Below, in pieces: positions 1 through 64,000 of a DNA stretch of 64,000 bases. Position numbers and translations under genes: made by a program. This DNA comes from Lyophyllum atratum (Eukaryota; Basidiomycota; Agaricomycetes; Agaricales; Lyophyllaceae): positions 310,001 to 374,000 of the forward strand of contig JACGCN010000041.1 of assembly GCA_014905825.1 (NCBI GenBank), given 5' to 3'. Numbering within the stretch: the first letter of the stretch is position 1; each line of letters begins with the position of its first letter. The notes under the pieces are model-generated. The model saw only the letters and a list, made by a program, of their open reading frames with translations, did not search any database and was not told the origin of the DNA.

Positions 1-105
1 CCGTGCTACTCGGATGTCTGCTTATATAGCAATCCCTCCGATCTATTTACTGTATATGGTAAATATTAAATCTCCGCTTATGGGCTGTCGGCTTGCATCC
101 CAACA
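1..105 (-). repeat. 3' LTR of copia-1 (partial)
   Basis: Matches 4677-4781 at 104 of 105 positions. The remaining ~95 bp of the LTR lie upstream of the window. Confidence 0.95.
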
Positions 106-120
106 CTCCCCCTCAAGTCG
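106..120 (-). other. Polypurine tract of copia-1
   Basis: On the minus strand this reads as a GAGGGGGAG-type purine run directly abutting the TGTTGGG start of the 3' LTR, the usual site for plus-strand priming. Confidence 0.8.
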
Positions 121-2002
121 AGGAGCCAGAAATTCCTAGTTCAGCAACATGCCGAACATATTTGGGTCTCGGTAGAGCTTTTGTGAATATATCTGCAGTT
201 TGTTGAGGATCTCGGCATTCTTTTATGCAGACCGAATTTTCCTTCACTCGTTCCCGTACCCAATGCCACCTTATGTCTATATGTTTTGCTCTTCTGTGAT
301 GTTGAGGATTTTTGGCCATTGCAATAGAACCATTATTGTCCCCGAGGATAAGAGTCGGTTCCGTTTGCTCGAAACCTAGTTCCTCATATAAGGCACGTAG
401 CCACATGGCTTCTCTCGAAGATTCTGATAGAGCCACATATTCGGCCTCGGTGGATGAAAGCGCAATCGTCGCTTGCTTTTTTGATGCCCAAGTGATTGCT
501 CCTCCATAAGACAAGAACGTATATCCGGAAATAGATTTGTTATCATCGGCATTAGCAAAACCAGCATCCGAGTACCCAAAGGTCAAATTCTTCCTTTGGA
601 ATTCGTGAGCTGTTGCTCTGTAAGTTATGCCATGAGTTTTGGTACCGGCTAGGTACCTTAGCAGTCTTTTAGCTGCTGTATAATGTGCCATGCTCGGGTT
701 GGCTGTATATGCACCCAATCTATTTACGGCGTAGGCTATATCGGGCCTTGTAGCGGTCGCGAGATATTGGAGAGATCCGACCAATGATGCGTACGCGTTG
801 CTTCTGCTTCCGTTAGATCCCTCTGGATTCGGCTCGAGCTTGATGTTTGGATCGAGAGGCGTGGATACCGGATTGCAATTATCCATCCCTTCTTTGCGTA
901 GAATAGATTCAATGTACTTTTCTTGTGAAACAGTGATAGAATCTCGGGTTTGAGATATTTCTATACCAACTATTTTTGTTGGTTCGCCGAGATCTGTAAG
1001 CTTGAATGTGGGATTTAATTCCTGTTTCAACTTGGTCATGCGCTCATCAGAGGTTGTGAACAGCAGTAAGTCGTCGACCCATACTGTGACAATTTCGAGG
1101 TCGTCGCCACTCCCCCTGATGTATATACACGAGTCACTCCAAAGCGCTTCGAACCCTTTCGTTCTCATGCGTCGGTCAAGCTCTCGATTCCATTCTCGGC
1201 CCGACTGCTTCAAGCCGTATAAGGTCTTGATTAATCGGCAGACTCTATTCGTGCCGTCACCAAACCCATCAGGCTGGCGCATAATGACCCGTTCCTTGAG
1301 TATCCCATTTAGGTAAGCCCCCTTTACGTCCATTTGTTGAATTCGTAGCTTCTTAGAAGGGACGAGTGCTAATATGGCGCGTATGGTTTCTAGGCGTACC
1401 ACTGGGGAGAAAGTGTCGTTATAGTCTTGGCCGGGCCTTTGCGCACACCCTTTCGCTACTAGCCTCGCCTTATATTTGACGAGCTCCCCCTGTTTGTTGT
1501 ATTTCTTGGTGAGTACCCACTTGTTGGCTATCGGAACCGCATCAGCAGGTTGATCAACGAGTTCCCAGGTATCCATATCTTTTAACTGATCCAATTCAGC
1601 TTTAATGGCCTTTTCCCAATGTATCCATTCAGGGGACCGTCTAGCTTCTTGGATCGTTTTCGGCTCGTCATTTATGAGTGGGGATTCAGTGGCGATTTGG
1701 TACACTATATCCGACGACGTGAGTACGGCTTCATTTGCATCATCGGGAAAAGACTTCTGTAACCGTTTGTAGTCGATTTTACTACGCGGTCTCATTTTCC
1801 TAGGTGTGTCTTCCACCTCCCTAGGTTCATCTGTTACTAATCTTTTCCGTTTCATCCGACTAGGCTCGCTTTTGTCTTCATTAACGTTCGGCATCTGCGG
1901 CCTGTCTTCACTCGACTTATTTGTGCTCGATTGCGGCACGCTCCATCCGACTAGGCTCGCTTTTGTCTTCATTAACGTTCGGCATCTGCGGCCTGTCTTC
2001 AC
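113..2002 (-). CDS. copia-1 reverse transcriptase-RNase H part of pol (out of frame with the upstream part)
   Basis: This is the C-terminal half of a copia polyprotein (RVT_2 family). It has the conserved segment around YNDTFSPVVRLETIRA, the YGLKQSGREWN block and the catalytic WVDDLL motif near residue 312. It is followed by the copia RNase H segment (YSDAGFANADD..SISGYTF, then SSTEAEYVALSE). It ends a few bases before the polypurine tract. The first ~30 codons lie in the duplicated segment, so the apparent start is not a real initiation site; the protein is meant to be made as one polyprotein with the upstream frame. Frame arithmetic shows that one 91-bp repeat copy (91 = 3x30+1) accounts exactly for the shift. 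Confidence 0.92.
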   Translation of the reverse strand: MKTGRRCRTLMKTKASLVGWSVPQSSTNKSSEDRPQMPNVNEDKSEPSRMKRKRLVTDEPREVEDTPRKMRPRSKIDYKRLQKSFPDDANEAVLTSSDIVYQIATESPLINDEPKTIQEARRSPEWIHWEKAIKAELDQLKDMDTWELVDQPADAVPIANKWVLTKKYNKQGELVKYKARLVAKGCAQRPGQDYNDTFSPVVRLETIRAILALVPSKKLRIQQMDVKGAYLNGILKERVIMRQPDGFGDGTNRVCRLIKTLYGLKQSGREWNRELDRRMRTKGFEALWSDSCIYIRGSGDDLEIVTVWVDDLLLFTTSDERMTKLKQELNPTFKLTDLGEPTKIVGIEISQTRDSITVSQEKYIESILRKEGMDNCNPVSTPLDPNIKLEPNPEGSNGSRSNAYASLVGSLQYLATATRPDIAYAVNRLGAYTANPSMAHYTAAKRLLRYLAGTKTHGITYRATAHEFQRKNLTFGYSDAGFANADDNKSISGYTFLSYGGAITWASKKQATIALSSTEAEYVALSESSREAMWLRALYEELGFEQTEPTLILGDNNGSIAMAKNPQHHRRAKHIDIRWHWVRERVKENSVCIKECRDPQQTADIFTKALPRPKYVRHVAELGISGSST

Positions 2003-2034
2003 TCGACTTATTTGTGCTCGATTGCGGCACGCTC
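1853..2034. repeat. Perfect 91-bp tandem duplication inside copia-1 pol
   Basis: Bases 1853-1943 are repeated without a mismatch at 1944-2034. The unit encodes a hydrophilic linker between integrase and reverse transcriptase. Because 91 is not a multiple of three it shifts the frame and produces two overlapping reading frames. Confidence 0.97.
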
Positions 2035-4463
2035 ATCCTCGTCTCCCCCTCGGGCCATACATCGGGCACGAGTTCAATGCCAATCGATTCCGTAGGGGTG
2101 GAATGGTCGGGAAGAGTCAGGAAGCGGAAATTGCGTGAGGTGAGTATGCGCCTGCCGCGTGCACTGTAGTATTTGACCGATTTCGAACCATCGTCGAATC
2201 CAACGAAGAGGAACTCCTTCGATTTAGGCTGTAACTTCGACTGTTGATGCGGTCCCTGGTTCAAAATCCACACAGGGGCGCCAAATTCACGCAAGTGCGA
2301 CACATTCGGTCGGTGACTGGACCACACCTCAAACGGGGTCTTGCCACTGACGGCCTTCGTGTGAGTACGATTCCGAACATAGGCGGCGTGCGCAACGGCT
2401 AACTCCCACAAGAATTCAGGTACACCAGCGGCATTCATCATGGCACGCGCGAGTTCAAGCAGGGTGCGATTCATTCGTTCCGCGACACCATTCTGAGATG
2501 GCGAGTAGGGCGCCGTCTGCTCGATTTCGATGCCCTCCCGCTGACACCAATCACGCAGGTCGTTATTAATGAATTCTCCCCCTCCGTCCACACGAATGGC
2601 GCGGGGAAGCATTCCGTTGGCTTTGAGGAAGGTAAGATAATCCTTGATCTTCTGCGCGGCCTCTGACTTCGTCTTCAGGAACTGTACCAGAATGCGCCGT
2701 GCGTGATCGTCAACGAAGCTGATATAGTAGTGGTTCCCATGGATAGAAGCGGTCTGAGATTTGCCCCAGAGGTCAATGTGAGTTAACTCCCCCGGTTTCG
2801 ATGCGCGGCGTTGAGCCTTTTTGGGAAAAGGGTTAACGAACTGTTTGCTTTCAGTACATGCTTTACAGTCCGGTTTCGGGGTTCGGTCATCGATGCTGAA
2901 GCCGTCGACAAGTTTCGCTTCAAGCATACGTTTCAATCCGCTATATCCAACATGGCCGAAACGCCGGTGCCAGACCTCCCAACTCGGGGCGGACTCGGTG
3001 GAGCTATTGACGTCTGCTACAATAGATGTCACAGGTTTACGCGAGGTAGGCCGTCGGATGCGAAGTTTCATCTGGTATAAATGATTGTTGACCTTAGTGC
3101 CCTTTGCGACAATATGGCCAGCGTTATTGATGAGGGATAGAGTCCCGTTCCCTCCTTGGTAACGGCCGCCACTCGCATCCCATCGTCCGAGGGACATGAG
3201 GTTATTGCGATTATCGGGGATGTGTAAGACATTCTGTAATTTCAAAATATATGTGGTACCGTCGATATAGCTCTCGAGTTCCACTGTCCCCCTTCCTATA
3301 GCGCGTGTAGTCAGGTTTCCTACGCCCTGAACTACAGCATTTTCAAGAGGTTTATAGTCAATGAAGGCATCACGTTGGTTTGATATGTGAGCCGTAGTCG
3401 CAGAATCCGCAAGCCAATCATAATAGATAACGCGCTCGTCTATTCCATTGTAATTACGCGCATCATATGTCTCTAAATTAAACGCTACAGTACCCTCTTC
3501 GGATTGCTCGTCCTCCTGTGGGTCCCTAGCTTCGGCTACTTGATTGGTTTGGCCAATCTTGCGCTTTTTAGCAGATGGCTCGAAATTACCGTCGGATTTG
3601 GCTCCGCGTCGGCACGTATTCGCTCCGTGACCAAACCATCCGCATTTGGAACAGCGTTCCTTGCCCAGGAACCGGCACTCCTCGGTCGTGTGATTATCTT
3701 TGCCACAATGTTTGCACTTCATGCCCGTTTTGTCCTTGTTGTTTGTCCCGCCGCCAATTCGGTTGGCGAGTTTGCGCTTTGGACCGTGGTTGACTTGGTT
3801 GACTTGGTCCGAGGTTTCGCCTCGGTCCTGGCGGCGTCGGTACTCTTCAATTAGAATACCAATGAAGTCTTGTGACTTCAGTTTTCGTTTGGTTTGTTTC
3901 TCGTCAGGATCCTTGCGCTTGGTGATGTAAGGGTCCGTGAACATATCCCAAGATGCTGGGAGTGACGAAGCGATTATGGTTTTGAACTGATTGTCGGAGA
4001 CCCGAAAATCGTCATCATCCATATCGTTGAGGCGTTCCCATAGCTTCTTGAGTTTATTGAGATGTTCAGCGATGTCGTCCCCTTCCTCCGCGCAAGTTCG
4101 GAAGAGTTTCCGTTGGACCGAGATTGCGATGTAGTGTCCCTTTGCATCATGGACTGATGCCAAGTTGTCCCACATCTCCTTGGCGCTCTTAGTGCTTTGG
4201 GCGTGCACGATTTGACCATCAGATATATTATTAAGTATGATAGTCCGTGCATAAGAGTCGTTGAATCTCCAGGCTGCGACATCCTTCTCAGGTGCGTCAG
4301 CATCTGGTTTTTCAGCTGTCCCATGAACATAATCCTCGACGCAACAAACTTGGAGCGCTGAGAGAATTCGAGTTCTCCAGGCGGTCCAGTTGCTGTCGCC
4401 CAGGGGTTCGGGGAGCTTTGTAATTGATCCCCCTTCGCGTGCGTCGACTTTGATGATCGCCAT
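1917..4463 (-). CDS. copia-1 gag-protease-integrase part of the polyprotein
   Basis: An 848-codon frame starting at the ATG at 4463-4461, just downstream of the 5' LTR. It carries a UBN2-type gag region and two CCHC zinc knuckles (CKHCGKDNHTTEEC near residue 254 and CSKCGWFGHGANTC near 278). A protease-like segment follows with DSATTAH near residue 354. Next are a GAG-pre-integrase His/Cys region and the integrase core, with Asp in HIDLWG (near 563), Asp in VDGGGEF (near 624) and Glu in NGVAERMNRT (near 659). The frame ends prematurely at 1917 in the second copy of the 91-bp duplication. Without it the polyprotein would run on into reverse transcriptase. The protease motif is DSA rather than the common D[ST]G, which may be real or a defect. 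Confidence 0.93.
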   Translation of the reverse strand: MAIIKVDAREGGSITKLPEPLGDSNWTAWRTRILSALQVCCVEDYVHGTAEKPDADAPEKDVAAWRFNDSYARTIILNNISDGQIVHAQSTKSAKEMWDNLASVHDAKGHYIAISVQRKLFRTCAEEGDDIAEHLNKLKKLWERLNDMDDDDFRVSDNQFKTIIASSLPASWDMFTDPYITKRKDPDEKQTKRKLKSQDFIGILIEEYRRRQDRGETSDQVNQVNHGPKRKLANRIGGGTNNKDKTGMKCKHCGKDNHTTEECRFLGKERCSKCGWFGHGANTCRRGAKSDGNFEPSAKKRKIGQTNQVAEARDPQEDEQSEEGTVAFNLETYDARNYNGIDERVIYYDWLADSATTAHISNQRDAFIDYKPLENAVVQGVGNLTTRAIGRGTVELESYIDGTTYILKLQNVLHIPDNRNNLMSLGRWDASGGRYQGGNGTLSLINNAGHIVAKGTKVNNHLYQMKLRIRRPTSRKPVTSIVADVNSSTESAPSWEVWHRRFGHVGYSGLKRMLEAKLVDGFSIDDRTPKPDCKACTESKQFVNPFPKKAQRRASKPGELTHIDLWGKSQTASIHGNHYYISFVDDHARRILVQFLKTKSEAAQKIKDYLTFLKANGMLPRAIRVDGGGEFINNDLRDWCQREGIEIEQTAPYSPSQNGVAERMNRTLLELARAMMNAAGVPEFLWELAVAHAAYVRNRTHTKAVSGKTPFEVWSSHRPNVSHLREFGAPVWILNQGPHQQSKLQPKSKEFLFVGFDDGSKSVKYYSARGRRILTSRNFRFLTLPDHSTPTESIGIELVPDVWPEGETRMSVPQSSTNKSSEDRPQMPNVNEDKSEPSRMERAAIEHK

Positions 4464-4560
4464 CAGGGATCTTTTGATGTTTGATTCGAAGGTGTTTGTT
4501 TAGTTTCGAGGGTCTTGTAATTGATTTGCGGCCTTGACTAGTACTCGTTGTGTTGCTTTT

Positions 4561-4580
4561 GCAGGCCGGGGCCCATAACC
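4561..4580 (-). other. Primer-binding site of copia-1 (half-tRNA iMet type)
   Basis: On the minus strand it reads GGTTATGGGCCCCGG just after the 5' LTR. This is complementary to the anticodon arm of eukaryotic initiator tRNA-Met (..GGGCCCAUAACC..), the priming mode established for Drosophila copia. The second copia element in this window has the same 13-nt core. Confidence 0.75.
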
Positions 4581-4581
4581 C

Positions 4582-4781
4582 TTTAGAAATCAATACCTCT
4601 TGTAGTACTGATTAGATAGAATACTAGCCTTCCTTTACAGGAAGGTAGGGATACGAGTACAAGAAGAGAATAACTACCGTGCTACTCGGACGTCTGCTTA
4701 TATAGCAATCCCTCCGATCTATTTACTGTATATGGTAAATATTAAATCTCCGCTTATGGGCTGTCGGCTTGCATCCCAACA
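4582..4781 (-). repeat. 5' LTR of copia-1
   Basis: Full LTR of about 200 bp. The outer edge at 4781 is fixed by identity to the left LTR. The inner edge is placed next to the primer-binding site and may be off by 1-3 bp. Confidence 0.88.
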
Positions 4782-6270
4782 AATTTATGTAAAACATTTG
4801 TTATCTTCCCTGTACTTTAATTTGTACCTATCCTCCTTGGCTACTTTGAAAAATTTGGCCTTGAACATAATCCGATAATTATGGTCAGGAACGAGATCTA
4901 TTCCAAATTCTGAGGGGAATCCGTAAAAAAGTGTGATTGCAATCGCGTCAACAAAAAGATGCGACTGTCGAGTGAATTTCACTCTGAAATATGAGATCAC
5001 CCCTCATAATTGCTCAGAATTCATGTTGGTGTTGAGAGAAACGCGGCATTGCATGTATTATCACTGCAGAGAAACATTAGAGCCATCCGGACCAAGTTAT
5101 CCAATATAAATGGCTTATACTTAAGTAGATAGCGAGGAGGTGAGGCGGACTGGCGCGGACAAGGGCGGACCCGGCCGGACAGGGCGGAGGGGCGGAGGGG
5201 CGGAATTTCCAATACGCGACGTCCTCCGGTCACCAAATGTCCTGGCCCGCAGTTTCCTTTTTCTCAACTGCTCTCGCCCGTCGCTCCACACATCCGTCAC
5301 CGCTGCTTTCGCGCTGCCGCACCTACGGCGGTCACAGCCTCGTTTCACCTTCCGACGCGCGCGCGACTGGCGCTGGCCTCGAAACTCGCGGCTCGTGGCT
5401 CGGCTTCCCCGGCTCACCTCTCCCTTCCATTGATCCTGCTCTCCACCATTGCTCTCCATCAGAGGACTGTGGCTCCCTGCCATTCGACCCTCTTGACGCT
5501 GGTTGCACCGCGCCGAGACCGAACAACTTTGGTGGGGACCATCTTTCTTCATGCGGAACTGCAACTGGCACGGGCTGCTCGCTCGCTTTTCGGACGACTG
5601 AATCGTTGGGACGAACTATACAAACACGGCGAGGCGTTTCATTTCCTGGCTGTAGTTTTTTTGCTTTCTCAACGCGTTGTTGGGGACGGCGGCTTAAGGA
5701 CTCCAGGACTAAACCAGGTCCGAGTCCATACGCCGTCTGCCCCAACAACGCTCTGGAAAAACAAAGGAATAACACCCCATTCCGCGAGACGACAGGCCCT
5801 AAAATAGCTTTTTTCACAGACTAAGCTCCCGCCCCCATCTCGTCTCCCATTTCCGTCACCGCACCGTGAATTTACGCGGCTGGCTGCCTCGACGCTTGCC
5901 CCTTTGCGGCGGGCGCCCTTGTTCAAGCGCGTCGCAGTCCAAGCGCGTAGTCCTGGGTGCTGCAAGGTGAGTTTTATAGGCTTAGTTGTCGCGCGTCTTC
6001 GCTAGTCCGATATCGAAACTAAATAGGTAGTATAATGCACAGTGCGTACAACTGCGCGGACAGTTTAATATACAAATTGTACGAACATCACGATCACTGG
6101 CTCGTGGCTAGCTGTTGCCGTCGGTTTTAAGGTCGTCGCGCTTTTGCAACGGTCAACAAGAGTGCAAGAGGTAGAAGAGGGGACCTTCGAAGGTAATGAA
6201 TGGCAGTTTTGGACGCCAGACATCGATTGAACAGAACAGATATTTTGTGATCAAAGGACATCTTTCGAAC
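4782..6270. other. No convincing gene; GC-rich block at about 5140-5960
   Basis: I see no domain or gene-like splicing pattern here. Long frames at 5237-5824 and on the opposite strand overlap each other and look like by-products of high GC content. A short repeat of GGCGGAGG units sits near 5180-5205. A 71-codon minus-strand frame at 4785-5000 looks protein-like but is unrecognised and adjoins the LTR, so it could be a remnant exon. Confidence 0.4.
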
Positions 6271-6410
6271 TGAATAGACGTCGATTGAAGAGAATGGATG
6301 GTTTGCGCTTGAAGGTTTGCGATCGAAAATATCAACTGAATAGACGTCGATTGAAGAGAACAGATGGTTTGTGCAAGGTTTGCAATCGAAAATATCAACT
6401 GAAAAGAACG
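6271..6410. repeat. Tandem repeat, ~66-bp unit, two copies plus a partial
   Basis: Copies begin at 6271 (TGAATAGACGTCGATTGAAG) and 6337, with a partial third from about 6400. The second copy is a few bases shorter. A diverged sequence with the same ATCGATTGAA core lies at 6222-6240. Confidence 0.85.
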
Positions 6411-6498
6411 GAAGATTCTTGCTCAAATATCGTGATTGAATAGAATGAATGATTCACAAAGAACTACGTCGATTGAAAGCTCATACAAACATGACATT

Positions 6499-8380
6499 CT
6501 AAGTAGGTTTAACAAGGAATGCTTTCTCAAACTCGGTCAGAAATCGATACAGTGCAACCGAACCGTCAGTGTCTTCATCACTGTTAAGCCTTTCAACGAC
6601 CTCCGCAGCTTCGTGAGCGCCTCCCTTTCCAAAGACGCGGATGATCCGAGCTGCATTCTCAGCCTCGGCAAGTGCTGTCGTCCCCATATCCAAGGCGTCT
6701 TTGATATCTTTCTTGGTAAATTTCCTATTCTTTATGTGGAGGATGTAAGTCAAAGATGTAAGTCAAAGCAGTAGAAATAAGGAGTTATGACGGACACGGA
6801 TAGGTGAGGGGGCGTGGTACAAATCTGCCGAGAACTTTGCTGCAAAGACCCAAGAGTCGACTCTATCCGAGTTCTTCAAGTTTTGGTGTTGATTGGTAGA
6901 AAACTGCTCGTAACCGGGACAGCTTGCAGCCTTGCTTTTCAGCCAGTCCGCTTCTCTCTCTGTGGTATCCTTGACTCGCTGTTTGGCCTGCACGAGAGAG
7001 TACTGCTGGGTTTCGCTTGCTGCTGAATTGGATGGGTCAGCAGTAAATGATTGCAGGGGAGGTACGACCGTGTGATAGACCGGGTTTCTTGCCTAATAGA
7101 ATGTTAGTAGCAAAATCGAAGGGTAAACTAAGGCTTACATGTTCGACTATAATCTTGAAAGAACTCGACATGGACGACATGGTAAGTATTTCTGGGTTGC
7201 AGGGGTTATCCTCGAGAGAGACATCATCATGCATCATCTTGATGAAAATATGGTTGTAACTGGGCTCAGTAGGATCCGGATACGACAGTTTGACAGGACC
7301 TAGATAAATATAAACTCACACGACTATGCAAGGAATGTATAGCCCAAACTTACCGTCAATAGCAGTGTTTGATTGTTGCAGCTTGAAGAGCATATCCCTC
7401 ATGCGAAAGTCCCAGTCTCCATGAGGATGGATGAGGACAGGAGACACGGTGACGAGTTCTGCGGTTCGTGTCAAATCTTTCTCCGAAAGTATACCACTGT
7501 GGTCTTCAATTAGCAGGAGAATTTGCCGTGCTTCTGGGGCCTGTTTTACAATGCTGAGATAACATATATTTAACATGGTAGATACTCTGCACCTGTGGCA
7601 TAACGGGCTTTGGGGCATTCAGGCCCTCGAGAGCAATGTCCAAGTTATGCGCCACAGCCAATGCCACTGGCAGCAGAAACATTTAGTCTCGACATCGAAC
7701 AGACAATCTGGCAGGTCCAAGTACTCACTCTCCGTGATTGTCTGCGGCTTTGCTACTGCCGCCACTGGCCCTCCTGAAGATTCACCTCGGGGTCCACCTC
7801 CGACTGTGCCAATGATTTCCTGACCCACAGAACTCGAATTCGAAGCCGGTGAATCTTCCCTCTCATAGGAGTCTTCCTTCGTAAACGGGCAACTGAGCAG
7901 GTTCTTCCTCAACTGGCCGACAGTTGTGTTCAATGCGCTTAACTTCACGCGCGGTGGCCAATGGTGTTCTTGCCTTCTGACAAGTTGTAGTAGGTCACTT
8001 TTCTTGAGATGCATGCTGTGATCAAAGAAGTCAACAACGGAGTGGAGGTATAAGGCCAGGGATAAGAACTTGCAGGTCTTGTGTCGTATAGCGTCTCTTA
8101 GGCGGCATTGTGGACATGGTGAATTGTAATGAGACGAGGCTAAGAGGGATGCAGCTACTCCACGAAGACAGTCTGAGATATTTAAACATGTCCCCACAGA
8201 GTGAAACAGATCCCTAAAAGTTCGAGTCTTCAAAGTCGTTGATTGAAGGCCTGCAAGGTGGCGTCCGAGATTGAAGAGATTGAAGTTAAGCAAAGATTGC
8301 CCTTCGATCAAGGTTGCCAGAGATGCTGTGTAAGGATGTTCAATTAGCGAGACCAGAGATTGACTTGGAAAAGTCTTCAT
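6499..8380 (-). CDS. Hypothetical multi-exon protein
   Basis: Unrecognised. Protein-like frames on the minus strand are joined by clean introns. One at 7667-7728 joins ..KPQTITE to MALAVAHNLDIALEGLNAPK. One at about 7543-7592 leads to APEARQILLLIEDHSGIL. Others lie at 7300-7353 and at 7093-7138, the last with a TACTAAC branch site. The last exon (6499 to about 6735) is rich in helix-forming residues (ALAEAENAARIIRVFGK). The most likely start is the ATG at 8380. A CPQC pair occurs early; no signal peptide or membrane segment is obvious. It lies immediately downstream of, and on the same strand as, the NDC10/GCR1_C-like gene. Exon boundaries at the 3' end are approximate. Confidence 0.55.
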
Positions 8381-8480
8381 TGTGTTCAATCAACGGGCAA
8401 TGCGAATATCGAAAGATATATTGTACAAAACAAGTAATAGATGGTGCACGCAGCTACAAGCCCAGCGGCCTATGCGGTTA

Positions 8481-9232
8481 TCATTCCTGCGAGACCTTGG
8501 CTTTCTTCTGCTTTCCACGACTCCCAATAGCAGGTGCGCGGCGTTTTTGCGAAGCAGCTGCGTCATGTGATAATGACGGCGCGCTGACGGATGTAGTTGC
8601 AGGATTGTTAGGTTGTGCCGAGGGTGGTGGTGAGCTCGGAGGAGGAGCTGGCAACTGAGCCTGTTGTACTTAAGTTAAAAAACACTATAATGTCGCAGGA
8701 GAGGTGTTGCTTACAAGTTTCGCCGCTGCCTTCCGCTGATTTCCCAGCATCGTCGAGATAGTGCTCGTACCAAGCAAACCCGTTCGACCAGGAACTGACC
8801 GCATTCCCTCCAGGTCGGCCAGGGCTGCAGCAGCCATGATGCCGCGTGCCATCATCGTAGCTTTGATCCACTCTGGGATCTCGCGGAAACGCTGCCAGAA
8901 CTTGCGTGCCTAGATAGTGAAGCAGTTGGTGAGAAAATAAAATGGCTATGTGAAAGATTAGCTTACTGCCATATTCTTTTGCCAATCCGCCTTGAAATGC
9001 TGCTCAACCAGTCGGAGTGGAGGTTTCATCCCCGTCGGCACACCCTCCATGTCAAATACAGCCTCACCTGTATTGTAGCAGTCCCAAACATACCGAACGG
9101 TCATTTGATCGAGTGTCTTTGATAGTTTCCAGGTATCCCAAAGCGGCCCGAGTTGCTTGATCTTTGCGAAGACCGTGGCCCATCGAGCCGATCCTTGACC
9201 CAGAACTGGGAGAAGTGGTAGTAGTGCTTCAC
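8481..9232 (-). pseudogene. NDC10/GCR1_C-like gene, 3' part (GCR1_C domain exons)
   Basis: C-terminal exons of the gene whose 5' part lies at 25243-28650. The exon 8967-9232 begins GEALLPLLPVLGQGSARW and contains KPPLRLVEQHFKADWQK. An intron at 8910-8966 leads to ARKFWQRFREIPEWIKATM, and an intron at 8661-8714 leads to a Pro/Ser/Ala-rich tail ending in KQKKAKVSQE and TGA at 8481. The W..R/K pattern followed by FWQRFREIPEWI resembles the GCR1_C DNA-binding domain found at the C terminus of fungal NDC10-domain proteins. The reading phase matches the upstream exon across the hAT-containing intron. The gene as a whole carries a nonsense codon (27458-27460), hence pseudogene. Confidence 0.7.
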
Positions 9233-9278
9233 CTGAAAACACCCGAATAAATGAATAGAAGCATGGAAGAAAGGAATC

Positions 9279-9286
9279 GCCACTGG
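9279..9286. repeat. hAT target-site duplication, left copy (gccactgg)
   Basis: Identical to 25227-25234. Confidence 0.92.
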
Positions 9287-9517
9287 TAGTGATCTGCAGG
9301 GGTAACCCTGGGGTATCCAGACGCTAACCCCTACCCGCACCCGTCAAAACCCCGACCCTCGCTAAAGGGTACGGGTACCCGTTCCCACGGGTGAGGGTAG
9401 ACCAAAGGGTTTGAAGGGTATAACTACCCGCCGGGTCGACATCAAGGGTACATGCTAAATATTGAGAAGGAGCAGTGATATAACATGTATTAAGTCTATG
9501 GCAAGGATAAATCTACT

Positions 9518-10438
9518 CTACTCATCCCCATTGATCTCCACAGTGCCTCCAGTAGTGGTTATCTTGAGCTCGGGAAGCTTGGAGGCAGTGACGATGTCGG
9601 AGGTTTGAACAAGCCCAGCTTTGAACCAGGCACCGAGGCACATGAGCGAGCGCATCGATTCCGCAGATAGGCGATTCCGAATATGAGATAGCAGGATGCG
9701 GCCTTGTGAGAAGACACGCTCGACATCAACGGAGGTAGCTAAGACTGTAGTCAGTGTCAGAAAATGACTCAACAAGTTATGTACGCACCAGGAATACTAT
9801 GGTAGTTCAATGCCATCCTTGATAGACGAGGATAGATACCTTGCCGTGCCCTCCACCACCCAAGAACATCAACAACCTTCTCCCTATCTTCCTCCAGGTA
9901 GCACGTCAATTCATCTGTGACTGTCCGAGATGCTGGACCCGTCTCGAGCATGTCTGAGAGGTCGTCGAAAATGTTGGCTGATGGCGAAGACTACCAGATG
10001 ATTCGTCAATCTTCCAAGACAGGGAAACAGACGAGGGACTTGCCTTCGTTGACGGCGCAGCTGTTGATGGGTTTTCGACCTCCATGTCTGCATACGACCT
10101 TGCAAACTCCTCCTTGACAATGTCGATAGCCGTGTCAATCCAATCCTCTGGCCATCGAGCCTTCTTGAGATAATCGAGCTTGTACGAAGGGTGGAGAACT
10201 GTGGTGGGGATGCAATCAGAGAAAGGTGACTCGGACATCATAGATGATAAGTAGACTTACTTGTAGCGATCCGATAAACGTCAGACTTGTCGGTGAGGTC
10301 GTAGTAATGATTGAGTAACTTGGCACCGACTGCGAGAGCGGCCTTGATCGCGGGCAAGTAGTTTGACTCGGTAGCATCGGTAGCCAGCGCCTCGTCGATC
10401 TTGTTCATTGCTGGTAAAACGCGTGCGATGTTCAATGA
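9518..10438 (-). pseudogene. hAT transposase, C-terminal exons including the dimerisation domain
   Basis: The last exon (9518 to about 9750) has the hAT C-terminal dimerisation signature ATSVDVERVFSQGR..LSHIRNRLSAES. The exon above carries DELTCYLEEDREKVVDVLGWW and LALNYHSIPG-like sequence, where the WW is typical of hAT catalytic-region ends. The next encodes LHPSYKLDYLKKARWPEDW, and the segment up to 10438 encodes SLNIARVLPAMNKIDEAL and LLNHYYDLTD. Introns are short. The coding sequence is interrupted at 10438 by a MITE but reads through in frame if the MITE and one TGA duplication are removed. Confidence 0.88.
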
Positions 10439-11252
10439 CACAGGGTGCGAAGAACAATATTTTCATGAAAGGTATCTTGAACAAATAGTGAAGGAACACC
10501 ATATATGTTCAGATTATATAGAGGTATCATATTGTGAATCAAACATTGAATTTCATACAAGAAAATATAGTGAGCAAAGTTATTATATTATCAGAGAACA
10601 TATTCTGAATAAATTCACTGTATTTTCAGTAAAAAAGCAAGCATTACATGATGAATATAAGCTATATTCTTCCAAGATAATTGTATGAAGGACAAAGTGA
10701 AAATATACTTCATATTTGCAGCATATGTCCCCTGAAGGAATTCAAAATATGATCACACTATTTTCACAATATGATCAGTGGAGAAATTGTAAATATATCT
10801 GCAACATAGTGAGATATTCAGAATATCTTCACCATATTGCTAGATATTTAGAATATTTTCACCACGTTGCGATTTGATCCTGAGGTATGGTGAAGGTATT
10901 TTAAGATCTTCCCTAATCATATTGTGAAAATAGTGTGAAGATATTTTGAATTTTATTAGGGGTTATATGCTACAAATATGAAGTATATTTTCACCATTTC
11001 TTCTATGAAGTTATCTTGAAAGGATATACCTTATGTTTATCATATAATGCCTGCTCTTTTTCTGAAGATATGATGAATTTATTCAGAATATGTTCTATCA
11101 TAAGATCACAATTTTGCTCACTATATTTTCTTAGCTAAAACTAAATATTTGATTTACAATATGATGCCCTTGCATAATCTCAGTATATAAGGTATTTCTT
11201 CACTATTTGTTCAAGATACCTTTTATGAAAATATTGTCGCTTGCACCCTGTG
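10439..11252. mobile_element. CACTA-like MITE A (814 bp) inserted in the hAT transposase
   Basis: Both ends read inward as CACAGGGTGC, followed by a closely matching TIR that includes ACAATATTTTCATRAAAGG and TCTTGAACAAATAGTGAAG. A 3-bp duplication (tga) flanks it at 10436-10438 and 11253-11255. The body is AT-rich, non-coding and full of TTCACAATAT-type inverted motifs. CAC-beginning TIRs with 3-bp duplications fit the CACTA superfamily. Confidence 0.88.
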
Positions 11253-11255
11253 TGA

Positions 11256-12256
11256 CGCCTTGGAGAAGGAGAGTGTTGCCTCCTTGAAGACCTACATGAA
11301 GTCATGATCAAATATTGCTCCGCACCTTCATGAGCTGAAAGAAACTCACCTTGAGCACCTTGCAGAGCTGCGCCGCTAGTACCCATTCTTCTTGGCTCAT
11401 TTCGTATTGCCGAAGCTCAAACTTGCGATTCGCCGTCAATTCGTCGATCGCTGTGCAGTACTCGATAGCAAACTTGAGCATATCATACGTGGAGTTCCAG
11501 CGAGTCTTCACATTGCGAGGAATCATGCGAGCTGATAATTCGAGGCGCTCGAGGATATGGAACCATTCCGGGAGAGCAAGAGTTGAAGAGTTCTTGACCG
11601 CAAACGAGATTCGACGAAGCTGGGCATGCGATCAGGGCTATTAGTCACGGGGACAAACACTTACAACTCACTTTGTTGAGTACCATTCGCACAGGTAGAA
11701 CCTCATCAGAGATATCTTCATCATCCTCATCGAGCTCGTCAAGCTCGGGAAACTCTTCTTCGCTCTCTTTGCCTTCCTCGCCGTCATCCTCAAGATTGTC
11801 TTCAAGCTCATCCAGCTCATCGAAAGCATCCCCGGCATCGCCTTCGGACTTCTTTTTTGGCTCGAATTGCCGAATGATCTTCTTTGCGACGAGGTTCACG
11901 ATGTGCAAGAAACACCGAACACGGGATTTTTGGGGAGAATGCGAGCAAGCTTGACAGTCATGGTGTCGTTAGGACTTGCGTTATCAGCCGCTAGCGCAAG
12001 GATCTGAATTCGGTAAGTACATGATCATCTGCTGCAAAGGCAAAGTTGTATTCACCTTTTGCTCGATGCCAAATTCTTTCAGTGCATCAGCAAATTCTCG
12101 CGCTAGATTTACGCCCGAATGCGACTGGGCGACTTCAATGATGTCGAGAAGGAAGGATAAAGGTACGCCGTTCTGTTCTAGATGCACCGTAATCGCGACA
12201 TATGCCTTGTGATTAGGTGATGTCCATCCATCCGTCGCGAAGCTCAACGACCCTTC
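11256..12256 (-). pseudogene. hAT transposase, central exons
   Basis: On the minus strand the exon from 12256 encodes SLSFATDGWTSPNHKAYVAITVHL, the classic hAT segment holding the first catalytic Asp (TDGWTS). It is followed by QSHSGVNLAREFADALKEFGI. The next exon carries HIVNLVAKKIIRQFE and a very acidic linker (DELDELEDNLEDDGEEG). Then comes RNVKTRWNSTYDMLKFAIEY, with the RWNSTYDM signature. The acidic linker is typical of fungal hAT transposases. It is cut at 12256 by the gypsy element. Confidence 0.88.
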
Positions 12257-12442
12257 TGTAGCGGTGCTACGGGGGGTCTTGCGGTTCACGCTACGTAAGC
12301 TTGACCAGTCTTGGTATTTGCTACGTATGCGTGAGGTTACAAGTGTCTAGTTTGTACATGTTTACTACAGGCCTGTTATAGACGACACCGAGGGTGTCGC
12401 CAAACAAGCCAAACAAAGCCCAGTAAGGGCGGGGCCCTTACA
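12257..12442 (-). repeat. 3' LTR of the gypsy element
   Basis: 186 bp, identical to 23565-23750. It contains small perfect stem-loops, for example CGACACC/GGTGTCG at 12383-12399, TAAGGGC/GCCCTTA at 12424-12440, and the palindrome ACAGGCCTGT. Confidence 0.97.
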
Positions 12443-12455
12443 TACCCCCCTTTAA
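12443..12455 (-). other. Polypurine tract of the gypsy element
   Basis: On the minus strand this reads AAAGGGGGGTA immediately before the TGTAAGGG start of the 3' LTR. Confidence 0.85.
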
Positions 12456-12842
12456 GATTGCCTAACGCAATCTTCCAGGAGGGATAGGGATATCGATGTA
12501 TTAGTCTATAGGATAGACTTATACAATAAACTAGTGGATGATATATGGGGCCTAGGACCCGTCGTCCTAGGCATGATTCTGCAAGTATACCGACTGCGTA
12601 GAGTCGGTACCTTAGTAAAGTAAAGTGTACGATCACTATGACATAGTGATCGTAACATAAAGTGAGGACCCGTCGTCCTTATATACTAAAAAGAAACCCA
12701 AGGATAGTTCGAGTAGTCCTTGGGCATGAATCGATAATTCACAAAAAAGCCTATCGATTCGAGTATCGATAGGCGCAACGCCATGACTGGGTCAGTGAAG
12801 ACCGCAATGACGGTTTACACCGTCGGTCGCCTACCCGGGAGT
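12455..12842 (-). other. 3' untranslated region of the gypsy element: array of stem-loops
   Basis: At least eight near-perfect inverted repeats occur in under 400 bp. They are 12455-12473 (7-bp stem), 12503-12519 (7), 12550-12572 (9, loop CCGTC), 12588-12609 (8), 12628-12654 (13 bp around a single A), 12665-12679 (5, the same CCGTC loop), 12697-12724 (8) and 12749-12774 (10). No protein-like frame spans the region. It lies between the ORF3 stop and the polypurine tract, so it would be in every full-length transcript. The function is unknown; packaging, RNA stability or translation are possibilities. Confidence 0.9.
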
Positions 12843-15592
12843 TCACTCCTTCATCGCGGTATCCTCAAGCATGTCATTGGTCGGATTTTGTATGACCTCC
12901 ATGCTTGTGGATCCTTGCGTCGACTCCTGGTTGGGCGGACGTGTTCCGTCCGTACCAGGGCTGGTTGTGATAACCGCAGACGCGAGGGGCACATTGAGGG
13001 CCGTCGCGGGATCCACGATGGTTTCAGGGACTGAGGTAGTCCCTGCGACTGTGGTCGAAGTCGCGGGAGGAGGGGCAGGGTTGTCGACGGGTGTCATTGC
13101 AACGTCGTTAGTGGACGACGTTGACCCCATCATGTCTTGTTGTGCCACGCTGTAGTCTTCACGCCGTGGCAGTAGGGTGAACAGGGGATCAGCCCCAACA
13201 CGTACCCATTGACGACTTGCAAAGCAGTCAATAGATTGTGTATCAAATTCATGCCGCATTAGCGCTTGAATGCGCGTAATGTCGGCTTGAGTTGGATGGC
13301 GCCATCCAGACCACTCGGGTATGGTCTGGGGCACCCCGATACGGTGGAGACGATCGATGCGTTGATCATCGATCGTTCGGAAGAATTCGACTAAGGGAGG
13401 ACCACCCTGTGCGTTATATGGGTAGTGGTGTTCCCACCACCGGTTGGCATACGCATAGGAGTGGTCTACCCATGCAATGGGTATCCCAACATTAATCATG
13501 TGCTCCAGCACATGTAAATCGGTAAGGCGTTCGACACCATCTGGTCGAACGAACCGGTTCAGAGTCACAGTTTCTCCTGGAATGGCCGTGATCGTCCTTC
13601 GCGGACGATCCGGGTGTGCCGCGTAGTATGCTGCTACAGCCTCAGCATACAACCCAGGTCGGGCTAGTATGCCCAGGAAGATTCGTGTGAACCATTGTAC
13701 ATCTGCCGTCGCGGACGGCAGGAGTACAGCCAATAATCGAAACCCAAAGATCGATGGGTAGTAAACGCGCATCGCATAATCGATTGCGATGCCGGAAAAA
13801 GAATTAACTGAGCCAGGTCGCCCATGGTGGGCGACCTGCTGAGCCCAGCGTTCAATATTGAACGCCTCTTCGCTCGTCGGAGGTGGCAATCCGGCACCAT
13901 GGCCCGACTTGCGTGGTTTGGTCTTGAGAACGCCAGCTGGGCGTTCAACAGGAGGGAACGAATTCAACCTCGCGTCCTTGGGGAATGGATTGTCAAGGCG
14001 CGGGATATCAGGATTTTCCCATGCCGCATTCAACGTAGCATCGTGCCAACTCGAGTGTAGGCACAATGCTAGGCGAAGGAACTCCTTCAGCAGTTTATAC
14101 GCCTGAAGGCGATCTTCTCGGGGGAAGTTCTTCTTCGGGAACTGCACGAGGTTGACCAATTGATTCAATTGGCGGGGATTCATGGGGAATCCTCGTGGTA
14201 ACAAGCTGTAGAGTCGTCCTTGGGGGACGTACTCCCGATTGTTCGCTAGTTCAAATCGTGACGCGGCCGCAGCTTCGTGCGCCGCGTACACACGATTGCT
14301 GTAGGGAGAATGATAGATATTATAATCTAACATGCCGAGGAATGAGTTATCCCTCTCCCAGCGGTTCTCGCGGAACACAACCCCGATGTTGTCAGGGATG
14401 CGTCCCGGTAGTTCGAGCTGAGCTAAGCGGCGACGCTCTGCCGCTTTCTCTTCGCGTTTGCGATCCCGGTCTTCTCGTTGACGAGGGGTCAACTTGTCCT
14501 CGTCATCGGAACCGCCTGAGGACTCGCCATAATCGGTGTCCCCAGTTGGTTTGTACTGATGCCGGGGTGGCGATGGCGGTTGAGGTGTAGGAGCCGGTGG
14601 CCGTACAGCGACAGCAGGAATACGAATCGTTATGGTCTCTTGGACACCTCTACGATTCGGGACCTGTACCCTTGGCTCAGGTGGAGGAGGAACATCGGAT
14701 AGTTTTGTCTGGGGCGTCGCAGATGCCCCAGACGTACTCTGGACGTCCGCTGATTCCGATGCAGACGGTTGCCTATCCATCGCTAGTGGGGATGGCTGCC
14801 GTCCGCGCCTTGTCGGCTCCGGGCCTACAGGCCGATCAGGCCGTCCTGGACCATCTCGACGCGCGTCTCGTGGACGCCGTCGCTCATCGTACGGAAGCTC
14901 TGGATAACCGCGACGCTCGTATGGTCGTCGGTCATCGAAGTGTGATCTCCTCGCTTGGTCGAGGCTCTCAACTTCTTGACGTTTCGGTGGGCGATATGCA
15001 GATTCTCCTCCGCGATCCGGAGAAGACATCGCCAATCTTTTCCTACTAGGGCCTGCCTGCTCGTGTGAGGCGCGCCCATAGTCTAGGGACTCCTGCCGAG
15101 CGAGTCTGCGCTCGAGCTCGGTCACGCGTTCGCGTGCTTCCAATAGGTCATCGAGGAGCATCCCAACGACGACCTGCGCCGTTCCGTCATCGTTTCGTAG
15201 GAACTGCACCATATCGGATGCAAATCCGGCGCGCTCAAGTCGTCGGAATACCCGTTCGAGAGCGGCGTCTCGAATGAGTGTTTCCCTGTTTGATGTTTTG
15301 GAGGAGGACGACGCCGTGCGGTCGTCCTCACGTCCTTTTCTTTGAGGGGGAGGAATATCCCCTCGAGGCACCGGTGCTGGTGGTATCGGGACCATGGGAC
15401 GCTCCGGTAGCGATCCCTGGCGTCCCTGATCCGGGGTGTCGTCCATTCGGTCGGTCGGCTGCGCTGGCCATGTTCCTTGAGTTGAGTGCAGGGCCGGCTG
15501 CGCGTGCCAGTCCTGCCCAGGTTGCTGGTAAGGCACCGGATTCCCTGAAAATCCGGTGTTCTGAGGTTGGGTATAGGGCGGCTGCCCCATGA

Positions 15593-15632
<40 letters not shown>

Positions 15633-15986
15633 TTGCGGTTGTTGTTGTTGTTGTTGTTGTGGATGTGGTTGGAAGTACATCGGCTGGGGAAGATAGGTCA
15701 TATGCGGGTGACCGTATCCGCCCATCGGTTGTTGCATGTACGGCTGGTTCATGAAACCAGCCGTCGGCATCTGCATTTGGTTCGGATTTTGATATTGCCC
15801 GTATGGGGCGTACGCGTTGGCGGGTTGGACAGGTGGCTGTTGCGCCGTGTTTTCTGGGAAAACACGGCCCTGAGCCCCTTCTCCCCCCATAAGGCTCGTT
15901 CCCGAGCCTGATGCTGCGCTGGAGCCACCGTGTGGGCCCCAGGCGTTCGGGTTCTGCTCTTGCTGGTTGGTTCCGTCTTGTTCCAT
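12843..15986 (-). CDS. Gypsy ORF3: 1047-residue protein of unknown function in the env position
   Basis: An intact frame starts at the ATG at 15986-15984, about 145 nt after the pol stop and in a different frame. Residues 1-180 are low-complexity (Gln/Pro/Gly/Tyr/Met-rich, with a long polyglutamine run). A Glu/Arg-rich segment with possible coiled coil (ERVTELERRLARQESL) follows. Next is an Arg/Asp/Pro-rich region, then an Asp/Glu/Lys-rich basic-acidic stretch (TPRQREDRDRKREEK). A more globular half (about 545-960) has tryptophan- and tyrosine-rich segments such as WFTRIFLGILARPGLYAEAV, and a Ser/Thr/Pro-rich tail ends the protein. I see no signal peptide, membrane span or furin-like site, so it does not look like an envelope protein. 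I see no zinc knuckle either. A second gag-like or nucleic-acid-binding role is possible but unsupported. Confidence 0.85.
15593..15662. repeat. Trinucleotide (CAG/CAA) microsatellite encoding polyglutamine in ORF3
   Basis: Interspersed TTG/CTG repeats on the plus strand (CAA/CAG on the coding strand), giving about 20 glutamines with one proline. Confidence 0.95.
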
Positions 15987-16131
15987 TGGATCGAGGTGGA
16001 TCGGATGGGTGTGCTACGTGTCGACTGTGGGTGTCGAGCGAAAGAGGACTTAACCGATTTATGGTTTGCGGGCGCCATCACTGATCTCAACAATTGATGC
16101 TTCACGTGACACGCACATGACCGCGACGCGT

Positions 16132-19100
16132 TCATTTGCGTTTCGCGAGTCCCCGCGGCGTCTTGACACCTTGCAATTCAAGGTACCGGCCTAAGGCCTC
16201 AAGGTTCTTGCACCCATCATGAGGTTCCCAGGTGGTGTCTCCCAGACTCCACCTGACTTCGTACTCTAATTTCTTATCTTCGGTCCATCGGTGACCCAAG
16301 ATTTCATCAACGAACCATTCTTGGTCGTTGGGAGCACCAAAATCATAGGGCTCCGGTTGAGCCCTATTGGGAAATAGCGCATCATTACTAGCATTATAAG
16401 GCCGTAGTAATGACACATGGAACGTAGGATGTATCCGCCGCGCCTGTAAGGCTGTCGGCAATTCCAATGTATATGTAGATTTTGCCGGAATAGCATTCAA
16501 TACTTTATACGGCCCAACGTATTTGGGACATAACTTCCTTGCGCGTCCTTTTGGCAAATTGAGGTTCTTGGTTGATAGGTAAACCAAGTCCCCTTTCTTA
16601 ATTTGCGGTTCTGCAGCTCGCTTCGTATTTGCATACGCTGTCTGAAAGACGCGAGCTTCAATAATATTATCATGTGCCTCTGCTAAATTCCTCAGAGCTT
16701 GTTCGGCATAAGCTTTGATTCCTTTAGGTAGCACTTCATCGGAGCGAATCTCCTTTATCATTGACGGCATATATCCACCGTTAAGTTCAAACGGTGCAAA
16801 CTTCGTCGTGGCCGATATGCTAGCGTTGATCGCAAATTCGCTCATCGGAACACGGTCAACCCAGTCTTTCTGATCGTGTCGTACCACGGCTCGAAAGATC
16901 TGGGCCACATTCCTATTAGCACGTTCGGTCTGACCATCCGTCTGAGGATGGAAGGACGTAGACATGAGTAGCTTTGTACCCATCATCTTGTGGAGTTCAC
17001 GCCACCATCGAGAGGTGAACTTCGAATCACGATCACTAACGATTGAGCTCGGTAGACCATGCAATCTTACTATTTCACGAAGGTAAATCCATGAAAGTTC
17101 AGCCGCGGTGTTCTTCGTGGTTACAGGTAACAGATGCACCATGCTGGTCATCCGACAAATTATAACCCATAGATAGTTAAAGCCTTTAGACTCCGGGAAT
17201 GGTCCAACGAAGTCCATTCCTATGGAGTCCCAAGGTTTTGTTGGTACGGGCAGCGAGTGGAGCTGTCCCGAGGGTTTCTGGTTTGATGTCTTCGTAACAT
17301 GACATGATTGGCATGTGCGACAGAACTCCCGCACGTCTCTAGACATGCTTGGCCACCAATACCATCGACGAACGTACTCGGACGTACGTTGGTCTCCGAA
17401 ATGCCCAAGCGTCTGATGCGCTTGTTCAATGATGGACGTAGTTAGGTCTGGTATACGTGGTACACACAGAACGGATTCGCCCGCGAGATTCTTAGTCCAT
17501 ATAAGGGTGTTCTTCATATTGAAGTGCTTATATCGTTCAGGCTTTTCTTCAATATAGTTGAAGAGTTTATCTTCATCATACCCCTTCGCAATACGATTAC
17601 GAAAGGCTTTGTCGACTAAATCTGGTGGAGAGGCCGCGGTAGCCTTGCCCATAAGTGCTTCTCCCAGAGTCATAGTCTCGCTTGCGTCCATGTTGACTGA
17701 ACCCTCACGTATCGACGGTTCATGATGTCGTTGGGACGCTCCAGGAGTAGCTTCATTCATAATCTGCGCTTCTAAGTCGCGATCTTCTTGCTGCTCTTGG
17801 AAGCGTTTACTACGCCGGATTTGGGCTTCGTGCATAGAACGCATTTCAACTACTTTGTCCACGACTTCTTTATATCGTGGAGGTGGTAGATCTTCTCCAG
17901 TAGGGTCGATTCGGGCATCGACATTCACATAGTCATGTATATCATGTACATCATTGGCTGTATCGCTTTCGAAATAGCGAGACAAGCAATCGGCCACTTT
18001 ATTCAAGTCGCCTTTGACGTAGGTAATGTCGAAGTCGAATCTAGCCATGTAGTCAATCCATCTCCGTTGACGTGGAGTAAGGTTTCCTTGAGTTCGAAAG
18101 AACTCTAGAGCTTTATGGTCGGTAATGATGTGGATCTTATATCCCACAAGTTTGTCCTCCCATTTCATTAGAGATTCCAGTATCGCCAGAGTTTCGCGTT
18201 CGTGTACCGCGTAATTCTGCTGAGCGCTGGTGAATTTCTTGGACATAAATCCAGCGGGTCGGCATTCGAGCCACGTCGGCCCTTGTCCGTACATGGCGCC
18301 GACACCTGATTTGGATGCATCGCATATCACCCAAATCGGTATGTCGTTCTTCGGCTTGATGGGTTGAATGATTGGTGTTTTACAGCAGATGCGCTTGATC
18401 ATTTCAAAACATCGCTGATGAATAGGTCTCCAATAGAATGAAGACCCGTTCTGCGTGATGGACATAAGGGGTCCGGTGTAGGCGGAAATATCTGGCAGAA
18501 AACTGCTCAGATAATTCACGAGTCCTACAAACCTCTGAATATCATTGTAATTCCGAGGTGTTCTCCAGTCCCGGATGCGCGCTAGCTTGTCAGCATCGGG
18601 ATGGATACCTTGGTCGTCGATAATATGACCAAGGCAATCAACTCGGTCTGAATATAATTCGCATTTCTTCCACTTTAGATACAACGAATATTCTCTGAGT
18701 CGTTCGAAAATAACTCGGAGATGTTGCTCGTGTTCCTCAATAGTTTCCGAAAAGATGAATATGTCGTCAAGGTAGACGTGCATAAATTTTCCAATAACGT
18801 CTCGAAAGATGGATGTCATCAATCTTTGAAACGTCGCAGGAGCATTGCAGTCTCCTATTTGCATGATATTGCTGACATATGTCCCGACGATCGTTGCGAA
18901 CGCCGTTTTCCATACATCTTTGAGCAGTACGCGAACTTGCTCATACGCATCCGTCAAGTCGATTTTTGAACGGATTTTTCCTCGGGCGACATCTTCACGG
19001 ATGACCTCTTGATCGGGTAGAGGTGTAACATCCTTTATAGTATTGTCGTTACGTTGCCGCGCATCGAGCGGCGTACGTAGCGATCCATCTTTCTTCGAAA

Positions 19101-20157
19101 TACATAGCAGCGGGGCTGCTTGTTTCACTGGCCGGTGTTCCCACCACCCAGCATCCACATATCTATTAATCTTCGCATGAAATTCATCACGAAGAGACAT
19201 GGGACATCTTGGAGCATGGTATTGATATTGTTTTGATTCATCAATGAGGTTAATCTCGTGATTAACCTCTCGCCATGGTGGTAAGGTCGGCTTCGTACCG
19301 CTGACCATGTCTTCAAATTCATCGTGCCATTGTTGTCTAAGCCTAGGATAGTCTTCTTCGGATAGACGACTATCGTCAGCTTTTCCTTTGCCTTTCCGTA
19401 AGGTATGAGCAGCTCGAATAGATGCTTCATCCCGTTTCGTTGAATCTATATCGAACCGAGCACGCAATTTATGAAGACTAAAGTCCCCTTCATCGCGTAC
19501 TGGTAATCGATACTTCGGTCGCACATAAGGCTGCTTCGGTTTGGCTTCAGTGAAGTCCATAACCTCAGAGATTTCATCGGGTTCGGGATTCCGATAAACT
19601 TCTCCAGGCAGCTGCTTATGCTGTCCTTCATAGGCCCTCATGGAGGCGACTACTTCGTTCCATTCCGCGGGCATGCGGTGATCATACATCCACTCGTAAT
19701 GTGGATTTGGTGTTGGTCTGTCCCAGAAGGACCGCGTACTCTTCTCAGTATTCTGCTGTGATTTTTCGTCCTGGTTTTCTAAGTCTTTATCGATCATCTC
19801 TTTGAGGCGATCGCGTAATACGCTTGAAGACGGTTCGGGTACCGTATCCAAGGTCACTTTGCTTGACGAAGCCACTGGTTGTGCTTCATCTGACTTCCTT
19901 TTTATTTTCGGTTTTTGTTGGTTGAGCCCCTTCGAGCGGCGCTCTTCCTTTTTCGCTGATTTCCTAGTCGTTTCTTTAGGGGTTAATGCCGGATACCCCT
20001 CTTTCAGAGTTTCCTGAAACTCTTCTTCCGATAACAAAAGGGCCCCATGGTCTTTTGGTAAACTGTTAATGGCGAGCCCCTCTGTACCGGGCTCGTCATC
20101 ATCGACTACGGTGGCTTTTCGTATAGAGCCTCCGTATCCTTCTTCCGGGCCATGGAG
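16132..20157 (-). CDS. Gypsy pol: reverse transcriptase, RNase H, integrase, chromodomain
   Basis: The frame is open from just after the gag TGA at 20158-20160 and in the same frame, with no ATG near its start, so it is probably a continuation of gag. Positions below count from 20037. The RT palm has DLTDAYEQVRV and the catalytic YLDD near residue 424. RNase H has WVICDASKSGVGAMYG. The HHCC zinc-binding region of integrase (HQTLGH..CRTCQSCH) precedes a core with Asp in GMDFVGPF (near 942), Asp in VSDRDSKF (near 1001) and Glu in GQTERANRN (near 1037). The C terminus is a chromodomain (EWFVDEILGHRW..YEVRWSLGDTTWEPHDGC), as in chromoviruses. No frame break is visible. Confidence 0.96.
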   Translation of the reverse strand, partial: LHGPEEGYGGSIRKATVVDDDEPGTEGLAINSLPKDHGALLLSEEEFQETLKEGYPALTPKETTRKSAKKEERRSKGLNQQKPKIKRKSDEAQPVASSSKVTLDTVPEPSSSVLRDRLKEMIDKDLENQDEKSQQNTEKSTRSFWDRPTPNPHYEWMYDHRMPAEWNEVVASMRAYEGQHKQLPGEVYRNPEPDEISEVMDFTEAKPKQPYVRPKYRLPVRDEGDFSLHKLRARFDIDSTKRDEASIRAAHTLRKGKGKADDSRLSEEDYPRLRQQWHDEFEDMVSGTKPTLPPWREVNHEINLIDESKQYQYHAPRCPMSLRDEFHAKINRYVDAGWWEHRPVKQAAPLLCISKKDGSLRTPLDARQRNDNTIKDVTPLPDQEVIREDVARGKIRSKIDLTDAYEQVRVLLKDVWKTAFATIVGTYVSNIMQIGDCNAPATFQRLMTSIFRDVIGKFMHVYLDDIFIFSETIEEHEQHLRVIFERLREYSLYLKWKKCELYSDRVDCLGHIIDDQGIHPDADKLARIRDWRTPRNYNDIQRFVGLVNYLSSFLPDISAYTGPLMSITQNGSSFYWRPIHQRCFEMIKRICCKTPIIQPIKPKNDIPIWVICDASKSGVGAMYGQGPTWLECRPAGFMSKKFTSAQQNYAVHERETLAILESLMKWEDKLVGYKIHIITDHKALEFFRTQGNLTPRQRRWIDYMARFDFDITYVKGDLNKVADCLSRYFESDTANDVHDIHDYVNVDARIDPTGEDLPPPRYKEVVDKVVEMRSMHEAQIRRSKRFQEQQEDRDLEAQIMNEATPGASQRHHEPSIREGSVNMDASETMTLGEALMGKATAASPPDLVDKAFRNRIAKGYDEDKLFNYIEEKPERYKHFNMKNTLIWTKNLAGESVLCVPRIPDLTTSIIEQAHQTLGHFGDQRTSEYVRRWYWWPSMSRDVREFCRTCQSCHVTKTSNQKPSGQLHSLPVPTKPWDSIGMDFVGPFPESKGFNYLWVIICRMTSMVHLLPVTTKNTAAELSWIYLREIVRLHGLPSSIVSDRDSKFTSRWWRELHKMMGTKLLMSTSFHPQTDGQTERANRNVAQIFRAVVRHDQKDWVDRVPMSEFAINASISATTKFAPFELNGGYMPSMIKEIRSDEVLPKGIKAYAEQALRNLAEAHDNIIEARVFQTAYANTKRAAEPQIKKGDLVYLSTKNLNLPKGRARKLCPKYVGPYKVLNAIPAKSTYTLELPTALQARRIHPTFHVSLLRPYNASNDALFPNRAQPEPYDFGAPNDQEWFVDEILGHRWTEDKKLEYEVRWSLGDTTWEPHDGCKNLEALGRYLELQGVKTPRGLAKRK

Positions 20158-23100
20158 TCACTCGCGCTTCTCAATGGATCGATACCGACGAGCTCGGCCG
20201 TCCGTATCTTCTAACGCCACGCGCACAGCTGGCGTCGCGACTCCATTGACTACCACCTGGTGGTTCTTGAAGTCCAGTATGACGTTATTGGCATGCATAA
20301 ATGGTGTGCCAATAATTACATCATATCGGTCAAAGTTCGCCAGGTCCATGTATACTGGCCCTTTGAACCCTGCCGTTTCAATCTGCACTTCGGTACCGTA
20401 AATGACCGAAGCGCGGCTACCCGTTGTTCCTAGTTGCAGAATCATCGGGTTCTCCAATGGGTAAACTTTTATCTTCGACACCTGCGCGAATGCAGGTGTC
20501 ATACCAGTAGTAGAACTACCGGTATCCCATAACGTCCATGCCTCTTGTCCACCTACGTTGGTGTAGGTAGCCAGGCACTCCTTGGTTTCCGCAGGGTAGA
20601 TAGGTCGTTGTATCTTATTCTTCCCTGCGTGTAACTGAACCTTTCGCATTCGAATGACATTGTCTTTCTCATTCTTCTTCTTATCTTTCGGCGGCGGTGC
20701 CTCCGAAATTCCAAAGAGTCGCTCATATGATTCTAGTTGTAAAGCATCGCCATCGGTCGACGATACTTCCCAGATTCCATGCATATGTTCAGAATCCGAG
20801 TCATCATAATCAAAGACTTCGACTTCGATCATATCGTCGTCATGTTCGCCCAGTTCGGACTCAGGACGATCGAGGTCATCATCTTCGGCATCTGCATCGT
20901 GCGCAGATTCCGAGTCATCGTCATTCGATTCACCTTCGACTCCGTCTACAGCCGTTCGCATAGCACGCATGTGTGCTCGCTGCTGCTTCTTTGGATCTGG
21001 GCACTCTTTTGCGAAGTGACCGGTTCGTCCGCAGTTGAAACACTTAGATCCACCTGCGGTCTTCTGATGGCTTGGTTTATCCATCTTAGCCATCGGCTGA
21101 TAGCTTGGCTTATTGTCGTTGGACTTATAAGGTGGTTTCGGGTCCACCTTATTATCCTTGCGATAATCGTCTCGCTTCTTGAACGGCGTCGGTCGACTAG
21201 ATCGGAATAATCCTTTCTTGTAGTCGCCGCGTCGTACAAAGACTTTCCTAGGAGCACCTTCGCGATGCTCCTGGTTTTCCTTAGCAGGCGTAGTGTACCG
21301 CTGTCGGGTTACACTAGCCGACTTGTCATAATATTTAGCCGTCTTCTTAGCAGATTCATAGGCTTTCGCAAGCGCTAAGAACTCCTCGGCTGTGTTAACT
21401 TCAGGCGACAATCCTTCATCGAATAGATGATTGCGCATATCCGTCGACATTGCTGACACGAATCGGTCACAGAACATCCAGTCCGTAACTTTAACGGCCA
21501 TATTCTGTGAATGATCGACAAGGGTGTCGAACAAGTCTTGAACGTCGGCATGCTGTTTATATGAGACGGCGTTGAATTCGTCACGCGCGTCTTGCATGGT
21601 CGACGGTAGGATAAATCGATCATAGAGACCGAATATAACCTCTTCGAACTTCCATTCTTCTTGAGTTCGATTGACATGAATGACATGCCGCACGAACCAT
21701 CGTTTGGCTTTGCCATCCAAAAACTCTAGTACCATGATTACACGTTCCTGTTCGAGATCAGGACCGCCTAGTCTGGATACTGCCATCAAGAGGACCAGGC
21801 TGTGAAGCCAGGTTTCTAACTCTTGGAACTTCGGACTGCCGGAATAAGTTCCGACCGATTTTGAATCGGTTCGTCGAGGCTTTAACCCTTCGGGTAGGTG
21901 TAGCCATGTTCCCAAACGCATGAAGATCAACTTGCTAATGCGTTCATGAATGAGTGCGCGATAACGCTCCTCATTCTGCTGTATCCCGTCAGCGATATCG
22001 GCGGTTCGCCTATTCGGTGCGGGCATCGAAAAACCCCTGCCATTGGCAGTTGATTGCGTGTATGCTGACGTCGATCGACGAGGTTCAGCATACTCTTCTT
22101 GATGCACGGGAGCTGTGCTTTGTCCGCGTGCTGACTTGTGGGTCTGCGTTTTGCTAGCCCACTGTCGCTTCATGTCGTCTATGGGCTGTCGCCCTTCGAA
22201 CACGATTCCCTGGTCCGAATATATGGATTTCTGCCCACTTTTGATATCGGCGATTCGTAAACGTTGATACGAAACTCGATCATCGAAAGTATCCGCGATA
22301 GGTACGCTATCGGGGAGTAGTTTCTCCGGTAAATGTGCCTTTCGCTTCTTTGGTGGGATTTGAATGACAGCGTCGCCGTCATTCTCATCCGAACTACTAT
22401 ACGATTCATATTTTAAATTGGCGATCGTCGGTGGTTCATACGACGAATCGCTAGTTCGTGGTACGCGAGAGTCGATTGTCACCGAGTGGCGTACTCGCTT
22501 TTCACGTCGAGCTGCATGCTCGCGCCGTTTATATTCGCTGGTACTTTCATCCGGTCGGCGCGACTGATGCATAATCGATACTGCGACAGCCCGTTCGTCT
22601 ATGGGCTGTCTCATTTCTTGCGCTACGGCCTGTGGAGTCACTGGTTCCACCCGTTGCTTTCCTTTATCTAACGGACGGATAGTGGAGGGAGCAGGCGAAT
22701 TTATTACTGATGATGCTATAGACGAAGTTCCCGTAGGGTACTTCTGCTTGTACAAGTAGATAACCCTAGGCAAGATTTCGAGCATCCTCTCGAAGTACTG
22801 CTCGCGAGTGCTGTTCACGGGAGTCACCCCATGCTTCACGGATAGAAGCTTTTGAGCGCACTCCTGCAGTCGTTCCCTTCGGCGGATACTGTCCATGCCG
22901 ATAGCCTGCCAAAAGGCGTCTAGCCTGCTCTGTTCGCGTTCGAGCTGCCTGTCGGCCTCGAGTACGTCGAACTCTCCATCCGAGGATTCTAGGCCCCGCG
23001 GGTCTGGAGTGAAAAAGTCATGGGAGGTTCGTGTACCCCCATGGTCGCCGTCGTCGCTCGAGAAGTTGCCGAAGGAGGGTCTAGTACCTCCTTGAGCTGG

Positions 23101-23466
23101 TCCTAATCGCATTGCCGGGCTGGCAATATTGACAGGAGGTAGACGTATTCTGCCTCCTGAACCACCGGCTTGAGAGGCGTCTGCTAGTTCCTGCGCTAGC
23201 GTTCGTCCTTGCGATGCCTGTCTTCGCATCGTTTCCAATGCCGGGTGCCTCGGCCGACTCGTTCCGGGACGAGACGGTTGCACTGAGGTCGTTGGCCTAG
23301 CCAACGACCCTGCTTCCGGATCCGTGTCTTCTTGTTTGAGTCGTGACGTTCGCAGTGGCCTCTCCGCTTCGAGTAGCGGAGGGGGCGTCACCGGCGTCGC
23401 ACCCTGTTGCGTGGGTGTGGTTGTTGATGGACCTGTGGTCGGGTCGGGTTCCGGATTCGTCGCCAT
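20158..23466 (-). CDS. Gypsy gag-protease
   Basis: 1102 codons from the ATG at 23466-23464. The N-terminal third is disordered (Ser/Pro/Arg-rich). A retrotransposon gag domain follows (for example ELETWLHSLVLLMAVSRL, GKAKRWFVRHV and FNAVSYKQHADVQDLFDTL). A single CCHC knuckle, CFNCGRTGHFAKEC, lies near residue 812. After an acidic linker comes an aspartic protease with LWDTGSSTTGM near residue 980 and the second conserved block YDVIIGTPFMHANNVILD. The frame ends at TGA (20158-20160). The next 40 codons plus pol follow in the same frame, so either readthrough or a single nonsense mutation separates them. Confidence 0.95.
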   Translation of the reverse strand: MATNPEPDPTTGPSTTTPTQQGATPVTPPPLLEAERPLRTSRLKQEDTDPEAGSLARPTTSVQPSRPGTSRPRHPALETMRRQASQGRTLAQELADASQAGGSGGRIRLPPVNIASPAMRLGPAQGGTRPSFGNFSSDDGDHGGTRTSHDFFTPDPRGLESSDGEFDVLEADRQLEREQSRLDAFWQAIGMDSIRRRERLQECAQKLLSVKHGVTPVNSTREQYFERMLEILPRVIYLYKQKYPTGTSSIASSVINSPAPSTIRPLDKGKQRVEPVTPQAVAQEMRQPIDERAVAVSIMHQSRRPDESTSEYKRREHAARREKRVRHSVTIDSRVPRTSDSSYEPPTIANLKYESYSSSDENDGDAVIQIPPKKRKAHLPEKLLPDSVPIADTFDDRVSYQRLRIADIKSGQKSIYSDQGIVFEGRQPIDDMKRQWASKTQTHKSARGQSTAPVHQEEYAEPRRSTSAYTQSTANGRGFSMPAPNRRTADIADGIQQNEERYRALIHERISKLIFMRLGTWLHLPEGLKPRRTDSKSVGTYSGSPKFQELETWLHSLVLLMAVSRLGGPDLEQERVIMVLEFLDGKAKRWFVRHVIHVNRTQEEWKFEEVIFGLYDRFILPSTMQDARDEFNAVSYKQHADVQDLFDTLVDHSQNMAVKVTDWMFCDRFVSAMSTDMRNHLFDEGLSPEVNTAEEFLALAKAYESAKKTAKYYDKSASVTRQRYTTPAKENQEHREGAPRKVFVRRGDYKKGLFRSSRPTPFKKRDDYRKDNKVDPKPPYKSNDNKPSYQPMAKMDKPSHQKTAGGSKCFNCGRTGHFAKECPDPKKQQRAHMRAMRTAVDGVEGESNDDDSESAHDADAEDDDLDRPESELGEHDDDMIEVEVFDYDDSDSEHMHGIWEVSSTDGDALQLESYERLFGISEAPPPKDKKKNEKDNVIRMRKVQLHAGKNKIQRPIYPAETKECLATYTNVGGQEAWTLWDTGSSTTGMTPAFAQVSKIKVYPLENPMILQLGTTGSRASVIYGTEVQIETAGFKGPVYMDLANFDRYDVIIGTPFMHANNVILDFKNHQVVVNGVATPAVRVALEDTDGRARRYRSIEKRE

Positions 23467-23564
23467 GTGGTCTCGGTGCTTCTTTGGGTGACGTGATGGT
23501 GAGTCGCGTCGTGTGTTCGGCCGTAGGTCGCGTCGTAGCTTCTAAGCTGGGTAGCTTAAAAAAA

Positions 23565-23750
23565 TGTAGCGGTGCTACGGGGGGTCTTGCGGTTCACGCT
23601 ACGTAAGCTTGACCAGTCTTGGTATTTGCTACGTATGCGTGAGGTTACAAGTGTCTAGTTTGTACATGTTTACTACAGGCCTGTTATAGACGACACCGAG
23701 GGTGTCGCCAAACAAGCCAAACAAAGCCCAGTAAGGGCGGGGCCCTTACA
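23565..23750 (-). repeat. 5' LTR of the gypsy element
   Basis: 186 bp, identical to 12257-12442. Downstream of it, on the minus strand, lies TTTTTTTAAGCTACCC; I could not match this to a tRNA primer. Confidence 0.97.
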
Positions 23751-24881
23751 CCTTCGTAGTCCTTGCAACAAGTTAGTATCAAACAGAAGCTATCACAGAT
23801 AAAGCTCACTGACCTGAAGAAACTTAGCAATCCTTTTTTTCGTCTGCTTGAAGACGTGTTTGACATCTCGAGCAACTGTGGCCCCCGACGGAATACGATA
23901 GTGCGGCCGACCAGTTTTCATTAACATGTGGAAGCCTTGGTCCTCAACAATTGAGAACGGCCTCATCGATTCCGCCACCCACTTGACGATTTCGGCTCTT
24001 TGAGGGACGAGGAGTTAGTGATGTGGTTTGGTATTAGTAAGTCGCAATCACCTTGATTCCTCGCTCGTGTGCTGACGATGCATGTAGCTCACCACGCCTT
24101 TCCCCTCCAGCCTCGAAAACATCGCAGCAATGTTTCCATTTGGCGTGTTCTTCAACTTGCCAACCGCCTCACGGACCTTCGAAAGGTCTTTCAACTCGTA
24201 AGCCTTCTCAAAAGCCTCGTCACCCCAGCACTTCTTACAGTGCCCTCGAAGATTCGATGTCGATCCCTTGTCATTGGTATCAAGATACCTACGGATTCTC
24301 GCTCCGCACCCGACAGCCGCACATTTGAAGATGTGACACCGCCTGCCGTTAATGGATTCGATGGTCGGGATAGGCTCGAAGAAGCCATAGATCGGTGAGT
24401 CCCATCCCTCCATGAGCCGCGCTGTTATTGATATGATTAATACAGCTTTCATTGACTAGCAATAGCATCATGACGCACCAAGTTCTTGCTCAGGGGTTTC
24501 GGCACCCGAATTGGTCCCCTTTCGTCCGCCGCCCTTCACAGTCTTCTCGCCTTTCTTCCTCGGAACGAACTCCTTTAAGATATCCTCAGCATCTCTATCA
24601 ATTTCGATGACTCCGGGCCCCTTCGACCGTGCGGCAGGCTTAGCGGAGGCGATGTTGTCGGGGAGATCATCATCGCTGCCATCGGTGGCCTCGAGGATGT
24701 GTTTTGGATTGCGAGGGCTGGAATTGGGTCTGCTGTCAGCGTCGTCATCGTCTTCCACTCGGGCCTTGCGGCTTTGGTGGATGTCGAGTTTCTGCTGTTT
24801 CAGTATGGGCTGAGCAATGTTGTCCTTGTCGGTGAGTTTAGATGCAAGCTTTTGCTTTCGAGACTGAGGAAATTGTGACAT
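23751..24881 (-). pseudogene. hAT transposase, N-terminal exons with BED zinc finger
   Basis: Starts at the ATG at 24881 (MSQFPQSRKQK). A hydrophilic basic/acidic N terminus has a KKGEKTVKGGGRKGT segment. An intron near 24420-24478 leads to a BED-type finger (FKCAAVGCGARIRRYL..SNLRGHCKKC). An intron near 24003-24052 follows. The next exon encodes WVAESMRPFSIVEDQGFHML and RIPSGATVARDVKHVFKQTK, a well-conserved hAT segment. After the intron 23762-23814 the exon begins DYEG and is cut at 23751 by the gypsy element. It resumes at 12256 in frame (..DYEG/SLSFATDGW..). Confidence 0.88.
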
Positions 24882-25226
24882 AGTGGGATATTGGCTACTC
24901 TCAAAGCTCAGCACCGTTTATATACCGTCGTTGCGGGCCACGGCACACCTTGTACCTACTACCACTACTATTGACCTATGTAGGCTGCGTTGTTTGTGTC
25001 TGGCCACGGCCTGTGGCTTTTTTTTTGTCTTTTATTCTAGTACAATACGGTAGATTGATGTACAATGTCGTGGCTACTGACGCAGGCCATCTCTCATGGC
25101 CAAACCCTCAAACCCACGGGATGGGTGGGGTTTTCAGGAGGGTCTGAGCACTGAGACCCTCGCCCGCACCCGCACGTACCCACACCCGATACCCGGCGGG
25201 TTAGGTGTACCCCTTGCAGAACACTA

Positions 25227-25234
25227 GCCACTGG
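25227..25234. repeat. hAT target-site duplication, right copy (gccactgg)
   Basis: Identical to 9279-9286. Confidence 0.92.
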
Positions 25235-25242
25235 GGCCATAC

Positions 25243-28200
25243 CAGGGGCATAGAAAGCAAGAAGTGGAGGTAGTACGAGGTCAACTTCAGTACGTGGGCG
25301 CTGCACATGATCAGCACGTGGAGATGGCGCGACAAAGCCTCGAAGACTGTGATCTTGGGCCTTATATACACCGCTGTCCTCAGAGGCCCGGGTTCTAACG
25401 TCGACGAGCACTGACGAATCGAGTACACCCGGTGACAACAAAGGAGGAGGCTGTGATGCGAGCTGTCCCGCGACTGATGAGGAAATGGAAAGAGGCTGTG
25501 CAGGTGGCACCTCGTCAAACGTGAGCTGCCTTGCAATCATCATCAATGTCATCGATTGGTGATCCGATGATGCTTGATAGAAGGGTGCCCTTGGCGGCGT
25601 CCACTGAGCAGTGCGGCGATCGATTTTTGTGCTCAGTAGAGCGAGCTGATTCACCTGTTCACGCGACTGTTGGACTTGCATATTTGAGAAGTGTCGAAGC
25701 TCCTCTAGGGCCTGTCGAAGTATCGAGTTCTGGATCCGAGCCAAGTTGACAGGGTCACCTGTCGCGGCGTTGAGAGCAGCGAGCTGTGCTGGAATTTGGA
25801 AACTCTGTTCTCATCCATAGTTTGACGTCGTCGCGACTGAGGGCAGGGAGGCGGAATATCGAGGAGTTTGGGCGGACCTGGTATATAGCAGCCGCACACT
25901 GGTCATAGTCATGTCACTGATAATGATTAATTATAAGGGAGAACAAGGCATGTACCTGGAACAAATAAGGGCGGAGGGTTATCACCATCTGCCAGTAGTT
26001 CGTCGCACCAACAAGGTTCTGCTTCCCTGAAAGATGAATCAGGGGAAGTACGATCGAGGGGTGTAAAGCAAAACCAACCTTCAACAAGTGTCACATTGGC
26101 CTCAGCCATGGTGCAAACCTCGTTGAGAAATGGCACCGGGACTGGTACGTGCCTCCATACTGGCTTGTATTCCTCATGAAGCTTAAAGCTGTGAGCTCCG
26201 AGTATGGCCTGTCTGAGTCGTTAGATTGGCAGCAGCTGACTAAACTAGATGTTGACATGCAGATTTCGGAAGTGCAGGAGCGTATGTATTGTTGTACGTA
26301 TCTCGAGACCAACCAAGTTTGGATGTGTCATTCGAGTTGACGCTGAAGATTGTACGATTAATTTGTGGGGAGCAACAGGAACCAATCACGTACCCCATCT
26401 TCTCCTGTTGATAGCCAAGGGTATGGCGCCGAAGATGGGCTTTCATGTGACTCTCTACGCCGGTGTTCTTGTACGCCATGCAAAACAAATTATACAATGC
26501 TGTCTCCTTATAAGGAACAATGGCCGAAGAGCCGTGGATCAATCATACCTGTCAAAGCATAAATGATTCACTGGATAACAGAGGAATATCACACCACGTA
26601 CCGAACACCAAGATTTGTTGACTGTATAGTTGAGGTTGTACTTTTCGTCAATCCTGGCATAGTTGTGAATAAAGTGGAGATAGATCGCAAATGCTCCGAG
26701 CGGGCATTTTATGGGATCGCGATGGGCGATGAAACAGGTGTACGTCGGGTTAATCGTCTAGGGCCCAGTCAGCCACGGATCGTTGAGGGCAGGCCAGACA
26801 TACTGTTTTCATACCACGCCGGCTCGCTTTTTGCTCGGATTGCAAGCCCAGCACCGACGGTACTGAGGTTTCACCGTTAGGGTGCAGAAACACGTACGGC
26901 TGCATCTCGCAAAGCCGCAGTGCCCGGATGTCATCTCCTCGGTTTCTACTCGCACCCATCATGGTCCACGCAAGATGGCCATTGATGGTAGCTTTGACTG
27001 GAACACATTCAGAACAGTTTCCGACGAGTACAAGAAGAATGAAGACCTTACGTTCACGATGGTCCAAGAATCCGTACCCAATTTTGTCCAACGTTTTGTC
27101 CGAGAGTTGGTCCAGGAACGTATTTGCGACAACGTCCGGGGCATCCCCGCCGGCAATCAGTCCCCTACATGCCTGCCAGTCAATGCACTGCAAGGATCTC
27201 ACATTGATGTTGCTTACTCATGCGAGTTCTTCAAGGCTTCGTCCATCTTTGTCTTAAGTAGGTCGTAGACATAAACGGACGTCGCTGGACGCTGTACAGC
27301 TAACATCGGGTCCCGAGCATCTTGTACCTTCCGTATGCGAAGAGCGCCAAAAAATTCCTTCTTGATTTGGGACTGGGGACTCCATCGTCAGCACAGGTTG
27401 AGAACCACTTGAAACACGGCTTACCGCTCCAATGCGCGTGTTTGGAATGTCCTCCCCTCACCGATTGCGTGCACACCTGGCAGCACAGAAGTTGAGGTAG
27501 AGCAGTAGCACATGCTCATCCACAATACCGTCGTGTATCTCTCCTTTTGTGATTGCCTGCTGTTGGAAGACCTATCGGGTGTCAGGATTACTACTGCTCA
27601 CGAGAAAAAGACATCACACACATTCCACGACTTTACCATACACTTCTGAGTTTTCTTCCCACCTGCCCGCCGGTTCTGTTCTGTTCGTTGCGCAGCAGAG
27701 ACCCGTGTATCCCTTCTAAACTTATGAAACTCATCTTTTGAAGTGTGTAATGTAAAATCAATGAACACAGTAATTAGTAAAGAGTGACTCACTGTCGTCG
27801 TCTAGATCTAGCCCTTCATTGTCATCTTCCTCATCTTCGTCTTCTTCGTCTTCGTCCTGTCCGGCTTCTTCCATGCCACCGGTATCAAATGAACCAAGCG
27901 CGGCTTCGGCGGCGCCATTGCCGGCGTCGTATTGGCTTACAAGGTCGTTGTCGTCTGTGTCCAAGTCGGCCTCTAATGCGTCGGTTTCGAGGGCAGGGGA
28001 GCTGGTAGAAGTAAGACCAGCAGAATTCATGGGTGGCGCGGGTGACCGCGTGAGCACAGATCGAGGTTGAGAGGTGGCAGCGATGGTCCGGACCTGTGTC
28101 GAATCGTTCGCGGCCTGAATTGGTGGAACTGCTACTAGGGCAGCACCTGAGGTCGGACCAGCGGTACTTGTTGAGGGCGCATCCATCCGTTGATACCTGG

Positions 28201-28650
28201 TTGATAAACAAATGTGAGTCCGTAGTCTGTTGGGATAGGGTAGTGGATATAGCAGAGACGCACCAGTACCCAAGTAGAATTCCTCTGAGCTTTTCGAGAT
28301 TCGCCCGTTTGGCGTGAGCGATTCCATGGTGAGCGCACGCATCCACAAGCGGTCCACGTCTCTTGACGGTCTGCCTGTTCGCGTAGTCGGCCGTCAAAAC
28401 GCGTAGTGGAAGGCGAGCATGATGGTCAATTGTGGTCCACTTACAGGAAAGCACTGTAGATATGTTTTGGAATGAAGGCACCGTCGATCCGAGGAGCGAA
28501 CACAGCATGGCTGTCCCTGAGCAGGGCGGGATCAATGTTGGCATCATCGGCCGAGATTCCCCCGGCCGTTTGTTCGTTTTCTGAGGTCGTGGCTTGCAGT
28601 GAGGCGGAGGTCGGCGGGAAAGAGAAAGAGGACAAAGCAGTAGTAGTCAT
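25243..28650 (-). pseudogene. NDC10/GCR1_C-like (Crypton-type tyrosine-recombinase-like) gene, 5' part
   Basis: Multi-exon gene starting at the ATG at 28650. After an N-terminal Ser/Thr region and a very acidic segment (about 27780-27880) come exons encoding SQIKKEFFGALRIRKVQDARD, then APDVVANTFLDQLSD, INGHLAWTMM, RNRGDDIRALRLCEMQPY and HPNGETSVPSVLGLQSE. These are followed by HLRRHTLGYQQEKMG and NDTSKLGWSRDTYNNTYAPALPK. The Arg (DDIRAL), HxxR (HLRR), Trp and Tyr spacing matches tyrosine recombinases of the NDC10 domain-2/Crypton group. The exon at 25243-25760 is a Gln-rich coiled-coil-like linker. Defects: an in-frame TGA at 27458-27460 (probably CGA to TGA), and an apparent one-base shift near 25800 unless an unusual intron is used. 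The C-terminal GCR1_C exons lie beyond the hAT at 8481-9232. Confidence 0.7.
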
Positions 28651-30229
28651 TACAGAGGCATAGATTACAGGTAGTAGTAGTATTAGGTACAGAGGAATAA
28701 CCTGGCTGGTGACCAGGACTGCCTAGCAGTCACCAGCGGATTGTGACCGCCCGCCTAATCTGGCAGCGGTCACAAAAATCATCGTGACCTGACGATTCAG
28801 AGTCCTGCTGGGGTCTCCTAGGTCCTTCAGCGCACTCTTCTGGAACATTGTGGTGTTGTGACTTGTCAGAACAAATCTCGAAAAATCATACAAAAAAATC
28901 TTCTTGCGTATGGTGTGTGTGCGGTAGTGTTGCCGCGAATCGAATTGAATCGAAACAAAGTGGCGGTTAGTGTGCAGTTCTAAAAAACGAAGTGGAACGA
29001 AGTGAACTGACGAGGCCTCGCGAAGTGGCAGACAAATAAGGCTCAATAGCATCAATAGCCAAATGGAGGAACGTCGAGCACGACAAGTTGGTCTTGCGAG
29101 TTTGTCCCATGCGCGTCTATTGTTTCATAGCTCATTTCAACGCTACATGGAAGTATAATTGCATTAATATATCATATCAGTCTTAACTAATGTGGGTGTA
29201 CTCCTATTCTGAGGCTTCTGTATCGAGAGAAGTGAAGCTGCGACTCCGAAAAGAGACGGGTCGTCAAGCTCCCGGCGAGTCCCAAACTTCAAGTGCTAAC
29301 CAGCTCCTCGATGCGGGCCTGCGGCCCAGAGAGGACTAGTCCTGACTACACTTTCACAGCGTCTCAAGCTCGTTTCTTCACCGTGCCAATGGTTAAAATA
29401 TCAGCCAATAGCAGTTATCCAGGTCCAGTGGAGCGCGCGGCTGCCATTCCTAAAGATCAGCTTCAAGATTTGGATTAGACAAACACACAGGATGAATAGA
29501 TAGTAACTATTTGACTTTAAGCCCTCTCAGGAAGTCTTTGTCGCGCAAACCGTCGCCACAAAGCTTGCCGTTCTCTAGAGTATAGGGGCCGAAATTCACC
29601 CAGTTTGACAAGCAATAGAAGCAGCAAAACCTCGGAAAGAAAGCCGCAGAGTTACAGAAAGTCAGGTTATTGAAATTTGAAATGTGACCTCCCAGACAGG
29701 GGATGGGACTTGCGACTTGTGAACACTCAGAGCAGGTGCAGAAGGGATGCACGGATAAGCAGCACGATTGCTTAGTGTTCGAAAGTCCGGTTCGGTTCAG
29801 TCTTTTGACCCAAATCTGGAAAGACTGGACTGCAACCAGTTGCTGAGATCAACGAAACAGCTGCAACTGCAACTGAACTGGTAAAAACCGGTCTTTTGCA
29901 GTTGTGACCGGTTGCGCAACCGGTTGCGACCGCACACCGGCCCGGTCACCATTCCGGCAGATCCGGATGCTTTGGGGCTTCAAAACGAGTTCTGGTTCAT
30001 CAAAATCGGATAAGAATTGACAGAGTTACTGAGGTTTTAATTACTGTGTTTCCTCAAACGTATCCCAGCGCGGGATAGGTGGTGATATGGACTTATCACC
30101 GTGTAGATACACCGCTGTCCAGTTATCGGAATGATGATAGATGTATTTTTGCGAGAACAGAGCAGACGAGCTATATGAGTCTGTGTATAGCCGTGAAGTC
30201 ACCTGTCCGAACGTGAGATTTGAGTCTTA
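28651..30229. other. No gene recognised; palindromic CCGGTTGCG-rich segment
   Basis: Intergenic. At 29773 a TAGTGTTCGAAAGTCCGG sequence resembles a hAT terminal repeat. It is followed by repeated ACCGGT/CCGGTTGCG motifs, including a perfect 18-bp palindrome at 29907-29924. A small hairpin GCTGGTGAC/GTCACCAGC lies near 28702-28739. Confidence 0.45.
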
Positions 30230-33200
30230 ACTCCGGCCCACGATATCTTGTCCATCCCTCGTCATGTTACACTTCATCTCGCTGCTGATATAAAGATATA
30301 CCTCAATAAGCTCCATGCCATATTGTCGGAGAAGAGCATCCGCGGCATCAATACTTCCATCGGTGAGCTTGTGGGACAAGAGAAGCTTGAGGGCAGCGGA
30401 TAGCCTGAAGAAATTTTTGGGGTCTTGAGGGTGCATGTTCCGAATGGCCGGCTCAGCCTCGTTCTCTTCATCGTCACTGTCACCGTCCAGTTGTTGACGT
30501 TTTGAGTTTGGTGCCTGCAGCTCAAATTCATTGTCTGATAGAGGTTCGATCGCTCCTGCATCCATGATGCTAGGATCTGGTTCGTCGCCGACATACTGAA
30601 CAACAGTCAAAAAATGTCTCAAAAGGGGTCAAAACCAACATACCGCGGCACGAGCAGTGATTTTTTGTTTTCTACCTGATCGCCGTTGGGTTTGCGATCG
30701 GCTCGCACACTCGGGCTGCAGCTGCCGCTGCCTTTCTCTCTGAAATGATTCGAACAATGCTGCCAATGTGTTGAGCAAGTACCAGCTCTGCCTCAGCATG
30801 CTCAGGACAGTACTCGTCCCAAATCTGGGGGATCTATTGAAGGTCAGCCTCAGCGCATCAAGACAGACATTAAACATACGATGAGTGGGCATACAATTGT
30901 TGCAGCCACCAGCCATTGGTCGGCAGTCAACGAACCACCAGCAGGCTCACCCATCATAGCAGGAAGGCGCCCAAGATAGGAGGGTAGACGCATCTGTATA
31001 AGGGGTGTCAGTCTTTCAAACACAGTCAGGCAGTATGTTGGGGACTAGCCTGCATTAAAAGATCGTGAAACCGAAGAAGCTCTCTTTTTTTCCGCAACAC
31101 TTTTAGCTGCACCCAGATGTTATAGAAATGCGTCTTGACTAACCCTTATTTAGAACAGGTAAGCGAGCTATAGCATGAATATCTGATATACAAGAACATA
31201 CCAAGAATTAAATTATGCATGGGATCAACAACGATCATGCGACAGACATCAAAGTATGGCAGATGCGCAAACTCGCAGTATCGTGTGGCGAACTCCTTGA
31301 TGAAAGCCTTTCGTCGTGTCTCGTTCGGTAATGACTGATACTTGTGCATGAGCTCAGCTTGCTCCTTGTGTGTGCGAGGAAGAAAACCTGATGCAAATTT
31401 GGATGAGATACAGTCGACCGTGAAATAATGAGAAGAAATCATACCATCAGCCTGAAAGGAGGTGGCAGAAGCCTTCTCCGATTGCTGAATCCAGCAGCGG
31501 TGACAATAGAACCTATGACTATGTGATCCAAAACCACTGAGTTTGTGGGCAGCCGGTTTGTCACATATCACACAAATGAGGATCACCCGTATCAGCCGAC
31601 CTAAGGGATACTTCGCACTCTTGGCCAAGAAGCCAAGATGGTAAAGACGAAGCAGCTCATTCACAGATACATGTGCCGCACACTGTATCTGATCCACAGT
31701 CTGCTCCTTCGGGCCCGGCAAGATCCCACTAAGTATACAATTCGCTGTTCTATATCTACATAGTACTTGTACTCAGTCACATGATTCACCGTTGATGATG
31801 TGAAGGACTAACCGTAGATGATGTGGAAAGTTGATGACGTTGAACGTGATCGGGGCCGAGGAATGCGATGGAGCGATATTACTTTTCAGGTAGGAATACC
31901 TGAACCAAAGTCTAAGTATGATATACAAGATACGATGTGGGGAGTCACATACCAATCAACTCCAAGTGTCAAGCCTATACGCAATTCGGTCTCTGACTCC
32001 GGAGGTAGCGGGTTTTCGAAGAACGGCCGACTATCCGGACCTTCAAGGGTCTTGCAAATTTCACCACACAAGGTGCCAAGAACAGTATTTTGATGAAACA
32101 AAGCCTGAAGATATTGTGAAGGTGCTCTTTGCGCAACACCACTATGATAAGTGAACATATAGTAAAGCAAATTTTGTATTTTGTTGAAACTCATAGTGTG
32201 AACAAATTCAGAATTTATTCCGTAAAGAAATGTAAAAAAACATTCACAATATTTTAACAATATGATCAGTGAATACTTCATAATATGTTCACAATATAGT
32301 GAGGTAGTCCAGACTATGGTGAAGATATGGTGAAAATATTTTGACTACCTGACTATATCGTGAACATATTATGAAATCTTTGCTGATTATATTGTGAAAA
32401 TATTGTGAAGGTTTTTTACATATCTTTAGACAATTAATTCTGAATTTGTTCACACTATGATTTTCGATAAAATACAAGATTGGGCCTATCATATCTTTAT
32501 TTATCATAGTGTTATCACACAAAGAGCACCTTTACAATATTTTCAGGCTTTGTCTCATCAAAATATTGTCCTGGGCACCTTGTGCCATCGAAGTTGCCAA
32601 TATACTCCCCGGATTTTCGCGGTATCGAACACCATTGCTCAAGTATGTCATCGACGCCGTCCACACTTAGAATATCTCTGAGCTGTTCTTGGATTGATTT
32701 CGTAACTCGTTGGAAATTGTAGTGCTGGTTGTCCCCGTTGTGGCTCTGCCGTAAGTCCAGTTGCCCGTCGGGCAGGAGGATCTTTGAACAGTGGAGTTTG
32801 GCAGATAATGCATGTGTGCGGTGTTGATTCAGATGCTGGATAGACCTCGAGGCATTTGGGACACATCGGGAGGACTTGAAACGAAGGGTCGACTCCCAGA
32901 TGCTTGGACACTGATGGGAGAGTCTTGTACATGTCTTCGGCATTTAGAGAGGTCAACAACAACGAGAATGTGAAAGCTATGATCAGGAGCACGGCATGGC
33001 ATGCGGCAAATGGCAAATGGAAGTGCGTGTGAAGCCACACAACAAGGAGGTAGAGCAGTCGAACAGCGGGATGAGAGTGGGTTGGGTTGCTTGAGTTCCT
33101 GGGGGTGACGGACGTAGTCGTAGTCGTCGGTTGATAGAACGGGTCCGGATAGTTTTCATCGGAAATAGAAGGGGGTAAGTTTTGTTGGGAAGGGAGTCGG

Positions 33201-33975
33201 CATTGCCGTTGGTTGCGGCATTGTCAGTATGAAACCCGTCTGCCTCTGAGGCTGGGAGGTCGGGTTCGACACCGGAATAATCGAGCCCTTCTTCATCATC
33301 ACTTGGATCATCCCATGTATCTGGGACGACTGGACCGGACATAGCAAGCTCTCGCAGCGAGTTGGCAAGCACTTGCTCAATGTGGACACGGCCTCGTTCT
33401 TCTGCTTCCGTAAGTTGTGAACTCGTGGCTACCCTTTGAGAGTAGGTATCTTCAAGATGGGTAACAGGTGCAGGGTATTGTTCCGGGCGGGCTTGGGAAG
33501 AAGTGCCGTGTGCTCCTAACGCAGGAAGTGTGCGTATATCGGAATCTGTCTCGCCCGAGCCGGCAGAATGGAAAACTGGCGAGGGCGGGGCAAATTCAAA
33601 GGTAAAGGCTGAAGGAAGCAGCTGATCTTAACTGACATGCATTAGGTGAAGTAAGAATTAAGATATGACGGATACAACACACCGTGTTGAACAGGCTGGA
33701 GGCTCCAGGAACCTGCCGTATCATTTTGCTGTGCGGATGACCTTGTTTCACGCCCGATATTTGTTTGTCGAGAGTCTGAATTATTGTTGATACTCGTAGA
33801 CTGGGTGCTGGAGGCGGAGGCAACAGGATCCCGCCGCTTTGGAGGTTTGGCTCTGAGCTGTACCGGCACGCTAGAGATATGTCTAAGATCTCGCGCCAAG
33901 TGGGATTTTCGGGTTGTGGGAGGGACCATTGCACCATTGCAGCTAGAGCAGGGACATGGAACACGGCCTGCCATC
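30230..33975 (-). pseudogene. Plavaka-type (CACTA superfamily, tnp2-like) transposase relic
   Basis: Minus-strand exons follow the order of Agaricomycete Plavaka/Transposase_21 proteins. The N terminus has CPCSSCNGA..PPTTRKSHL near 33950. Next come an acidic region with DTWDDPSDDEEG and the segment around NAEDMYKTLPSVSKHLGVDPSF with a C-x2-C pair. Then come GNFDGEICKTLEGPD (split by a MITE) and ESETELRIGLTLGVDW. The core follows: LPGPKEQTVDQIQ, LVRVILICVICDKPAAHKL, FGSHSHRFYCHRCWIQQ, FLPRTHKEQAELM and YFDVCRMIVVDPMHNLILG. Downstream are SYLGRLPAMMGEPAGGSL, TADQWLVAATI and KNFFRLSAALKLLLS. The C-terminal end appears truncated near 30230. The exons are scattered and the MITE breaks the frame, so it is not functional as it stands. 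Confidence 0.85.
32067..32584. mobile_element. CACTA-like MITE B (518 bp) in the Plavaka relic
   Basis: Both ends read inward as CACAAGGTGCC. The TIRs are long (well over 100 bp) and diverged by a few percent, including TATTTTGATGARACAAAGCC and AAGGTGCTCTTTG. A 3-bp duplication cca flanks it at 32064-32066 and 32585-32587. Removing the element and one duplication restores GNFDGEICKTLEG in frame. The body is AT-rich and non-coding. Confidence 0.92.
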
Positions 33976-34242
33976 GATTTCAACCAGCCACGCTTGTTGG
34001 ATGCGAGTCGGGCTTAGGTGAGGGGACAAAAAGGAGAACGGAGCTGTTTTCAACCATTTGACGTGGGTACAGGATTCTGAAGGACATGTTGAGTTAAAAG
34101 AGTTAGAGATATAGAGATAGCTCGAGATAAGGAGGTATCGCAAGTTAAAGATAGCCAGTTGGCGGACAAGTTGTCCATGTTGAGGGCGTCATGTGTCAGA
34201 CGATTACCTAAGTTTCAAGTCCTGTGACTGAACGCGTCGCAT

Positions 34243-34286
34243 TCAACAAACCGTGTTTTGGACCTGTCCAAAACGCGGTTCGTTGA
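34243..34286. repeat. Inverted repeat, 19-bp arms with a 4-nt loop
   Basis: The arms at 34244-34262 and 34267-34285 pair with two mismatches (CAACAAACCGTGTTTTGGA against its partner). Confidence 0.85.
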
Positions 34287-34548
34287 CTACACGTGTAAGT
34301 CACGTTGACGTCGCGACTCCGGTCTACGTGTTCTGTGACTTATCTGAGGGATTCACATTCAAATATGTAGAGAAACACTTGTTAAGAAAAGGTCTTGAGT
34401 CTACAAATATCTAGTAAAAAGTTGTGCTGAAAGAGTGTAAAGAGAGTGATTCCCCTCAACCGATTCCAACCAGAAAGCATCTCAGTCGCTGACCCAGAAA
34501 TGTATAAATCACTCTCAGCCAGCGCACTCAGTGATAGAAACCGAAAAG

Positions 34549-34625
34549 TGACTACACCAGGAATTGAACCTGGGACCTCCTGCAAACTAGACAGGTTGCT
34601 CTAACCACTGAGCTACCAGTACAGA
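34549..34625 (-). repeat. tRNA-derived (SINE-like) sequence
   Basis: On the minus strand it has a perfect A-box (TAGCTCAGTGG, D-stem GCTC/GAGC), a T-arm with B-box (GGTTCAATTCC) and a 5-bp T-stem CCAGG/CCTGG. The acceptor stem does not pair and the anticodon arm is one base out of register, so it is not a functional tRNA. A TTTT run follows. The sequence continues toward 34400 without coding potential, as expected for a SINE body, but I cannot place its 3' end. Confidence 0.55.
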
Positions 34626-35064
34626 AGAAGTTGGTTACTAGAATATTGTAACCAAGGATAATCATGGTGTCCAACTATCAACTAGGGTGCACTGTGAGAG
34701 CTGGCACACTGGATAGTATCTCTGGATCACTCAGAGGATCTAACCTATTACATGACTTGACTCATCATCATGTAACACTCAGTTCCTCTCTGAAAAAAGT
34801 CGCCAATTTTCTGGGATGGAAACGAGATACTTTCTCTTCTTGATTACATCAAGTGCTGATGAACATTACAGACTATGTGGCCAAAAGTAATTGCTATGCC
34901 TGGGCGTCCCGAATGTTTGGAAAGATACCGGAGGTGTGTGAGAGTATACCACATAGATGTCCCCACTTAAACCATTTTGCAGGCCCATTTAAAATATTTT
35001 TTGGGACATAGAAAGGACTCCATCGTGGCAGACGGAATACCAAGCCCCAGACCGGAACATTGAC

Positions 35065-35652
35065 ATGACCGTGGCTCAGCATGAACACATGACTGATGAT
35101 ATGTCCGTCATTGACATCCACTCGTCAGTGGCCTGGGATGCCAGCAAGTCGCTTGCGACTCTCCCGCAGGCATTTAGAGATGCAATTAAGGGCAATACAA
35201 TCCTGGAGGATTTACTCCAGCGTTATGCAGAGGCTGATCTGAACGTCAAGACTCAAACAAATATGTACTTTGACGAGGCACTGAAGGTAAGTCGTAACCT
35301 GAATAGCGTGTCCTGAATTTCACTTATGACTCTTTCAGCATGCGGAACCATCGGAGGAAGGCAATGCGGCTATAGATGAAGCTTCGGACGTTTTTGAGCA
35401 ACTGATTCATTGGTTCAATGACCTGCACCTAAAGGTATGCCTTGGTCTCCATCTACGCTAGCAAGGCCTAACTCGTTGTTGGATCAGCACCTGAAGAGCA
35501 CCATGGGAAAGTTTGGGCCACGTACCCAGGTAGCGCCTACCGTTTCTGTGGCGCCCAATGAAGAAAGAAACAGTAGAAACACTCAGCAATCTGCTATCCC
35601 AGGAGCATCCAACGAAACCTCTGATCCACAATCACCACCCATCCATCCTTGA
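35065..35652 (+). CDS. Hypothetical three-exon protein
   Basis: Unrecognised. ATG at 35065. Exons are 35065-35286, 35339-35434 and 35488-35652, joined by introns with GTAAGT..TTTCAG and GTATGC..GATCAG that keep the frame. The result is about 160 residues. The first two exons look like helical protein (AFRDAIKGNTILEDLLQRYAE, ASDVFEQLIHWFNDLHLK). The third is Ser/Gln/Pro-rich and ends in TGA. It could be the N-terminal part of a longer degraded gene whose traces continue to 36840. Confidence 0.5.
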
Positions 35653-36019
35653 TGAAGAAACCTGTACCGCCGCAGTGGCAGCGTCAACGACAATGAGCGA
35701 CACAGTTGCGTAACGGACAAGTCCATCTGAACAACATCACCTCCGCTCACCCCTTAGTGCCCCTGACCTTGGAGAACGGTGGTGTCAAAGCTCGGCAAGC
35801 TGTGGTGGAGTACTTTCTTTGGCGACTGAAGGTCGGGGATTGCCAAGCTGTCAACCATTGTCACTACTGTCAAGAGGAGGGTCCTGGCAGAAAAGACTTT
35901 GACAAGGATTGAAGAAACAACATCAATCAGCAAACCTGGACATGCGAAAACAGGCGCTTTGCAAAGGAATTTTGCAGGAGTGGACTTTTAATCGCCTGAG
36001 AACCAGCTGCCGAATTTGA

Positions 36020-36837
36020 AGACCACTTTGACGAGTGCCTCACTGAGGCGCTCATCCAGATGTTTACGGAGAGAGGTCAAGGCAAGACCCAGTAAGCACT
36101 TTGTAAACTGTTGTACGCTTTCTTCCTAGACTAATTCTTGCATATAACTCCAGGGACGTTCATATCCTGTCACACAGGGTCGTCCTTGCCAACGGCGGTT
36201 ACCAGATAACACATTTTGTCCATTTTGTCTTTTTGACCCAACGCTCAGCTGGGATAATAGAATGATGTATGTCTTTTGTCATAATATTCCTTCCTGATAA
36301 TGAACATGTTTCAGGTCCGTTCGTGGCACATCTGGAATGTTAAAGCATATTGTAGCTCACGGAAAGCGGGACAACAAGTTTGATCTCACCAAGCAGTTAC
36401 GCTGTCGGTTTCCTGAGTGTGATGTGGAGGAAGGACCTGCTGAAGATGCAGAGGTAGAGACTGGAGAGGGTTCCGCCGGTGGTGACACAAAGTAAGTCCT
36501 TGACTTGACTGACATGAGGGCGTTGTCTAATGTTGTCCAGTTTGTGCAGCGTCCCAGGAATGTTCAGCCATCTGCACAATGTTCACAATTACCAGCTGCT
36601 GCAATGCTTGACAATAGGCCTGGGCACGATCACAGCAACGACACGACACTGGAACGCAGCTTAAACCCTGGCGATAAGACATTGTTCTACCACGACGATA
36701 TCATGAGGATTCGGCAACTTCTTGGGAATGACGAGTATGGCACGGTATGCTTGGTTGAGGATTGTCGCAGGGCGGAGGTGAGACGTCGGAATCTGAAGGA
36801 GATTGAGAAGGAATACAGGACGCATGAGGGAAGATAA
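36020..36837 (+). pseudogene. Unrecognised spliced coding remnants
   Basis: Short protein-like segments are separated by plausible introns: EDHFDECLTEALIQMFTERG (about 36020-36090), then RGTSGMLKHIVAHGKRDNKF..LRCRFPECDVEEG (about 36325-36492), and a last segment ending LGNDEYGTVCLVEDCRRAEV (to 36837). The His/Cys spacing in the middle segment could be a degenerate zinc finger. Stops interrupt the region before 36020. No family recognised. Confidence 0.35.
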
Positions 36838-39720
36838 TCCTCTACTGCAGAGAGTGAATAGATAAATTGTTTCCTGACGTAGTAATTGAAATCATGTTCT
36901 CTCATTAATTGTAACTAGTAGTAGCAGAAATAATTTTTAAAAAAGTAGCATGGTACGTATCCAGGACCTGTTGGCATTTACCAAGGTGTGCATTTGCGGA
37001 ATAGGACCTCGCAATTCCAGTGTTGATGTACAGTAGTCTTGGTCCTGACTTTGCTAAATTGATGCGATGAGTCAATACTTTCTTACGTAGCGAGCACTAT
37101 CTGTTGTTTGAGGTCATCGTGAAGCTTCTGGCCCAAGTTCCTGTATCTTTCTGAGTGAGACGGTTATGCTGGGAGATGAGGCCTCATTTCCAGTTTCTAA
37201 GAATGGTGAGCGCAGAAAAGCAGGACAAAGAAGGAAGGCTGGGGAATGCGGCAGCCTTTTGGTATAAGAATGAGTAGAGGTCACTTACTGAGCCTGACTT
37301 GCGACCAGCCAGAGTCTGTCTTTGTGGGTGGGAGGTACTGACTGGTGAGCGCTACAACATAATTAGCATTATGCGTTGGCCTATGATTTGCTCCACGCAA
37401 CAGAGCTGCTTGTGCGTCTATATAGACCTTGTCTTTCGGCTGGAGACCTGGGAGGACTAGGGTGATCCTGCAAAAAAGTGAGTATATGCATTCTGAATCG
37501 TGGACGACCCACCGAGCTGTTTATGGGCGATTTGGGTGTCGGTAACTCATCATCAAGAGGAGACGTCAGGGGAGTCGATTGTTGTTCAGAGCTTGGTTGC
37601 CACCCCTTGTTTCCGTTTCCTGCTGGGATTTTCCTGGACATTTGAGTGTAAGTGTGGATGCATGACGCGTATTGAAAGGAAAACCAGACCTTATCAGATG
37701 GGCGCTGTCTTGCGTTCCACAGTCTTTGTTGAATCCTCCTAATAGAATCATCAATGTAACGAGTGGTAGGCGAAATGTACGGCAAGACCTTTGTGCCGCC
37801 ATTAGCAAAATCCTTTCCTCCACTTGCTTCTTGACTTTCTGCAGGCTTAGCCTCTCATGGGTGAATGGGTCCAGCTCCTGTACAGCCTATAAGTTCTGGA
37901 ACACTGGTGAGTGAAGGTGACAGACCATGACACGCACACGTGATTTGGATTTTGAACGCGAGCATCATATCAGGTCGCCTCCAAGTCACGTCCTCCCCTC
38001 TATCTCCAAGACCAAGTATATCAAGACCATGGATCAAGTGTCACCAAATGCAAGTCCAAAGACCTTCAATTAAACTTCTTGCTGTGTTCCGCAAGGATCA
38101 CGCTTGTATTGTGAGCGATCGCAAAGACCTGCTGCTTGTGTATGAAACAGTGAGTTGGACATTCTTCTTGATATCCTGTAAACACTCAGATTTCTCTCAG
38201 TTTGGATCCACCATACTTCTCGACTGCGCATGGGATACCATGGACATCCAAAAGCAAAAACCAGTACACCATACACCACACTTTCATGGGTTGCTGAACC
38301 GTATCTGCACTCGCTGCCCCCTGTACGAAGGAACCCTCAACGACGACATTGACAAACATACTAGTGCCCTTGCCCACTAATAGTGTTTTGAGGTCCGGTC
38401 GGGTCCGGTTCTTGACCATATTTGGTCACAACCGCGACCGCGACCGGTTTGCATTCTCAAGGCGACGACCGGACCATGCACGATGCGGTTACGACCGGTT
38501 CAAGTCGGTTGTAGCCAGTTGCAACTGGCTACGACCGAGCATCAAGACATGGAGCTCACACATGAGGTGCATAGCGGGCCGCTATGCACCTCAAGGACAA
38601 CCATATCTCTTTGTATCACATCTTGGTCCATCTCGCATCTGTGAAGGTCGCCAAGTATGTGCACGAGTTTGTCTGCTCACACCCTTCAACTATTCCCGAA
38701 GGCCTGGGTATCCTGTGGCATGACATAGACTTTGATGAAGAGGACTGACGCTTACGTGACTTGTTGATACCAAGAAAATGGACTTGTAATTATGCTATTT
38801 GTTGTCGTACGTTGGGTAGATGTTTGAGCTGAGGAGAACATGAGTGACAAGAGGATAGGTGACTTACATTGGTGTTCATGAATTCAAAAAGCTCCCATGC
38901 CAGTCACTGTGATGCAGAGGAAAATTGCAAGCTGCTGCTCATTGCTCAAGTGCTTGGTTGGTGTGAGGCCACACTTGATGCAGAGTGCTTGGACAAGCTT
39001 CAGAAAGACATGAGGCGCCATTCCAAAGGCTCATCGAAATCGTCCCGGATGGCCTGAATATATGGTTATTTTTGGTGTCAGAAAGTCACAAGGTGCCAGT
39101 TGAATCACCTTCCAGAAGCTCATCTACCCATGCCTGACCCAAGAGAGCTGAAGTGTGCATAGGGACCTTCTCTCCTCCATGCTCGGCAGCAGCAGGGATT
39201 TGAAAGGCAGTGAAGGTAGTAACAGCAGCAGCAATCTTTCTGACTCTTTTCCGGTGCTCCAAGTGAGGGGAAACGGTCTTTTTCTTGCTTGTGACAGGAC
39301 GAAGAAAGACCATCGAGTTGTATAGCAAGAAAAATTGGTTTTCACGTGACGATGATGTGAACGGGCGCATCTGTGACGGTCTCGCAATTGTCACACCGTG
39401 ACTTGTGATGATAGCTAGAGGAGCTTCATGATACCGTTTACGGACATAGCTGCACATTTACTAATTGGTCTATCAACTAATTTGGGATCCCGAACAGGGC
39501 CTAAGTTCGTGCTCGTTGCCAACCCGCATTTTTTCGCATACCTCGCGAGTCCCTCGGTCCTTGTCCGGCGTCGTAATCGTCGTATCTTATGGGCATTTGG
39601 TCCGTAAAACCATTATTGTCAAACACTTTCCAAGTCTAAGTTCAACTCGGACTTCAACTTCACTTTCCGAAAGAGAAAGGCAAACTTCTTTGTCAGAATG
39701 TCCAATTTGAAGTGCTAGTC
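36838..39720. other. No gene recognised; palindromic repeats at 38381-38600
   Basis: No convincing coding segments. At 38381 a TAGTGTTTTGAGGTCCGG sequence again resembles a hAT-type terminus. It is followed by CCGGTC/GACCGG motifs and then a 31-bp near-perfect palindrome (38563-38593). Confidence 0.4.
38563..38593. repeat. 31-bp palindrome (15-bp arms around one base)
   Basis: TGAGGTGCATAGCGG at 38563-38577 is exactly complementary to 38579-38593. Confidence 0.95.
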
Positions 39721-41433
39721 ATGCTGTGCGTGGAGATTTTATCACCCAGGAAAAAGAAAAAATGTCATGAGGACATGGAGAACTTGAGAGTGCCGGTATG
39801 TTCTTATCTTGAATTCTTCTGACCTCTGACATATTTCTTCCCAGGAACAGGGAGCTATTCCTGTGTCAGTGGAGATCAACCGATGTGGTGATGATGAAGA
39901 TGTTTTTTTGGACAACTCGCGACACGGTACTCGGAACAATGCCAATGGACTTTTCACCACATTTTCCACCCATAAGCAGCCTGCCACTGCCGCAGCTGAT
40001 ACATCCTACATCCAGTATTCTCTCCCTCCCCCTCGAAAAAAGTCGGCATGGGTGGAAGACACTTGCGATGATGATGACATGTCTGTTCTCATGTCAAATC
40101 ACGATGATGACATCTCACTTCTGGCGTCTCATGATCCCAACCCACGCGATCTAACCGACACCCATTTCATCACGTCGGAAGAGCTGAGAGGTCCTGATCG
40201 ACCCGAAATCCAAAATGAGATCAGAGAAGGGAAATTGTGCGAGGCACCGACATTCCAAGCATCACTCGCATTGAAGGATTTGAATGAAAAATTGAGGGGA
40301 CCGTCTAAGGGGAAAGGAGGAGGATATAGGGCACCCGACCTTGATCCATTTGTCTGACTGTGGCTGGACGGAATGCGCGCATTCCTCAATTCATACACGG
40401 ACCGGAGATCCTTGACCTATGATAAATGGGGTGCATCATCTTATCAAGCGGCTGTTGGATTAGGAAGAGGGAGATACTGTGCACGCAACCTCCGTCGCCT
40501 ATGCTGTGCTTACATATATGATCGTGAGGTCCTTCCTGTCAATCCTTATGGTGATTGGAATGAGACAATGCTCATTGACGAAGACTTGGTCAATGACATT
40601 ACTTTGTACCTCCAGGAACTTGGCAATAACATCACGGCTCAAAAACTTGTCCAGTATCTTGCGAGACCCGACATAAAGGAGAAACACAGCATCACAAAAT
40701 CTATCTCTACCTGCACCGCCCAGCGCTATCTCCACCTTCTTGGCTACCGCTTCCAGCACACACCGAAGGGGCAGTTTGCAGACGGGCATGAGCGCGCCGA
40801 CGTTGTTTACTATCGCGATCACAAATATATTCCCCGGCTCGCTGAACTCCAAGAAGAGATGCGTGCATTTGTTGACGGGAACCCCGAATACGGCCCTATC
40901 ATGGGACTCCTTGTGGTCTCATGGTTCCATGACGAGAGCATTTTCTATGCTCATGATCGTCATACAAGAAGGGTGATGGTGCTTCTCTGATGATCGCAGA
41001 TTAAGTCTCGGCAGAATTTGGGTGGCTGCGTTCTCTCGATGAGCGGAGTGCGCGTCGTGTCATGCGCCCCGGGAAGAACAAGGATGGATATTTCACAAGT
41101 GATGATATTCTTAAACAGGTCGACGAAGCCATGGACATCACGGAACAGGGCTACCCAGGCATGGAGCATGTCTTCATTTATGACAATGCACCCTCCCATC
41201 TCAAGCGCGCTGATGGTGCACCCTCGGCACGACACATGCCGAAATTTACTCCATCCGAAGGCAAGAACTGGCAAGTCGAGGTTACTAAGCGCACCCCAGA
41301 CGGTAAACCGGTTGACACAGCAGACGGCAAGTACGAAAAGATCAAGATCCCGATGAGTGATGCTGCTCTCAACGGACAGCTGCAGCCTCTCTACTTTGGT
41401 CCAGCCCATCCCCGAGCCGGAATCTTTAAAGGC
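39721..41433 (+). pseudogene. IS630/Tc1-mariner-like DDE transposase, 5' part (decayed)
   Basis: ATG at 39721 (MLCVEILSPRKKKKCHED). The intron 39796-39844 leads into an acidic N-terminal region, then a helix-turn-helix-like region (LGRGRYCARNLRRLCCAYIYD, LPVNPYGDWNETMLIDEDLV, ITAQKLVQYLARPD). The DDE core follows, with first Asp in VSWFHDESIFYAHDR and second Asp in FIYDNAPSHLKR. Lesions: TGA at 40355-40357 (probably an Arg CGA), loss of about 50 bp with a frameshift after YAHDRH near 40965, and TAA in GDGASLMIAD near 41013. The remainder continues at 46763 after the copia-2 insertion: ..RAGIFKG joins MAEILIE in frame when the copia and one aaggc are removed. Confidence 0.8.
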
Positions 41434-41795
41434 TGTTGGAAACGCCTTCTGGGCTATCTAATCTCGTTCCCAACCTATCTCCCATCAACCATCTTGATGG
41501 TTGTTACTGTACAGCATTCCTGTGTTGCAGGCTGTGTTGGTTGCATCACCATCTTGATGGTGACTTACTACACTGCCTGTTGACCAGATCAGTTTCCTTA
41601 GCTACCATCTAACCAGTGCACACAGCCTTCTTGTGCACAGTATATATAGTAGATTAGATTGACCTGAAGTCCCCAGTTTCTAACTTCGGACTTCAGGTGA
41701 GTAGATCAGTCAGTTCCTCAATAAACTAGTTTCTAACTTCGGACTTCAGCTTGTAGCTGTCTAACCTGACATCCCTGCGCTTGCCTGTTCTAACA
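41434..41795 (+). repeat. 5' LTR of copia-2 (362 bp)
   Basis: Starts TGTTGGAAACGCC and ends TTCTAACA. It contains two hairpins, AACCATC/GATGGTT and CACCATC/GATGGTG, and a doubled 22-bp motif AGTTTCTAACTTCGGACTTC. The 3' LTR lacks 25 bp present here near 41466-41490. Confidence 0.96.
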
Positions 41796-41815
41796 GGTTA
41801 TGGGCCCCGCGCTCT
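41796..41815 (+). other. Primer-binding site of copia-2 (half-tRNA iMet type)
   Basis: GGTTATGGGCCCCGCG directly follows the LTR. It is complementary to the anticodon arm of initiator tRNA-Met, as in copia-1. Confidence 0.78.
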
Positions 41816-42140
41816 AAGAGCTTAGTTCGATTTTTTGATTCTCACTTGCCTTTATAGTGTGTGCAGCTCCCTTTAGTTACTTTGCCTTCCAACTGTTGGG
41901 CCTCTACCCTTTAGTGGGTGTTGCTTATAACCTACCTCAGAAATATCGCGGTAACCCCGTTGATCTGGGAGGTGTTACAACTGGGAAGTCAGCAGTTACA
42001 TACCTACCTTTACTATACCTCGCTTTTCCTGCTGCACACATTCCTGAAGGCTCAAATTGGAACCCTGCCAGCTCATTATTGCTGGAACTTGGTTGTATTC
42101 CATTTGATTCATAGTGTTCAAAACACCCCAAAGCGCCATC

Positions 42141-44495
42141 ATGTCATCATCCAATTCCAACACCACCAAACTTGGCTTTGCCAAACTTGATGCTACCAAT
42201 TATCCCACCTGGTCAGGTGAAATGCAAGCCTGGCTGATGTCCCAGGGCCTCTGGCGCATCGTTTCAGGCAAATCTACTCTGCCTGCTGTGTCATCACCCC
42301 GCACCACGGACCACGCTGCCGTCGATGCCTGGGAACTGCTAGCAGAGAAGGCAGCTGGTCACATCTACTTAATGGTTCAACCTGACCAGAGGATTCATTT
42401 TCAAGGAATCTCTGATGACTCTGTGCAGATGTGGAAAGCACTAGAGAAAGTGCATCTGCAAAAGCGCCCTGGCACTCGTTTTAATGCCTATGACGACTTA
42501 TTCTCCATCAGAAAGGAGGAAGAGGAGTCACTTCAAACCCTTATGAACAGAGTTGACCTGGCATTGCGTCCCATCAAGGATTTGCGCCCTGCTTCCTTCA
42601 GCATTGATGAATTGGACAGTGAGCTAGCCTCAATGGCACTCATTAGATCTCTGCCTGAAGAGTTCTCCAACTTCACCTCGTCTCTCCTCCTTCTTGACAA
42701 ACTCAACAAGGCTACCATTCAGCAAGCCTTTGTTACAGAGGAAACCCAACGACGCCGTCGCGCTGCAGACACTTCTGCCTCCACAATTGCCATGGCTGCA
42801 GCCCTGGTCAATGCAATTTGTGACTTCTGTGGCAAACCTGGTCATAATGTGACTAAATGCTTCGCTTACCAGAGGGCACAGAAGCAGGCTAAAGACAATG
42901 CACAAAGGCCACGCCAGAAAAAGCGCTCAGAACAGGCTAATGCAGCCAAGGACACCCCAGAGGAATTTGCCGGAAATGCAAGTACTCGTCTCCCAGATCA
43001 TTCTGATCTCTCTACTCCGCTTCAGCTCCATGCTGACTTTGATTGGATTGCAGACACAGGCGCCACTACTCACATGACGCCCCACCAAAATTGGGTTCGC
43101 AACTATACCCCCTGTCGCATTCCAATCAGGTTAGCAGACAACACGCTTATTTATTCAGCTGGAGTTGGTTCTGTAGTATTCAAGCCAATAGTCAATGGCA
43201 AGGAGCTCAGAGCTATAGAGTTTACCAGAGTCTTGCATGTCCCCTTACTCCGAAACAACCTTCTATCCTGTCTATACTTAACTCGAAATAAAGGCTATCA
43301 TATCCACATTGATTCTAAAGCCATGCATTTCGGTTTAGATGGAAAGAAGTTGTTCTGTGCATCCATTAATTCCAACAACTCTGCACGTTTGGATGGATCC
43401 ACTGAACCAATTTCGGAGTTTGGCATTACCTCGACGCTTCCCCTTGATCTGACCCTATGGCATCGTCGCTTTGCACATCACAATTATGCACATGTCAAGA
43501 AGATGATCAAGGATGAGTTGGTGACTGGGCTTGTGTTGAAATCGTCTCAGAAGCCTGATCCGATTTGTGAGCCATGCTTGGCTGGCAAAATGCGCTCAAA
43601 TCCTTTCCCCTCATCACCTAGTCGTGCTTCTAAGCCACTTGAATTGATCCACAGTGACCTCCATGGTCCTCTGCCGGTTACCTCACAGCAAGGCAGCCGT
43701 TACTGGGTTACATTCATTGATGACTGCACCAGCTTTAAAGCTGCGATGGGTCTTAGGCGAAAAAGCGACACATTGGTTGCATTCCAGACCTTCAAAGCGT
43801 ACGCAGAGAACCATTTCGATGCGAAAATCTTAGCGCTTCAAGAGGACAAGGGTGGGGAATACATGTCCAATGCCTTCATATTTACCAATGAATGTGGCAT
43901 TCAGCGCCGCCATACCACGCGTAATCGTCCTCAGCAGAATGGTGTTGCAGAACGCACCAACAGGACTCTGGCTGATGACATTACTGCGATGCTTAATGAA
44001 TCTGGCTTGCCCCCGTCATTTTGGGAATGGTGTCTAGGCGCTCAGATAGTTTTAAACCGTCTCCCTACTGCGCCTCAGCCAATTACGCCTTACCAAGGCT
44101 GGCATAAGCGCAAACCAGATGTAAGCCATCTTCGAGTTTGGGGATGCCTTGCATACGTCTATGTGCAAAGGGATAAGCGCAAATCTCTTGAACCTCACAT
44201 GCAGAGATGCGTCTTCATTGGTTATCCGCCCGGATACAAGGGCTGGTTGTTTTACAATCCACAAACCAAAAAGACTATCATCTCAGAGAGAGCAGAGGTT
44301 GATGAGCGCTATTTCCCCAGACTGTCTGTCACCACTAGACCTCCACCTCCACCTCCGCCTATGCCCCCTGTAGATCTCCATATCCGCCGTGAGCACTCTT
44401 CTCCCATTCAGGATGCAGTTCAACTACCTGCACTCGATGATGGGGGGGGGAGACATTTTGCTTCATCAATTGCCTCCAGCACCTCCTGCACCTGA
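42141..44495 (+). CDS. copia-2 gag-protease-integrase
   Basis: Starts at the ATG at 42141 (MSSSNSNTT); the reading frame itself opens a little earlier. A UBN2-type gag has YPTWSGEMQAWLMSQGLW and a CCHC knuckle CDFCGKPGHNVTKC near residue 227. The protease has WIADTGATTHM near 301, with an intact D-T-G. A GAG-pre-integrase His/Cys region (LWHRRFAH..CEPCLAGKM) precedes the integrase core: Asp in LIHSDLHG (near 502), Asp in LQEDKGGEY (near 567) and Glu in NGVAERTNRT (near 599). The frame runs off shortly after a run of nine Gs (44442-44450). The real product should continue into the RT frame. Confidence 0.95.
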   Translation: MSSSNSNTTKLGFAKLDATNYPTWSGEMQAWLMSQGLWRIVSGKSTLPAVSSPRTTDHAAVDAWELLAEKAAGHIYLMVQPDQRIHFQGISDDSVQMWKALEKVHLQKRPGTRFNAYDDLFSIRKEEEESLQTLMNRVDLALRPIKDLRPASFSIDELDSELASMALIRSLPEEFSNFTSSLLLLDKLNKATIQQAFVTEETQRRRRAADTSASTIAMAAALVNAICDFCGKPGHNVTKCFAYQRAQKQAKDNAQRPRQKKRSEQANAAKDTPEEFAGNASTRLPDHSDLSTPLQLHADFDWIADTGATTHMTPHQNWVRNYTPCRIPIRLADNTLIYSAGVGSVVFKPIVNGKELRAIEFTRVLHVPLLRNNLLSCLYLTRNKGYHIHIDSKAMHFGLDGKKLFCASINSNNSARLDGSTEPISEFGITSTLPLDLTLWHRRFAHHNYAHVKKMIKDELVTGLVLKSSQKPDPICEPCLAGKMRSNPFPSSPSRASKPLELIHSDLHGPLPVTSQQGSRYWVTFIDDCTSFKAAMGLRRKSDTLVAFQTFKAYAENHFDAKILALQEDKGGEYMSNAFIFTNECGIQRRHTTRNRPQQNGVAERTNRTLADDITAMLNESGLPPSFWEWCLGAQIVLNRLPTAPQPITPYQGWHKRKPDVSHLRVWGCLAYVYVQRDKRKSLEPHMQRCVFIGYPPGYKGWLFYNPQTKKTIISERAEVDERYFPRLSVTTRPPPPPPPMPPVDLHIRREHSSPIQDAVQLPALDDGGGRHFASSIASSTSCT

Positions 44496-46224
44496 AAATC
44501 GTCCTATCACGCCGCCTCCGCCTCCTGCACCTGCCCAGCATCACGAGCATTCACCTGAACCTGAAACGCCACCAGCTCGCAATCCAACACCGCTTCCTGC
44601 ACTTGCAACACCACCTCCTGCACCAGTGTCGCCGCCTCTTGCACAACGCCGTGAGAAACGCACTGTTAAGCCTCCTGGCAACTGGTGGGTTGTTGCACGA
44701 AATCCTCCACCTGCTATCCCTGATAGTAGTGACGAGGATGAGCCGGAAGCGCCAGAGGATGAGCATTTCGAAGATGTGCAGTTTGCGGGAATGGCTTCTA
44801 GCTCAGATCCGCGCACATACAAGCAGGCAATGAAGGCACCGGATGCAGAGAAATGGAGAGATGCTGCTAATGCCGAAATGACATCCTTGGTTGGCAATGG
44901 CACTTGGGAGATCGTTGACTTGCCTTCTGATAAAAAGGCAATTGGCTCTGGTTGGGTATTTCGCATTAACCGCAATGCAGACGGTTCTATTGAGCGCTAT
45001 AAAGCTAGACTCGTTGCAAAGGGCTATAGTCAACGCCCTGGCATTGATTACAACGAGGTCTTTGCACCTACATTCCGTCCTGCCGCTCTGCGCCTTATTC
45101 TTGCCATTGCTATCGAGGACATGGAATTGCGCTCAGTGGATGTTACATCTGCTTTCCCCAATGGTGACTTGGAGGAGGATATCTACATGCGCCAGCCAGA
45201 GGGATTTCATCAAGGTGGTCCCAACCAGGTTTTGAAACTGAGCAAGTCGCTCTATGGCCTCAAACAGTCAGCCAGGCAGTGGAATAAGAAGTTGCATGCT
45301 GCACTTCTAAAGATGGGGTTTACTAGACTTGAATCTGACCGCTCCATTTACATTTATGTCAAGGGAGAGGTCAAGATCATTGTCCCCATCTACATCGACG
45401 ATATCACACTTGCATCGAAATCCACTTCCGCGCTTGACAAGGCTGTCAATGAGCTCTCTCAGCACTTCAAAATCCGTGACTTGGGCGCTTCTAAATTCCT
45501 GCTGGGTGTTGAAATCATCCGTGACCGTCCCAATCGCTCAATTGCACTCTCCCAACGTCAATACATTGTTGACATGCTCGAGCGCTACGGCATGAGCGAT
45601 TGCAACCCCGTCTCCACGCCTATGGCACCAGGGACAAAGCTTTCTAAAGCGATGCATGCTCAAACACCAGCAGAAATTGAGGAAATGCGCAATGTGCCGT
45701 ATTTGAATGCAGTTGGCTCTTTGCAATACCTTTCTGCAATGACCCGCCCCGACATTTCGTATGCAGTGTCATGCTTAGGTCGCTTCAATTCTTCTCCTGG
45801 ACCGAAGCACTGGGCTGCAGTCAAGCATTTGTTGCGCTATTGCAAAGGCACACTTGATTACAAGCTGCATTACAATGGTAGTCTGGGCACAGAGCTGTTT
45901 ACCACATTCTGCGATGCTTCTCATGGTGATTGCCCGGATTCTGGACGCTCTACTGCCGGATATCTGACGAAACTTGGCGGTGGAGCAATTGGCTGGAGCA
46001 GCAAATTGCAAACCTTTGTTGCGCTTTCAACGACTGAAGCAGAGTACATTGCTGCAGTTGAAGCTGGGAAGGAGATCCTATGGATGCGCAACATTTTGCA
46101 TGAGATGGGCTACACAGTCAAGGAAGCCTCTCCCCTCATGATTGACAACCAATCCGCTCTCAGTGTCACCAAGAACCCCGAGCATCATGGGCGCATGAAA
46201 CAGCTTGATCTCTGTTATTTCTAG
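44442..46224 (+). CDS. copia-2 reverse transcriptase-RNase H
   Basis: Continues the polyprotein in the +1 frame after the G-run. A Pro-rich linker is followed by the RVT_2 domain: ERYKARLVAKGYSQRPGIDY, YNEVFAPTFRPAALR, LYGLKQSARQWN and the catalytic IYIDDITL. Copia RNase H follows, with TFCDASHGDCPDSGRSTAGY and LSTTEAEYIAAVEAGKE. A TAG at 46222-46224 truncates it where the family has a Trp codon (..LDLCYF*LRDVVDARK..). The frame continues open after the stop to the expected C terminus near 46361, so only the last ~46 residues are cut off. Confidence 0.93.
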
Positions 46225-46407
46225 CTTAGAGACGTTGTAGATGCACGCAAAATTGCGCCTCATCACATCCCTGGCACTGAACAAGTGGCAGATATACTTA
46301 CTAAACCCCTTCCTCTTCCACAAGTCGAATTCTGTAGACTACACATGGGCATTTTCGTTTAATCTCCCTCTCGTTTACTTATTATTTCTTGACTTGGAGA
46401 TATGCTG

Positions 46408-46420
46408 GTTCAGGGGGGAG
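46408..46420 (+). other. Polypurine tract of copia-2
   Basis: AGGGGGGAG directly before the TGTTAGAAACGCC start of the 3' LTR. Confidence 0.8.
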
Positions 46421-46757
46421 TGTTAGAAACGCCTTCTGGGCTATCTAATCTCATCTTGATGGTTGTTACTGTACAGCATTCCTGTGTTGCAGGCTGTGTT
46501 GGTTGCATCACCATCTTGATGGTGACTTACTACACTGCCTGTTGACCAGATCAGTTTCCTTAGCTACCATCTAACCAGTGCACACAGCCTTCTTGTGCAC
46601 AGTATATATAGTAGATTAGATTGACCTGAAGTCCCCAGTTTCTAACTTCGGACTTCAGGTGAGTAGATCAGTCAGTTCCCCAATAAACTAGTTTCTAACT
46701 TCGGACTTCAGCTTGTAGCTGTCTAACCTGACATCCCTGCGCTTGCCTGTTCTAACG
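46421..46757 (+). repeat. 3' LTR of copia-2 (337 bp)
   Basis: Matches the 5' LTR except for a 25-bp deletion and a few single changes (for example TTCCCC for TTCCTC near 46679). Its last base is G instead of A. Confidence 0.95.
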
Positions 46758-46762
46758 AAGGC

Positions 46763-47316
46763 ATGGCTGAAATTCTCATTGAACGAGGATTTGAATGCGA
46801 GAAAATCATGAAACTCCGTGCCCAGTGCGAGAAATTTAAATGTGCACCCGGTGCCGTGAATTGCTGTTGCCGTCGGCTTCTCTTTACCCAACCGGATTTT
46901 TTGGACGCACCCACTCTTCTGGAGACTCACTGTGCAGCCCGTGAATTCAAGGTCATTTTCCTACCCAAATTCCATTGTGAACTCAACTTCATTGAACAAT
47001 GCTGGGGATATGCCAAACGGCTCTATAGGCTGTTCCCGGAGTCTTCCAGGGAGGACATGTTAGAGAAGAATGCGCTTGAGGCCCTTGATGCAATACCTCT
47101 TGTATCGATGCGATGGTACGTCTATTCCCATGGCATGGTCTCGGCACGATCTTATCTTTTGATATCAGATTTGCCACTCGATCACAATGATTCATGGCGG
47201 CATATCGACTAGGTCTCAACGGGAGACAGGCAGCATGGGCAGCAAGGAAGTACAAAGGCCACTGAGTGCTCCCAGAGAGGATCCTGCAAGAATTAGAGCG
47301 TGCCGGCGTGCAATAG
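46763..47316 (+). pseudogene. IS630/Tc1-mariner-like DDE transposase, 3' part (decayed)
   Basis: Encodes MAEILIERGFECEKIMKLRAQC, then CCCRRLLFTQPDFL. The catalytic-Glu block FLPKFHCELNFIEQCWGYAKR follows; its FIEQCWGYAKR is the IS630/Tc1 IEnxW motif. After the intron at 47116-47168 the frame reads FATRSQ-stop-FMAAYRLGLNGRQAAWAARKYKGH-stop-VLPERILQEL. TGA occurs at 47188-47190 and 47263-47265, and a further TGA forms across the splice junction, each where an Arg (CGA) is likely. All are C-to-T changes at CpG. The terminal stop is at 47314-47316. Confidence 0.8.
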
Positions 47317-47562
47317 ACTTTTCAACTACTGATTTAACTTATAATTCACAATAGGCTCTGTCAATTTTGAATTTTTCTCTAGATCCTTCGTAATCACATA
47401 TCCTATTGTATATACCTATAATCCTATGGGCCCACTTTGTTGGATTTCGAGTGTGGTGCCGTCTAGTCCTCAAATCTTCAGGTAGTCGCCCGATTTGCTC
47501 AGTAAAGTCACAGAAAAAAGTAACCTCACGTGACATTGGCCAGCTATGGATGGCTTCTACCT

Positions 47563-47699
47563 TAGTAAGTCACCATCAAGATGGTGATGCAACCAACACA
47601 GCCTGCAACACAGGAATGCTGTACAGTAACAACCATCAAGATGGTTGATGGGAGATAGGTTGGGAACGAGATTAGATAGCCCAGAAGGCGTTTCTAACA
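47563..47699 (-). repeat. Truncated copia-2 family LTR fragment
   Basis: On the minus strand it starts TGTTAGAAACGCCTTCTGGGC and runs through both LTR hairpins. It stops at ..GGTGACTTACTA, where the full LTR would continue for about 220 bp. It retains the 25 bp missing from the copia-2 3' LTR. Confidence 0.93.
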
Positions 47700-47925
47700 C
47701 AATAGTCCTGCACCAAAAGGGCCAGCAGTTAGTAGAACGGTCACGGCATGAATGACTGAAAAGCCACACTAACATGTTATCATAGCACCAGTACATGTCT
47801 ATGATGGCAGGTGGCATGGTAGCATCTGGAACACTTGTCAATAGTCCTGCTCTGAGAGGATCAGTGGTGAGAGAAACAGTACAATTAACAAGAGCCCCAC
47901 TAGCCCGTCATTACAGCAGCAGTAT

Positions 47926-48909
47926 ATGCCGACAGTCCTGACGACCGCACCACCATCCGCAATGGCACCATACCAAATGTACCCTTTCAACATGATGCCA
48001 CCTGCGGTGGATGTCAGTGTTGTGCAGAACGCAGTCCAGGAATCTCTGCATGCGCACCTCCCAAATGCCGTAGTGCAAGAGGTCACAAAGCAAGTCACGG
48101 ACTTAGAGGAAAGGTTGGCGGAGCTAATTGCGGAAAAGATGGCTGGGTCCATGGCCGCGACAGCTTCTACAGTTGGAAAGCAAAAGCAAAAGCGCAACAC
48201 TGATGAAAAGGTACATCATTTACCAGTTAATAGATAGACTCTAGACTAACTTGACGAACATTCTAGTGTTTAATCCAGAAGAAGATGCTCTCGCTCATAG
48301 GTGTTGAAAAATACGGCGCTCGAAGAGTGCCCGAACTCCCTCCACCGCTAGCCGCTGACGAACCCGCTCATGACAGGCAAAGAGACTTACTCGCATCACT
48401 GCGGCATCAGATCTCCGAAAACGACCAGAGGAGATTTATGGAGAAAGCCAAGAGTTATTTCAGAAATTTGTCGGGAGTTTATAAAGTATGTCAGCGTTGT
48501 ATTGAATCTTTCGAATGACTTCATTCACTTAACTAGGCACGAAACGAGGAAGCGGCAAAGATGAAACGCGAAGAAAAGATTATCAATGGGAGAAGAAATG
48601 TCCGGAAGAAGAAAGTGAGGAACAGTTCTAGTTGCAAGAATTAATACTTACTAGTGATGACAGGAAGCAAACGACCTTCGCGAAGCTATCAAGCCCTTTC
48701 GTGAACAATACGGTGAAGGAAACACGGTCGGAGTTGAAGATGCGCTTGCTACGGACTTCCTCTTTTCTGAGGTGACCGATGACAAAGCTTTGGCTCCTGC
48801 TTCGTCACGAATTCAACCCAAGGTCCTGAAGGTGACCCCCGTTGGGTGGCATGAAAGGAATAAGCTACCATCTTCATTTGAGTCGTTGAGCTCTTTTGCA
48901 AGTGCCTGA
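47926..48909 (+). CDS. Hypothetical four-exon protein
   Basis: Unrecognised. ATG at 47926. Exons are 47926-48210, 48267-48485, 48537-48614 and 48664-48909, with consistent phase and introns of about 49-56 bp. It encodes roughly 275 residues. The N terminus is Pro/Met/Thr-rich. A probable coiled coil follows (VQEVTKQVTDLEERLAELIAEK). A charged central region has basic clusters (MKREEKIINGRRNVRKKK), and the tail is acidic then Ser-rich, ending SSFASA. No catalytic motif seen. Upstream is a copia-2 LTR fragment, downstream a MITE, so a TE origin is possible. Confidence 0.6.
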
Positions 48910-49347
48910 ACCGTACCACGGTCATCAGATGTATGATACATCACTTGAATGATTTGTGGACTTGGGTAACCCAGTCAGGTGCTTCGATGTTGGTGTCATT
49001 CCCAGTGTAGCGAGCGAGGATGACAGGCGGGCTCTGCTGATGGTAGATAAGGAATCCAGAGGAGGGCGAGATATGCACAACGAGGCGTAGTATGTATATA
49101 TGAGGGTCCTGGAAAGGTCCTTCGATCTCACCCTGTGATTGGATCCAAATGAGCATCGCCATTATGTTCGAATAGGTAAAGAATAGGATAGACGGACCTC
49201 TTTTCTATGGACACTGATCGCACATTCCGCAATGTCTGCAATGAAAGGATTTCCGGGGAATGGCGGTGTGCATGGCGTGATCGCCGTCCTGACCGCCGCT
49301 CGAGACAGCCCAGTTGCAATCCAGATGTCGACTGCTGAAGGGAAGCC
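48910..49347. other. No gene recognised
   Basis: Short overlapping frames on the minus strand only; nothing recognisable. Confidence 0.5.
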
Positions 49348-49847
49348 CAGTATTTTGATGAAACAAAGCCTGAAGATATTGTGAAGGTGCTCTTTGCGCA
49401 ACACCACTATGATAAGTGAACATATAGTAAAGCAAATTTTGTATTTTGTTGAAAATCATAGTGTGAACAAATTCAGGATTTATCCCCTAAAGAAATGTAA
49501 AAAAACATTCACAATATTTTCACAATATAATCAGTGAACACTTCATAATATGTTTACAATATAGTGAGGTATTCCAGACTATGGTGAAGATATGGTGAAA
49601 ATAGTTTGACTACCTGACTATATTGTGAACATATTATAAAATCTTCACTGATTATATTGTAAGACATTGTGAAGGTTTTTTACATATCTTTAGAGAATGA
49701 ATTCTGAATTTGTTCACACTATGATTTCGATAAAATACAGAATTGGGCCTATCATATGTTCATTGATCATAGTGTTATCACACACAGAGCACCTTCACAA
49801 TATTTTCAGGCTTTGTCTCATCAAAATATTGTCCTGGGCACCTTGTG
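49348..49847. mobile_element. CACTA-like MITE C, left end eroded
   Basis: Very similar to MITE B over its whole length. The right end is complete (GGCACCTTGTG, ending 49847). The left end begins at CAGTATTTTGATGAAAC and lacks about 18 bp of the terminus, so no target duplication is visible. Confidence 0.9.
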
Positions 49848-50253
49848 TCACTCAAGTTCCTAGAATGCCGTGCTCTCGCGGTGGAGATCGTCGCTGTTCA
49901 TGGGAGGCAGGAAGAAAACCTCGAGATGTCTGGACGGCTTCTGAATTGGTGTCGGTCAGTTTCGGTACGTTTTTCTTCGTCTCTCCTCTATCTCGTATAT
50001 CTGATTTGTTACAAGCGCGTGTCACATCTCCTCCTAACGGACCCTACTTCCACACCCAAGCAAACTCGGCGTCTTACCAACTCGCGTCACCACAAAACCC
50101 GTGCATCGGAAATCACACCTTTCGATTCCCAAGCGCGTCGTCTCGAATATCAGCAATCGGATTCTCCAGTGGTTAGGGCTGGACATGAAGATCTTGAGAT
50201 GCGCGTATTTCTTGAATGACAAGTAGTTCAACAATGTGTAGCTTCCGATGACA

Positions 50254-50517
50254 TCAGTGTGCTGCGCAGTGCGCACCGGTATGGGGAGCAGGAGCATCTG
50301 GAGCTGGCTGATTGACAGCCCTAGATATCGACGTGTTCTTGTATTCCTCTTTGATGCGGAGCTTGTACAGTGCAAGTGGAGGGTCCACTTCTCCTAAGAT
50401 CCAAGGTAAGCCATCCTCTTCCCATACTCCTAGGTGGACGCCAAATGCAAGCAACGGCAGCAGACCATCTATGTGCGCCTCTGTTCCATGCAGGGTATCA
50501 CCTGGTGCTGGCGTCAT
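50254..50517 (-). CDS. Hypothetical protein fragment
   Basis: An 87-codon minus-strand frame starting with ATG, with protein-like composition (HIDGLLPLLAFGVHLGVWEED). No family recognised. It may be one exon of a degraded gene. Confidence 0.25.
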   Translation of the reverse strand: MTPAPGDTLHGTEAHIDGLLPLLAFGVHLGVWEEDGLPWILGEVDPPLALYKLRIKEEYKNTSISRAVNQPAPDAPAPHTGAHCAAH

Positions 50518-50928
50518 GTTTCATCCCCTTCATATATTCAAAACAAACCCCATTTGCTGCTTCCGGCAAACACGACATTGACCAAGGAGTTCACATGAGG
50601 GGAATAAGCAGACAAGATATCAAGATAATTACTGCCCAGTGTGCGCATTGCGCAAGCCCCTTCCCCTCATTGGGTTCCGCAAATGTTGCAATCCGGGATC
50701 CAAACTCCCATAAGAATTAACTTATGAACGAGAGTTGCACGTGCTGTTTGTTATAAGATATCTCGTCATGCCATTTAGAAAAAAATCGTACTTGGAACTC
50801 GTGGCGAATCATGAGTGCGGGATCGAGAATGGCCGCCAGAAATGTAATATAATCAATTTCACGCATCAAGAACTTTTCCTTTTTACATGTACTGATTTGG
50901 CCCTTTTCTTTGCTCCAATGGTCAATTT

Positions 50929-51600
50929 CTAGGTCAATTCAGACGAGTATTCCCAGCTAGAAAGTACTTGATCTCTATACTCTGCAGTTGGTGTCTCAAC
51001 CTGTGCTTGACTCAACTGTGGGTAAATGAGCGGGTTACAGTAATAAATGATGCACATGAGACCTACCATCCCTAAGATGTTATAAAATCGCTTTAGGGTG
51101 ATTTTGTAGTTCCATCCCGTCACACCTGGTATTCTGTTGGATCTACCTGACATAGCCAGATGCAGGATGAGCGCCTTCATGATTGCCAGGTCTGGAAGGG
51201 GGGCTTTGGGTTGCAAAGTCATCAGGGCAGACTCCTGGGAACCGTGAAGCCATGTAAAGTGTTTAGTCCATATGTAGCGGACAGAATCTTGGTTATGACG
51301 TGTCGACGCTGAGATGAAGGGGGCCCGCCATGTGTTGAAGAGCTTTGTGCTAGCAAGAAGGTTTGCGCGATCTCCTGCTACCTGCTCTAGTTGTTGGTGG
51401 ACCGCTCTACACCTCCAATTTCTGACAATTACTGGAGCGGTAGCTGCTACTTTCTTCTGGGCTGTGTCCAGACTATCCAGCGTATGTGGAGCAAATTCTG
51501 AGGGTGCGGCTTGAAGCAAGGGTGGTCCTGCACCTGCGGCGGCGGCAGAGACACGTTGAGCAGGGACTTTATCTGGGAGGTTGCTCTTGCGAGGAGGCAT
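50929..51600 (-). pseudogene. Truncated hypothetical protein (N-terminal part)
   Basis: ATG at 51600 (MPPRKSNLPDKVPAQRV). After an Ala-rich start it encodes a helical region with MKALILHLAMSGRSNRIPG and GWNYKITLKRFYNILGM. A likely intron (GTAGGT..CCCACAG, about 51016-51066) leads to LSQAQVETPTAEYRDQVLSSW and a stop. It recalls the N-terminal part of fungal FluG/recombinase-like proteins whose much longer C-terminal portion is missing here. That family assignment is a weak impression only. Confidence 0.35.
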
Positions 51601-51798
51601 GGTGGACGTTGACGTGTAAGCCTAACAGAGACATTGTCAACGCGCAATTGGGCTTTGGAACTCTGTCAACTTCCATTCTGCTATCATGGAGGGCACCGTA
51701 GAGTCATGTTTCTAAAGCTAACGACATTCAGAGGTGCAAAGATGTAGCCAGCACCTACAGGTATCTTGCAAATATGTAGCTGGGCATACCCAAAAAAG

Positions 51799-51898
51799 AA
51801 CCATCGATGGGACTCGAACCCATAACCTTTGCCTATTCTACGCGTTCCCTTGGAGGGCATAGGAAGGCAATGCACTAGACCAGTTGTGCTACAATGGC
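51799..51898 (-). tRNA. tRNA-Arg (anticodon CCT), with a 25-bp intron
   Basis: On the minus strand it folds into a cloverleaf. The acceptor is GCCATTG/CGATGGT (one G.T closing pair) and the D-stem GCAC/GTGC. The anticodon stem TTGCC/GGCAA is perfect around loop TTCCTAA, once an intron at 51835-51859, one base 3' of the anticodon, is removed. The variable loop has 5 nt, and the T-stem ATGGG/CCCAT closes TTCGAGT. The intron contains AAGG, which can pair with the anticodon as in other eukaryotic pre-tRNAs. A TTCTTTTTT terminator follows. The A-box (TAGCACAACTGG) and B-box (GGTTCGAGTCC) are intact. Confidence 0.85.
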
Positions 51899-52035
51899 GG
51901 TACTTGTGGCGACTGGTGGTGGTATTTGTACACAGTATACACATGCATCTGTGGTCAAGGATAAACAAACCATGTTTTGGACGGGTACATTATCGCAAGT
52001 TAGCATGCTATGGAAAAAAAGAAGCTGAAACCTTA

Positions 52036-52551
52036 CACAAGGTGCCCAGGACACTATTTTGATGAAGCAAAGCCTGAAAATATTGTGAAGGTGCTCTTTG
52101 TGAGAAACCACTATGATATATGAACATATGATAGAGCAAAACTTGGATTTTGTTGAAAATCATAGTGGGAACAAATTCAGAATTTATTATCTAAAGAAAT
52201 GTTAAAAAACATTCACAATATTTTCACGATATGATCAGTGAAGATTTTATAATATATTCACAATATAGAGAGGTATTTCAAACTATGTTGAAGATATGGT
52301 GAAAATATTCTGAATAGCTGACCATATTGTAAACATGTCATGAAATCTTCACTGATTATATTGTGAAAATATTGTGAAAATTTCTTGCATATAATTGAAA
52401 AATGAATTCTGGATTTGTTTACACTATGATTGTCAATGAAATACAAGATTTGCTCTATCATATGTTCACTTATCATAGTGGCTCCTCACAAAAAGCACCT
52501 TCACATCATTTTCAGACTGTTTTATCAAAATATCATCCTGGGCGCCTTGTG
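52036..52551. mobile_element. CACTA-like MITE D (516 bp)
   Basis: Ends read CACAAGGTGCC and CACAAGGCGCC inward, with long similar TIRs. A 3-bp duplication tta lies at 52033-52035 and 52552-52554. Same family as MITE B. It truncates the adjacent pseudogene at its 3' end. Confidence 0.92.
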
Positions 52552-52554
52552 TTA

Positions 52555-54640
52555 TTCATGTCAATGTATGCACCACATATCAAGTCCAGTTCAATCATCG
52601 TCAGCTCGTCGTCGAGAAAGACCTCGCCTGTATTGATGTCTGTAGCCGTGAACATCATCTGCAGTTCACTCCAGCCAGATGGACCATCCAACACTGCCCG
52701 AAGCTGATGTTCAGCACAGTCAATCCCCAAACAAATCCACCTCGTATCAGTGCTGCCTGTGCGGAAGGTTGAGAGAACATGGCACTACACTGCAGAACGT
52801 AAGCGTCATAATCTCTGTCGCTGAAAGAGTACTTCTTTGGACGAGTGAGGAAAACACAGGGAGAGAACAGCTGTTTCTTGGCTCTGAGGATGGTTTTGTC
52901 AGACTGCAAGGTGTGGAAGCGGACTTCATGTCGCAGGAGGTATTGGGCGATCTCGCTCTCGGACCAGATATTTGGCAGCCTACAGATCACCAACGCGTCT
53001 CTCACATTTTGGACTGCAAGGTGCCAGTTGGTGGTTGCTGCGTTGTTGAGGTCGAACATGTACCAAGCCTTGTTCTGTCTTGGACCAGTAAACACTTTTT
53101 GCAGATGTCGCAGCCTATTGGAGGTTGCAAGAGGCACACAGTTTGAGTTGTTGATGTTGCATGAGACCAGTGGTGGAACGCCTCACTTCATGAGCTGCTG
53201 CATATACTGTTGGGCCAGCGGAGCGACCAGCTGATGTTTATAGAAGGACAATGTGTGGGTCAATAATTCTCCGAAAAACTTGAACACCAACTTAGCATCG
53301 GCCTGGTTCATGATTGGCGCCAGGTACATTGGGTAAGGCAAGGGGGGGATGTACGCGTAATATGTTGGTAATGTTTCCAAGAAGTCTTCCTGCCAGCTGT
53401 TGCACATCAGCGCAAAGTTATTGCTGGAGTACTTCACTTCGTTGAAGTGTCCGAAAGACTTGCCGTCGGTTTGTTTCCCTGGGATTTCTGAAGGACTAAG
53501 GCATCTTGGATGTTCTATGGGCACTTCATCCAACAATGTATCTGACAGGTCGAAGGGCTCGTCGTCGCTGTATTCATCATCATCGCCTTCGTCGTTGTCA
53601 CCCAGGTCTACGCAGCAATCCCATTCATTCCAGAACATGCCGTATCTCTTCTGACTGCAGCTGAACCACCCAAGGGTCTCTTCTCGTTCTTGCTTCGGCA
53701 CTGCGCACCTCACAAATTTGGTGCTGTCTTCTGAGTCCTCCTCCCATACAAAGACACTGGCAGACATGGTGGGTGGTTGTCTCATGCGGTTCAGCCTCCT
53801 CTGCCTATCATCTGCAGTTTCCCTCTGCACTTTCTGTTCATTGGCCTTGTCATGCATTTTGAAACGGAAGTTGACAACAGCGAGCCGTTCCGCTTTTGTC
53901 AGGATCTTGTAGGATGTAGACAAATCACGGGCAAGTGTCGAGAAACGGGGCAGCATTACTGAGTCATGAGTGGCGATCGAAGGCGTATAGGGAGGAGGGG
54001 CAAAGGCCTTCAACAATGGATGACGTGCGTGATCATCTTTCAACTGGTACCATACCGGGACACCAAGCTCATGGAGCCAGAATACAACCTCGTAATTAGC
54101 CACATCCAAGGATGTTCCCACTCTCCGGATGTAAGGACTGAAGTCACAGATGCAGGATGTGGTGATGGTGTTGATGATGGGAAGATCAAAGCCTTCATGT
54201 TCGAGGACTGACTGCCATCGAGGCAGCCGCCTGTTTTTCTTTGACATCGCAATCACGTAAGGTGTGGGCCCTCGCATCACGAACAACGGGGAAGAAACGG
54301 AGGACGCCCACACTTCGAGTATGGCATCGCGACGTCTAGTGGGAGTGGAGGGGTGGGAGACGGACCTGTCATCCTCTGGGTCTAAATCAGATGCCGAACG
54401 GAAAGAGAAAGGGCATGACATCGGCTGGAAAAGTATGGGGGAAGGTGGGTACGCTGGGGACGAGGAGCGAATTGGAGTCGATGGGCATGTAGAAGACGAC
54501 TGGTGCACAGGAGACGAAGGGCGATCAGAGAATGATGGCTACACTCCGCGAGCTCGAGTAGCAGTGCGATCACCTTTGATGGGTGAAGATCGTCGATTGG
54601 TATACTGATGTTCTTCCTTGACGGTCATGGTCATAGTCAT
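52555..54640 (-). pseudogene. Hypothetical protein pseudogene with two nonsense codons
   Basis: The reading frame starts at the ATG at 54640 (MTMTMTVKEEHQY) and runs in one frame for about 660 codons. It is interrupted by TAG at 54539-54541 and TGA at 53183-53185. Features: a Ser/Pro/Arg-rich N terminus, FWLHELGVPVWYQLKDDHARHP, a basic helical segment (RETADDRQRRLNRM), an acidic loop (DNDEGDDDEYSDDEP) and TYYAYIPPLPYP. After the TGA come WYMFDLNNAATTNWHLAV and WSESEIAQYLLRHEVRFH. A one-base shift near 52690 seems needed to reach GPSGWSELQMMFTATD. The 3' end abuts MITE D. Family not recognised. Confidence 0.6.
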
Positions 54641-54783
54641 TGTAACATGCTCATCTTCTACGATTATGACTGTCGTTGCCTTCTTCGCATAATGAACAAG
54701 TCCAGCAGCCTCGACGCCTTAAAAGTATTATTAGCAGAGCTCAGCAAGAAAGAACACGATGCACCACTCTGTCTGGATCACGG

Positions 54784-56226
54784 TGTTAGAACAGGCAAGC
54801 GCAGGGATGTCAAACTCCGAAATTGGTTCAGTGGATCCATCCAAACGTGCAGAGTTGTTGGAGTAAATGGATGCACAGAACAACTTCTTTCCATCTAAAC
54901 TGAAATGCATGGTTTAGAATCAATGTGGATATGATAGCCTTTATTTCGAGTTAAGTATAGACAGGATAGAAGGTTGTTTCGGAGTAAGGGGACATGCAAG
55001 GTAAACTCTATAGCTCTGAGCTCCTTGCCATTGACTATTGGCTTGAAAACTACAGAACCAACTCCAGCTGAATAAATAATGTTGTCTGCTAACCTGATTG
55101 GAATATGACAGGGGGTATAGTTGCGAACCCAATTTTGGTGGGGCGTCATGTGAGTAGTGGCGCCTGTGTCTGCAATCCAATCAAAGTCAGCATGGAGCTG
55201 AAGCGGAGTAGAGAGATCAGAATGATCTGGGAGACGAGTACTTGCATTTCCAGCAAATTCCTCGGGGGTGTCCTTGGCTGCATTAGCCTGTTCTGAGCGC
55301 TTTTTGGCGTGGCCTTTGTGCGTTGTCTTTAGCCTGCTTCTGTGCCCTTTGGTAAGCGAAGCATTTAGTCACATTATGACCAGGTTTGCCACAGAAGTCA
55401 CAAATTGCGTTGACCAGGGCTGCAGCCAGGGCAACTGTGGCAGAAGTGTCTGCAGTGTGACGACGTCGTTGGGTTTCCTCTGTTGCTGAATGGTAGTCTT
55501 GTCGAGTTTGTCAAGAAGGAGGAGAGACGAGGTGAAGTTGGAGAACTCTTCAGGCAGAGATCTAATGAGTGCCATGGCTAGCTCACTGTCCAATTCGTCA
55601 ATGCTGAAGGAAGCAGGGCGCAAATCCTTGATGCGACGCAATGCCAGGTCAACTCTGTTCATAAGAGTTTGAAGTGACTCCTCTTCCTCCTTTCTGATAG
55701 AGAACATACCGCGATATTTCTGAGGTAGGTTATAAGCAACACCCACTAAAGGGTAGAGGCCCAACAGTTGGAAGGCAAAGTAACTAAAGGGAGCTGCACA
55801 CACTATAAAGGCAAGTGAGAATCAAAAAATCGAACTAAGCTCTTAGAGCGCGGGGCCCATAACCTGTTAGAACAGGCAAGCGCAGGGATGTCAGGTTAGA
55901 CAGCTACAAGCTGAAGTCCGAAGTTAGAAACTAGTTTATTGAGGAACTGACTGATCTACTCACCTGAAGTCCGAAGTTAGAAACTGGGGACTTCAGGTCA
56001 ATCTAATCTACTATATATACTGTGCACAAGAAGGCTGTGTGCACTGGATAGATGGTAGCTAAGGAAACTGATCTGGTCAACAGGCAATGTAGTAAGTCAC
56101 CATCAAGATGGTGATGCAACCAACACAGCCTGCAACACAGGAATGCTGTACAGTAACAACCATCAAGGTGGTTGATGGGAGATAAGTTGGGAACGAGATT
56201 TGATAGCCCACAGAGCGTTTCTAACA
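54784..56226 (-). mobile_element. Deleted copy of copia-2 family
   Basis: A full-length 362-bp LTR (55865-56226) reads TGTTAGAAACGC on the minus strand. It is followed by pieces of gag with internal deletions, including the FSIRKEEEESLQTLMNRVDL segment and the MTPHQNWVRNYTPC protease-linker segment. The copy ends with the last ~29 bp of an LTR fused directly to gag sequence near 54812. Integrase, RT and RNase H are missing. No matching target duplication is visible at the outer edges (cacgg versus gctgg). Confidence 0.92.
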
Positions 56227-56879
56227 GCTGGAGACCGTCGACACAGTGGGTGAACTCGGACGTGTCACGGCTGTACAACCAGGGAATCCGATCAGCCTCC
56301 AATCAGACTCCAATCGGACTTTAAGTGGACTTGCAACATGAATTAGAAAAAGGAATATATTGTTTGACAATCTACTACATTAATATTAACTAGTTAAACA
56401 AAAAGAATCCATGGCCGCGCACAATTGCATGGCTGCGGGGATGCATGACACGGCGGTATGGTGTCATGATGAGTGACGTGGTGGTTGGGCGCGTGTGTGG
56501 GCAATGTGGCGCCACCCGCAGGCGTCGCAGTTGTTTCCGTGTCCGTCGGGCGCCGTCGGGTTGGGTGATGTGGCGGTGCTGGTCTTGTTGTGCGTGTTCC
56601 GTGATGTGGCAGCAGGGAGCGGGGGTGCTCGCAGGGGTGTGGGGGCCGTCGGTGTTGCCTCAGGTATCGGGTGTCCGTTCGTCGGGCCCTTCCGTGTGTC
56701 GTGGCCTTCGGGCGGGGGTGCGTCACGGTGTGTGTCGTGTCATGTCGCCCTGGGTGTTGTGGTGGTTGGGCACGTGGGTGGTGGTGGGCGTGTGGTGTCG
56801 CGTCGCGCTGGTGACGTGGCGGGTGTGGGCTGGTGTGAGCTGTCGGTCACACCGGGTGACGTGGCGGTTGGGAGTCTTT
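56227..56879. other. G-rich repetitive segment, no gene
   Basis: The plus strand is strongly G/T-rich with recurrent GTGACGTGGCGG/GTGATGTGGCGG motifs. Long frames here are a composition effect. Confidence 0.5.
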
Positions 56880-57571
56880 GACTTTCCGCCCCACGCACGT
56901 GATTCCCAAAAAGGAAATTGCTTACGCAAGTAGCTCGAGCTCGTTTTCGAGTTGAGCTGATCATCATGTGCGAGAATATCTACGCGTTTGTTGATCAACG
57001 CGTTTTGTTTCCGCACCACTACATCAACCACCCCTCGGACCCCCTCACCCTCCTCTTTCGCCGCTGCTGCACACCCCCCTCTTCCCTAAATCGCCCACAC
57101 TGGACCCCTCCCCCCCGCCACCCAGCGGCAAGAGCAACCTCGGGGAGCCGACCATCGACGCCTCAATCATCAACGCCGCGACCATCAACGCCGCGACTCC
57201 CACCCACTGACCCCAGCCTCCAACCAAAGCATTCCCACTGCCGTGGACACGCCGTTGTGGCATTCTGTCTGCGCGCACTGGTGATGCCGTCGTGTTATAT
57301 CTTGCTGGATCTCCTGGCCTAGGATACAATGCATTATGTAGTGTATTATATTGACAATAAAATCCTTATTATCATTTCTCAAAGGCTTATGTGAGATCAC
57401 TTATATGTAGTGTATCAGATGGACTTATGTGAGATCACGAAGTGTGTGTAAGTAAGTACTTCTGAAATTGTCAAGTTCATCTTGAACAATGGTGGTTTGC
57501 CCCGAAAAATGGCTCGATTGCTGTTTTGAGAAATTTCCTTTTTTGGAATCACGTGCGTGGGACGGAAAGTC
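56880..57571. mobile_element. Possible non-autonomous element with 40-bp terminal inverted repeats
   Basis: The arms 56880-56919 and 57532-57571 are reverse complements at 38 of 40 positions (GACTTTCCGC..GGAAATT). The 692-bp interior has no recognisable gene. A clear target duplication is not seen, although GCGGTTGGG occurs just outside both arms. Confidence 0.55.
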
Positions 57572-57902
57572 GCCAACTGCGGTTGGGTGGGTGTCGTGAC
57601 CCATGTCGGTCGGGTGCCGTCGGGCGGGGCTGCGTGACGTGGCATCGGGGCGGCCAGCAGGGTGGACCGGGCGCGCTCACAAGTCACAGGGGCGGATGGC
57701 CGTGTGTGTGGCCTCTGGCGGTCATGCTGGGGGTCATGGGGTCAGTGGTGGAGCGGAGGTGGGTGCTACGGCGCGGTTGCCTCCCCTGCTTTCCCTTCCC
57801 TTTTCATCATCTTCGGGTATCGCGGGGGGGCTTGAGGAGTGTTGTGAGGTGTCCTGCGTGCTGTTGGGTGCGCACCAGCTGGCGGCACCAAGGGGGTGCA
57901 GC

Positions 57903-57917
57903 GGGGGGGGGGGGGGG
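57903..57917. repeat. Run of 15 G residues
   Basis: Homopolymer in a G-rich segment (57540-57950); it could fold into G-quadruplex structures and is error-prone to sequence. Confidence 0.95.
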
Positions 57918-58629
57918 TGGAGAGGGCGACAGTGACAGTGTTGGTGGTTGAGGAACAGCCAACAAAGAAAATGGTGACGTCTCAACCATCATGTGATGGA
58001 GCGCACGGGTCCGTTGCCGAACATGATCTGTAGCACTTAGTAGTTGGTTTTGTAACAGCCCTATGGCCCAGTGGTTTGAGTTGTCAGATTGGTGTTGATT
58101 AGTAATCACCTCCCCGAGATCAAGTGTTCAACTGTCGACGTTGTTATTATTTTGTTAGTACTACTACTACTACCAATAGTACTAGTACCACCAGTAATAC
58201 TGGTAATGACATTGGTAGTCCTAACAGGCTGGTGCTGATGCCCCTGACCACCTACCCATGCCCGTCGAGTTTCTGCGGTCCATCAACTCTGGCAGCCTTC
58301 CTCCTGGAGAGCTAAAACTCAAGATTGGGTGCCTACGCAACCTGTCCCCATCTCAAGGTCTTTGCAACATGATTCTCACTCAGATGTCAGGTTGGGTGTT
58401 GGAATAGGGTCTAATCTATGACAGCATTTCTCGCACTTTAATCAGAATGAAGGTTTTTGGAGAAATTCAGTGCTCAGGTATCAGGTTTTTTTATGATTTT
58501 AGATTTTCAGTCGAGGTTTAGCATATTTTGCTTTAGGTTTAAAATTATCAGATTCAAGTTCAGTTTTGAGGCGTGTGGTTTACAACTGCGAGCTTTCTGG
58601 TTCAACGTTGGACGTGACTGTTGAAGTTC

Positions 58630-58800
58630 AAATCAAGTCAAGTTTAGGTTCAGTTTAACGTTAAATGAGCTCCAGGTTTAGTTTTAAGTCAAGTCAAGTT
58701 TAGGTTCAGTTTAACGTTAAATGAGCTCCAGGTTTAGTTTCAAGTCAAGTCAAGTTTAGGTTCAGTCTAATGTTACGTGCGCCTGAGGTTTAGTTTGTTT
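58630..58800. repeat. Tandem repeat, 56-bp unit, about 3 copies
   Basis: Unit begins AAGTCAAGTCAAGTTTAGG. Copies start near 58630, at 58686 and at 58742; the third diverges after ~35 bp. The flanks (58440-58860) are loosely related GTTCAAGTTTAGG-rich sequence. Confidence 0.9.
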
Positions 58801-58943
58801 AGTTTTTCAGTTCCGGGTTTGGTTTTTAATTCAAGTTCAGTTTTCTTGAAATAGGGAGGACTTCGAATGATCCGGCCCGGTTGATCCGGTTGAAGGCTGA
58901 TCAACTTGTCCCGACTGCCCATAACATTGCTAGATCTCTTGTG

Positions 58944-60872
58944 ATGTCGCAGCCGCCGGTGTTGCCTGAAGCTGCTGCTGCTGAGCTTCTTGATGAATTC
59001 CGACAACGCTTCCATCGGTTCAGATCAAGCATAGTAGAAGCAGTCAACAATTCTGCTGACACAGTTGTTCTTTGGAGGCTTGGTGACGATTTGCAGCAAT
59101 ATGTTGGTCTGGTCAATGAAGTGATTTCTTTAACTAGTATTCTATCACTGGAACTCACATTTTTTGCAGTATGCATCAATATTTCCTCCTGAAGAACTGG
59201 CTCTGATCCAGCACAACTTGGCTATAATGCAGAATGACGTCCGACAACAATATGACCAGGCAACTAACGAGTCCCACCATGGGCAACCTGTAATAGTCGA
59301 AACAGTTCACACAGGACATCGGGGACGGCCACAAATTCATATCGACCCAGAATTTCTCCGATGGGCATATTCCATGCGCTCTACATCCAGCATTGCTCGA
59401 TTCTTGGGTGTGGGCCGTAGACTTGTCCGTGATCACCTTCTCCAATATGGGATTGCTGAAGCAAGAGAGCAGCCATCTGTGCTCTCTGCCCAGTACATTG
59501 AGGAGAACAATGACTTTCTAGACCCACAAGGTCAGGCTGTTCCCATCGACAATCCGCCTGAAGTTCCACAAGAGTTGGCCGTTCCCTCTCCAAACCTTGA
59601 GTCGACAACCCAGTCTGTCATTTCATCCTACACTGGTCCCCTCTCTAGCATTTCTGTTGAAGACCTAGACGCTCTTCTGCTCCATCTTCGACAACATTTC
59701 CGCCGGGCGGGTATCACCATGCTTGATGGCATGCTTCGCAGACTTGGCCATCGTGTACCACGAGAGCGAATAAAGCAGTCATTGATAAGGATTGATCCTG
59801 TGCACCGAGTCTTTCAGAGGATCAAAATTCGAAGACGTGTTTATAGTGTGCCAGGACCTAACTCTCTGTGGCATCATGACGGCCAGCATGGTACGTTTTA
59901 TGTAGCATCAGCCATTAACTCATGAGCTGAAACAATATTCGCATGTAAAGGTTTGATTCGATGGGGTATAGTCATTCATGGCTTTATCGATGGCTATTCA
60001 CGACTCATCACCGCCCTACGAGCACACAACAACAACCTGGCTGACACTGTGTTAGGCTTATTCCTTCTTGCCTCTCAACTGTATGGAGTTCCATCCCGAC
60101 TTCGTGGTGATCACGGTGTTGAAAACCTTCGTGTTGCTGCATGGATGGAAACCAACCTTGGTGAACGTCGTGGGTCATACCTTTGGGGAAGGTGAACAGG
60201 GTACATGATGTCTTGCGCTTCTCAATGACTAACTATGTTCACAGGAGTGTACACAACGTCCGCATTGAACGGCTTTGGGTTGATGTAACTGCCCAAGTTG
60301 GTGCGACATGGGCGGAGCTGTTCACTCTCCTGGAAATCCGGCACGGTCTTGATATTAACAACCCTCAGCATATATGGCTGCTCCACTTCTTGTTCCTGGG
60401 CACTATCAACCAGCAGCTAGACTTCTTCGCGCAATCATGGAATCAACACCGCATTCAGATTCGAGGCGGCCCTAACCGTTCCCCTGCGGATATGTTTGGC
60501 TTTGATATGATTGTGCATGGCGTTCGGGGATATCAACTACCTCGTCTTGATGATAGCACCATGACGGAGGAGGAGTTGGAGGTCTTTGGGATGGACTGGG
60601 AGGGTCTTCGTGAAGACAATTTACTGCAGTCACGAGAAGCTAATAACCCAAGAAACGAGGATTCTGGATCGTGGCTGGGGCGGGTGGGCCCACCAGAGCA
60701 TTTGAATGAGGTCCCCCTTCACGCACCTCAAGATGTCTTTACACCAGAAGAACTTCGATATATAGATCAAACATTGCTCCCTCGGGCTGGCGCAGTTCAA
60801 GATTTGGATGCCTCGATGCTGTGGACAGAAGGACTTGCCTTGGCTAAAAACATGTATCCAGATCTCTTCTAG
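58944..60872 (+). CDS. Integrase-core (rve/DDE) domain protein
   Basis: Start ATG at 58944 (MSQPPVLPEAAAAELL). A first intron ends at the TTTTTTGCAG at 59160-59169 (donor ambiguous, about 59101-59121). Introns at 59891-59950 and 60192-60244 keep the frame. The N-terminal half contains a helix-turn-helix-like HTGHRGRPQIHIDPEFLRW and SSIARFLGVGRRLVRDHL. The catalytic core has Asp in NSLWHHDGQHG, then IHGFIDGYSRLITAL, Asp in SRLRGDHGVEN and Glu in NVRIERLW, with 34 residues between the second Asp and the Glu. This matches the fungal and animal integrase-catalytic proteins related to Ginger/retroviral-type integrases. The acidic C-terminal tail ends NMYPDLF and TAG. No frame break seen; no terminal repeats found. 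Confidence 0.82.
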
Positions 60873-61086
60873 CTATTTACCGTTGCCCATGTTCTATAAA
60901 GCGGTGTGAAAAAGCAAAACAAAATTGTCTTTCCAGGTCTACACATATGGCAATAAGAAGTTATTTTAAGGAACAAGCAGAGAGAGAAATGGAGAGGGAA
61001 ACATCATAGGTAAATGAGGGAGAAGTGTTTAAGTAAAGTAACCTCTGGTAGACGCCAATCATGGTTTGTCTAGGTATCTGTAACCT

Positions 61087-63092
61087 TTATAATGGATAGA
61101 CTTCGTCCAAAAGCTGGAGCCTAAAGATATCGAGATTTGGGACACCTACAGGAATATGAAGTTTAGGATGTAAGGAGGCGTCATTGATGCGTGGCCCCAT
61201 TTGAAGGTGTCGTGCAAACATTATAGTGTACACCCCACAATCGTATGTGTTATCTTGGAAAGGGACCTTGGATAATATCAGATCCTTATCCCATGGTATG
61301 TGAAGGTAGCTACCTCAAAATGCGGCAAGCATTCAAAGAGACTTAGATCGACGTTTAATTTGAATTTTTTGGATACCTTGGCAACGAATCCACGGACGCC
61401 CTAGTGGTAAGTTGTACTTAGAGAGATGACATATTCAGATATGGTTGCAGCTCACCTATATGATGGATGCATGGATGCTCTTTTGCCAAGTGGTATCATC
61501 AACGTTCTTGCGGTAATTTGAACGTAAGCTGTCAAGAACGTGAATGGTGTGCTTCTTCAAATCCACATGAGCCAAAACCCAATGCTTTTGTTTAAGATTG
61601 ACTGGAATAAGGATGGTGTTAAGCGACTGAACCATCTTAGGAATCTAGAAAAATTTAGCATCGAGTTGAGGGTATGGCAGACGGAGATGCTACTTGCCTG
61701 GCCACTCTGCCACTTCCATGCCTGGTCCCATATTTTTGCATTTGTTGGTGGATTCTGAAGAAATTTGGTGTAAAAGAATGGAGAAAGGCAGAGAACAGAA
61801 GAGGGTGGTGGTGGACGTGATATAAAGTGTTCTAGGAGAGCGTCGTTGAGCCACATCTTGGGTGCCAGCAGCTTGAGGTCATCGCGCGTGAGATTTCCAA
61901 ACTTCCAGCCTGCTGGTATATCACCCGCTCTCTGCGGTTTGAACACTGGTTACAAAATGTCGCATATTTATGAAATGAAGAAACTTACGTCTGCAAGGAT
62001 ATTCGTAACGCCCGCTGAGGGTGTTAAAAGCCACGACCGTATGGAAGCACATATGAGATGATGTTCGGCATCCAGAACGGTGCATAAGTGCAAGAGATTC
62101 ACAAGATTAAGCCTCATATTGAGGATGACGCCTTGCGAAACCTCTGGTGCCCAAGTTTGGATTAAGCTCTCGAATCGTGCCCGAATTCCTCTACTGAGGA
62201 TATTGGCAGACTCCGATTGATTTTGCCAGATTTTAATTTCTTGGAAGCGAGCCAGGCTTCCCGTCGCAAGCTTGGACTGTATTGAACGCTCTGTGTCATT
62301 CAGACGATGGTCGAGCTGAGAGCTGTCAAGTAACAGTGCAGACTGTAGCCGGCAGCCCCGAAGCCAGTCATCGATTTCTCCGTGCAAAGCTAACATTTGC
62401 TCAATCAATGCAACGGGTAAGAGCGCTCCCGCAGTAATCCCAAGAGCATCCTTCTCAAGCGATGCAGTAGAAAAAAGTGACGGAGGAAGGTCCTGAGGCC
62501 CTTGGGGTAGTGGAGAGCCTGGAACAGGTACGCCAGGAATTTCACCGGTAATTTCACCGGTAACTGGGGAGCCTTTTGTGAGCATATCAGGAGTTTTGCT
62601 CTCTGTTACGGGCTGAGCAGCCATAGCGATGGTTTCCGTTTCAAGCTCCAGTGGGACGTCGGAAAGAGGCGAGAATAGAGCAGCACTAGTTGTAGCAACT
62701 GACTGGGGGACTTGGGCAGGAACACTAAGGGCCTGGGTTTCGGGAGTTGCAGTAAGAGGCAAAGGAGGAATAGCCTGAGGCCATTCAATCGTCCGCAAGA
62801 CCGGTGTTATTCCGGCGTCTACATTTCTAGAAGGTACAAGTCATTTAAAGCAGAATAAGTAGGGCTAGAAGTTGTCATACTTCTGCTGCCTCTCCGCCTT
62901 TCGCAGATTTTCCAATCTACGCTTGTTTCTACGAAATTCCTTGCGCGATTCCGGACTAGCCGGCATCGGGTCAACTTGTGGCCATAAGAAACAGGGACAA
63001 GCTGACCTCATGTTTGCCATTCTTTCACGGTCTCTGAGAGTACTGGAAGGTGTCATTTTACCGTTGACATTGACTTGCTTAGATTTAGCCAT
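61087..63092 (-). CDS. Ulp1-like (C48 family) cysteine protease
   Basis: Start ATG at 63092 (MAKSKQVNVNGKM), with a basic N terminus (RKEFRRNKRRLENLRKAER). Intron 62827-62880 is followed by a Pro/Thr/Ser-rich linker and a helical region. Intron 61932-61988 leads to the protease domain: GWKFGNLTRDDLKLL and MWLNDALLEHFISR, the usual Ulp1 start. After an intron with a GC donor (about 61650-61711) comes the catalytic His in KQKHWVLAHVDL and Asp in IHVLDSLRSNY. A further intron or break follows. The last exon has the Gln and Cys of VPFQDNTYDCGVYTIMFARHL and ends DEVYPL. Such proteases remove SUMO-type modifiers, and in Agaricomycetes they are often associated with DNA transposons. The exon near 61290-61390 is uncertain. 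Confidence 0.8.
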
Positions 63093-64000
63093 GAACAACT
63101 CAGAGGGGGTTTGAAGATTTCAGAGGATGGTGGAAGAAAGGAGACGTCCCGCGAGTGTCTGACGACCCACACAGCCACCTTGACGGCCCTCACAGCCACC
63201 TTGACGGCCTTCACAGCCACCTTGACGGCCGTCACAGCCACTGCGGCGGCTTGGGAAATTACGACCGAAGCAACATCTTATACTCAAAAGGTATGTTCAA
63301 CCAAGAGCTTGTATATTTCATGGGCTATAGAGTAGTATATAAGGTAACGAAAGGATTGAGCAAAAAGCTCTGTAGCAGGTATGATGTCATGGGACCGCGC
63401 AATTCGTCGGAATGCGCGGCGACGTGATGTCATAATTTTGCTGTTGCCGACTCAGAACACACCAGAAATCTACTTGAGTACGACAGATATATTAGAATGT
63501 AATTACTACAGGTTTTGTAAATTAGATGGCACCAACAGATGCTGCAGTTGATGATGTGAGTGGCGGCAGGGCCGGTCGACGTACATCGTGTTTGGGGGAA
63601 TGAAATATCAGAAAATGAATGGATAACCAAAGCTTTGAGTACTTACGAGATTGTTACATCTCCTTGAATGTTGTTCGGAGCCTAGCCGTATGCACCGATG
63701 ATCAGCGTTTTCGGGCGTCGATAGGCAAGAGGGAGCGGAGCGTCCACAACGATGATGCCAGCCGCTCGGCCTTTTCTCATGGATGTGTCCGAACTCCAGC
63801 ATAGACGCAAATGGCGCCGCAGGCGGTTCGTTACAAAATCTAGGCGTGAAGGGCGGGATTAAGTCAGTAAGCGATGATCGTGCGGTGCTAGCGCACGCAC
63901 AGTAGGGGTTCCCCCCACCAGGGGTCTGCCAATCCTTCCCTGGCTGTCTCGATTCCCTTTTGGAGGGCAGGAAGGAGCCGTGTCGTGATGTTGATCGAAA
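63093..64000. other. No gene recognised apart from a minisatellite
   Basis: Only short unsupported frames. Confidence 0.5.
63170..63245. repeat. Minisatellite, 21-bp unit, about 3.7 copies
   Basis: Unit CACAGCCACCTTGACGGCC plus two variable bases. Confidence 0.93.

What the first reader, a model, noticed from the sequence alone, without database searches (positions are those of the whole stretch)
12843..23466. Short perfect inverted repeats pervade the coding sequence of the gypsy element
The same pattern continues inside ORF3 and gag. Examples: 13025-13045 (8-bp stem), 13100-13123 (9), 13293-13308 (16-bp palindrome), 13350-13376 (10), 13497-13514 (8), 13590-13610 (8), 13703-13721 (8), 13814-13838 (11), 13848-13865 (18-bp palindrome), 14707-14733 (9), 19246-19269 (10), 20477-20500 (9), 23287-23309 (10) and 23362-23381 (7). 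In 13.0-14.0 kb alone I find more than ten. They look sparser in the conserved RT and integrase cores. It resembles genome-scale ordered RNA structure known from some RNA viruses, but as discrete hairpins. An alternative is a replication process that generates palindromes, such as template switching by RT.
Basis: seen in the sequence. Interest (0 to 1): 0.88.

Follow-up and report, generated by a model that had tools for sequence, protein, structure and literature searches.

The report
Hairpin-packed coding sequence in a retrotransposon
A retrotransposon, likely from a mushroom-type fungus, carries dozens of short perfect hairpins inside its protein-coding sequence, about ten times the chance number for stems of eight pairs or more, and its copies differ less than half as often in the paired arms as at nearby sites, so the hairpins are likely kept because the element's RNA has to fold on itself.

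Summary
In detail: 14 of 14 listed hairpins are exact. The element (12257-23750, minus strand) has 35 perfect stems of 8+ bp (loop 12 or less) against 1.8 in dinucleotide shuffles; its three ORFs have 27 against 2.6 in codon-preserving shuffles. Copia ORFs, another gypsy and related gypsy family C are at or near chance. Families B and D (34-47% identical in gag and ORF3) are as rich as A, mostly at other positions. Copies differ in the paired arms at 0.41-0.44 of the local rate in A, B and D; in A the effect grows with stem length and is absent for loops of 17-30. So the hairpins are local, maintained and renewed. Arm-copying template switching fits poorly: changes fall on both arms in 16 of 22 comparisons (14 hairpins). 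I infer selection for local RNA folding, as in RNA phages, which carry fewer such stems per kb. Against a sense-RNA-only reading: G-U and A-C states are about equally common. Two 3'UTR hairpins show compensatory changes across families. The purpose is unknown; I favour limiting duplexes with antisense RNA.

The parts
12257..23750 (-). complete Ty3/gypsy element of family A, with a 5-bp target duplication GAAGG on both sides
   Evidence: identical 186-bp LTRs; flanking GAAGG read directly; ORFs
23565..23750 (-). 5' LTR (186 bp, TG...CA)
   Evidence: sequence
12257..12442 (-). 3' LTR, identical to the 5' LTR
   Evidence: sequence
20158..23466 (-). gag ORF, 1102 aa: CCHC zinc knuckle, aspartyl protease; 11 stems of 7+ against 2.4
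16132..20037 (-). pol ORF, 1301 aa: RT, RNase H, integrase; 10 stems of 7+ against 2.45
12843..15986 (-). ORF3, 1047 aa, no Pfam family; 25 stems of 7+ against 3.4, 19 of 8+ against 1.26
12443..12842 (-). 3' untranslated region with seven stems of 7-13 bp in 400 bases
12454..12474 (-). hairpin just upstream of the purine-rich tract; same place and pairing in families A-D, two pairs changed on both sides
12550..12572 (-). hairpin with GACGG loop, 9-bp stem; 5 of 9 pairs changed on both sides among A, B and D, two outer pairs not formed in D
12628..12654 (-). 13-bp stem, loop 1, the longest in the element
12749..12774 (-). 10-bp stem followed by T6
13025..13045 (-). ORF3 hairpin, 8-bp stem, loop 5
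13100..13123 (-). ORF3 hairpin, 9-bp stem, loop 6
13293..13308 (-). ORF3 16-bp palindrome
13350..13376 (-). ORF3 hairpin, 10-bp stem; the other subclade has 3 non-Watson-Crick pairs here, differing on both arms
13497..13514 (-). ORF3 hairpin, 8-bp stem, loop 2
13590..13610 (-). ORF3 hairpin, 8-bp stem, perfect only in the window's subclade
13626..13650 (-). ORF3 hairpin, 8-bp stem, perfect only in the window's subclade
13703..13721 (-). ORF3 hairpin, 8-bp stem, loop 3
13814..13838 (-). ORF3 hairpin, 11-bp stem, in all 7 copies aligned
13848..13865 (-). ORF3 18-bp palindrome
14707..14733 (-). ORF3 hairpin, 9-bp stem, in all 7 copies aligned
15740..15764 (-). ORF3 hairpin, 10-bp stem, in all 7 copies aligned
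15844..15868 (-). ORF3 hairpin, 11-bp stem (9 bp in three of the 7 copies)
19246..19269 (-). pol hairpin, 10-bp stem, loop 4
20477..20500 (-). gag hairpin, 9-bp stem, loop 6
23287..23309 (-). gag hairpin, 10-bp stem, loop 3
23362..23381 (-). gag hairpin, 7-bp stem, loop 6

Best explanation
The element's coding and 3' untranslated sequence is filled with short perfect local hairpins that are conserved among copies and differ in part between subclades, most likely because selection favours a genomic RNA that folds on itself locally, and the hairpins are likely built one substitution at a time within what the proteins allow. Shown by the calls: the excess over codon-preserving shuffles; its concentration at loops of 0-16; lower divergence in the paired arms, graded with stem length; hairpins present in some copies and not in others; different positions in different families; absence from family C, from the copias and from another gypsy of the same genome. 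Inferred: that the selected molecule is RNA and not single-stranded cDNA, and what the folding is for. My preferred function is that many quick-folding local stems in the RNA, and in any complement that is made of it, hinder long sense-antisense duplexes, which the host's RNA-dependent RNA polymerases and Argonautes would otherwise use to silence the element. This is the principle known for RNA replicated by Qbeta replicase, where intramolecular structure keeps template and product from annealing.
For: Excess, stems of 8+, loop 12 or less, dinucleotide shuffles: A whole element 35 against 1.83; B 19 against 1.0 (gag+pol) and 17 against 0.83 (ORF3+3'UTR); D 24 against 1.17 and 13 against 0.63; C 2 against 1.2 (gag+pol) and 0 against 0.57 (ORF3). 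Codon shuffles give the same picture ORF by ORF. Conservation: divergence in stems relative to sites shifted 45-90 bases: A 0.44 (95% CI 0.30-0.61, 7 copies), B 0.41 (0.19-0.80, 3 copies), D 0.42 (0.08-0.95, 3 copies, only 11 differences in stems). Graded in A: 8+ bp 0.36, 7+ 0.44, 6 bp 0.54, 5 bp 0.85, 4 bp 0.94; stems of 7+ with loops 17-30 1.03 (0.59-1.63) and 31-150 1.10. With the real differences between copies relocated to matched sites, fewer hairpins are lost than expected in every one of the 24 listed comparisons (for example window to C90, stems of 7+: 11 against 27.7, minimum of 60 trials 19), and over all ordered, non-independent copy pairs more are gained (314 against 172 for 7+, 182 against 95 for 8+), though not in each pair. 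Multi-pair differences lie on both arms (16 of 22). In stems G-U changes were less depleted than A-C in ordered pairs (0.60 against 0.37, 43 unique events). Folding of the sense strand is more stable than that of the antisense in A and B ORF3 (z -2.60 against -1.73; -2.18 against -1.48), beyond three simulations each that carry the same perfect stems. Five RNA phages, whose genome-wide structure is functional (recalled), show the same assay profile at 0.5-2.0 stems of 8+ per kb against 3.0 per kb in A. Two 3'UTR hairpins covary across families. The host genome has RdRP and Piwi domains.
Against: G-U and A-C states are about equally common at stem pairs (36:34; where most copies pair 16:17; 21:19; one-mismatch arms over A, B and D 122:108, 77:75 and 36:46 for 7, 8 and 9 bp), whereas selection on the sense RNA alone should tolerate G-U better. 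RNA phages are also 1:1 (27:29 at 8 bp), so the assay cannot decide, but it does not support a sense-only RNA either. In the relocation test on robust stems G-U was only slightly better tolerated (0.77 against 0.56, P 0.15) and gag alone showed no depletion (14 against 15.3), although the shift test gave 0.46 for gag. D shows no significant sense-antisense difference, and one copia and phage GA do. In D the loops were as little diverged as the stems. Family C, whose three copies are 98.9-99.7% identical and so probably recent, does without coding hairpins, so they are not essential for transposition. A smaller excess at loops 21-30 in A (12 against 4.5) does not fit a strict limit. The RNAi function rests only on the presence of the host genes.
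Confidence: 0.6

Rival explanations
1. Mutation, not selection: the reverse transcriptase folds back on its nascent strand and rewrites or corrects one arm from the other, which creates and maintains perfect hairpins without any function (template switching or quasi-palindrome correction).
For: Perfect stems without a clear G-U preference and strand symmetry; mechanism described for DNA replication (PMC8794818, passages read); a sharp drop in A from 16 stems of 7+ at loops 13-16 to 1 at 17-20 and a family-specific loop size (D median 4, A and B median 7, P 4e-7 and 1e-6), which a property of the enzyme could give; 3'-arm changes 30 against 5'-arm 16 (counts, P 0.054); two adjacent changes on one arm at 13626-13650 and a largely replaced loop at 12454-12474.
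Against: Multi-pair differences fall on both arms in 16 of 22 comparisons; Watson-Crick switches 3 against 14.3 expected if half of the corrections spread a mutation to the other arm (4 against 7.0 with the wider set, P 0.17); hairpins lie on conserved amino acids about as often as elsewhere, which wholesale arm replacement would not give; family C has a related RT and no excess at 8+ in pol or ORF3.
Confidence: 0.22
2. Dispersed packaging signals: the hairpins are many redundant Gag or nucleocapsid binding sites that help to select and compact the genomic RNA, each family with its own loop geometry.
For: Similar numbers in A, B and D at different positions; loop sizes differ between families; missing in one family as a whole; precedent in RNA viruses (titles and abstract starts in the listing).
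Against: No loop motif common to the families: the commonest loop 3-mers are CGA in A, ATA and TCG in B, TTC in D, not tested for significance.
Confidence: 0.12
3. The hairpins act at the level of single-stranded cDNA or double-stranded DNA.
For: Strand symmetry of G-U and A-C.
Against: Sense-strand folding is the stronger in A and B ORF3; no such structure in other elements that pass through the same stages.
Confidence: 0.05
4. Chance, base composition or codon usage.
For: None found.
Against: 0 of 300 codon-preserving shuffles reach the ORF3 counts; C ORF3 of the same GC (0.58, B 0.59) is at chance.
Confidence: 0.01

Closest known systems
RNA phage genomes (Leviviricetes: MS2, Qbeta, GA, PP7, AP205)
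   Same: excess of short perfect local stems in a mostly coding genome, G-U and A-C one-mismatch stems equally frequent, folding of both strands well below shuffles
   Different: about 1.6 to 6.5 times fewer stems of 8+ per kb than element A; RNA-only replication; loops of median 4 as in family D, while A and B have median 7
Genome-scale ordered RNA structure of positive-strand RNA viruses (recalled; papers seen only in the listing)
   Same: folding energy of coding RNA below shuffled controls in all three ORFs
   Different: here it appears as discrete perfect hairpins, in an LTR retrotransposon, present in three and absent in one of four related families
Yeast Ty3 genomic RNA (PMC11381356, passages read)
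   Same: Ty3/gypsy element whose RNA has structured regions including coding sequence
   Different: the passages read describe stable structured regions as up to 30% of the RNA, found by probing, and say nothing of an excess of perfect local hairpins; I had no Ty3 sequence to run the same count on
Template switch mutations that create and maintain RNA hairpins (PMC8794818, passages read)
   Same: a process that could yield perfect stems and compensatory changes
   Different: its expected footprint, several changes on one arm at once, is not what most comparisons show

Membership tests
Ty3/gypsy LTR retrotransposon | identical LTRs, target duplication, gag with CCHC, RT-RNaseH-integrase order | tested here: met
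Ty3/gypsy LTR retrotransposon | close relatives among known elements | tested here: met
   2149 proteins with E up to 0.001 match residues 1-500 of pol, best 120 listed; those listed with names are from fungi such as Agrocybe, Trametes and Peniophora, one named Ty3-I Gag-Pol polyprotein
Genome-scale ordered RNA structure | folding energy below sequence-order controls across the coding region | tested here: met
   mean sense z -1.62 gag, -1.60 pol, -2.60 ORF3, against -0.68 and -0.40 in two copia frames and -1.14 in C ORF3
Genome-scale ordered RNA structure | pairing present in the RNA in cells | not testable with these tools
   no RNA probing data
Genome-scale ordered RNA structure | G-U tolerated better than A-C in the sense strand | tested here: inconclusive
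   about 1:1 here and also in RNA phages; 0.60 against 0.37, P 0.15
Template-switch generated hairpins | several changes on one arm in one step | tested here: not met
   6 same-arm against 16 split comparisons in 14 hairpins
Dispersed packaging signals | common recognition motif in the loops | tested here: inconclusive
   loop 3-mers and closing pairs listed, no shared motif, no significance test; a structure-only signal is not excluded
Dispersed packaging signals | Gag binds the hairpins | not testable with these tools
   no binding data

The most novel reading that the evidence does not exclude
Some LTR retrotransposon families protect their genomic RNA with an armour of dozens of redundant, freely relocating local hairpins written into the coding sequence, denser than in RNA phages, which keep sense and antisense RNA from annealing and so blunt RNA silencing by the host; a related family in the same genome does without the strategy, giving a natural contrast.
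Probability: 0.3. Interest if true: 0.9.

Novelty: new variant of a known kind. Interest (0 to 1): 0.76.

Why it matters
If true, retrotransposon RNA is under the same kind of genome-wide folding selection as RNA phage genomes, at higher density, and the trait can be present or absent in related families. Three hairpin-rich families and one hairpin-poor family in one host with RNA silencing genes make the question of what such folding is for directly testable by comparing their small RNAs, packaging and copy numbers. It also means that codon choice in such elements is set in part by RNA folding.

Tried and rejected
Chance and codon usage: rejected. G-U against A-C as a test between RNA selection and a DNA process: first read as evidence for a DNA process, then shown not to discriminate, since RNA phages are also 1:1. 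The first version of that test scanned some loci on the antisense strand; it was redone on sense strands. First impression that stems vary as much as other sites came from pooling stems seen in any copy, including new gains; with stems taken copy by copy they are protected. Mutation spectrum: expected G-U to A-C ratio 1.00. Frame phase of the stems: 27, 14 and 15 of 56 in family A counted with overlaps, not followed. Loop motif: nothing shared. Rfam: no match. IMG/VR scan with pol: no match. First homologue search with ORF3: none, perhaps because its glutamine runs filled the candidate list; residues 500-960 gave 3. Papers: the listings show no title on perfect-hairpin-rich coding sequence in LTR retrotransposons; only the held open library was searched.
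Full report
What the element is. The region 12257-23750, minus strand, is a complete Ty3/gypsy element with identical 186-bp LTRs, a GAAGG duplication on both sides (read), a gag ORF with zinc knuckle and protease, a pol ORF with RT, RNase H and integrase, and a third ORF of 1047 aa without a Pfam family. The window lies in a 64.8-Mb genome of 151 contigs. The listed relatives of pol that carry names are from fungi such as Agrocybe, Trametes and Peniophora, and ORF3 has relatives in Lyophyllum and Tricholomella, so the host is likely a mushroom-forming fungus; this is inference.

The observation. All 14 hairpins are exact. Counting maximal perfect inverted repeats with loops of 0-12, the element has 58, 35 and 17 non-overlapping stems of at least 7, 8 and 9 bp, against 7.3, 1.8 and 0.3 in dinucleotide shuffles. 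In codon-preserving shuffles of single ORFs (300 each), ORF3 has 19 stems of 8+ against 1.26 (maximum 5), gag 4 against 0.63, pol 4 against 0.70, together 27 against 2.6, while four copia frames have none against 0.25-0.43. The excess is strongest at loops of 0-16: 16 stems of 7+ at loops 13-16 (1.6 expected), 1 at 17-20 (1.8 expected), then a smaller excess at 21-30 (12 against 4.5). The hairpins listed differ in sequence, apart from those of the two LTRs, so they are not copies of one mobile unit.

Distribution. The genome holds further copies of the family (A) and three related families. Among the four, gag identities are 41-49%, pol 68-72%, ORF3 34-50%. In a pol tree of 16 proteins A, B, C and D with one unnamed database protein form a clade with 100/100 support; within it only D with that protein is resolved. 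By codon shuffles (150 each) B and D are enriched in gag, pol and ORF3 (for example B pol 14 stems of 8+ against 1.05, D gag 12 against 0.63); C has 2 against 0.48, 0 against 0.67 and 0 against 0.67 at 8+, though its gag has 6 of 7+ against 1.87 (reached by 1 of 150). Another gypsy of the genome is at chance (6 kb, L054). Hairpin positions are mostly not shared between families: of 18 pairwise tests two have P of about 0.01 or less (gag B-C, 2 shared; pol A-B, 3 shared). Amino-acid conservation under the stems does not differ significantly from random placement in 9 of 9 tests (lowest value 0.077, D pol), so they were built within the protein's constraint.

Maintenance. Seven copies of A that cover nearly the whole element (one of them, C1b, with gag split and a stop in ORF3) were compared site by site. 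Taking stems copy by copy and comparing with sites shifted by 45-90 bases, divergence in stems is 0.44 of the control in A, 0.41 in B and 0.42 in D (the D figure rests on 11 differences). In A the ratio is 0.36 for stems of 8+, 0.54 for 6 bp, 0.85 for 5 bp, 0.94 for 4 bp; for stems of 7+ with loops of 17-30 it is 1.03 and with loops of 31-150 1.10; by region gag 0.46, pol 0.47, ORF3 0.42, 3'UTR 0.33. Loops are not protected in A and B; in D they differ as little as the stems. A different null, relocating polymorphic sites to positions of the same gene, codon position and base, gave 38 hits in robust stems against 59.8 (P 0.003): gag 14 against 15.3, pol 3 against 8.8, ORF3 15 against 22.4, non-coding 6 against 13.3. 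Relocating whole sets of pairwise differences gave fewer losses than expected in all 24 listed comparisons and, summed over ordered pairs that are not independent, 1.8-1.9 times the expected gains, though some single pairs show none. Hairpins perfect in the window's subclade and imperfect in the other copies at 13350-13376, 13590-13610 and 13626-13650 are shown.

Selection or mutation. If the RT copied one arm from the other, differences at several pairs of one hairpin should lie on one arm. They do in 6 comparisons and are split in 16; these cover 14 hairpins, and independent single changes would give about half on one arm. If correction restored pairing in a random direction, about 14 Watson-Crick switches would be expected in stems held by at least 4 of 7 copies; 3 are seen; with stems held by any copy it is 4 against 7.0, not decisive. 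These results favour selection by point substitutions. They do not exclude a correction process that always restores the older base.

Which molecule. One-mismatch stems are enriched for every mismatch class, with G-U and A-C about equal (77 and 75 for 8-bp arms in A, B and D); the mutation spectrum alone predicts equality. I first took this as a sign of a DNA-level process. The same assay on five RNA phages also gives equality (27 and 29), so it does not separate the two. Counted against relocation, G-U changes are somewhat less depleted than A-C (0.60 against 0.37; 0.77 against 0.56, P 0.15). Folding energies are lower for the sense strand than for the antisense in A and B ORF3, more than in simulated sequences with the same stems, not significantly in D; one copia frame and phage GA show a smaller difference too. 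RNA is therefore the likelier molecule, with structure in both strands not excluded.

3' untranslated region. Here seven stems stand in 400 bases. The one before the purine tract is at the same place in A, B, C and D, all 42 cells paired and two pairs changed on both sides; a GACGG-loop hairpin has five pairs changed on both sides among A, B and D, with two outer pairs not formed in D. Both were picked by eye from the lists and rest on 6 and 3 sequences. The first is also present in family C. Unlike the coding hairpins they keep their place between families.

Meaning. The density per kb exceeds that of the RNA phages (3.0 stems of 8+ per kb in A, 0.5-2.0 in the five phages). For RNA replicated by Qbeta replicase, fewer unpaired G and C went with less double-strand formation and better replication (abstract of PMC6913131). 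The host has 36 RdRP and 26 Piwi matches, pieces of fewer genes (20 of the 26 over the cut-off). My preferred function, hindering duplex formation and silencing, is an inference from these two facts. Packaging and an RT-driven mutational origin remain open. That loop sizes differ by family (D median 4, A and B 7) is not explained by the folding reading.

Noticed in passing
12843-15986: ORF3 (1047 aa, glutamine runs, no Pfam family) is a third ORF shared by families A-D; its residues 500-960 have relatives in Lyophyllum shimeji, Tricholomella constricta and one unnamed protein.
   Followed up: partly
12665-12679 and 12550-12572: The hairpin core GGACGACGGGTCC occurs twice in the 3'UTR, about 100 bases apart, with different outer flanks.
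   Followed up: no
12454-12474: The 5-base loop of the hairpin before the purine tract differs at 4 of 5 bases between subclades while the stem is unchanged.
   Followed up: no
38511-38532 and 38563-38593: An 11-bp palindrome and a 15-bp stem with a 1-base loop lie close together, outside the ORFs of 250 aa or more.
   Followed up: no
41546-41563, 46508-46525, 47570-47587, 56097-56114: The same 8-bp hairpin with a 2-base loop recurs in the repeats around the copia element and their inverted relatives.
   Followed up: no
L046, L038: Family C, near chance for short loops, has 8 stems of 7+ with loops of 21-25 against 1.7 expected.
   Followed up: no
10438-10784 and 10907-11253: Inverted repeat with 347-base arms, 82% complementary, 122 bases apart.
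   Followed up: no
G000 C62/C35, C1/C105, C13/C46: RdRP and Piwi matches come in pairs of nearly equal score on different contigs, as if two nuclear haplotypes were assembled.
   Followed up: no
L034 and L045 (family B): In family B the 5' arms of the hairpins are G-rich (0.38 against 0.27 overall); in A and D the figures are 0.29 and 0.28.
   Followed up: no
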